DNA from: a virus | Direction: 5' to 3' (one strand) | Virus record (IMG/VR): IMGVR_UViG_3300030102_002890 | Location: 1 to 33,895 of that record | DNA length: 33,895 nucleotides | Part shown: positions 1-33,895 of the stretch, piece by piece | How the letters are laid out: each line of letters starts with the position of its first letter | How positions within the stretch are numbered: the stretch's first letter is position 1 | The notes under the pieces: generated by a model | Database searches by the model: none | Told to the model about the DNA's origin: nothing | Seen by the model: the letters and a program-made list of their open reading frames with translations, nothing else | Made by a program: the position numbers and the translations under genes

Positions 1-1
1 C

Positions 2-247
2 CCCCTGCAAATCAGTGAAGCGGCGTGGATCGACGCCAAGATGCCCGGCAAGTACGAGGATGTCGATGACCTGCATTACAGCCTGCGGGTATTCCGCAGG
101 TACATGGCAAGGTACGCAACCGAGCGCAGGCTCGGGCGCAAGCCAACGCTAGAAGATCAAGCCCGTATCTGGAACGGTGGCCCCAACGGGTACAAGCGCG
201 CAGCCACCCACGGTTATTGGAACAAAGTAAAGGAGGCTCTCAAGTGA
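2..247 (+). CDS. lysozyme-like cell-wall hydrolase, C-terminal part (5' end outside window)
   Basis: The reading frame is open from base 2, so this is the last 81 residues of a longer protein; the first internal ATG (41) is probably not the start. The opening PLQIS followed by WIDAK, then PGKYEDV, and the later ARIWNGGPNGYK and YWNKV resemble the (G)xLQI...Y..DA and ARIHNGGPxG pattern I associate with invertebrate-type (destabilase-related) lysozymes and phage relatives. These cut peptidoglycan during lysis or DNA entry. The catalytic N-terminal residues lie outside the window, so activity cannot be judged. The stop codon overlaps the GTG start of the downstream recombinase, which implies co-transcription and translational coupling. 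A lytic transglycosylase is the main alternative. Confidence 0.6.
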   Translation, partial: PLQISEAAWIDAKMPGKYEDVDDLHYSLRVFRRYMARYATERRLGRKPTLEDQARIWNGGPNGYKRAATHGYWNKVKEALK

Positions 248-921
248 GCGCCGTCATCTACGCAAGAGTATCCCCACGCCCCGAGCCGGGGCACGCCAGC
301 ATCGCACTCCAAGTGGAGGAGTGCGAGCGCTGGTGCAGGGACAACAACGTCGAGGTCGATAGCGTCCACACTGACCAAGGGTTCAGCGGTGCTGACCCTG
401 ATCGGCCCGGGCTTTGGGAAGCAGTGGATGAACTCGGCAAGGGCAACGTGCTGGTCGTGCACAAACTCGACCGTCTTGCACGTGATGTGTATCTGTCCGA
501 AGGCATCCACCGCGAGATCGAGAAGTGTCGTGCCCGTGTTCATGCGGTGCATGGCGGCGCGGTGGAGAACACACCTGAGGGCAAGATGGTGCGGCAGATA
601 CTTGATGCCGCAGCAGAGTACGAGCGGCGAGTCATCAAGGCCCGTACTTCTGCAGCCATGCAGCGCCACCAACGTGAGGGCAAGCGCATGTCAAACCAAC
701 CACCGTTTGGCATGATGCTTGACCCCGAAGATCCAGCCATGCTCGTCGCTTGCCCGCATGAGCAGGCTGCTATCTCTTTGGTTCACAACATGCGCGTGAC
801 TGGCAAGGGCTACAAGACCATCGCCAACCACCTCAATCAGTCGGGGATTCCGGCTCGGGGTCGGCAGTGGTATGCGTCCTCTGTTCGTGCGATCCTTTCT
901 CATCAGCACGTGCCTGCATGA
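244..921 (+). CDS. short serine recombinase (resolvase/invertase N-terminal domain plus recombinase-type DNA-binding region)
   Basis: A 225-residue protein. The start is GTG 244, chosen because AGGAGG lies seven bases upstream and the GTG overlaps the preceding TGA; the TTG at 217 has no such site. The N-terminal half is a serine recombinase catalytic domain. It opens with IYARVS, giving Arg8 and nucleophile Ser10, has KLDRLAR at residues 74-80, and has a long helix containing AAAEYERR. The C-terminal part (QPPFGMML...GKGYKTIANHLNQSGIP...) resembles the Recombinase domain of large serine integrases. It ends there, lacking the zinc ribbon and coiled coil of about 500-residue integrases. It could integrate the phage, resolve multimers or invert a segment; no att or inversion site was identified. 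Its 3' end overlaps the convergent resolvase gene by 89 bases. Confidence 0.88.
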   Translation: MSAVIYARVSPRPEPGHASIALQVEECERWCRDNNVEVDSVHTDQGFSGADPDRPGLWEAVDELGKGNVLVVHKLDRLARDVYLSEGIHREIEKCRARVHAVHGGAVENTPEGKMVRQILDAAAEYERRVIKARTSAAMQRHQREGKRMSNQPPFGMMLDPEDPAMLVACPHEQAAISLVHNMRVTGKGYKTIANHLNQSGIPARGRQWYASSVRAILSHQHVPA

Positions 922-1225
922 TGCGCGCTAGGTCGGGCAAGTGGGTGGCCCTGCAAAGGGTCATCCACTGCCCACCGTTTGACCGCATGAATACCACGGG
1001 CGTGAGACCATCCTTGGCATCGGACTCCGCCTGCTCCAAGAACCGTTCCGCTGCAATGCGTTGAACGAACTTGACCTCAACCCACAACTCAGCATCTACA
1101 ACTACGTCGGGATCAATCGCTCCGCTGGATTGACGCGAGCGGTGTGCAGAGAATCCGAATTGCTCCAGCAGTTTGCAGACTTCTCGCTCGCCCCGCTTGC
1201 CCTTCTCTCTCTGCATCTTGCCCAT
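833..1225 (-). CDS. Holliday-junction-resolvase-like PD-(D/E)XK nuclease
   Basis: A 130-residue protein. The start is ATG 1225, which shares one base with the stop of the upstream gene (TAATG). An early helix contains KRGEREV (Glu13 and Glu15). It is followed by IDPDVVV (Asp38/Asp40) and WVEVKF (Glu50, Lys52), the acid...ExK arrangement of the Hjc/RecU-like PD-(D/E)XK superfamily. The spacing fits small archaeal-type Holliday junction resolvases, which cut branched recombination or replication intermediates before packaging. The tail after residue 100 is hydrophilic (HEQRTHTTADPEPE) and is read antisense through the end of the recombinase gene, so it is probably unconstrained. A VRR-NUC nuclease is the main alternative. 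Last gene of the leftward operon. Confidence 0.75.
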   Translation of the reverse strand: MGKMQREKGKRGEREVCKLLEQFGFSAHRSRQSSGAIDPDVVVDAELWVEVKFVQRIAAERFLEQAESDAKDGLTPVVFMRSNGGQWMTLCRATHLPDLARIMQARADEKGSHEQRTHTTADPEPESPTD

Positions 1226-1659
1226 TACTTTATCTCTGCAAACTGTGCATTGGGAATCATGTAACACGGTTCGATGTCACCACCATCCCTAGTCTGCACG
1301 GTGCGCCCGCCGTGCACCAACTTGGCGTGCCGGTGTATGTCCCCAAGCCGTGCAAAGTGCAGGCGTCCATCGCTGGTGCACACCACGAACATCGTCGGCA
1401 GCCCGAGACTCTCTGCATAGTTTGCAGCGGTGAGAACTTTGCTCATGGATATCATCACCGTGGGGTACTGCCCCCACCGCATGTGCCGTGCCTTAATCTC
1501 AACGAACGACGCGATCTCTCCGTTGCGCACCACGGCGTAGTCCATGCGGTAAGAGATAGGCAACTTGTGGTACTCGCCACCCCACGCAGCAGCCAGCCGC
1601 TCGATCACCTGCTGCTCATTGCTGCGGTCGGCAGCGGATTCATACATCGGTCTCGTCAT
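1225..1659 (-). CDS. PD-(D/E)XK nuclease-like protein (VRR-NUC or resolvase type)
   Basis: A 144-residue protein. The start is ATG 1659, supported by GGAGG six bases upstream; this overlaps the preceding gene by 20 bases. Visible motifs are Glu20 in an N-terminal helix, Asp40 in RMDYAVV, and Glu54-Ile-Lys56 in FVEIKAR. The following MISMSKVLTAANYAE resembles the helix that carries a conserved Gln or Lys in these nucleases. It is not a close copy of the nuclease just downstream, so the pair is better seen as two different enzymes than a recent duplication. It likely cuts DNA ends or flaps in recombination, replication or host DNA breakdown; the substrate cannot be told from sequence. Confidence 0.65.
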   Translation of the reverse strand: MTRPMYESAADRSNEQQVIERLAAAWGGEYHKLPISYRMDYAVVRNGEIASFVEIKARHMRWGQYPTVMISMSKVLTAANYAESLGLPTMFVVCTSDGRLHFARLGDIHRHAKLVHGGRTVQTRDGGDIEPCYMIPNAQFAEIK

Positions 1660-1828
1660 CTTCGTCCTCCTCTGCTGGACTATCCGTGTCCTCGTACTCG
1701 TTCCAAACATCAAGCGTCACGCGAAGCATGACACCCATCAAGGCGTACACATCCATGTCATCGAACTCGACCGTCCAGTATTTGATCCGGCCCATGATCT
1801 CTTCGTAGAGTTTGTCTGCGCTGTTCAT
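1640..1828 (-). CDS. small acidic protein of unknown function
   Basis: A 62-residue protein not recognised as a known family. The start ATG 1828 overlaps the primase stop as ATGA, indicating coupled translation. The first 45 residues look like two helices (NSADKLYEEIMGRIKYW, then MDVYALMGVMLRVTLDVW). The tail is strongly acidic (EEDEDDETD). The DNA of that tail is rich in GAGGA repeats, which also supply the ribosome-binding site of the next gene. So the acidic tail may partly reflect selection for that site. An acidic DNA-mimic or a partner of the flanking primase and nuclease are possible roles without direct evidence. Confidence 0.55.
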   Translation of the reverse strand: MNSADKLYEEIMGRIKYWTVEFDDMDVYALMGVMLRVTLDVWNEYEDTDSPAEEDEDDETDV

Positions 1829-2631
1829 ACGTTGCTCGCTTGCCCTATCAATATATCCAACTGCTCACGACGCAGGCCACCGACCACCCACTCTTTGGCA
1901 TCGGTGCATACGCCACGTGGCTCCACGATCTTGACCTGCTTGGTCTTGACCTTGAGCATCTTGGCGACTGACTCAGCACCATCAATCCCGGGCTTGTCTT
2001 TGTCCGGGATCAAGACAACTTGGTGCTTCCAATTCACCAAGTCGTACAGGTACTTGGTGCCGCCGTTACATGATGGCCTGCCCACCACGTTGTACCCGAG
2101 TGAGTGCAACGCAGCCGCATCGGTCGGCCCTTCGGCTACGAGCAGCAGGCCGCGCGACATCTCTGCACCATGCATGAACAGGCCCGACCTGCTGCCCTTG
2201 ACTGACAACTTGCGACCGTTGGGGTAGCGCAGACGAACGCCGATTACCTTCCCGCTTGCATCGTGCATGGGGAAAGTGTACGCACCTTTGGCTTGGCTCC
2301 ACCCCATGCGGAAAGCACGAAGCGAATCCTCCGGCAACTGCAAGTCCTTCACCATGAACTCCCACTGATGTGGAGCCATAGCCTGCTCACACTTCAAGAC
2401 CCCAGCCTCCCAGTCGATGCCGCATTCCTCCGGTACAGGCAGTGCCGGGACAGGTGGTGCAAACATCTCACCGCTTGGCCGGTGGAGCCAGCCTGCGTCA
2501 CCAAGGCTTTTTTCCGATGGAACCCTTGGGCAGATCACCGCCGTCCCGTCCTTGCTCACCATGCACCAGTCTGGTTTGTTGCATATCGGGCACGGGTTTG
2601 TCTTGCTCACTCTGATCCAGTCCGAATTCAT
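1825..2631 (-). CDS. DNA primase: zinc ribbon plus TOPRIM domain
   Basis: A 268-residue protein. An N-terminal zinc ribbon has Cys14, Cys17, Cys23 and Cys34 as candidate ligands (CPIC, WC, ICP). A TOPRIM fold follows: LLLVAEGPTD holds the catalytic Glu167, and LIPDKDKPG holds Asp210 and Asp212. This matches T7-type primases that lay down RNA primers at the fork, but no helicase domain is fused; an SF2 helicase is encoded upstream instead. The N-terminal 45 codons overlap the upstream HTH gene by 134 bases. Because the zinc ligands lie in that overlap, the primase start cannot be moved much downstream. A GGAGG lies 12 bases before ATG 2631, which is distant, so coupling to the upstream gene is likely. 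Confidence 0.88.
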   Translation of the reverse strand: MNSDWIRVSKTNPCPICNKPDWCMVSKDGTAVICPRVPSEKSLGDAGWLHRPSGEMFAPPVPALPVPEECGIDWEAGVLKCEQAMAPHQWEFMVKDLQLPEDSLRAFRMGWSQAKGAYTFPMHDASGKVIGVRLRYPNGRKLSVKGSRSGLFMHGAEMSRGLLLVAEGPTDAAALHSLGYNVVGRPSCNGGTKYLYDLVNWKHQVVLIPDKDKPGIDGAESVAKMLKVKTKQVKIVEPRGVCTDAKEWVVGGLRREQLDILIGQASNV

Positions 2632-2833
2632 TGTCGATCATGTCCTCCGGGATGCCATGACTGCGCATCCAAATGCGGACATCCTCGATCAGCACACGGC
2701 GGTGTCCGCTACCCGGCATGCGATATCCCTTTAGGTTGCCACGGTCAATCTCACGGATCACAGTTTGCTGCGAGCAGCGTGCAAGCCCTGCGATTTCACC
2801 AGTGGTCAGGTAGTCACGTTCATTCATATTCAT
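2498..2833 (-). CDS. excisionase/MerR-like helix-turn-helix protein
   Basis: A 111-residue protein from ATG 2833; ATG 2827 and TTG 2842 are alternatives. YLTTGEIAGLARCSQQTVIR followed by DRGNLKGYRMPGSGHRRVLIEDVRIWM is a clear winged-HTH excisionase or DNA-binding helix_17-type domain: HTH, a wing with GxGHRR, then a helix. Residues after about 68 are unstructured and hydrophilic and are overprinted by the start of the primase gene. It could act as a transcriptional regulator, a recombination directionality factor for the serine recombinase, or an origin-binding protein helping load the primase. The position just before primase favours replication or regulation. Confidence 0.72.
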   Translation of the reverse strand: MNMNERDYLTTGEIAGLARCSQQTVIREIDRGNLKGYRMPGSGHRRVLIEDVRIWMRSHGIPEDMIDNEFGLDQSEQDKPVPDMQQTRLVHGEQGRDGGDLPKGSIGKKPW

Positions 2834-3125
2834 CGAAGTCAAAGCCTCTTTGCTCTAGTTGTATCCACCTGTTTTTACCATCAATTCTCCGGCGTATTGC
2901 ACCGTGCAACCGCCTGTGTTTGTAGTGCACATCCTGCGTAATGATGAGTGTCAAGAAGCGGGATAGTGAACCTTTGTCTGGGTCAAACCTGCGGTCGTAT
3001 GCAGGTCGTGCGATTTGGTAGAACTCGCTGACGATCTCGTCCACCTCCCACAATGGAAAGCGGTGGCTGTATCTCTGTGCAAGGAAATACAGTAGCCCGA
3101 GATTGTCATCAAGTGGGTGACTCAA
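2820..3125 (-). CDS. sigma-70 region-2-like small protein
   Basis: A 101-residue protein. No ATG is available ahead of the conserved part, so TTG 3125 is taken as the start, overlapping the helicase stop by 17 bases. The pattern LGLLYFLAQRYSHRF...EVDEIVSEFYQIARPAYDRRFDPDKGSLSRFLTLI...VHYKHRR resembles region 2.1-2.2 of sigma-70-family factors: an acidic DEIVSEF core-binding helix, then fDpdkGsf and a basic helix. No region 3 or 4 follows, so it would not recognise a -35 element alone. It may redirect host RNA polymerase to phage promoters or act as an anti-sigma-like competitor. A fold-level match only; function is inferred. Confidence 0.55.
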   Translation of the reverse strand: MSHPLDDNLGLLYFLAQRYSHRFPLWEVDEIVSEFYQIARPAYDRRFDPDKGSLSRFLTLIITQDVHYKHRRLHGAIRRRIDGKNRWIQLEQRGFDFDEYE

Positions 3126-4746
3126 TCTTCCATCCGTTGTCTGCTAGGTCTTGGATCATACGAGTCGCTGCCTTTGCAGACACATCAGTGGGCAGGCCGT
3201 ACTTCTTAAGCAACGCCTCCTGCCGCAGTGAAGCCTTGCCCATCTTCCGCCGCATCATAATCTGTCCGATCAGGCTACCCGCCTGCTTGCGTGTCAAGCC
3301 CTCGGGGTCAACGCCTTGGTTGGCGAGGAACGTCATCTGCTTGGCGGTCGCCATGTCCACCTTCTGCGTGGGCTGCACGGGGGCAAAGCCCATGTCATCG
3401 AACGGACTGATGCTGCGGCTGGTGTAGGACGAAGCCAACTTCAACTTGGCTCGCTTCAACTTCTCCTGCTCGGCTGCCTCTGCAGATTCTTTGGCTGCCT
3501 CCTCTTGGATGCGAGCCTTCTCCATCTCTTCGATGGGGTCGAGCAACTCACCTGCGGTTGCCATCTCTGCCGCACGTGCAGGCAAGTCCTTCGCGTCCTC
3601 GCCAGCCAGCACATCAAATGTGGTGATGAGCCTGTGCCTACCAGCGTTGCCCTTGAAGTCAAGCACCATCAGGTCAGGCTTATTCGACGCCGCTATGAGA
3701 TCCTTGCGGGTCATCGCTGACGAATCGTATGGGAGGGAAACCGTCGGCCTCGTCCCCCGCCCTACGCATTGCGTGTATTTCGCTCGTACTTTGGTTGCCG
3801 TCATCATGCACACTGCAGCGACGGGCGGCGCGTCGAAGCCCTCGACTAGCACTTGCACATTCACCACAAACTGAATCTCTCCGCCCGCAAATTTGGCAAG
3901 CAATTCTCGTCGCTCGTCGGACGGCGTCTTCCCAGATACCCATGATGCTGCTCCCGGCTTATGCCTGTTGATGATGTCGCAGATCAGGCGGGCCTGCCGC
4001 ACTGTGCCTGCAAAGATAATTGTTTGTCTGTTCCCAACCAACTCCAGCGTGGGGTGAACCATACCGTGCAGGTTCTTTTCTTCTTCCAGAATCTCAGCCA
4101 ACTCTGCGCCGCACAACTCGCCGCCGACTGTCTTCACTTTGGAGTAGTCGAGCGTGCCAACCTGCACGAACTGCTGCTTGATAGGTACAAGCCAGCCGTC
4201 GTTGATGCCATCCAAGATGTTGTATTCGTACGCGCAGGTATCGAACACGTTGTGCATGCCAACTCTGTCACCACGATCAGGGGTTGCCGTCACCCCCACC
4301 AACTTCAGTCGTGGGTTGCCGTCCTGCATGTACTTGATGAACTCACGGTACGACGGGCTTGCTGCGTGGTGTGCCTCGTCAATCAGCAGCAGGTTGAAAT
4401 CCTTTGGGTCGAACTTGGTGTACCGCTTGATGCCCAGTGGCCCGGACACCAAGGTTTGGATACTTGCAATGACAACCCTGTCAAAGCACTCGCTCTTCTG
4501 CTCCGCTTTCTCGATGCCGGGGATGACCCCGATGGTATCCATGATTCTCTTCTCAGGCTGACGGATCAACTCGTCACGATGTGCAACAAGCATGGCCCTG
4601 CCGCCACGTGATATGCAGGATCGAATCATCTCGATCATCACCACGGTCTTGCCAAGACCAGTAGCCATGCTGACCAGCGTGCTGCTGTTCTCGGCCAGAT
4701 CAGAACGACAGGCGGCGACTGCCTCCTCTTGGTAATCACGGAGCAT
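3109..4746 (-). CDS. SF2 DEAD/DEAH-box helicase
   Basis: A 545-residue protein from ATG 4746, preceded by AGGAG with a seven-base gap; the reading frame extends upstream but the earlier residues are not family-like. It begins LRDYQEEAV, the Q-tip typical of type III restriction/UvrB-like SF2 enzymes. Walker A ATGLGKT is at 28-34, DEAH at 123-126, and GVTATPDRGD is motif III. VVNVQVLVEGFDAP and QCVGRGTRP are motifs V and VI. The tail after about residue 400 is a charged coiled coil followed by a small domain (TAKQMTFLANQGVDPEGLTRKQAGSLIGQI). It likely unwinds DNA in phage replication or recombination. No partner restriction nuclease domain is fused. Confidence 0.88.
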   Translation of the reverse strand: MLRDYQEEAVAACRSDLAENSSTLVSMATGLGKTVVMIEMIRSCISRGGRAMLVAHRDELIRQPEKRIMDTIGVIPGIEKAEQKSECFDRVVIASIQTLVSGPLGIKRYTKFDPKDFNLLLIDEAHHAASPSYREFIKYMQDGNPRLKLVGVTATPDRGDRVGMHNVFDTCAYEYNILDGINDGWLVPIKQQFVQVGTLDYSKVKTVGGELCGAELAEILEEEKNLHGMVHPTLELVGNRQTIIFAGTVRQARLICDIINRHKPGAASWVSGKTPSDERRELLAKFAGGEIQFVVNVQVLVEGFDAPPVAAVCMMTATKVRAKYTQCVGRGTRPTVSLPYDSSAMTRKDLIAASNKPDLMVLDFKGNAGRHRLITTFDVLAGEDAKDLPARAAEMATAGELLDPIEEMEKARIQEEAAKESAEAAEQEKLKRAKLKLASSYTSRSISPFDDMGFAPVQPTQKVDMATAKQMTFLANQGVDPEGLTRKQAGSLIGQIMMRRKMGKASLRQEALLKKYGLPTDVSAKAATRMIQDLADNGWKIESPT

Positions 4747-5038
4747 CCCGCAACTCCTGAGGAACGAGTACCTTGATTCGGAACTCGTTAGTCCATCCAC
4801 TACCGCCGCACGCTCGGCAGCCGCGCCCGTCGCAGAACTTGCAGAGAGTCTCAGGTCGTGCCCAACTGAGCAACTGCATCAGTCGGTGGTGCACAATCTT
4901 GAACTCTTCCGCGTCCTGTCTAGAGAACATAGCAGGGGCATGCTTGTGTAGCGTCTCCGCCTGCTCGTCCATATTGTCCAGCCGTTGGAGCATATAGTCT
5001 ACATACTCCCGAACTTTATCTCCATCCATCTTATCCAT
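4736..5038 (-). CDS. small zinc-knuckle protein, first gene of the leftward early operon
   Basis: About 100 residues if started at ATG 5038; ATG 5029 and TTG 5086 are alternatives, none with a strong ribosome-binding site. The first 60 residues are predicted helical (DKVREYVDYMLQRLDNMDEQAETL). A compact CKFCDGRGCRACGGSGW follows, giving Cys66, Cys69, Cys74 and Cys77. This CxxCxGxG-CxxCxGxG spacing is like half of a DnaJ-type zinc domain. The 3' end overlaps the helicase start by 11 bases. It may help the helicase bind DNA or proteins, but no function is established by the sequence. Confidence 0.6.
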   Translation of the reverse strand: MDKMDGDKVREYVDYMLQRLDNMDEQAETLHKHAPAMFSRQDAEEFKIVHHRLMQLLSWARPETLCKFCDGRGCRACGGSGWTNEFRIKVLVPQELRDAP

Positions 5039-5106
5039 GTCCGGCAAAGTACCAAGTCTGACAGGAAACGAAGGAACTTTTTTCAAGATTTTCTACCCAC
5101 CCCCCC

Positions 5107-5137
5107 TTGACAGGTGCTACCCCTGCGCTGGTATAAC
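5107..5137 (+). promoter_or_regulatory. sigma70-like promoter for the rightward recombination genes
   Basis: A perfect TTGACA at 5107-5112 and TATAAC at 5132-5137 are separated by 19 bases, slightly longer than optimal. The exonuclease gene starts about 35 bases downstream behind a strong ribosome-binding site. This is the only clear promoter I can see in the divergent gap 5039-5171; no equally good promoter is visible for the leftward operon. Confidence 0.6.
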
Positions 5138-5150
5138 CCCTAACAGCACC
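5113..5150. promoter_or_regulatory. possible operator: inverted and direct repeats around the -10 element
   Basis: GGTGCT at 5113-5118 and AGCACC at 5145-5150 form a 6-bp inverted repeat straddling the -10 box. ACCCCT is repeated at 5119-5124 and 5136-5141, 17 bases apart, inside it. Repeats overlapping a promoter suggest a repressor or activator site. The short arm length and the C-rich context make chance occurrence possible. Confidence 0.3.
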
Positions 5151-5171
5151 CCAGTCATAAGGAGGAATCTA

Positions 5172-6002
5172 GTGCTACAGCAGTTAGATGAAGTTGTTTA
5201 TCGTGGCCTGAAACACATGAACCAATCGGTTCTAAAGAACGGCCTGAGATCAATGCAACACCTGCGCGCAGGCGTCAATGGCGAACTGCCTTACAAAGAA
5301 ACACCTGCTCTTGCTTTCGGAACTCTGGTTCATACGGTTGTTCTTGAGCCTGACTTGGCCAACGAACAATACGCCATCGCTCCGCAGGTAGACCGCCGCA
5401 CCAAAGGTGGCAGGCAGGAATGGGAGGACTTTGTGCAGGTCAACGAAGGCAAGACCCCAGTGACAGTAGATGACTGGAACAAGGCATGGGCTATGCGCGA
5501 GCAGGTCATGGCTCACCCATCGGCAGCACACATCCTCAAGCGAAAGAATGCCAAGGTTGAGCACGCTGCAATCTGGGCTGACCAAGAGACTGGCATCTCA
5601 TGCAAAGCAAAGATTGACTTCTTTGCTCCGGGCGTTGGCAAACAGAAGCCGATCATTGCTGATCTCAAAACCACTATGGATGCAGGGCCACGGTCATTCG
5701 CCAAGTCCATCGCATCATTCAACTACCACATGCAGCAGGCTTTCTACACGGACGGCGTGGCCCAATGCGAGAACCGACACTGCCGATTCGTATTCATTGC
5801 CGTCGAGAAAGAGCCACCATACGCAGTCGGCGTGTATGAACTGGATGAGCAGGCTGTAGAGGTAGGAAGAAAAACTTACAGAAATCTGCTAAGTCAGTGG
5901 AAATCATGTCTTGAATCTGGTACGTTTACCGGATACGGGGACGGAGTAGAGACTCTGGACTTGCCTGAGTGGGCCAAGTCAGACCCCAACCTAATCATTT
6001 GA
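5172..6002 (+). CDS. RecE/Cas4-like PD-(D/E)XK exonuclease
   Basis: A 276-residue protein starting at GTG 5172, where AGGAGG sits six bases upstream; the longer frame from 5037 would run through the promoter. ALAFGTLVHTVVLEPD near the N-terminus is the conserved histidine-containing segment of phage RecE-like/DUF3799 exonucleases. Asp149 (KAKID) and Asp164-Leu-Lys166 (IIADLKTT) form the nuclease centre. FNYHMQQAFYTDGV supplies the motif with conserved Gln and Tyr after it. FVFIAVEKEPPYAVGVYELD is the typical late strand. It would resect double-stranded ends to give ssDNA for recombination or annealing. It is followed by an SSB-like gene, so the two make a recombination module; no annealase (RecT/Beta) was seen in the window. 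Confidence 0.85.
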   Translation: MLQQLDEVVYRGLKHMNQSVLKNGLRSMQHLRAGVNGELPYKETPALAFGTLVHTVVLEPDLANEQYAIAPQVDRRTKGGRQEWEDFVQVNEGKTPVTVDDWNKAWAMREQVMAHPSAAHILKRKNAKVEHAAIWADQETGISCKAKIDFFAPGVGKQKPIIADLKTTMDAGPRSFAKSIASFNYHMQQAFYTDGVAQCENRHCRFVFIAVEKEPPYAVGVYELDEQAVEVGRKTYRNLLSQWKSCLESGTFTGYGDGVETLDLPEWAKSDPNLII

Positions 6003-6014
6003 GAGGACAATCCC

Positions 6015-6383
6015 TTGGATATTCAATCAGCATTTCCATCCCGCTACATGAAAGCCGCCGATCTTCCTCAGCCAAAGACACTTACCATTCGCGGAGTCGA
6101 GGTTGAACGGATGCAAGACGGCACGCAGAAGCCAGCCGTTTCATTCCATGAGTCTGAGCAACTGTTCATTCTGAACAAGACCAATGCCAATGCTCTTGAA
6201 GCGTTGTACGGTCGAGACACAAACTTCTGGTCGAACCAGCGGATCACCCTGTACCAAGCCGAAGCCGAATTCCAAGGCCGACGCATCCCGTGCATTCGTT
6301 GCCAGCAGCCTGAGGCTGCACCGGCTGCTCCCGCCCCAAGCCCTGCCCCTGCTCCAAGCAATCAGGGTGAGGTTCCTTTCTAA
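6015..6383 (+). CDS. SSB-like small protein with acidic EVPF C-terminal tip
   Basis: A 122-residue protein. The TTG start at 6015 has GAGG eight bases upstream and keeps the N-terminal MDIQSAFPSRYMKAADL, which I recall as conserved in a phage family placed beside recombination genes. Residues 20-95 look like a beta-rich OB-type domain (LTIRGVEVERM, SFHESEQLFILNKTNANAL, RITLYQAEAEFQGRRIPCIR). A Pro/Ala linker (about 99-116) leads to GEVPF at the end, matching the layout and tip of bacterial SSB proteins that recruit repair enzymes. It likely coats or manages ssDNA produced by the upstream exonuclease; that role is inferred. Confidence 0.62.
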   Translation: MDIQSAFPSRYMKAADLPQPKTLTIRGVEVERMQDGTQKPAVSFHESEQLFILNKTNANALEALYGRDTNFWSNQRITLYQAEAEFQGRRIPCIRCQQPEAAPAAPAPSPAPAPSNQGEVPF

Positions 6384-6401
6384 ATCCTTGTCATTCTCTT
6401 C

Positions 6402-6442
6402 ATCCCCGGGGGTGCTCCACCTTACCCCCGGGGATATCTTTT
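6402..6442 (+). terminator. intrinsic terminator after the SSB-like gene
   Basis: ATCCCCGGGGGT (6402-6413) pairs perfectly with ACCCCCGGGGAT (6424-6435) around a 10-base loop, followed by ATCTTTT. It is a very strong G/C stem with a short U tract on the plus strand. The next gene starts at 6443, immediately after the T run. Confidence 0.8.
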
Positions 6443-6664
6443 ATGACACTCTCAGTAAGAGCATGGCACAAGCGCTGCTCAGAAGAAGAACTTTCCAAAG
6501 TGACAATCGACCCCGATTGTCCCCGGTGCGAATCTGACAACCAACGTCACATTGGCTCCTACATTGAAGGCTCGGTGGACAACCGAATCGAGACAGTCTA
6601 CTATCAGTGCAGTGAGTGCGGGCATACGCATCACGCTCACGACTTGGTGACTAACCGAATCTGA
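6443..6664 (+). CDS. small zinc-ribbon protein between two terminators
   Basis: A 73-residue protein with two CxxC knuckles, Cys26/Cys29 (CPRC) and Cys56/Cys59 (CSEC), separated by a strand-rich segment (GSYIEGSVDNRIETVYYQ). This is a classic zinc ribbon, reminiscent of transcription-factor-S or DNA-binding ribbons. The ATG follows directly on the terminator T-run, so the 3' arm of the hairpin (GGGGAT) is the only purine-rich sequence available for ribosome binding. Expression may therefore depend on whether that stem forms. It is followed within 50 bases by a second terminator. Function unknown; nucleic-acid binding is likely from the fold. Confidence 0.6.
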   Translation: MTLSVRAWHKRCSEEELSKVTIDPDCPRCESDNQRHIGSYIEGSVDNRIETVYYQCSECGHTHHAHDLVTNRI

Positions 6665-6675
6665 CCTCCCTCCTT

Positions 6676-6715
6676 TCCCCCCGGTAGTTGAGATGGCTAC
6701 CGGGGGGTATTTTAT
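6676..6715 (+). terminator. strong hairpin terminator between convergent blocks
   Basis: CCCCCCGGTAG (6676-6686) pairs with CTACCGGGGGG (6696-6706) around a nine-base loop, followed by TATTTTATT on the plus strand. It ends the rightward transcript. It also lies just after the stop of the giant leftward gene (6712), but on that strand the sequence after the stem is purine-rich with no U tract. It is therefore a better terminator for the plus strand than for the minus strand. Confidence 0.82.
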
Positions 6716-9700
6716 TCGTCGATCCGGCGTCGCGGCAGGGCAAGAGTTGCTGCACGGACAGCGCTGATTCGAGTCTGCGCTTCACCCATTCGAGCAATCG
6801 GCACATCTCTCTCGGTGAACTGCGTTGACTGCACCGTACGCTCAAGAGCATTAGCCTTGACTTCATACGGACGGAACACCCCACTCACCAGATCCTCGGT
6901 TAGATCCTCGCTGACGTAGTTGGCCTTGAGGATTGCACGCAACTCACCATCAGTGATGTTGAAGGCGCGCATGCTGCGCACGTGACTGTGCAACTGAACC
7001 TGCAGGGCACGACGGTTAGCATTGTAATACTGCACTGCATCTTCAATCTCACCCTGCGTGATTTCACCTTGGGTACGGATGACCCTGTTCATTCGTGCAC
7101 GCAACTCTCGGTCAAGCCGGTTGAACTCAGACACCTTGAACATGAACGCCTGCTTCGGATTGATTGTTTCAAACTTGAAGCCCGACAGTAACTGCATCAC
7201 TTGGGATGACAAGTCGTACCGCTTGCCGTAGTCATCAACATGGTCATTGGCTGCAAGCATCAGACGCTCAAAGGTCTTGACTGCACCCGGCATGGTTGCA
7301 CCGAACAAGTGCTCTCCTGCCTGACGAATAAACGATGCAGTGTCTGATCCCGGATCAAACAACGGCCTGCCCATCTCGTCCTGACCACGCAGCAGGTCAA
7401 CCAGTGCGCTGTATCCAATCTCTTTGCCAATGAACGGCCTGAAGATATGCTCAACAGCGTCAAACATTCTGTTGCTTATGGACTCGTCGTTGCGACCGAA
7501 CAGTGCAAGGAATGGCTGGCGGAAGTAGACGAACGGATCAACGTACCCATAGTTGATGAACGAAAGTTCACCACCTTCTTTGCGGTAGAACAAAAGCACA
7601 GAGTCCTTGTTCCAGAACGGCAGCATGCCACGCACTGCACGCTCTTCTTCTTCATCAACTCCTGCGATGCTACGCATAGCAGTAGCCAAGATTGTAGGCG
7701 CAACCATCAGCAGACCCATGCCCATCAGTCGAGAACGACCAATCTTGCGGACTGCAGGATTGTCGCTGGCAAGTTCCTTGCGCGTGATGGCGATGCGACC
7801 GATTGATGTCCTGATAAGTTCAGCGGTGAACGAGGGGAAGGTGCCAAGGAACGGGACGTAGCGCAGATACTTGATCGCCTCGGGCACACGACTGTATGTG
7901 GGCACGGTGTTGGTGACAATTTCTGCAGCCTCAGCCTTGAGCATATCGTCGTTGCGATTAGGATAAGCAGCACGCAATCGAGCCAATTCAATATCAAACG
8001 CGATGACCTTGAAGAAGTCATCCTGCGCTTTGTAAGCACCAGAGAATACGTCCAACACTTTGCCGCCAGCCCTGCGGATTTCTCCGAACCGGGACATGAC
8101 AGACTCCATATCGGAATCACCACTCGTCCCCCACAGTTGTTCAATCTCTGTGTAATCACTGGTGTCCACGACCCCGAGTTCCAGCAAATCTTGGTATCTG
8201 CGCTGCGCCTCCTTGTTGGGCTGCAGGAAAATACTGTTGCCCTGAGTCACGGCTTGCAGAGCCTGCTTGATTGACCGGCCAGAAGTGAAGATCTCATTCA
8301 GGTATCCGTTGCCAACCATGAAAGAAATGTTGCCGACCACGTTGCGCACGTGCGTTTCAGGAGACAGAACAGTCTTGCCAAACTTGACGGCTGCATTGAA
8401 GCGAAGAAGCAGGCGGACGATTGGGCCGCTGGTGTTGTAATCAGCAGTCTTCTTAGCCAGCAACTCAATAGACTCTTTGACCTCTGGCTCTGCATAAAGA
8501 CCCTTGAACGGACGCAACGGATCACTGTCTGCCAGAGAATCAAACGGCACCAGTTTGGCTGGCCTGTTCTCTTCGTTGCCACGGAACAAGAACCCTTCTT
8601 CAAGACCAAGTTCAACAAGGGACTGGTTGAACGAGAATGTTTCCAAAGATGTGATCATCTTGGTCACTGAGTTTGCGTAGTTTGCAGTGGGATCAGTGGA
8701 TTCACCCAAGAACGCGCGGTAAGACTGCACCAGTTCGTTGTTGCCCTCGTAGTCAAACGAGTCAAGAGCAGCACGTTCCTTCTGCAGTTTGTCAGTTTCT
8801 TGCCGATACTTCTTCTTGCTGATCTTCTTGGCGATCAACTTCTCGTCAAGGGCTTCTTGCTTCTTGTCAATCTTCGCAATGTCTTGCGCCTTGTCACGCT
8901 CAACAAGTTTGCGACGCATAAAGATGGTGCCAGCCTTACTGCCCCCGACTGCTGCAGAGAATGCCATCGGCGAATCGCTGGTCTCTGCACGGTACAGAAT
9001 GTCATCCATCAACTGCTCGATGATCTGTCCCTGTTGTTCTTCAGAGATGTATCGGTCGTTGCGTGTGCCATCTGGGTTGTAGGGATTTTCTTTTGCAGCC
9101 TCCTCAAAGAACTGGCGGTACGAATGGTGCAGTGCAGAGCGCATTCGGCTGCGCACCTCCGGGTCAACTTTGCTTGCCCAGTCCGGCTCGCTAAACGCTG
9201 CATACTTGCGAGTCAGGTAGAAGCCAATGTTGTCACTGATGACAGTAGCCATCTCTTCCGGCACCAAGCCGGTTGTCGCTGCGATTCGACGAGACAAACT
9301 GTCAATGTGCGAGCGCATGTTCTTGATGATCTCGCGCATCTCTGTGGTCAAGGGAACAGATGTGACGGCAGTATCAATATCTTCCACTGGCATCTGAAGC
9401 AGACGGTTCACTTCGCCCATAGCGATCTCTCGCTCTTCGCCTCTTCGGAACTTCTTGACTACCTTTCGCCACACCACTTGGTTTAGTTTGACTGCACGAT
9501 CAATCTCTGCACTGATCTTGCCGTCACGCTCCACGGACTTGCGAAGCACTGACGCGGGAATGCCCCGCTGATACGTGAGGTTCTTGACGGAGAAGCGCTT
9601 GACTCGTTTGGCAGCAGAGCGTAGTTGCTCAGTAGTGAGTGCCTTGACATCCCCAACACCACGGCTGAATGCAATGTTGACATCGTTGGTCATGCGACCA

Positions 9701-12700
9701 TCGCCGACTGCAGAGTACAACTGCTTGGCGTCGATGGCGATGTAACTGTATGAATCAGGGTTGACGATGGCTTCAGGGTATTTGCGTGCGAATTCTCTGA
9801 GATCTTTACGGATAACTTCGTCGCTTACGATATATCGACCTGAAATTCTGCCTCCAAGCAGCCCATCTTTAAGGGGCAGCCGTCGCTTCATCAAGTCTTT
9901 AATCTTTGCATAGTCCTGTTCTACTCTGTAGAAGTCAGCGTACGCCTCCATGTACTCTCTTGATTTCTTGTCGCCCCTCATCCGGTCAAGAGTTTCATTT
10001 AGCCGGTTGGTGTATGCAGAGTAGTCCACCCCCGGCTCGTACCTGTTCAGGTATCGCACACCGTCGAAACCTAAGTCTTTGAGAATGAACTGCATGAACT
10101 CGGGGTCCATGTGGTCAACTCTTCGAAGAGCCATGTAGTCAACGCCCGAGTATTGCTCTGCAAGTTTTTCAAAGTATGCTTCATACGAACCATGCACCTT
10201 GAGAATCTGCTTGTGCTTTGCAGAATAGTTCTTCTTGATCTCTGTTTCCAAAGCATCCATGAGAGAATCTAGTCGCCAAGTCGAAAGGTCCGGCAGAGTC
10301 ACTGGGTTTCGGATGTCTGCATACAGGGCGTACACGCGGGGATTAGTGTAATTTTGCACAGATCCCGAGAAGCCTCTTGCAACAGTTGGATTGTCAGAAA
10401 GGTGTATACCGATCTGGCTCATGTTTGGATCAAACACCAATGGGTCAGAGAACTCTTTTAATGTACCGTGGTACAGGATCTCCTTGACTTTGCTCTCACC
10501 CATCGCGGCCCTGAACCGTTTGGTGCGGCGCAGGTTGGGGTTGATGCGGGCCGAGTCAACCTCGTTGCCTTGGAAGAAGAAGTTGGTTGGGTCAACACCC
10601 TTGCTCTTACGGTTGGATTCCAACTTGGCTGCAAAATTGGCAATAGCATCTTTCTTTGGCCTGCGTGCAATCACAACACCATTCTTGCCGCCGACTACTT
10701 CAACCTCTTCGAAGTATTTCTTGATCTCTGGCAGGTAGAAGTCGTTGTCTTCTGCAACTTGATACGAGTCACCGTTGTGTGTGGTGCCCTTCTTCTTGGA
10801 GTTGTACATAGTGAAGTATGCAGTGCCCTCCAACTTGATAGCATCTGCAGCCTGCACGATTGGCAACTCACGCTGCGCTCTAGTTTCGATAACGTTCAAA
10901 ACGTTCGACAACGTTGCAGTGTCAGACTTGCCGCCGCGAATCATATTTGCAGCGTCGATGTTGTGATCTATGTCGCGGTTGAATGGGTCGTATACAACAT
11001 TCTTTACGCCATATCTGCGCTTCATTTCTTTCGTGATATCGTCGTACTTGCCGCCACCGATGTCAGCATTGATGCCGCCCCGCACAAACTTCACGATGTC
11101 TGCGTACCGCTTATTCATTATCTGCGGCATTTTCTGACTATACTTGATTGAGGTTGCTGCTGATCCTCGGCCTTGCGCAATCGTGCCGGGGTTGTACAAC
11201 GCAGAGACGCCCTTGCTAAAGCGCACCCGCGTCTGCGGGCTGCGTGATTCGGCAATCGCGTACACCGACATCTGATCGGTGGCATAAATACTAGATGACA
11301 TCTCAAGAACATCTAGCAGGTTGGCCATTGCATCTGACTCTGGCGCATACAGAGGGTGGCTTTTCTGCAAAGCGCGGGCGACATTCAGCGCGTCCTGCAC
11401 CGGGAACAGTGGCTCAGGCTTTACGTCATCCGCACTAATGTCTGCTGTGACGGCAAGTTGCCGCTTGACATCATCTGCAAACGCCTCGTTTGTCATTAGT
11501 TCCGCAACATACTCCCCAAGGTTTGTGTAGCCGTACATGGGGGCGGAGGCATTATTCTTTTCCAAGGCAACATATTCCAGCGCAGAATTGCCCTCTAGTT
11601 TCGGATTTGTTCTAAGGAAATCAAGAACGTCTTTGCGCCGTCTCAGATCTGCGTCCCTTTTGAAACTCATCTCTACTGAGTCATTGGGAGAAGGCGCAGG
11701 GAACGGCGGGCCTCCCAACACGCCATCCATGTTTGCCGCAGCCAAAGCCAGAACGTATGAGTTAGCCAAGTCAACTGTGGCAAGGAAAGATACAAATTGT
11801 TCAAGTTCTTCGTATGTCTGCTCTTCCTGCTCAGGAGTTTGATCGGAGTCAACATCGCCAATTCTCTCTTCAAGGTCATTGAGATAGGCAACAATGGATT
11901 TATCAAGACTGTCGCGCCGACCCTCTAGCGCCATGCGCAACTTCCGCATGGCAAGGAAGCGGTCTCCCATTTCCTTATTGCCTGCAACAATACTTCGCAA
12001 TGCGTCGGCTTCACCAAGAGCAACAGACGGCCCAATAATTTTTGTAAGTGTCGCAGTGCTGTCATACATTTCACGGAAAGTGAACTGGTGCGTGAGTTCG
12101 TGCACAAGAGTGTGAACTATGTTCTTTTGCAGAACACGTTGCACGTGTGGCGGCACATCTGCTGGAATATCTGAATATGTAACTTGCAGGTTTGCAACTG
12201 CAACTTCGCCGCCAGCAGTCTCCATGTCCATTTCAACACGGTTCAGGAAGAAGCCTGAGTTTCTTCTCGCCGCAGGGGCAAAAGCAGGTGATGTTACGTA
12301 GACCAACTGGTTTTGCAACTGGTTAGGGGCAAACATTGCAAACGCTTTGAGTCGATCTGCCAAGTCAGAATCAATTTGCTCTACCAGTTCAAGGGCGTTG
12401 CCGCTTGTTAGTTCGTCTGCTCGTATTGTGTATCCCACTGTTCCGAGCAACTCGGTCATCATGTCGGCGTAACGGTTACGCATGGCTTGCGATCCCATGC
12501 GGACCCGCTTCTTTTGCATGCCGTTTACGTGCCTTGCGACAACCGCTTTCGCTCTCTTCTTTAGAGCGGTTCCTCCATCAGTCAAGTCTCCAGCAATGAA
12601 GAGTTGTGCAAACGGATCGTTGGCAAGTCTGTCAACTGCCTTGTTAACTTTCCCCATAAGACCAGCCTCAAGGTCTGCTAGACCCAAGGGGTACATCATT

Positions 12701-15700
12701 GAGTTTTGGAATTCAAGACCTTCTTCAAGATATAAATCTCGCAAGTGTGAAAATACACTGTGCAGCCGGTACGCAGCCGAAACCGTTTTGCCTTCTCTAT
12801 AAATCTTGGTGCCAAGGCCGAGTTCATCAGCAAACACTTCTTCGGATGAGGTGTCCAACCCACCAAACAGGCCAGCCCTTCTGGACTTGAAGCCGAGCGT
12901 TCCCAACTCAAAGGGCACACTGGACGGGTCAACGCCACGGCTGAACCTTGGATCTTCTAGCACCTCGTCAATAGTTGACGGAGCATCCAAGATGTCTTGG
13001 TCAATACCCAGCGACTTTCCGCCGAGAGCCATACCTTGAGTCAGATCGCTGGTGCCAGTTCGCTCACTGTATTTCTCGGCCTCTCTTCTCCGGTTGAGCA
13101 TAGCCTCAAGGCGTGTCAAACCTTCGGGGTCAGAACTGGTTGGCGTAAATGCCAGCCGTGTACGCCTCATCAGAGAGTCGTACATTTCTCTGCGGGCTTT
13201 CTGGTCGGGCCGCAAACGCTTTGCTTTGCGATACGATCTGCCAAGCAAACGGGCAATACGTTGCCCTTTGGTTGCAGCGTCGGAAAGCAGTCCGGCAAAC
13301 GGGTTGTCTGTAGCAGACTCCATAACACCGCGTCCAACTGCAGTTGCACCACGGCCAATAAGTTGTCCAGCCTTGTAGGTTGCCACAACAGATGCCATCG
13401 CGGCAAGCATTGCGCCACTGCGTGCAGTCCTGCCGAGCACTTGTGTTTTTGCTAGAGCCTCGTCCAAAGTATCTTTGAAATCTTCAAGGGCGACACCTTT
13501 GAAGAGTTTGGCTTTCCGAAGCACCTCCTGATACTGAGACGCCTGCTTGTCCGCGTCTGGGTTGATGTCATCATCCATGCGTACTTCGGCAAGGATGTTG
13601 GCGATCTGCTCATAGCGACCAAAGATTGGGAAGTTGTCTGCAAAAGATTTGATGCCAAGTTTTTCGAGAACACCAGCAAACCACTTGTTGACATCCACAT
13701 AGTCAAGCCCACTAGTGAATGCAGCAAACATCTCACTGGCTTTGGCAGGGTTGTTTACCAGTATGATCTCGATGTAGTAAGCCATCGTTTCTTCAAGCAG
13801 ACGGTTTGTTGCACCGTCTTTTGCAAGTGGCAGATCTAAAGACCACTTGTAATCTGACAGTTCAAACAAGTTCTGCAGCAAACCCATCAACTCAGTTCGG
13901 TCAATAAATTCTGTGTCGAGGTTTATGTCCCGACCCAAAAGTTTTTCCAAAGCCTTTTTGAGTTCAGGCTCACTGGACAAAGCCTTAGCAAATCCAGCAA
14001 GCAGAGCGTCTTGGTCGCCGCTGAAGGCGTTACTGATAGCCTTCTTCATGTCCTCATCAGAGGCGTTGTCTACAAAAGTGTGCCACGCTTCGTGTGCGAT
14101 GACAGCCTGCAGTGCAGTTTGGATACCTGCTTTTTGTGCTTGCAACGTCTGTGCATGAATGACATAGATAGGCGCACCATCGACCGGAGTTGCCAAGAAC
14201 TCACGGCCTTCAGTGAAAGCACCGTCAACAAAAATCACAAAGATGCCGCGCGCGCGCAAGTGGTCTTGCAATCTTTGTGCAGCAGGACTCGGCGGTGCTA
14301 CAACCTTGCCACCCCCGAGGCCAATCTTCTGGAAGAATGCACTAAGCCTGCTGGTAGGTGCAGGCTCACTTACTCCTTCTTCTTTCGCCTCCGTGTCCGC
14401 ATCGGTAGCCTCCGAGGTTGCGCCTCGGGAGAATCGGACTGGGTCTTCACCCTCTTCGTAGTCTTCAATTTCTTCTTCAACATCTTCCTCTGGTGAAACT
14501 ACAGGTGGCAGTTCTTCGGATGCTTCGTCAGCGGCTTCTTCCAAGCCTTCTTCTGCACGCATTCCGTTGCGTAGCGTGTTCTCCCAGTCGGCGTACCCTT
14601 CGGCATTAGTGTCAGTGTCGCCAAACTGCTCCATGTAATTCTGGAATAAGACTTCGCGTAGGGCAAAACTTACATTGCCGTTCTCAAGCCAGTCCCGTAC
14701 GTCGTTGTCAGCAGAACTCTCGGCACCCTCTCTGCCCTCGCCCAGAGTGGTGAGTCCCTCGTACTCGTAATAGTCGGCAACCAGTTCCTCAAGAAAAGCC
14801 TCGGCTTCTTCTTCTGGGTTCGCCACCTCTTCAAAATCTGGGGTCGATTCTACTTCTGGGTCTGTAACTGTTTCGATGTCTGAACCGGCTGCCTCGGTGG
14901 CAACAGCCTGCTCTTCCGCTTCCCGCACACGCTTGATAGATTCTTTCGCCAGTCCAGCGAACGAGAGAAGTTCTGTTGCCGACATAGACTCAAAGAAATC
15001 AGCGAGTTCGTTTTGACCCATTGCACGGGCACGCTCAACAAACTTCTTGCCATCGACCTTGCCGCCATTGATGACCATTGACTCAACGATGAAGGCAACA
15101 ATCTCGGGGGCCACCGCTGCGAGTTCAACTTTCCTAAGACCAATGACTCCATCCCGTGAAAGTCCTGAAGGAGAAAGCGAGTAGGGAATGCTAGTGCTGG
15201 GGTCGCCAAAGATATCTGACAAATCCAGTTTGCCGTCACTGTTACGCATTGCGTCAGTAATGGCGTTGATCTGGTCTTTGCTCAACACGGAGTTGCCGTC
15301 CGCGTCTTTTAGTGCAGCCAAAAAATCGCCAGCCCGCTGGGGGTTGTTCAAGCCACGCAGGTGGTTAAGGACTGCGATAGTTCCCCTAACACTTGCACGG
15401 TTGCTAAACCTAGTTTGCTGCGTCAGTTGCTGGAGGCGCATGTGCCGCAGGTATGCAGCCTGTACTTCCTGCAGGTTGTCTTCAGTGACTTCTGGAACAG
15501 TACCGCCTTCGTAGTTAGCCGTAACGACTGGAATCATCGTGTCACCAACTGCGATGGGGTTGTGCCGCATCAACTCAACGAACGACATACTGGCACCCAC
15601 GGGTCCAGTGGGTCCACCCACAGCAGCAGCAACAAGCGCTTCCTTGAGGAGTTGTTGCATGTATTCGTCAGACCAAAAGTTGCCAAGAGATTCTGGATCT

Positions 15701-17238
15701 CTCCGCACATAAGTGGTAAACGCGCGGCGCACAACGCTGTCCAAAGATTCTTGGAAAGATTCTCGGGCTGCACCAGCAGCCAGTGAACTGGTCAACCCGG
15801 CAGCCGTTTTGCCCAAGCCACTCCTGACAAAGATGTCCATGTCGCGAGCCAGTGTCTTGGTAAGCAACGGCCCGAACCCGGGCACCCTTTGGATCAAACG
15901 ACCAAGGCCACCAGACGTTTGCTCTGTCAGGTACGTGATACCTGCAGCGACAAGCCCGTCTGTGAGGGCCATCTGCCTGCCCTCTTCAGACAGTTCACCA
16001 TTTTCGTCTACGAACCCTGCGGATTTGTAATACTTCTTGCGTTCTCTGAAGAACATAGCGCCTGAAAAACCTGCGCCGGTTACTGCGAACCCAACAAAGC
16101 CCAACTTGGCAGGAGCCAGAAGTACGGACACACCCAACTGCACCGCCATCTGTGCGCCACCTTGGCCGAAAGCAAAGGCAAAAGAATCCCGGTCTGCCGT
16201 AGACAAAGTTATGCCGAGGTTTTTCTCGACACGTTCAAGGTGCTGGTCTACTTTCTTTTCGACAGACTCCAGAGAGTAATTCAGCGCCGCTGTAGCACCT
16301 CTAAGTTGAGGGTTATCAAGTCGGTGCGCAATCCTGCTGTACGCTTCTCCAATAGTTTCGCGCTGCAGTGCGGCAGCGAAACTAGCCAGTGACGGCAAGT
16401 CTGCCGCAGCAAACTGAGTAACACCTGCAGCAGCCTTCTGCGTGAAGAAACTCAAATCCCTGAACTGCTGCTTGTAGTTGACAAGGTATTGACCAATGCC
16501 TGTCTCTGCAGCCACGTAACTTTCTGGGTCTTGGGTGAGGAACCGCTTGCGTGCGTTGATGCGCAGTTCTTCTTCACGTTGCACCGCAATCTGTTCTTCA
16601 AGAGTTGCAAGCGACTCAACCAAGTTATCAGGACTGAGGGCTAGTTCCTCTGGATCAAACAACCGTCGCGTGTACTGGCCCGGTGCAGATTCATCAAGAG
16701 ACTTTGCAATCTGCTCAAACTTTTCTTTGGTAATGACGTTGTCTTGGGGCAACATCCTAAGCACGGACTCATAGCCCGGCAGGACAGCAACATCTTCACG
16801 AAGAACAGAGCCGTCGTGACGCATGGTTTGTACGGCTACGCGAACACCTTGAGACGGATCGCGGGGCAACTTGTACCCCGGTCGCATCTTGTATCCCCGA
16901 GCAACAAAACTTTGTGGCCCACGCCCGAACTGGATGTCGGTGCCCGATGGCTCACCTCCAATCGCTTCAAGTCCGAGAGAGATTGGGTTGAATGTGCTTG
17001 TGCCTACGCGCTGGATGCCGCCCTCTTGGAAGGCAACACGAAAGTCGCGGGCTGCAGCGTCGGCGGCTAGTTTCTGCTGCGCACTTTGCAGCGTCTCGTC
17101 AAAGTCTTTTGGTACCTGCCTTGCAACATCAAGGGCAGCCCGAGACTGCTCGTTGAGTTCTTGGTCTACTTTGAAGTTTGCTAAGTCCGGGACTTTCGGC
17201 CCCTCCGGGGCGCTGCCAAATCCTAAATCGTTGCTCAT
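6712..17238 (-). CDS. giant polyvalent virion-type protein (two zincins, methyltransferase-like, ART-like domains)
   Basis: 3508 residues, roughly 390 kDa. ATG 17238 has AAGGA six bases upstream. Order: N-terminal region with long hydrophobic stretches (about 355-395, 425-500, 535-560), EF-hand-like loops near 645-680 and an acidic linker (about 780-930). Then come zincin 1 (HEAWH 1049-1053), a hydrophobic patch near 1270, zincin 2 (HELTH 1713-1717), a methyltransferase-like domain (ADIGGGKYDD from 2058) and an ART-like domain (YHGT 2256). The C-terminal region holds a coiled coil near 2800, SPETHVRNVVGN near 2960 and a hydrophobic segment near 3175. Multi-domain phage 'polyvalent proteins' with such domains are known and thought to enter the host with the DNA. 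Last late gene, where podophages keep ejection proteins. A virion location is inferred. Confidence 0.85.
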   Translation of the reverse strand: MSNDLGFGSAPEGPKVPDLANFKVDQELNEQSRAALDVARQVPKDFDETLQSAQQKLAADAAARDFRVAFQEGGIQRVGTSTFNPISLGLEAIGGEPSGTDIQFGRGPQSFVARGYKMRPGYKLPRDPSQGVRVAVQTMRHDGSVLREDVAVLPGYESVLRMLPQDNVITKEKFEQIAKSLDESAPGQYTRRLFDPEELALSPDNLVESLATLEEQIAVQREEELRINARKRFLTQDPESYVAAETGIGQYLVNYKQQFRDLSFFTQKAAAGVTQFAAADLPSLASFAAALQRETIGEAYSRIAHRLDNPQLRGATAALNYSLESVEKKVDQHLERVEKNLGITLSTADRDSFAFAFGQGGAQMAVQLGVSVLLAPAKLGFVGFAVTGAGFSGAMFFRERKKYYKSAGFVDENGELSEEGRQMALTDGLVAAGITYLTEQTSGGLGRLIQRVPGFGPLLTKTLARDMDIFVRSGLGKTAAGLTSSLAAGAARESFQESLDSVVRRAFTTYVRRDPESLGNFWSDEYMQQLLKEALVAAAVGGPTGPVGASMSFVELMRHNPIAVGDTMIPVVTANYEGGTVPEVTEDNLQEVQAAYLRHMRLQQLTQQTRFSNRASVRGTIAVLNHLRGLNNPQRAGDFLAALKDADGNSVLSKDQINAITDAMRNSDGKLDLSDIFGDPSTSIPYSLSPSGLSRDGVIGLRKVELAAVAPEIVAFIVESMVINGGKVDGKKFVERARAMGQNELADFFESMSATELLSFAGLAKESIKRVREAEEQAVATEAAGSDIETVTDPEVESTPDFEEVANPEEEAEAFLEELVADYYEYEGLTTLGEGREGAESSADNDVRDWLENGNVSFALREVLFQNYMEQFGDTDTNAEGYADWENTLRNGMRAEEGLEEAADEASEELPPVVSPEEDVEEEIEDYEEGEDPVRFSRGATSEATDADTEAKEEGVSEPAPTSRLSAFFQKIGLGGGKVVAPPSPAAQRLQDHLRARGIFVIFVDGAFTEGREFLATPVDGAPIYVIHAQTLQAQKAGIQTALQAVIAHEAWHTFVDNASDEDMKKAISNAFSGDQDALLAGFAKALSSEPELKKALEKLLGRDINLDTEFIDRTELMGLLQNLFELSDYKWSLDLPLAKDGATNRLLEETMAYYIEIILVNNPAKASEMFAAFTSGLDYVDVNKWFAGVLEKLGIKSFADNFPIFGRYEQIANILAEVRMDDDINPDADKQASQYQEVLRKAKLFKGVALEDFKDTLDEALAKTQVLGRTARSGAMLAAMASVVATYKAGQLIGRGATAVGRGVMESATDNPFAGLLSDAATKGQRIARLLGRSYRKAKRLRPDQKARREMYDSLMRRTRLAFTPTSSDPEGLTRLEAMLNRRREAEKYSERTGTSDLTQGMALGGKSLGIDQDILDAPSTIDEVLEDPRFSRGVDPSSVPFELGTLGFKSRRAGLFGGLDTSSEEVFADELGLGTKIYREGKTVSAAYRLHSVFSHLRDLYLEEGLEFQNSMMYPLGLADLEAGLMGKVNKAVDRLANDPFAQLFIAGDLTDGGTALKKRAKAVVARHVNGMQKKRVRMGSQAMRNRYADMMTELLGTVGYTIRADELTSGNALELVEQIDSDLADRLKAFAMFAPNQLQNQLVYVTSPAFAPAARRNSGFFLNRVEMDMETAGGEVAVANLQVTYSDIPADVPPHVQRVLQKNIVHTLVHELTHQFTFREMYDSTATLTKIIGPSVALGEADALRSIVAGNKEMGDRFLAMRKLRMALEGRRDSLDKSIVAYLNDLEERIGDVDSDQTPEQEEQTYEELEQFVSFLATVDLANSYVLALAAANMDGVLGGPPFPAPSPNDSVEMSFKRDADLRRRKDVLDFLRTNPKLEGNSALEYVALEKNNASAPMYGYTNLGEYVAELMTNEAFADDVKRQLAVTADISADDVKPEPLFPVQDALNVARALQKSHPLYAPESDAMANLLDVLEMSSSIYATDQMSVYAIAESRSPQTRVRFSKGVSALYNPGTIAQGRGSAATSIKYSQKMPQIMNKRYADIVKFVRGGINADIGGGKYDDITKEMKRRYGVKNVVYDPFNRDIDHNIDAANMIRGGKSDTATLSNVLNVIETRAQRELPIVQAADAIKLEGTAYFTMYNSKKKGTTHNGDSYQVAEDNDFYLPEIKKYFEEVEVVGGKNGVVIARRPKKDAIANFAAKLESNRKSKGVDPTNFFFQGNEVDSARINPNLRRTKRFRAAMGESKVKEILYHGTLKEFSDPLVFDPNMSQIGIHLSDNPTVARGFSGSVQNYTNPRVYALYADIRNPVTLPDLSTWRLDSLMDALETEIKKNYSAKHKQILKVHGSYEAYFEKLAEQYSGVDYMALRRVDHMDPEFMQFILKDLGFDGVRYLNRYEPGVDYSAYTNRLNETLDRMRGDKKSREYMEAYADFYRVEQDYAKIKDLMKRRLPLKDGLLGGRISGRYIVSDEVIRKDLREFARKYPEAIVNPDSYSYIAIDAKQLYSAVGDGRMTNDVNIAFSRGVGDVKALTTEQLRSAAKRVKRFSVKNLTYQRGIPASVLRKSVERDGKISAEIDRAVKLNQVVWRKVVKKFRRGEEREIAMGEVNRLLQMPVEDIDTAVTSVPLTTEMREIIKNMRSHIDSLSRRIAATTGLVPEEMATVISDNIGFYLTRKYAAFSEPDWASKVDPEVRSRMRSALHHSYRQFFEEAAKENPYNPDGTRNDRYISEEQQGQIIEQLMDDILYRAETSDSPMAFSAAVGGSKAGTIFMRRKLVERDKAQDIAKIDKKQEALDEKLIAKKISKKKYRQETDKLQKERAALDSFDYEGNNELVQSYRAFLGESTDPTANYANSVTKMITSLETFSFNQSLVELGLEEGFLFRGNEENRPAKLVPFDSLADSDPLRPFKGLYAEPEVKESIELLAKKTADYNTSGPIVRLLLRFNAAVKFGKTVLSPETHVRNVVGNISFMVGNGYLNEIFTSGRSIKQALQAVTQGNSIFLQPNKEAQRRYQDLLELGVVDTSDYTEIEQLWGTSGDSDMESVMSRFGEIRRAGGKVLDVFSGAYKAQDDFFKVIAFDIELARLRAAYPNRNDDMLKAEAAEIVTNTVPTYSRVPEAIKYLRYVPFLGTFPSFTAELIRTSIGRIAITRKELASDNPAVRKIGRSRLMGMGLLMVAPTILATAMRSIAGVDEEEERAVRGMLPFWNKDSVLLFYRKEGGELSFINYGYVDPFVYFRQPFLALFGRNDESISNRMFDAVEHIFRPFIGKEIGYSALVDLLRGQDEMGRPLFDPGSDTASFIRQAGEHLFGATMPGAVKTFERLMLAANDHVDDYGKRYDLSSQVMQLLSGFKFETINPKQAFMFKVSEFNRLDRELRARMNRVIRTQGEITQGEIEDAVQYYNANRRALQVQLHSHVRSMRAFNITDGELRAILKANYVSEDLTEDLVSGVFRPYEVKANALERTVQSTQFTERDVPIARMGEAQTRISAVRAATLALPRRRIDE
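9658..9672 (-). repeat. linker motif copy 4 (AFSRG, residues 2523-2527)
   Basis: Sits directly after the ART-like domain, preceded by DVNI and followed by V. This is the position where I recall DIRFSR-type strings ending ART-PolyVal domains in other phage proteins. Confidence 0.65.
9679..10491 (-). other. ADP-ribosyltransferase-like (ART-PolyVal type) domain within the giant protein
   Basis: Residues about 2250-2520. ILYHGTLKEF (YHGT 2256-2259), GIHLSDNPTVARGF (from 2277), YALYADIRNPVTLPDL, DLGFDGVRYLNRYEPG and SYIAIDAKQLYSAVGDGRM follow the usual order of the phage ART-PolyVal family. Such domains would transfer ADP-ribose from NAD to host proteins. The H of YHGT and the Ser/Asn strand are present. 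The catalytic Glu is probably in the RYEPG segment but is not certain. Confidence 0.68.
10639..11151 (-). other. class I SAM-methyltransferase-like domain within the giant protein
   Basis: Residues about 2030-2200. ADIGGGKYDD (2058-2067) is a motif-I glycine-rich loop. VVYDPFNR gives the acidic motif II. TATLSNVLNVIE fits a motif-IV-type strand and helix, and a late strand runs through GVVIARR. The substrate is unknown: DNA protection against restriction is the role suggested for methylases in polyvalent proteins, but a protein or RNA target is equally open. Confidence 0.62.
11209..11223 (-). repeat. linker motif copy 3 (RFSKG, residues 2006-2010)
   Basis: Lies between zincin domain 2 and the methyltransferase-like domain. 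Preceded by TRV and followed by V. A possible degenerate further copy, KSKGVDP (2211-2217, from base 10608 leftward), lies between the methyltransferase-like and ART-like domains. Confidence 0.65.
11839..12321 (-). other. zincin-like metallopeptidase domain 2 within the giant protein
   Basis: Residues about 1640-1800. IVHTLVHELTHQFTF carries HExxH at 1713-1717. VALGEADALR downstream has a Glu about 30 residues after the motif that could complete the metal site. The surrounding sequence differs from domain 1, so this is a second family member and not a tandem copy. Confidence 0.65.
12934..12948 (-). repeat. linker motif copy 2 (RFSRG, residues 1431-1435)
   Basis: Lies between zincin domain 1 and zincin domain 2. 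Preceded by EDP, as in copy 1, and followed by VDP. Confidence 0.7.
13699..14361 (-). other. zincin-like metallopeptidase domain 1 within the giant protein
   Basis: Residues about 960-1180. AQRLQDHLRARGIFVIFVDG leads to TALQAVIAHEAWHTFVDN, giving the HExxH metal site at 1049-1053. LLEETMAYYIE (Glu1149/Glu1150) about 96 residues later could give the third ligand, as in gluzincin-type peptidases. All expected zinc ligands are present, so it may be active. The domain edges are estimates. Confidence 0.7.
14422..14436 (-). repeat. linker motif copy 1 (RFSRG, residues 935-939)
   Basis: Follows a long acidic stretch and precedes zincin domain 1. Preceded by EDPV. Confidence 0.7.
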
Positions 17239-17247
17239 TGTATTTCC

Positions 17248-19176
17248 TTATCGTGGCGAAAACGCTTGACCAGTTGTTGCGACTGCAACAGGATTGGCTT
17301 TTCCCGCAGCCAATGTTGATTCTTTTGCCTGTTGTTCCGCTTGGAATTCAGCCTCGCGGCTAACTGCACGCTGTCCAGACTGTGCGTAGATAGTAAGCAG
17401 CCGGTTGCCAATGTCTCGGATGTTAGACTTGAATGCTGCGTCCAAATCGCGCTGGTGCTGTGGGGCATTTACAAATGCTTCGTACTCTTCAGTTGTAACT
17501 ATGCTTTGCTCTTGCGGGTTTGGTGGACGGAACTCTGACGGGTTGGCAGCAAGGGCTTTGTATGAAACGTCATACCCACCAGTCTCGGTAATATCTTTTC
17601 CGGCTTCGAGTTCACGGCCCATCATGGTCAGCGGCAACTCCATTGCGGCGCTGCCCTGACCAACGGTTGGCGTGCGTGGATTCACGCGACGCTCAACTCT
17701 TCCAGAACCTTGCGCGGTTTGCGGAGTGCTGGCCTGCGTCAAAGGTGGCGGCTTTTCACCGTGTGTTCTCTCGTACAAGATTGCACTGCGCGCCTCTGGT
17801 GGGTACATTTGCAACTCACGCAAAGTGATTGGGTTAGGCGCGCCGGGGTTCATAATTCGACCTTGCTCCAACTCGCGATTGATGCTGTTGCTCAATCGCT
17901 CCATCTCCGCCTCAACAGCGACCAGAGCCATCTGCTGCGGAGCAGTGCGTTCGTCAAACATATCTATTGCTTCGAGCCGTGTGATCACTGTGCCATCTGG
18001 CTTTTTCATGCCGACCACTGATTCAATAAACGTGTCAGCCTGCGACAAGTGTTGCACTAACAGTTCGCGCCGGGCGTGGTTGCGGTCGTATGCCAGTTGC
18101 ATAGGCAGCACGGCATCCTGTGTGGCAGACTGAATGTGGTGCTCGGTCATGCGGGCACGCGCAAAGTTTTCGTAACTCATCATCACTGGCCTGTTAGGGC
18201 CATTGGGGTACAAGCCCTGTGCAGCGTTTTCATCAAAGGTTTTTATCAACGCAGCGGTTTGTTGTTGATATGCGGCAAACTGCTGCTGGAGCATGCTGCC
18301 ACCCTGCGCTGTGGCTGGATTGGATGCCTCTCTGTTTTGCCTGTTTGTTTGCACAGTCTGCTGGTGGCCCACATCTAGGGCTTGAAACTTTTCCTCCAGT
18401 TTCTGTGCAAATACACCAGTATCCAAAACCAGTTTGTTCTGGGCTTCTTGCAAACGCTGTACTGCTTCGGCTTGGGTAGCAACTGCCTGCGCACTCTGCA
18501 TACGCTCCTGCAAGTCTCGCGCTTGCCCTTGCAGTCCGAGCAGCGCTTCAGTACGCATGTCCTCGTCTAGTGATGTATCGGTGTTGACAGCGTCCATTTC
18601 ACGCTGCAACTTCTGCACATCGCCAAGCATCGCAGTGTCGCCAGTAGATCCTGCGTACCGTTGCACGGCGCTGATAATCGACGGCATGCTTTGGATGACA
18701 GTCTTTTGGCCTGCGGTCGGGCCAGTGCTGGTTTCTGGCACAACAAATCGGTTTTGCTCTGCGCTAAACTCTACGTCAGTTAGGCCGTCAATTTCTGAGT
18801 CATAGCGTGCAAACTTGCCACCGCCCATATTGATGATCTGGTCATCCTTAAGGCCCGACGTATCTACCTCACCGCCATCGGTGTACTTGGCATCGACGGG
18901 CTTGTTGAGATCGGGAGCATCTGGAACAGTGAACTCATCCTGCTGTGCAACGGTTCGGAATGCGCCTGACCTTCCACGCTTGCGCTCACGTGCCTCACGG
19001 GCTGCTTTACGTGCAGCATCGCGTGCAGACCTGTTTGCTGCAGCGGCTTGGTCGCGTATATTTTGATCATAGTCACTGCTATCAAGTCCGGCTTTTCCGT
19101 CGAGATTTCGGTTGACCTCTCTCATGCCCCTCACATCGATGCGCGTTCTAAGTTGTTCCTGAGTTAACTTAGCCAT
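17248..19176 (-). CDS. 642-residue coiled-coil protein, candidate internal virion/ejection protein
   Basis: Unrecognised family. ATG 19176 has AGAGG five bases upstream. The N-terminal 60-90 residues are very basic and helical (RDAARKAAREARERKRGR). The middle (about 200-400) is Gln/Ala-rich heptad-like helix (MQSAQAVATQAEAVQRLQEA, QQQFAAYQQQTAALI). The C-terminal part is Pro-rich then helical and ends GQAFSPR. It lies nine bases upstream of the giant gene, so the two are co-translated neighbours. Helical, Gln-rich proteins next to giant proteins at the end of a late operon recall internal core proteins of podophages (T7 gp14-16 type), but no sequence match is claimed. A short tape measure is an alternative. 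Confidence 0.6.
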   Translation of the reverse strand: MAKLTQEQLRTRIDVRGMREVNRNLDGKAGLDSSDYDQNIRDQAAAANRSARDAARKAAREARERKRGRSGAFRTVAQQDEFTVPDAPDLNKPVDAKYTDGGEVDTSGLKDDQIINMGGGKFARYDSEIDGLTDVEFSAEQNRFVVPETSTGPTAGQKTVIQSMPSIISAVQRYAGSTGDTAMLGDVQKLQREMDAVNTDTSLDEDMRTEALLGLQGQARDLQERMQSAQAVATQAEAVQRLQEAQNKLVLDTGVFAQKLEEKFQALDVGHQQTVQTNRQNREASNPATAQGGSMLQQQFAAYQQQTAALIKTFDENAAQGLYPNGPNRPVMMSYENFARARMTEHHIQSATQDAVLPMQLAYDRNHARRELLVQHLSQADTFIESVVGMKKPDGTVITRLEAIDMFDERTAPQQMALVAVEAEMERLSNSINRELEQGRIMNPGAPNPITLRELQMYPPEARSAILYERTHGEKPPPLTQASTPQTAQGSGRVERRVNPRTPTVGQGSAAMELPLTMMGRELEAGKDITETGGYDVSYKALAANPSEFRPPNPQEQSIVTTEEYEAFVNAPQHQRDLDAAFKSNIRDIGNRLLTIYAQSGQRAVSREAEFQAEQQAKESTLAAGKANPVAVATTGQAFSPR

Positions 19177-19178
19177 GA

Positions 19179-20432
19179 TTACCTCTTAGCAGAGTTTGCG
19201 ATTGACGAAGCAGGCTGCAGCACTGTACCACCAGCCTTGGTCAAGGCCGTGAAACTCGTCAAGTTTCCTGCAGCAGTTTTGTCAATGACCCCACCAAACA
19301 ATTTGACGTTGCCGAGTGCTAAGAACTCTCCAGATGTTTTAGCCCGCACCTTACTAAAATCAGCCAGACCGTTGTACACAGCCAGTCTGGTGCTGTCGCC
19401 TGCAAGATCCGCGTCGCTTTCGTGTCGGTAGGTTCCACCGACAACAGTGATTGCAGCAGGGGCAACACCGAGTGAGGCTGCATTTGTAGCAATCTGCCCA
19501 GAGTCTTTGGTGACAAACGTGCCGCCTGAAATCATAAGGCTAGACTTAGCAGCCTTGGTTACAGCACTGCATTCGACCAGCCCGCTGTCCATTCGGATAT
19601 CACCAGTGTTGGTAGCGGTGCTTGGAATTACCACCTTGCACGCAGGCGACACGTTGCTCACCGTCAAAGCATTGCCATTGGTCGTACTGTCTACGCTATC
19701 CACCGTAATGTTGCCGGATACCGAGCCGCCGACAAGGTTGGTTTCCGAAATCTCACCAGCAATCTTGAGCGTGGCACGGTTGCTGGACACGTTGACGATG
19801 GGGAAATCGCCAGAGAAGTTGTACATAAAGCCAGACCCTGCAAGGTTCAGGGTCTGCTCTGCATCTGCATGAGACGCATCAGTCTGGATTCGCAGCGCTG
19901 CATTGCGCGTGCCAATGTTTCCGGTAAATCCTTCGGACACCGACATTTGGTACAGCACGACGGCTGACTGGTCGAGGCCGTACAGCACATCGAAAGACCC
20001 ATCGGTAAAAGCAACCAAGTCATCACTGGCAGGCTTGGTGCTGCCGCTCCAGTTGGCTGCAGTGTTCCAATCGTTTGGTCCTGCGTTTGCTGTTGGGTCC
20101 GCAACGGTGTACGCAGTTGAACCGTCATCTGTTACAGCCAGAGTAAACGGTCTGCCCGCCAAGGCTGCAGTGACTGTCACCGTGTCGGTGGCGACTGTAA
20201 ACGTAACCTGCTGGAACAACGACTGGCTGCTGCTTGCACAGGCTGCCTGCACTGCCGCCGCAGTTGTGTTGTTGTTTGTGTCCGCAACAGTATGGGTCAC
20301 AGCCTGCGTGCTGCCGTCTTCAGCAGTCATGGTGATAGTTACCACATCACTCGCCGCTGATGTAGTGAACCGAATAGTCTTGACTTGGGCTACCGCTGTG
20401 GCCCCACCGTTCCATCGTCTGTAGTTTGGCAT
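19179..20432 (-). CDS. tail-fibre/decoration-like protein with beta-helix region
   Basis: A 417-residue protein; ATG 20432 overlaps the previous stop (TAATG). Residues about 15-115 are a beta-sandwich-like module (VVTITMTAEDGSTQAVTH...ALAGRPFTLAVTDD). GPNDWNTAANWSGSTKPASDDLVAF follows, a junction I recall from many phage fibre proteins. The rest alternates short strands with Gly, Asn and Ser (NITVDSVDSTTNGNALTVSN, TGDIRMDSGLVECSAVTK, SLMISGGTFVTKDSGQI), as expected for a parallel beta-helix. It is likely an extended virion surface protein that binds the host or decorates the particle. Which receptor it binds cannot be told. Confidence 0.68.
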   Translation of the reverse strand: MPNYRRWNGGATAVAQVKTIRFTTSAASDVVTITMTAEDGSTQAVTHTVADTNNNTTAAAVQAACASSSQSLFQQVTFTVATDTVTVTAALAGRPFTLAVTDDGSTAYTVADPTANAGPNDWNTAANWSGSTKPASDDLVAFTDGSFDVLYGLDQSAVVLYQMSVSEGFTGNIGTRNAALRIQTDASHADAEQTLNLAGSGFMYNFSGDFPIVNVSSNRATLKIAGEISETNLVGGSVSGNITVDSVDSTTNGNALTVSNVSPACKVVIPSTATNTGDIRMDSGLVECSAVTKAAKSSLMISGGTFVTKDSGQIATNAASLGVAPAAITVVGGTYRHESDADLAGDSTRLAVYNGLADFSKVRAKTSGEFLALGNVKLFGGVIDKTAAGNLTSFTALTKAGGTVLQPASSIANSAKR

Positions 20433-20752
20433 TACTGGAGATACACCGAGATATTTGCAGATGGGTCAGCACTTGCATCTGCGGTAGTAGTGAGAAGACG
20501 CACCGAGTGCACGCCCTGAATGTCAACATTGAACACTCCAGTGGTGCTGCCACTTAGAGTCTTGGCGCTGTTGGTAAAGTTCTCGCCGTCCGCAGAGAAC
20601 TGGACCGTGGCCACACCGGAACCAAGGGTGTACGAGTTGTCGGGGTCTGGGAAAATACTGGCACCCATGTAGCGGTACGATGCCACCTTTGCCACAGAGG
20701 AGGCACCGGCAGGATCAGCCAAGTTAATTCTCAGACTTGTCTTTATTCCCAT
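20432..20752 (-). CDS. small beta-rich putative structural protein
   Basis: A 106-residue protein; ATG 20752 lies inside the end of the upstream gene (29-base overlap) with AAGG nine bases before it. No family was recognised. The sequence is Ser, Thr and Val rich with alternating strands (SYTLGSGVATVQFSADGENF, GVFNVDIQGVHSVRLLTT, ANISVYLQ), resembling a single Ig-like or jelly-roll domain as in phage neck or fibre-attachment proteins. Its stop overlaps the start of the fibre-like gene by one base, which suggests they work together. Confidence 0.6.
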   Translation of the reverse strand: MGIKTSLRINLADPAGASSVAKVASYRYMGASIFPDPDNSYTLGSGVATVQFSADGENFTNSAKTLSGSTTGVFNVDIQGVHSVRLLTTTADASADPSANISVYLQ

Positions 20753-20975
20753 ACTTGAAAACCTTGTTTAATTTCTCCTGCCGCTTTTTACAGCCGCAGT
20801 CTTTCTTCTTATATCTTCGGAGTGGGGTCTGGTTGATTAGGGCAGCAATCGAGTCCCCTAGGCCCCTAGACTTGTTTCTGCCAGCCTCCATACAGGCGCT
20901 GCACTGGTCTGAAGTAGGCTTATCGTGCCACCCAAGAAGGCACTTTCCGTCGTTGTAAAACTTGCAGTCGCTCAC
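20724..20975 (-). CDS. small Cys-rich, probably zinc-binding phage protein
   Basis: An 83-residue protein. GTG 20975 overlaps the previous stop (GTGA). Cysteines occur in two clusters: SDCKFYNDGKCLLG with DQCSACMEAG, then KKDCGCKKRQEKLNKVF. The tail is very basic (KKRQEKLNKVFKYGNKDK). Such CGCxxRQxxLN endings are familiar from small hypothetical proteins of marine-type phages, but I know no assigned function. Metal binding or disulfide-stabilised structure is likely; an assembly or nucleic-acid role is possible. Confidence 0.6.
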   Translation of the reverse strand: MSDCKFYNDGKCLLGWHDKPTSDQCSACMEAGRNKSRGLGDSIAALINQTPLRRYKKKDCGCKKRQEKLNKVFKYGNKDKSEN

Positions 20976-22330
20976 TGTATGCTCACTGGTTGTAGGATTG
21001 TCAATCCGTTTCCTGATTTAATTAAGAACTCTTCGCCATCATCGGTGCCCGTCGCTTCATCTCGGAAATCGCTGGCTAGTTCGCTTATCCCCACGCCCAT
21101 GAAGTAGACGCCCAGCCCGTCAATCGGGTTCGGGAAGTCTCGTCCACCCTGTGTTTTGACATAGCCATCTGCAGGCGGGAACGCACCGAACAATGAACAC
21201 AAACCTGCAGAGATATTCATCCTACCGTTGTGAGGATGCACAGCAAGTAGACGCGCTTTCTGACCAAATCCAGTTGTGCCATTTTGCAAAAATATGTTGT
21301 CTTCTGGACACGATTCAACCGGATCAAAAAAGGGTTCCTCACAAGGCAGGAATGCGCCAAGGTTTTGATATATCAGCCCTTGAAAAACACCTTGATCATC
21401 TGGCACTTCACCCTGAAAAAAGGAAAAGAAATAAGGCGGGCTTGGCTCATCGAATGTGCCGTCACACTGCTCCTCCAAACTGATCACTTCTGTGGAAACC
21501 ATGACAAGATCCAAAACGTGCAGAGGGTGTATGTAAGTTTCGCCAGTCCCGTAAATACCTTCTAGAGTACTCGGCCCGTAAAACATACCCCCAAATGCAC
21601 CTAATTGAACAGGGGCTGAAACCTCTCCTGACTCTTGCTCTCCTATGCATTCTAACTTTTGCACTACGTCAGGGTCATCTTCGTAAATAATTCGATCCAT
21701 TTCTACGGGCAGACCCTTGCTGGTAACAGTAGGAAGATCATTTGCCATAGCAAACGTAGGACGGTAGTAAGTCGAGTAGGCGTAGTTGGTTGGCCCTGCA
21801 GTGGAACTCGGCCCCGGGTCAGGGTTCATAGTAACAGTAAACCCAGCGTTATTGACATCGGTGCCTGCCTCGGTAAACAACGCAGTGCCAAGATGTGTGA
21901 TGCGCAAAAACTTGCGGCCTTGGAAATTTTCAAATTCTTCGGTGAAAGAAAATAGCGGAGGCGGTGCTCTATCTAGTGGCGTATTTGGTGGTGAAACAAC
22001 TTTAAATCTTCCATTTGGCGCAGGCGGCGCAAATATTGGTGGGTCTAAATTTTGCGGACTTGATGCGTCGCCCAAGAAATCGCTGCTGTCATCTAATACC
22101 CACAGTTGAACTCCATCGTGCCAGTAGGCTTCGTTGCCGTTTGGAAAAAAACCCTGATCAATAAATCCTTGTATTTTTGCTTCACTCAGATAGGTCATAA
22201 ACTGCGCATCGTCTTGCAATGCAGGAAACCCCTCATTGCTAAAAGCGTCAGCGCAATACACTGGTTTGCATGTGTACCAGCCAGCCGGGTTTGTTTCGCA
22301 GCAACAGACTCGTTTGAGCAGGGCGGACAC
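20972..22330 (-). CDS. 452-residue putative virion/tail protein with N-terminal Cys cluster
   Basis: Unrecognised family. GTG 22330 overlaps the upstream stop by one base (TAGTG). The N-terminus has a dense cluster (RVCCCETNPAGWYTCKPVYC), then a mainly beta, Pro- and Asp-rich body with aromatic patches (PPYFFSFFQGEVPDDQGVFQ). Other Cys pairs are scattered (LECIGEQ, EEQCDG, LPCEEPF, ESCPED, GLCSLFG), so a metal- or disulfide-stabilised fold is plausible. Size and position between the connector genes and the fibre suggest a tail or adhesin component. No transmembrane segment or signal peptide was seen. Confidence 0.58.
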   Translation of the reverse strand: MSALLKRVCCCETNPAGWYTCKPVYCADAFSNEGFPALQDDAQFMTYLSEAKIQGFIDQGFFPNGNEAYWHDGVQLWVLDDSSDFLGDASSPQNLDPPIFAPPAPNGRFKVVSPPNTPLDRAPPPLFSFTEEFENFQGRKFLRITHLGTALFTEAGTDVNNAGFTVTMNPDPGPSSTAGPTNYAYSTYYRPTFAMANDLPTVTSKGLPVEMDRIIYEDDPDVVQKLECIGEQESGEVSAPVQLGAFGGMFYGPSTLEGIYGTGETYIHPLHVLDLVMVSTEVISLEEQCDGTFDEPSPPYFFSFFQGEVPDDQGVFQGLIYQNLGAFLPCEEPFFDPVESCPEDNIFLQNGTTGFGQKARLLAVHPHNGRMNISAGLCSLFGAFPPADGYVKTQGGRDFPNPIDGLGVYFMGVGISELASDFRDEATGTDDGEEFLIKSGNGLTILQPVSIQ

Positions 22331-22875
22331 TAGTCACACTCCACAGACAAATCGGGCTTCGCATACACCACGCAATAAACTTCGCCCTCAGGAAAATCAG
22401 CATCTACTTTTTTTGCGAACGCAGGAGCCGCAACAAAAGGGGGAAAGAACGTAACCATTACACCGCTTTCAAAAAAATCTAGTACGGCTATATCTGCACC
22501 CGGCACGCTGCCTACTGCTACGCCGTGCAGTGCTTGTCCCGGTGGTGGTGCAACAACCCCGTTGATAACGTTGGGGATGCCAGATATAGAAGTTGGCAAA
22601 GACTCCATCCACTCTTGCACCTCGCCAGTATAGTTATTGATAGCAAAGTCACCGTCGAACACAACGTCAACGCTGCTATTATCTCCGCCAACTACCTTTG
22701 CAGGCAGCATGACAGGCGATTGGCCAGAAACTTTTTCTGCTGCACCCATGCGGTCAGTCAGTTGACCAAGGTCTGCTGACACAATATCGAGGGCATTGGT
22801 CAACTCCTGAACCTTGCGCTCAAGAGCCTCTATGTATCCGTTAAAATCTCTAGACAACGGATGTGGGGCTGGCAT
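22330..22875 (-). CDS. 181-residue protein with N-terminal coiled coil
   Basis: No family recognised. ATG 22875 shares one base with the upstream stop (TGATG). Residues about 8-48 form a heptad-type helix (YIEALERKVQELTNALDIVS, then DLGQLTDRMGAAEK), suitable for trimer formation. A beta-rich C-terminal part follows (VDVVFDGDFAINNYTG...VMVTFFPPF). A coiled coil leading into a beta domain is common in phage fibres and attachment proteins. It could pair with the adjacent 452-residue protein. Confidence 0.55.
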   Translation of the reverse strand: MPAPHPLSRDFNGYIEALERKVQELTNALDIVSADLGQLTDRMGAAEKVSGQSPVMLPAKVVGGDNSSVDVVFDGDFAINNYTGEVQEWMESLPTSISGIPNVINGVVAPPPGQALHGVAVGSVPGADIAVLDFFESGVMVTFFPPFVAAPAFAKKVDADFPEGEVYCVVYAKPDLSVECD

Positions 22876-23696
22876 CAGAGGCTCCAGTTTGCAGGCTTGT
22901 ACTCGGGCGCTATATCAATAACGTGTTCCTCTTCCTCTTGTTTGAACCCCTGCACCGGAAACGAGTTGAAGTCGTACACCAGTGACATCTTGTACTCGTA
23001 TCGAATCTGGGCTTCATTGCCGGGCACATCAATGGCCAAACTAGTAGTAGCAGTAGATTGCAGCCCCTCCAGCAGCAAAGTGCCGGGTGCACAGGTGAAC
23101 CCTGCAATATCGACTGAGTTCGACGAGACAGTTCGAATAAACTCACCAAATATGCGCATTGGGTTTGCCCCGACGCTCACCCTGTCCAGCGTGATGCGAA
23201 TCGCAGATCGCGGGTGTGATCGGGTTCTAAGTTCTGTTACTTCTTCTGCAGTGAACTTCTTGCTCACTGGAGACCCGTCAATCATCGCACCGAATGGCAG
23301 GCCAAACCTAAAAGTGCCCGGCCCGGAATCCCCTTCATCCTTGGCTTTGGTATAGATCGGGGTCGGCAGCGTAATTGTAGAAAACGTTGCCAGTTGCCTG
23401 CTCGTAAATACCGGCCTGCCGCTGTAGTCAATCTGCAACTCGACAAGATTGCGTGCAATCTGGCGGCCATTAACCCGAGACACCGGCAGCCCATTGTGCC
23501 CGGGCGAATAGTACCTTCCCGCGTCTTCTTCAAAATACTTGTTGACTGCGTCGCGGATAAGTTGAGGGCCATCGGTGTCACCCTCAGGATTCTGCACAAT
23601 AACCATAGCCCGTACGCGCATCTGGTCATTCAAACCATCTGCGCTGTACACGCCCTGCGTGCCTTCGTAAATGTTGTTCTTGACACGCAGGTTCAT
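22875..23696 (-). CDS. 273-residue putative virion protein of unknown function
   Basis: No family recognised. ATG 23696 overlaps the previous stop by four bases (ATGA). It is mixed alpha/beta with many beta-strand-like segments (LVELQIDYSGRPVFTSRQLA, SAIRITLDRVSV, IRYEYKMSLVYDFNSFPVQG) and an acidic cluster near the C-terminus (KQEEEEHVIDIAPEY). There is no signal or membrane segment. Its place in the tail/connector block suggests a neck, nozzle or baseplate-like part. Confidence 0.55.
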   Translation of the reverse strand: MNLRVKNNIYEGTQGVYSADGLNDQMRVRAMVIVQNPEGDTDGPQLIRDAVNKYFEEDAGRYYSPGHNGLPVSRVNGRQIARNLVELQIDYSGRPVFTSRQLATFSTITLPTPIYTKAKDEGDSGPGTFRFGLPFGAMIDGSPVSKKFTAEEVTELRTRSHPRSAIRITLDRVSVGANPMRIFGEFIRTVSSNSVDIAGFTCAPGTLLLEGLQSTATTSLAIDVPGNEAQIRYEYKMSLVYDFNSFPVQGFKQEEEEHVIDIAPEYKPANWSL

Positions 23697-23947
23697 GCGC
23701 CCAGTTCCTCAGCAATGCGTCGCGGCAGGCTTTCAAGCAACTCAATAACCCTGCCTAAATCACCGTCAGACCTACCCTGAGCGGCATTTTGAAACAGTTC
23801 TGGAGCCTGCGCTTGCGTGATGACATCGCTGCCAACACGCTCACGCGCCTCTTTCGCCAATGACTCCAAACTCGGCATCTCAACCTCACGGCCTTCGAGC
23901 AACTTCATCTGCTCGACAACTTCTGGGTTGTCCATAGGGTTAGCCAT
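23693..23947 (-). CDS. small helical protein of unknown function
   Basis: An 84-residue, largely helical, acidic protein (MPSLESLAKEARERVGSD, LGRVIELLESLPRRIAEELG). Start ATG 23947 overlaps the previous stop (TAATG). No cysteines, membrane segments or known motifs. A short helical protein at this place could be an assembly chaperone or a linker protein of the tail, but nothing in the sequence decides it. Confidence 0.52.
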   Translation of the reverse strand: MANPMDNPEVVEQMKLLEGREVEMPSLESLAKEARERVGSDVITQAQAPELFQNAAQGRSDGDLGRVIELLESLPRRIAEELGA

Positions 23948-24471
23948 TATGTGGTTTGTGCTCCAATAAAGTCATCAGCCGCTGCACACATCATTTTACC
24001 TGCCAAGGCAATTCCGACAACTGGCTGCTTTGGATCGTGCTGAATTTGCATCTGTTGGATAATGCACGGCATGGCTTGGAAGGACTGACTATTGCCAGAA
24101 GCAGCAGCCGTTCCGGAGAACACAAAGTCAATCTTGATATCATTAGTAACAGTGCCAGCATCCGTGCCTTCTACCCGTTGTTTGACTAACTTCTGGATGC
24201 CCGGTGCTTTTGTTGCAACCATTACGCCAGTCAACTGGAAGTCACAGAGAACCTTGTCCCCGTGGTCAAACGTGGTGCGCGTGTCCCCTGACCCAGTAGT
24301 CTCTACAACAGCAACGCTGAAGTTGAAAGTTGCACTGGTGGTCTTGATAAGAAAGACATCATCAGCGTCGCCCTGCTGTGTCGCATCAGACGTAATGATA
24401 GCGCCAGTAATGCTACCGTTGTTAGCATTACCAAGCGCAGTTCCCGGACGGGCTGCAGCAGCATTAGCCAT
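23947..24471 (-). CDS. 174-residue putative structural protein
   Basis: Starts at ATG 24471 after a 12-base gap. It is Ala, Thr and Gly rich and beta-strand rich (DDVFLIKTTSATFNFSVAVV, DKVLCDFQLTGVMVATK, NDIKIDFVFSGTA, VVGIALAGKMMCAA). The pattern of long strands with a central hairpin resembles phage tail-tube or head-completion proteins, but no named family is recognised. If the particle is a siphovirus this would be the best tail-tube candidate; if a podovirus, a decoration or neck protein. Confidence 0.52.
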   Translation of the reverse strand: MANAAAARPGTALGNANNGSITGAIITSDATQQGDADDVFLIKTTSATFNFSVAVVETTGSGDTRTTFDHGDKVLCDFQLTGVMVATKAPGIQKLVKQRVEGTDAGTVTNDIKIDFVFSGTAAASGNSQSFQAMPCIIQQMQIQHDPKQPVVGIALAGKMMCAAADDFIGAQTT

Positions 24472-24483
24472 TGGTTACTCCTA

Positions 24484-24711
24484 TCAGGTGGCGTCTACGG
24501 CAACCCAAGAGTTGGAAGAAGGATCGGCCTTGAGGTACAAACGAGCGTCGGCGCTTGTGCCTCCCGTGTACAACCAGATCCAACCTTCGTCGCCAGTAGA
24601 GGGGGTAGCAGAATTGACTACAAACAAAGGCTGGCCCTTGAGGTCGCCATCGTTTGGAACGTATCCACCAAAGGTTTCAGCCAGTTGCTGAATAATGTTG
24701 TGACCAGACAT
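24484..24711 (-). CDS. 75-residue hypothetical protein
   Basis: Starts at ATG 24711 overlapping the connector gene stop (TAATG). A short helix (NIIQQLAETFGGYVPND) is followed by a small beta domain with aromatic residues (GQPLFVVNSA, DEGWIWLYTGG, ARLYLKADPSSNSWVAVD). It resembles short carbohydrate- or fibre-associated modules, but the function is unknown. It sits tightly between two virion-type genes and is likely a minor virion or assembly protein. Confidence 0.5.
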   Translation of the reverse strand: MSGHNIIQQLAETFGGYVPNDGDLKGQPLFVVNSATPSTGDEGWIWLYTGGTSADARLYLKADPSSNSWVAVDAT

Positions 24712-25694
24712 TAGTATTGAACTCCATTAACAGTGACAGTATTGTCGTGCAAGTACCGACTCAACCGCGAGTCAGTAAACCCAGTGATTGTGCCGAACTC
24801 AGATGGATCAGCGTTGTAGCCAAGCGTTTCCGAACGGATGGCCTGTCGATCCAACTCGATGCTAGCGGCCAAGCGGCGACGATATGTGGCCACGTAACCG
24901 TGCGGTGAGTTGGGCAAAAAGAACTGCTCTGCCACTGCAAGGCAGGAAGCAATAATTGTTTCGCCGTGCAGCGGGCCGCCCAGTGGCTTGCCAGAACTGC
25001 TGTACTGCGGCTCGTTGATCATTTTGTACTTTAGGACATATGCCGCATCTGGGATTGGGAAGAATGCAATCCGGTGCGTGGTGCCTGCAGTAGCGCTATC
25101 AGCGTTCATTGAGTAAACGGCAGCCACACGCGGCTTATCGTCACGATCCTCCAAGTATTGCATCATGTCCCGCAACTTGGATTCACTGGTAATCTCGATG
25201 GTCTGATCTGCAATGTTGGGATCAGTGCCGTAGAACGTGTCGTAGGTCAGCGGCCCTTCGATGCCTGCAAAGTCTGCAGGTAGGGCGTAGGTGCCGTTGT
25301 AGTGCACAGTGACTGTAGCCGCCCCATTCCCGACTGCAGCGTCAATAGTACTTGAAGTCATTGCAGTGACCAGATACTTGACGCCAGACACCGTAATGTG
25401 GGAAACCTCAAGGTAGTCACTTGTCAGAAATGTGCCAGATGTGCGAGTAAACACGCCGCTAGAAAAAGTGCCTGCGGCTTCTTCGCTGGCGGCATGAGTG
25501 TTTAGGGTTTCGATGCTGCGCAAGAAAGACCATCGGTGCCCTACGCGCTCGCCCTGCAGTGGCTCTGGCGTGTAGAACTGCCGCAGCCCACGCTTGACGC
25601 AGGCTGTGATGTCAGCGTTAGTCGTGCTGCGTTCGTACCCGAGCGCCCGCGCGACTTCCGCCTCAATGTCATCAATGGTTACTTCTAGGCTCAT
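24711..25694 (-). CDS. putative head-tail connector/adaptor protein
   Basis: A 327-residue protein; ATG 25694 overlaps the previous stop by four bases. The N-terminus VTIDDIEAEVARALGYERS...DITACVKRGLRQFYTPEPL is a helical opening of the type seen in phage adaptor proteins that dock under the portal. A beta-rich insertion (about 70-130) follows, then YALPADFAGIEGPLTYD and, near the end, HGETIIASCLAVAEQFFLPN with YRRRLAASIELDRQAIRSE, another long helix. The layout helix, beta insert, helix suits an adaptor ring protein. The assignment is by layout and position, not a firm family match. Confidence 0.55.
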   Translation of the reverse strand: MSLEVTIDDIEAEVARALGYERSTTNADITACVKRGLRQFYTPEPLQGERVGHRWSFLRSIETLNTHAASEEAAGTFSSGVFTRTSGTFLTSDYLEVSHITVSGVKYLVTAMTSSTIDAAVGNGAATVTVHYNGTYALPADFAGIEGPLTYDTFYGTDPNIADQTIEITSESKLRDMMQYLEDRDDKPRVAAVYSMNADSATAGTTHRIAFFPIPDAAYVLKYKMINEPQYSSSGKPLGGPLHGETIIASCLAVAEQFFLPNSPHGYVATYRRRLAASIELDRQAIRSETLGYNADPSEFGTITGFTDSRLSRYLHDNTVTVNGVQY

Positions 25695-26011
25695 GGTGCG
25701 ATGTAAACGTAAACGTCAGCGGTTCCGCCGCTACCAATGGCACTGGCGAAAGTCACAGTAATTGTGCCTGCAACAGCGGTGCCACCCATGTCGGTTTGCA
25801 CATATTGCTGCTCTGTAGTTGTGGCGCTGTGGTCTGCGTTGCCAAGAATGTCCATGCCATTGGAGTCAACCAAGGTTTGAATAGCCCGACCAGTGCCACT
25901 GTTGTTGTCGACAACTACAGCAATGACTGCGCCAAAATGCTCGCCATCGGTCGTGGCTGTGGTGCCGCTGGCGGCTACGGTAAGTTTTGCTGCGTAAACT
26001 TCTGAACTCAT
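25691..26011 (-). CDS. small beta-sandwich putative virion protein
   Basis: A 106-residue protein from ATG 26011 (ATGA overlap with the upstream gene). It has no Cys and few charged residues and is Ala, Thr, Val and Gly rich (VYAAKLTVAASGTTATTDGE, GAVIAVVVDNNSG, GTITVTFASAIGSG, ADVYVYIAP). It looks like a compact beta sandwich such as a head decoration or fibre module. It is similar in style, but not clearly in sequence, to the 106-residue protein at 20432-20752. Family unknown. Confidence 0.52.
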   Translation of the reverse strand: MSSEVYAAKLTVAASGTTATTDGEHFGAVIAVVVDNNSGTGRAIQTLVDSNGMDILGNADHSATTTEQQYVQTDMGGTAVAGTITVTFASAIGSGGTADVYVYIAP

Positions 26012-26784
26012 GTCACTTTACCCAAGCCCCAAGGCTTTCCCTTTTTGTATTTGTGTGTCGCTGGAAGACTGGCAACCGTGCCAAATCTGTCTGCTAGATA
26101 CCCTTCGATAGCAAGAATTTCCCCGTCGCTGATTGAGCCGCCGCCCAAAATAATTTCGCCAATCTTGCCGTCAAAGGTTGCAAGGTTTCCATTCGGACCC
26201 TGACCTGCAACATGGAAAGAGTTGGCGTTGCTAATTTCATTTAGGTTGGTCCTACTGCCATCTTGCGTGCCATCAAGGCGAACAATACTTGTGCCGCTAG
26301 AACGATACCCCGCAATAATGTGAGTGGCTCCAATTGTAACCGAAGTCGTTCCGGTGACAACTCCTCCACTAACACTGCCTATGTATTGTTGAACCTTATT
26401 GCCGCTTGTTATGCGAAGCAGGTATTCATCAGCACCAGTATGCTTTGCCAGCAGGGCCATGTGGTTGGGAACCGAGTTGGGCTGCACAACAATAAAAGTG
26501 TAGAAGTCGCCATCGTCAACGTCCATAGCATCAATGTCGCCGTAATCCATGTGGTCGGCCTCGGATCTGGTAAATTCAAGAACATCCAAGCCATTTATGG
26601 TTGCAGCGGCAGGTTGATCTCCACTGGCGAGTTGCACAAGATTATTGCCGTTGCCAGAAGAGTCCAACCAACTGAGCACCTGAACACTAGTGCCGCCCTG
26701 TTGCCAAGCCGTAAGCGGGGCAACCAGATCGCTAGGCGACCATGCCTTGGCGTAACTACATGGGAGACAAGAAACTGCGACCAT
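26008..26784 (-). CDS. LamG/concanavalin-like lectin-fold virion protein
   Basis: A 258-residue protein; ATG 26784 overlaps the preceding stop (TAATG). AWSPSDLVAPLTAWQQGG, LSWLDSSGNGNNLVQ, INGLDVLEFTRSE, FYTFIVVQPNS and FDGKIGEIILGGG follow the order of phage LamG-like glycan-binding proteins. The ending DGEILAIEGYLADRFG...LPATHKYKKG is the helix and tail I recall as typical of that family. It likely decorates the capsid or tail and binds surface polysaccharide. It is probably not a hydrolase, because no catalytic motif is evident. N-terminal MVAVSCLPCSY is not a convincing signal peptide. Confidence 0.7.
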   Translation of the reverse strand: MVAVSCLPCSYAKAWSPSDLVAPLTAWQQGGTSVQVLSWLDSSGNGNNLVQLASGDQPAAATINGLDVLEFTRSEADHMDYGDIDAMDVDDGDFYTFIVVQPNSVPNHMALLAKHTGADEYLLRITSGNKVQQYIGSVSGGVVTGTTSVTIGATHIIAGYRSSGTSIVRLDGTQDGSRTNLNEISNANSFHVAGQGPNGNLATFDGKIGEIILGGGSISDGEILAIEGYLADRFGTVASLPATHKYKKGKPWGLGKVT

Positions 26785-26924
26785 TACTTGCGAACCTTGC
26801 TCATCACCCAGTCATAGAGCGGGCGACCAGTCACTCCGCCGAGGACGTAGAAGAAGAAGAACGCTCCGGTGCTGGCGAAGAACGAGTCGATCCAGTTGGA
26901 AATAGAATCCATCGGTGTTTCCAT
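26784..26924 (-). CDS. 46-residue membrane protein nested in the overlapping cluster
   Basis: Starts at ATG 26924, with GGAAG just upstream, inside the 3' end of the lipoprotein-like gene in another frame (94-base overlap). A short amphipathic lead (MDSISNWIDSFF) precedes one hydrophobic segment (TGAFFFFYVLGGVTG) and a basic tail (MSKVRK). Size and topology fit a small holin or a membrane anchor peptide. Its stop overlaps the start of the downstream lectin-like gene. The overlapping gene's product is low-complexity in this part, which supports this frame being the one under selection. Confidence 0.55.
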   Translation of the reverse strand: METPMDSISNWIDSFFASTGAFFFFYVLGGVTGRPLYDWVMSKVRK

Positions 26925-27265
26925 AACTTCCAGCCAGAACCTAGAACCGTCGCTGTTGCCACCACGCCGCTGGCTATCGCCGTGGGGAGCAGGATGTAGT
27001 CCGCGTAGCGCTCCACGATGAACGCCAGCAGAATCAGAGCCACCCCTATTATCATCGGAATGGCCCCCCTGAGTGGCAGGCCGATGAATCGTGTTACCGT
27101 CATCAGTATCATGCCGCCCAGTATGGAAATCCCCCCGACCCAAACGAGTGGGTCGAGGGGCGTTTGTAAAGGGGGAGGCGTCAAAACCTCCGGGGCTTTC
27201 GCCAGATTACTTAGCGGACTGGTCTTGCACGCTGCGAGACTCAAGAGCAGCAATGCGGATTTCAT
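26831..27265 (-). CDS. putative lipoprotein with multiple membrane segments (overlapping gene)
   Basis: A 144-residue protein from ATG 27265. MKSALLLLSLAACKTSP is a short lipoprotein signal with lipobox LAAC (Cys13). A Pro-rich stretch and two or three hydrophobic helices follow (VWVGGISILGGMILMTV, AIPMIIGVALILLAFIV, LLPTAIASGVVATATVLG). It overlaps the upstream coiled-coil membrane gene by 59 bases and the downstream 46-residue gene by 94 bases. The C-terminal 29 residues, inside the second overlap, are Ser/Arg-rich and probably unconstrained. It could be a lysis protein or an outer-membrane o-spanin-like part, but o-spanins normally lack internal membrane helices. TTG 27316 is an alternative start. 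Confidence 0.5.
   Translation of the reverse strand: MKSALLLLSLAACKTSPLSNLAKAPEVLTPPPLQTPLDPLVWVGGISILGGMILMTVTRFIGLPLRGAIPMIIGVALILLAFIVERYADYILLPTAIASGVVATATVLGSGWKLWKHRWILFPTGSTRSSPAPERSSSSTSSAE
27132..27160 (-). terminator. possible intragenic hairpin within the lipoprotein-like gene
   Basis: CGACCC (27136-27141) pairs with GGGTCG (27150-27155). The stem is extended by CCCC (27132-27135) with GGGG (27157-27160) across one bulged A, with an eight-base loop. On the minus strand only ATTTCC follows, so it is a weak terminator at best. It could act as an attenuator or processing site between the capsid genes and the downstream tail genes. Confidence 0.3.
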
Positions 27266-27425
27266 GCTCCACACTGTGCTTGGCAAGTTTTTCGACCGTA
27301 CTGTCAAGGCGCTCAATGCTCCTAGTTAGTGTTGCCATACTTGCCGAAAGTCTCGCAAAGGCCCAAACCACCCCGCCAACCACGACAACAATGTTGCCTA
27401 CAGCCAACGGGATCTGCCAGTCCAT
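27207..27425 (-). CDS. small membrane protein with TM and coiled coil (i-spanin/holin-like)
   Basis: A 72-residue protein from ATG 27425, directly after the TAA of the upstream gene. One N-terminal hydrophobic segment (IPLAVGNIVVVVGGVVWAF) is followed by a coiled-coil-like region (ASMATLTRSIERLDSTVEKL...HEIRIAALESRS). That is the layout of inner-membrane spanins and of some holin partners. The lipoprotein-like gene starts inside its 3' end in another frame, as with embedded Rz/Rz1 pairs. Family not recognised; spanin is the working idea. Its placement among head genes is unusual for a lysis gene. Confidence 0.58.
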   Translation of the reverse strand: MDWQIPLAVGNIVVVVGGVVWAFARLSASMATLTRSIERLDSTVEKLAKHSVEHEIRIAALESRSVQDQSAK

Positions 27426-28175
27426 TTAGCGCTCCGAAGAGATCATCACATAGTCAACAGCCGTGACACATGCCGCAGCGGTGTTGCCATTGGTAATCGC
27501 AATAACAGACCCGAGCATTTCATCATCGGGAATGTTGGTATCGAGAGTACCGGCGCTTTCACCGTCAACGAACACAGTCACTTCACCACCACGGACCCGG
27601 AAGCCAATCTTCATAAAGTCCGAAATGCCTTTGCCGGGAGTAGCGGCAGAGGAGGAAGCAATGACTGCAATGTCAGACAACTTTGATTCGGTGTCGTTCT
27701 TGACGCACACGAAGTCCAAAGAGTCAGAGTCATCTGGATCAATTTGGAATCCAATCATGTCGTCCAGATTGTGAATCGAAGCAGATGTCAACGCAGCAGT
27801 CCCCGGCGTAACTGACAACCCAACGAACGCTGCGCCTGCTGGCGTAGTGCCCGAAGAGGTTGCAAACCGGATGCGTGCCTCGAAGTAGACTTCTTTGTCC
27901 AACTTGACAAACTCAGTGTCGGAACCCAGTTGCGCACCGTCATCAGCGTTCGTACTCACGGTGCTGATCAACACAACTCCGCCACGCTCATCAGCGCCAG
28001 CAAAAGTAGGGTTGGCTTCAGATCCAGCGTCATTGAGTTCAACCGACTGATAACCGTTGTCAACAGGGTTGGTTTCAAGGAAATCATCAAACCGGGTAAA
28101 TCGGCGTCCCGGGTTAGAGATTCCTTCCAAAATGGGTGCATCACCGATTGCACCACCGTCATATCGCACTGCCAT
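27426..28175 (-). CDS. lectin-fold (LamG-like) capsid-associated protein
   Basis: A 249-residue protein from ATG 28175. An N-terminal linker (MAVRYDGGAIGDAPILEG) is followed by a beta-rich body. EVYFEARIRFATSSG, FVGLSVTPGTAALTS, IGFQIDPDDSDSLDFVCVKN, MKIGFRVRGGEVTVFVDGES and SVIAITNGNTAA follow the strand order of concanavalin/LamG folds. It lies immediately after the capsid gene, the usual place for head-decoration or head-fibre proteins, so it probably decorates the capsid. No catalytic motif is visible. It is distinct from the lectin-like protein at 26008-26784. Confidence 0.62.
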   Translation of the reverse strand: MAVRYDGGAIGDAPILEGISNPGRRFTRFDDFLETNPVDNGYQSVELNDAGSEANPTFAGADERGGVVLISTVSTNADDGAQLGSDTEFVKLDKEVYFEARIRFATSSGTTPAGAAFVGLSVTPGTAALTSASIHNLDDMIGFQIDPDDSDSLDFVCVKNDTESKLSDIAVIASSSAATPGKGISDFMKIGFRVRGGEVTVFVDGESAGTLDTNIPDDEMLGSVIAITNGNTAAACVTAVDYVMISSER

Positions 28176-28176
28176 G

Positions 28177-29241
28177 TTAGGACACCTTACTCAAGAGGAA
28201 GTTGCGGCGACGGTCAGTACACATGAAGTTGAGAGTGGAGTCCACGAACACCTGCATAGTGGTGTGCTGACCCGGAACTTGGGTCGGACCTTCTTCTCGC
28301 ATGTACTCACCAGAGAGGAACACGGGCTTGAGAACACCCCAGTTGATACCGTACACAGGGTCGGTACCGTTGGTGGTGTCGGACTCAAGGTGTGGCACCC
28401 ACATCACAGGAACTTGACGGAACACAAGTTGACCGTCTTTCGATGCAATGTCGTTGCCAAGGTTATCGTTTTGTGCTTCGAGGGCTTCCTCAAGGCGACC
28501 GATAACGTTGTAGTTGGTGTAGTAGCCATAGTTGCTGCCGGTGTTGTAGTCGGCAACTGGAACTGGTGGCTTGAAGTTGGTAAACAACGATGCCTTACGC
28601 CACTTGCGAACGAGGTCAGTCTTGTTGACTTGATCGTAGTCCGCGAAGTAGTTACGCCACGCAGAGTTTTCCGACAGGCTGGAGTCGATGCCAGCAGAGT
28701 CATTGAACTGCGTACCGTCTTGGGCAAATGGGTTCTTACCAGTAAATCCATTGTCACCGTCAGTGCCCTTGGCAACGTGGTATGCAATGCCGTATGGGTG
28801 GGTGGTGTCGCTGGTGGTGGGAGGCGCTTGCCAGAAGTTCTTCTCCATCAACTCTGCAAGAGAGATCATGGCGTCCGTACGACGAATCTTGACGAGTTCG
28901 ACGATACGAGCGGGCGTTGCGTTGAATTGCACCTCACGACGCTCGAAAGCGTAGTTGGTGGTGCAGTGACGCCACGGAATGTTTGCCGTGGTCATAACGT
29001 CAGCAATGTTGACATTGTCACTCTCAAAGAGGCCCACGTTCTTGGCTGCACCGGATTGCTTCAGCATGATGTTGTACTGAATCGCTGTACCGGATTGGTA
29101 CTGAACCTTGTATTGGTCCAGCAACTTTCCAAGAGCATGGTATTCCTGCAGCGTGGATGCAAGTTCAGTGAACTTGAGACGCCCCAGATCCTTGAGGGTC
29201 ACAGTAATCAGGTCTTGAATCTGATCGGCTTGTAGTGCCAT
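28177..29241 (-). CDS. major capsid protein
   Basis: A 354-residue protein. ATG 29241 has AAGGA seven bases upstream. It is placed after the scaffold-like gene and before a decoration gene. The sequence IQDLITVTLKDLGRLKFTEL, YKVQYQSGTAIQYNIMLKQS, CTTNYAFERREVQFN and VELVKIRRTDAMISLAELME resembles phage major capsid proteins of the HK97-fold type: an N-terminal helix, an E-loop-like hairpin and a spine helix. Aromatic/Gly loops follow (WQAPPTTSDTTHPYGIAYHV). No delta-domain protease cleavage site could be seen. Assignment rests on position, size and overall resemblance. Confidence 0.72.
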   Translation of the reverse strand: MALQADQIQDLITVTLKDLGRLKFTELASTLQEYHALGKLLDQYKVQYQSGTAIQYNIMLKQSGAAKNVGLFESDNVNIADVMTTANIPWRHCTTNYAFERREVQFNATPARIVELVKIRRTDAMISLAELMEKNFWQAPPTTSDTTHPYGIAYHVAKGTDGDNGFTGKNPFAQDGTQFNDSAGIDSSLSENSAWRNYFADYDQVNKTDLVRKWRKASLFTNFKPPVPVADYNTGSNYGYYTNYNVIGRLEEALEAQNDNLGNDIASKDGQLVFRQVPVMWVPHLESDTTNGTDPVYGINWGVLKPVFLSGEYMREEGPTQVPGQHTTMQVFVDSTLNFMCTDRRRNFLLSKVS

Positions 29242-29273
29242 CTGTAAATCCTTCTAAGAAAAACCAGAGTCGC

Positions 29274-30194
29274 TTACTCTTCACCGCCGAATCCGATGCC
29301 AGCCTCTTCCATATACTTCCGAACAGAAGCCCGTGCAGCCGCCTCCGGCGACTGTGGCTTGCCATTCTTCTGTGTAGGACGGCTAACAAACTTGCCTCGG
29401 CGTTGGGCAACGGTTGATTCAGTGGATGCTTGCTTGGCGGCGGCTACATCGTCTGCGAACAGACCGTTCAGTGCACGGGTAAACAGAGTCTGCTCGTCAG
29501 GCACCGCCCGACCTGCAGCCTCATACCCGTTCGCTAGAACGTTCATCTCTTCGAGAACTTGCACCCGGCGCGTAAGTGCACCAGAATCATCAGACAGAGA
29601 TTCCGTCGATCCGGTGCCGAGCAGCGACTCGAAGCCCGGTCCTAGATCGGAGACAAAGGAGTCGAATTCGTTTACGACTGCCTTCTCTGCCTGATTGTCC
29701 AAGAAGGAGTTGTACTGCCCAAGTTGGGATTCCAACCCCTCAATGCGGTCCCGGTACTGTTTGTCCATCTGTTCAAGGACAGGCTTCAGTTCATCCGGGA
29801 CATTATCAAGGTCGATGCCCTCAAACTGCTGCCGCTCTTCTGATCCGGCACCACGGCCTTCCAAAATGCGGACAGTTCGCTCAAGGGCTTCGACTGTGCC
29901 AAGATCTTCGATGTCGGATTCCGTAAGACCAACCTCTGCAGCACGCACAGCAAGGTCTTCCAGTTCCTCGTCCATCTCGGACTCTTCGTATTCTTCGTAA
30001 CTTTCACCCTCTTCTTCTTCGCAATCGCCATCTTCGCAGTCTTCTTCGGACTCTTCTTTGGCATGCGCAGCCTTGCGCTCTTCAATGTATTCAGCGAGAC
30101 GCTCGGCAACCTCATCCTCTTCGTGGTCAACGGGTTCTTCGACCACTGGTGCAGAGGATTCGACTTCTTCAGTTGGTTCTAGTTCTTCAGACAT
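29274..30194 (-). CDS. acidic scaffold-like head assembly protein
   Basis: A 306-residue protein; ATG 30194 has an AGAGAGG site five bases upstream. Residues 1-95 are extraordinarily acidic (long runs of Glu/Asp, e.g. EEDCEDGDCEEEE). Helical and coiled-coil-like segments follow (LERTVRILEGRG, PVLEQMDKQYRDRIEGLESQ). The tail is basic (AAARASVRKYMEEAG). Acidic, helical, immediately upstream of the capsid gene: these are the marks of a phage scaffolding protein, which binds capsid subunits through a C-terminal helix-turn-helix during procapsid assembly. No protease domain is visible. Confidence 0.72.
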   Translation of the reverse strand: MSEELEPTEEVESSAPVVEEPVDHEEDEVAERLAEYIEERKAAHAKEESEEDCEDGDCEEEEGESYEEYEESEMDEELEDLAVRAAEVGLTESDIEDLGTVEALERTVRILEGRGAGSEERQQFEGIDLDNVPDELKPVLEQMDKQYRDRIEGLESQLGQYNSFLDNQAEKAVVNEFDSFVSDLGPGFESLLGTGSTESLSDDSGALTRRVQVLEEMNVLANGYEAAGRAVPDEQTLFTRALNGLFADDVAAAKQASTESTVAQRRGKFVSRPTQKNGKPQSPEAAARASVRKYMEEAGIGFGGEE

Positions 30195-30216
30195 ATAGCC
30201 TCTCTAATTGTCGTAT

Positions 30217-30459
30217 TTACCAATTCTTGCAAGACCAATATCTTGCTTTTGTTTTTGGCCCGGGGTTGTCACAGTTATGACGGGCACGGAAGTTTTTGCG
30301 GCGACCCGGGATGTTTTTCTTGATTTTCATGTTCGGATCACCGAACCGGACAATCTTCACCTTGTCGCCGTCTTTGACGTACACCTTAAACTTTTTGCGT
30401 TCGCCGGGCGTACGCATCACCCTGTTGAGTGGCGGGGTCTTCTTTTTCTTCTCAGCCAT
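30217..30459 (-). CDS. small basic conserved phage protein near head genes
   Basis: An 80-residue protein from ATG 30459, which has GGAGG eight bases upstream; it overlaps the preceding stop by eight bases. It is strongly basic (EKKKKTPPLNRVMRTPGERK). The conserved-looking end FGDPNMKIKKNIPGRRKNFR...HNCDNPGPKTKARYWSCKNW I recall from short proteins next to head genes in diverse phages. Two cysteines in HNCDN and WSCK may bind metal. Assembly or DNA-binding function is possible; none is established. Confidence 0.62.
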   Translation of the reverse strand: MAEKKKKTPPLNRVMRTPGERKKFKVYVKDGDKVKIVRFGDPNMKIKKNIPGRRKNFRARHNCDNPGPKTKARYWSCKNW

Positions 30460-30814
30460 CCCCGTAACCTCCGCTGCGGTCATGCAGGTTAAATGCTTTC
30501 AGATATCTTGCACGGTGCCCACGGCTAGTAAAGATTGGCCTGCCAGCCCCGTCATAGTTGGTCGGCACGCCTTTCTTCTCTGCATGAGCCTTGTACGCAG
30601 GAATATCATCGGTGTGACAAGCAGCCCCTTCGCTATGGATTGGGTTGCGCCACAGGTCGTTGACCGTTGAGTGGCCGCCCATCTCGACATCCACTCGACG
30701 CTTAAGGGTTTCGCCATCAGCCACTGGGTTCTTGTCAAACTTCTCCATTTCGGCAATGGTCATAATCCGCTCGACAATAGATCCGTCAGGTTTTTCGTAG
30801 CAATAAGTTGGCAT
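30452..30814 (-). CDS. conserved small phage protein with MPTYxY N-terminus
   Basis: A 120-residue protein; ATG 30814 overlaps the portal stop (TAATG). The opening MPTYCYEKPDGSIVER resembles the FmdB-type N-terminus, but the paired CxxC knuckles of that family are absent. The later HSEGAACHTDDIPAYKAHAE and GRPIFTSRGHRARYLKAFNL with RSGGYGDG resemble a conserved phage protein I associate with the portal-scaffold interval. Unknown role, probably in assembly. Confidence 0.6.
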   Translation of the reverse strand: MPTYCYEKPDGSIVERIMTIAEMEKFDKNPVADGETLKRRVDVEMGGHSTVNDLWRNPIHSEGAACHTDDIPAYKAHAEKKGVPTNYDGAGRPIFTSRGHRARYLKAFNLHDRSGGYGDG

Positions 30815-32580
30815 TAGCCTGTGGGCCTTTCTACTGCTGCTGCTTCAGATGGTTGCACGCCGGGGCCGCCCCCGCCCGCCATCATCATTCGCATCATGGC
30901 ATCATCTTGACCCCGTGGGGTGGCCCCGGGGCGGTTGGTACGTACGATCTCAGTCTGCTTCTGAGTTGGATCTTGGACCTCTTGCGGCTGCGTTGCGTCC
31001 ACAGCCACCCCCTTGAAGATGTCCTTGAGTTCAGGCAACTGAGAATACTGGGCAACCATCTGGATCAACTTCGCCCCGTCAATAGACACGCCCTGCTGCT
31101 GCATAGCGGGCAGCAGCGGTGCAATAAACGTGTTCATCAACTCGCGGATTGACTGGAGTTTCTCGCCCGGGGTCTGAGACAGCACGCTGTATGGGTCAAC
31201 CTCGAAGTTGAAGTCGTACAGATCGGCTTCGATCTTCTTGCCACTAAAGACAAACGGCACCTTGATGTCGGTGCCCTTGACGGTTTGCTCCAACTCCAAC
31301 TCGCTGATGTTGTCGTTGTAGATGAAGTTGCCCACAGCCTTGCAGACGCTGGCAGTGAAGTTAACAGCAGACTCCTGCATGTCAGCCAGACGCTGCGAGG
31401 CTGACTCGGAAATCAATTTGTCCTGCCCCACCGTGCCAGACTGCGGGCCGAGGCCGCCGAGAGCGTCAAGGTTGCCGCCGTAGTAGTTGAACAGGTTCTT
31501 GAGTTGCAGGATGAACGCAAGGTTTTGCTGGTCAATGCCGCCAAACTTGTAGGTTTGGATGTTCTGCGGGTCATCCATGCGGATAACCTCACCGTCAGAA
31601 CTGGTCTGTACGTTCTTTGCGTCCTGCTCTGCAGACCCACGGTAGCCGACCACATCCTTTTGCCGCTCTGCCTGTCTGCCCAACTTGCGGAACACACGGT
31701 TGGCGAGGTCGTGCAGGTCGATCAGTGATGCCACGGGTGGCAACGGCATGGTGTTGCCGGGCACATCAGTGAAGGACAGGAAGTGATATGGCCCAGCCTC
31801 TGGCCCATCCCACTCGATTTCCCTGATCTTGCGCTCCGGCATACCGTTCTCGCCAGCAGCAAAGGTGCAAATCTTATTGGTGCGGGGCAGCCAGATCTCC
31901 CACAACTCTGCCATGTCGGTGTCTTGCCCGCCGTGATAGATATCGGACTGTCCAATTGCGGCAGCACGAATGTCGCCATCTGAGTTGTACAGAGTCTTGC
32001 GGACCTCCGGGATCATATCGGGGTCCATGTAGATGTCGCTGTCACGCAGCGCTTCAATCGGAACACGGAATCGGTGGCCCATGTACGAGCACTCAGACAA
32101 ATCGCGTGCAGACATATCGTGCACCCAATCGTCAAGGTCCACGGTCTCTGCAAAAGGTTGCCCTGCATCATGCAGGAACCCGCGCATGGGCACCTGTGCA
32201 GGCTCGGTAACGCCCACCTTGACAATGCCAATACTAAAAAGCGCGTCAATAACGGCAAGTCTCAGGGTTTTGGCAACTTCCATCTCACGCAAAACGTGGT
32301 TTAGCGCCAGTTCCATCTTGGCTGCCTGCGGGGCAATGGCCTGCGTGCGCGGTCTGACGTAGACATTTGGCTCATTGCCCACCAACTGGCGGGAATACGT
32401 GGAGATAAACAGTTCCAGCATGTTGACTGGCACCCGATCACGCGAACCAGTGTCGGAATAGTTGCGACCAACAAACTCTCGGATGGCCCGAACGCGCTTT
32501 TCGCGGTAGGGCTGCAGCCTTCGCCTGCTTGACTGGATCGACTTACGAAGTTTGTCCAAGTTATCTCCGTTGTAGTTCAC
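30814..32580 (-). CDS. portal protein
   Basis: A 588-residue protein with a GTG 32580 start that overlaps the terL stop by four bases. It lies directly after terL, as expected. The N-terminal region (LQPYREKRVRAIREFVGRNY, ISTYSRQLVGNEPNVYVRPR, LALNHVLREMEVAKTLRLAV) is typical of phage portal proteins. So is the clip/stem-type middle (LIDLHDLANRVFRKLGRQAE, MDDPQNIQTYKFGGIDQQNL). The last 70 residues are low complexity (Gly, Met, Pro, Gln). It forms the dodecameric DNA entry ring on the capsid vertex. Size is in the normal range for podovirus-type portals. Confidence 0.82.
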   Translation of the reverse strand: MNYNGDNLDKLRKSIQSSRRRLQPYREKRVRAIREFVGRNYSDTGSRDRVPVNMLELFISTYSRQLVGNEPNVYVRPRTQAIAPQAAKMELALNHVLREMEVAKTLRLAVIDALFSIGIVKVGVTEPAQVPMRGFLHDAGQPFAETVDLDDWVHDMSARDLSECSYMGHRFRVPIEALRDSDIYMDPDMIPEVRKTLYNSDGDIRAAAIGQSDIYHGGQDTDMAELWEIWLPRTNKICTFAAGENGMPERKIREIEWDGPEAGPYHFLSFTDVPGNTMPLPPVASLIDLHDLANRVFRKLGRQAERQKDVVGYRGSAEQDAKNVQTSSDGEVIRMDDPQNIQTYKFGGIDQQNLAFILQLKNLFNYYGGNLDALGGLGPQSGTVGQDKLISESASQRLADMQESAVNFTASVCKAVGNFIYNDNISELELEQTVKGTDIKVPFVFSGKKIEADLYDFNFEVDPYSVLSQTPGEKLQSIRELMNTFIAPLLPAMQQQGVSIDGAKLIQMVAQYSQLPELKDIFKGVAVDATQPQEVQDPTQKQTEIVRTNRPGATPRGQDDAMMRMMMAGGGGPGVQPSEAAAVERPTG

Positions 32581-33895
32581 CAGTCATCTCTCGCTTTGCG
32601 TTTACGCTCTTTGACTTCTTGACGCCGCCAAGCAAGGGTACCCGGCTTGGCAACTTGTGCTACTTGTATCTTCGGATTTGCCGAAGTTGCACAAAGTTTG
32701 CAGCACAATGCGTCTGCAATCACCCGATCACCGTGGTTGTCCCGTGCACCTGACGGGTCAATCGCGGATCTGGACCTTGCGTGCACCAAACCGCCGGTTT
32801 GAGAGAACACGTACTCTCTACATTCTCGGATCGCAGGCTGGCTTAAGTTTACAAAAGCGCCATCATTCAGCATTCTGCGGTATTGCCCAAGCAGTGCAAT
32901 TTTTTCCTCTTTGCTGCTGAACCATCCCGGGATTGTGGAGTATTTGGCGGCCACGGACTTTTCATTCTGCCGGAAATAGTAGTTGCCGTACCCGATTTCC
33001 CGCACTGCATCGCCGAAAACTCGCCCCGGGCCGTTGGCTTCCCAGACCAAGAACGCTCCGGTATCGCTGAGACCCTTGAAGTACCGGCACATAGCCACAC
33101 AAACACGTGCAAGTTGATCAGGACGGAGGTTTGCCGAGCAAAACTCTGCGACTTTCCGACCCTCAGCAGTAGCGACAGAGATAACAGAGTTGCTAGACCC
33201 CGTTCCGGTAGCCACATCAACCCCGGCCACATAGTAATTTTTTTCCGATGGATGGCCTTCACCCCATATCCTCAGGTCGCCAGCCGTTCCAAGTTCGGTA
33301 AATCCGAGTGGATTGCAAAATTCATCAAAATCCAGTGTGCCACGCTTGGATGATGGCATGCACCCCTGCTCCAAGCGGTCAATCAAGTCCGGCGGGAAGT
33401 AGAGATAGTCCGATCCGCCAAAGTCAAGGTCCAGTTCCTGCGCAATTTCAACTGGGTGAGTACGTCGGCGCTTCTCTTTCTCGTACCACGGGCTAGTCAG
33501 TTCGCCGTCTTCGTCCTTGGTCAGGCCAATGTTCTTGCGTGGGTCTTGCGACCAGTGAAAACTCAGCACCTGCGTGCGACCTGAGTGCACAATGTCGTAG
33601 AAACTGTTGCCGCTGCCCTTGGGCGTGCTGACAAACCACCGGCTGTTCGAGGCATCGGCGGTTGCAGCCAGCACTGCCTCTGAGTTATCGACAGATGCAA
33701 ACTCGTCAAGTGCAATACAGGTCTTACGGTCGCCCCGGGCAACATCGCCAGTCGTAGATTCGCCAGTGATTGCACTGCCGTTGTCCTCGTTGGTCAATCG
33801 CAACTTGGTTCTTGTGAAGTTTGGCATCATCCAGCCCGGCAGATACTTCAAGAAGAAGTCAATCTTGCTGAACAAAGAGGCTGAGTTGCCCGGCG
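32577..33895 (-). CDS. terL: terminase large subunit (terL), N-terminal part outside window
   Basis: The frame is open to the window end, so the first ATPase segment (Walker A) lies outside. Visible: the Walker B strand CIALDEFA, the C-motif-type segment WFVSTPKGSGNSFYDIV, and the RNase-H nuclease domain. The nuclease domain has its first acid in YVAGVDVATGTGSSN, a middle strand FLVWEANGPG and the last acid in NHGDRVIADALCC. This is the DNA packaging motor/nuclease that works on the portal. TTG 33875 is not taken as a start because the frame continues through it. The small subunit would be expected further upstream. Confidence 0.93.
   Translation of the reverse strand, partial: PGNSASLFSKIDFFLKYLPGWMMPNFTRTKLRLTNEDNGSAITGESTTGDVARGDRKTCIALDEFASVDNSEAVLAATADASNSRWFVSTPKGSGNSFYDIVHSGRTQVLSFHWSQDPRKNIGLTKDEDGELTSPWYEKEKRRRTHPVEIAQELDLDFGGSDYLYFPPDLIDRLEQGCMPSSKRGTLDFDEFCNPLGFTELGTAGDLRIWGEGHPSEKNYYVAGVDVATGTGSSNSVISVATAEGRKVAEFCSANLRPDQLARVCVAMCRYFKGLSDTGAFLVWEANGPGRVFGDAVREIGYGNYYFRQNEKSVAAKYSTIPGWFSSKEEKIALLGQYRRMLNDGAFVNLSQPAIRECREYVFSQTGGLVHARSRSAIDPSGARDNHGDRVIADALCCKLCATSANPKIQVAQVAKPGTLAWRRQEVKERKRKARDDW

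Follow-up and report, generated by a model that had tools for sequence, protein, structure and literature searches.

A short FSR-type peptide at module joints of a giant marine phage protein and of other phage polyvalent proteins

P0001, a giant protein of 3,508 aa from a marine phage, carries a short peptide, FSRG, between its modules, and we conclude with considerable confidence that the looser pattern [FY]S[RK] is a mark of module C-termini in phage polyvalent proteins at large. Since an FSR-type peptide stands at the module ends of many unrelated phage proteins, we regard the signal as real. Our tentative reading is that FSRG is a recognised joint whose most likely role is that of a processing site, with most of the doubt attached to the cleavage step.

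Results

The 33,895 bases of the window analysed here form a virus record in IMG/VR. P0001 is encoded on its minus strand by a single 10,527-nt ORF beginning at ATG (6712..17238), in agreement with the one 10.5-kb gene of the initial annotation, and its C terminus matches virion structural proteins. The gene is the last of a minus-strand operon that runs from terminase (32577-33893), portal (30814-32580) and major head protein (28177-29241), a head module (28177..33893), through further virion genes to a 642-aa protein (17248..19176) and P0001. The position of the 642-aa protein directly upstream recalls that of N4 gp51 before gp50, with no sequence similarity detected between it and gp51. The N4 virion RNA polymerase gp50 (Schitoviridae) likewise has about 3,500 aa, an HExxH block near a long C-terminal block, and a place as the last head-operon gene, immediately preceded by a gene of about 640 codons. 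The T7-type RNA polymerase domain of such proteins was not found in P0001, which has no polymerase match in Pfam, PHROGs or PDB sequences, and P0001 and gp50 share no significant sequence similarity (phmmer).

Elsewhere in the window, a recombinase-like ORF at the left end (217-921; phrog_95 integrase, phrog_125 invertase) points to a temperate phage or to an inversion system. A SNF2/DEAD-type helicase adjoins a RecE-like exonuclease (DUF3799, phrog_412) at 3109-6002, and a protein with a Concanavalin A-like lectin domain (Laminin_G_3; 26008-26784), which matches virion structural proteins, is possibly a host-binding part. FSRG occurs in none of the 21 other ORFs checked in the window.

P0001 can be divided into six blocks, all coordinates referring to the minus strand. 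The N-terminal block (residues 1-930; 14449..17238) has a hydrophobic stretch at 364-392 in a hydropathy scan and an acidic tail, and tblastn finds no relatives of it in phages. Two zincin-like blocks follow, at residues about 960-1250 (13489..14361; HEAWH at 1049) and about 1440-2000 (11239..12921; HELTH at 1713). Their assignment rests on the two HExxH motifs and on downstream Glu-rich helices read from the sequence, LLEETMAYYIE in block 1 and a GEYVAEL-type helix in block 2. Both helices are kept in the homologue L001, together with the HExTH of block 2; the blocks have no profile match in Pfam, and a Glu in the conserved helices is the candidate third zinc ligand. The methyltransferase-like block (residues about 2030-2210; 10609..11151) has relatives in Vibrio phages and in a 485-kb phage, and carries strings that read as SAM-methyltransferase-like (ADIGGGKYD, VYDPF). 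Its fold matches are mostly to SAM methyltransferases and are not significant (best methyltransferase E 0.1), and in a low-confidence model the predicted fold stops at residue 2210. The ADP-ribosyltransferase (ART)-like block (residues about 2240-2522; 9673..10521) matches ART-PolyVal (PF18760) over 2254-2366 with 24.1 bits (E 6.6e-5), and L001 scores 29.3 bits, both below the gathering score of 31.2 bits; the P0001 block nevertheless aligns with other ART-PolyVal domains through the last strand. Of the domain calls in the initial annotation, the ART-like one has weak support from a sub-cut-off Pfam score and further support from the alignment of its end; methyltransferase-like rests on distant matches and non-significant folds, and the zincins on HExxH and helices.

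The C-terminal block (residues about 2530-3508; 6715..9651) is structural, a virion domain that matches phrog_22602 over 2833-3439 (E 3e-44). Its last 640 residues are common to Pseudoalteromonas phage Y3, Cellulophaga phages phi19:3 and phi18:3, Pelagibacter phage HTVC027P and others, and for the phi18:3 relative, gp123, the annotation states detection in virions by MS/MS. P0001 therefore joins several effector-type domains in one long phage polypeptide (a weak ART, a methyltransferase-like block and two HExxH blocks), as polyvalent proteins do.

The joint motif of P0001 reads RFSRG at residues 935-939 (14422..14436) and 1431-1435 (12934..12948), RFSKG at 2006-2010 (11209..11223) and AFSRG at 2523-2527 (9658..9672), with a degenerate KSKG at 2211-2214 (10597..10608). 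These copies, like the two HExxH motifs, lie at exactly the residues first reported. The four matches to [FY]S[RK]G compare with a mean of 0.16 in composition shuffles (P = 5e-5), and the C-terminal block has no joint motif. The homologue L001 is 59% identical and starts at about P0001 residue 1114, so that the joints at 1431, 2006, 2211 and 2523, and not 935, can be compared; all four are kept, as RFSRG, RFSRG, RYSRG and AYSRG. The RYSRG of L001 identifies KSKG, previously flagged as a possible degenerate copy, as a genuine joint that has decayed in P0001. Searches of viral contigs with P0001 queries gave no close homologue besides L001. AFSRG at 2523 aligns with L075, L082, L134 and L111 and corresponds by homology to the DIRFSR with which ART-PolyVal domains end; the statement in the initial annotation that DIRFSR-type strings end these domains was correct. 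Two AlphaFold models of P0001 (mean pLDDT 36 and 44) carry little weight. The motif is not buried in a folded domain in them, all copies lying in unstructured stretches outside predicted secondary structure, including coil at 1431, 2006 and, at very low confidence, 935; this placement fits a linker and excludes little.

We then compared polyvalent proteins more widely. Scans of viral contigs seeded with a zincin-LPD1 alignment and an ART alignment gave 160 loci, which with a few further proteins yielded 114 nonredundant polyvalent proteins (346,955 residues). Records from Shewanella, Pseudoalteromonas, Acinetobacter and Endozoicomonas were used, and matches in Stx-converting phages were left out. 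Module ends were taken as the ends of BLAST alignments between polyvalent proteins (breakpoints), which are independent of domain libraries. Across the 114 proteins, chosen via two domain families whose ends give many of the motif copies, breakpoint density is 7.6 times the protein average at [FY]S[RK] and 17.7 times at [RK][FY]S[RK], against 0.3-1.2 times at permuted tripeptides and 0.83 times at random positions. With similar contexts collapsed, the value for [FY]S[RK] is 3.75, against 0.4-1.1 for permutations. When 3,855 tripeptides are ranked by context-averaged breakpoint density, YSR comes 3rd, FSK 6th, LFS 8th, FSR 9th and LYS 10th. The effect rises with the number of partners supporting a breakpoint: among breakpoints with at least 30 partners, 34% have [FY]S[RK] and 62% [FY]S, as opposed to 2.3% and 9% of random positions. 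Contexts beyond the two seed families include TQGQPLFSR, GLPMFSK, TVTITAKFSR and TGPIVFSR. Among phages that bear the motif, Shewanella phage Y11 has joints at 1882, 2377 and 2395, and Pseudoalteromonas phage Y3 has one at 2836. The placement of the motif between modules, as first proposed for P0001, is therefore right and broader than was claimed.

The signal is one of placement and not of abundance. FSR ranks 10 of 4,747 in the zincin-selected set and drops to 85 of 6,178 in a larger set with stricter collapsing, so simple abundance was rejected as an explanation. The third position is loose, with L, V, Q and T also following [FY]S, and the motif is not avoided inside domains (152 interior [FY]S[RK] against 95-137 for permutations). 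Many zincin-LPD1 domains of L058-L137 carry FSR directly after the active-site motif (HALDNYFSR), away from any module end, which confounds motif counts. We also considered whether the residues that follow the motif form a dialect specific to each phage; this gave P 0.024 without L177 and P 0.12 without L177 and P0001, and a non-edge control was raised as well (P 0.034), so we do not rely on it.

The peptide is more a property of the joint than of the fold, being mostly absent from standalone domains. Of 50 embedded zincin-LPD1 domains, 27 finish with [FY]S[RK] (38 with [FY]S), as against 1 of 24 standalone domains (Fisher P 2e-5), which are chromosomal, CLCA_X-like relatives that stop short of the motif. 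At ART ends, [FY]S is found in 31 of 56 embedded and 1 of 7 standalone domains (P 0.05), the latter finishing in DITK, DISK or similar; both P values ignore kinship within each class. These comparisons bear on a structural cap, a local fold feature in which F/Y would pack on the strand or helix that ends the domain before it, with S-R as closure. F/Y is indeed the best conserved position at zincin-LPD1 ends and part of the terminal DIR[FY] stretch of ART. Standalone members of both families nonetheless end without the motif, the enrichment covers S and R as well as F/Y, and the motif is common to domains of apparently different fold, and we consider a cap very improbable.

What is conserved at the joints is the peptide and not the DNA. 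The four joints of P0001 are written TTC TCC CGA GGC, TTC AGC CGT GGC, TTT AGC AAG GGC and TTC AGC CGT GGT, and across the family 125 edge copies comprise 63 distinct 9-mers. Because codons differ between copies in P0001, in L177 and in the family, a DNA-level repeat or recent duplication was rejected as the origin of the motif. A passive seam would also place the peptide at module ends: shuffled cassettes would include the last strand and a few linker residues, leaving FSR as an unrecognised remnant. Such a seam would agree with the many copies that two families (zincin-LPD1 and ART) supply at their ends, with a slight excess of same-Ser-codon pairs within proteins (29 against 19.7 expected), and with a raw FSR abundance that, placement apart, is weakly raised under strict context collapsing. 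Against it, unrelated domains end in the same peptide, Ser codon boxes differ within one protein, and P0001 and L001 keep their copies amid strong divergence. The zincin-block-2 stretch is 44% identical between them with both flanking joints still present, and their alignment diverges after each joint, with an indel at two joints, one of them straight after 1431. On balance we think a passive seam unlikely.

The clearest joint repeats are those of L177. Its giant protein (3,160 aa; L177:6080-15562) has three ART domains, and at eight joints, with differing Ser codons, FSR is followed within a few residues by an FGPVEF-like peptide; FSR peptides also occur in the adjacent genes on both sides (L177:5093-6073 and 16199-20596). 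A second repeated peptide, K-P-x-x-GQ-x-x-FDF-like, is present as well. FSR and GPVEF stand at variable distances from each other, a pattern compatible with docking motifs no less than with cut sites. In a docking joint nothing would be cut, and the motif would be bound by a partner, be it scaffold, chaperone, portal or ejection machinery, that takes charge of each module in packaging or tail threading. The repeats in L177 and its neighbours would fit such a role, as would the tolerance of interior [FY]S[RK] and the lack of domain-end motifs in zincin proteins of the ArdC type, which do not belong to the virion. However, the motif is also missing from standalone ART and zincin-LPD1 proteins, though these are possibly not packaged, and P1 DarB is packaged via an N-terminal signal and not by joint motifs (PMC9024508). 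We judge docking a serious but fairly unlikely alternative.

The initial annotation had P0001 processing itself with its own zincins, and the comparisons disfavour this. At ART ends, [FY]S is as much a feature of proteins without HExxH (8 of 13) as of those with it (25 of 49), so no association between motif and HExxH is seen there. HExxH matches in L177 are only HEGSH, in linkers ahead of the ART domains, and L177 thus has no recognisable zincin; nor are interior copies avoided. Zincin processing of polyvalent proteins was proposed in 2017 with P1 DdrB as the example, in a paper that also noted N4 vRNAP as packaged unprocessed (PMC5512222), and N4 vRNAP, which is giant, is ejected and contains an HExxH domain, has been purified and imaged at full length (PMC12633501). 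The joint motif is absent from N4 gp50, including its linkers 907-1007 and 2102-2123, and from P1 DarB and DdrB, which makes these three proteins uninformative on cleavage. Distant homologues of the P0001 C-terminal block often have HExxH and lack the joint motif.

In phage Y3, an ART plus C-terminal unit is encoded by a separate gene, so such modules can exist as separate chains. At this locus (L003:543-13917; WPJ21802 and WPJ21803), the giant gene ends in a truncated copy of the NIGKYLNRSYKAFDDEKWFSKIPTN stretch, which is intact in the next gene, where ART and structural block stand alone; the pair looks like a recent split or duplication.

Discussion

We propose that P0001 is a polyvalent protein of the phage type: a chain of several enzymes, carried in the virion and ending in a structural block, that probably enters the host together with the phage DNA. 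Its FSRG peptides are module joints, which a second protein would recognise; the likeliest candidate is a trans-acting protease, of phage or host, that would separate the modules at head maturation or after entry; we do not assign the cut to P0001's own zincins. For a recognised joint speak the shuffle test, conservation in L001, breakpoint density, the contrast of embedded and standalone domains, the 63 distinct 9-mers and the L177 repeats. Against a processing site stand the lack of zincin dependence, the interior copies, the loose third position, full-length N4 vRNAP, the motif-less relatives of the C-terminal block and motif-less P1 DarB and DdrB. We accordingly rank a recognised joint, as a processing site in trans, first, a docking motif second and a passive seam third. 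Cutting at a short motif is already known from phage head and internal proteins; in SPN3US, gp245 cleaves several of them after AXE (PMC10052503). That motif is a different one, and its cuts remove propeptides instead of separating enzyme modules; [ASG]xE forms no consistent site at the P0001 joints. On a wider version, [FY]S[RK] would act as a general release code: a phage or host protease would use it to free effectors from one injected chain, in a variant particular to each phage (FSRG in P0001, FSR-GPVEF in L177). We regard this version as speculative and fairly unlikely.

P0001 resembles the polyvalent proteins described by Iyer et al. in 2017 in its great length and its many domains, combining zincins, ART-PolyVal and a methyltransferase-like domain with a virion structural block, although most of its domains score under Pfam cut-offs; the text of that paper mentions neither FSR/YSR nor a linker motif (PMC5512222). 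The same overall plan is found in giant prophage proteins of the LPD38 type and in those named 'PLxRFG domain-containing protein' in NCBIfam, and in an Acinetobacter example both the zincin and the ART domain are followed by YSR. PLxRFG is, however, a distinct motif inside the C-terminal block, and P0001 has no NCBIfam match. In open-licence papers, a search for FSRG with phage returned nothing relevant, and the family-wide joint motif is apparently new and undescribed.

Many phages have polyvalent-type proteins, and the question they pose is how one huge chain gives several working enzymes in the host. The joint motif is a cheap handle on this question: it predicts where modules start and end, which aids annotation of the domains between joints, and it tells mass spectrometry which new N-termini to seek.
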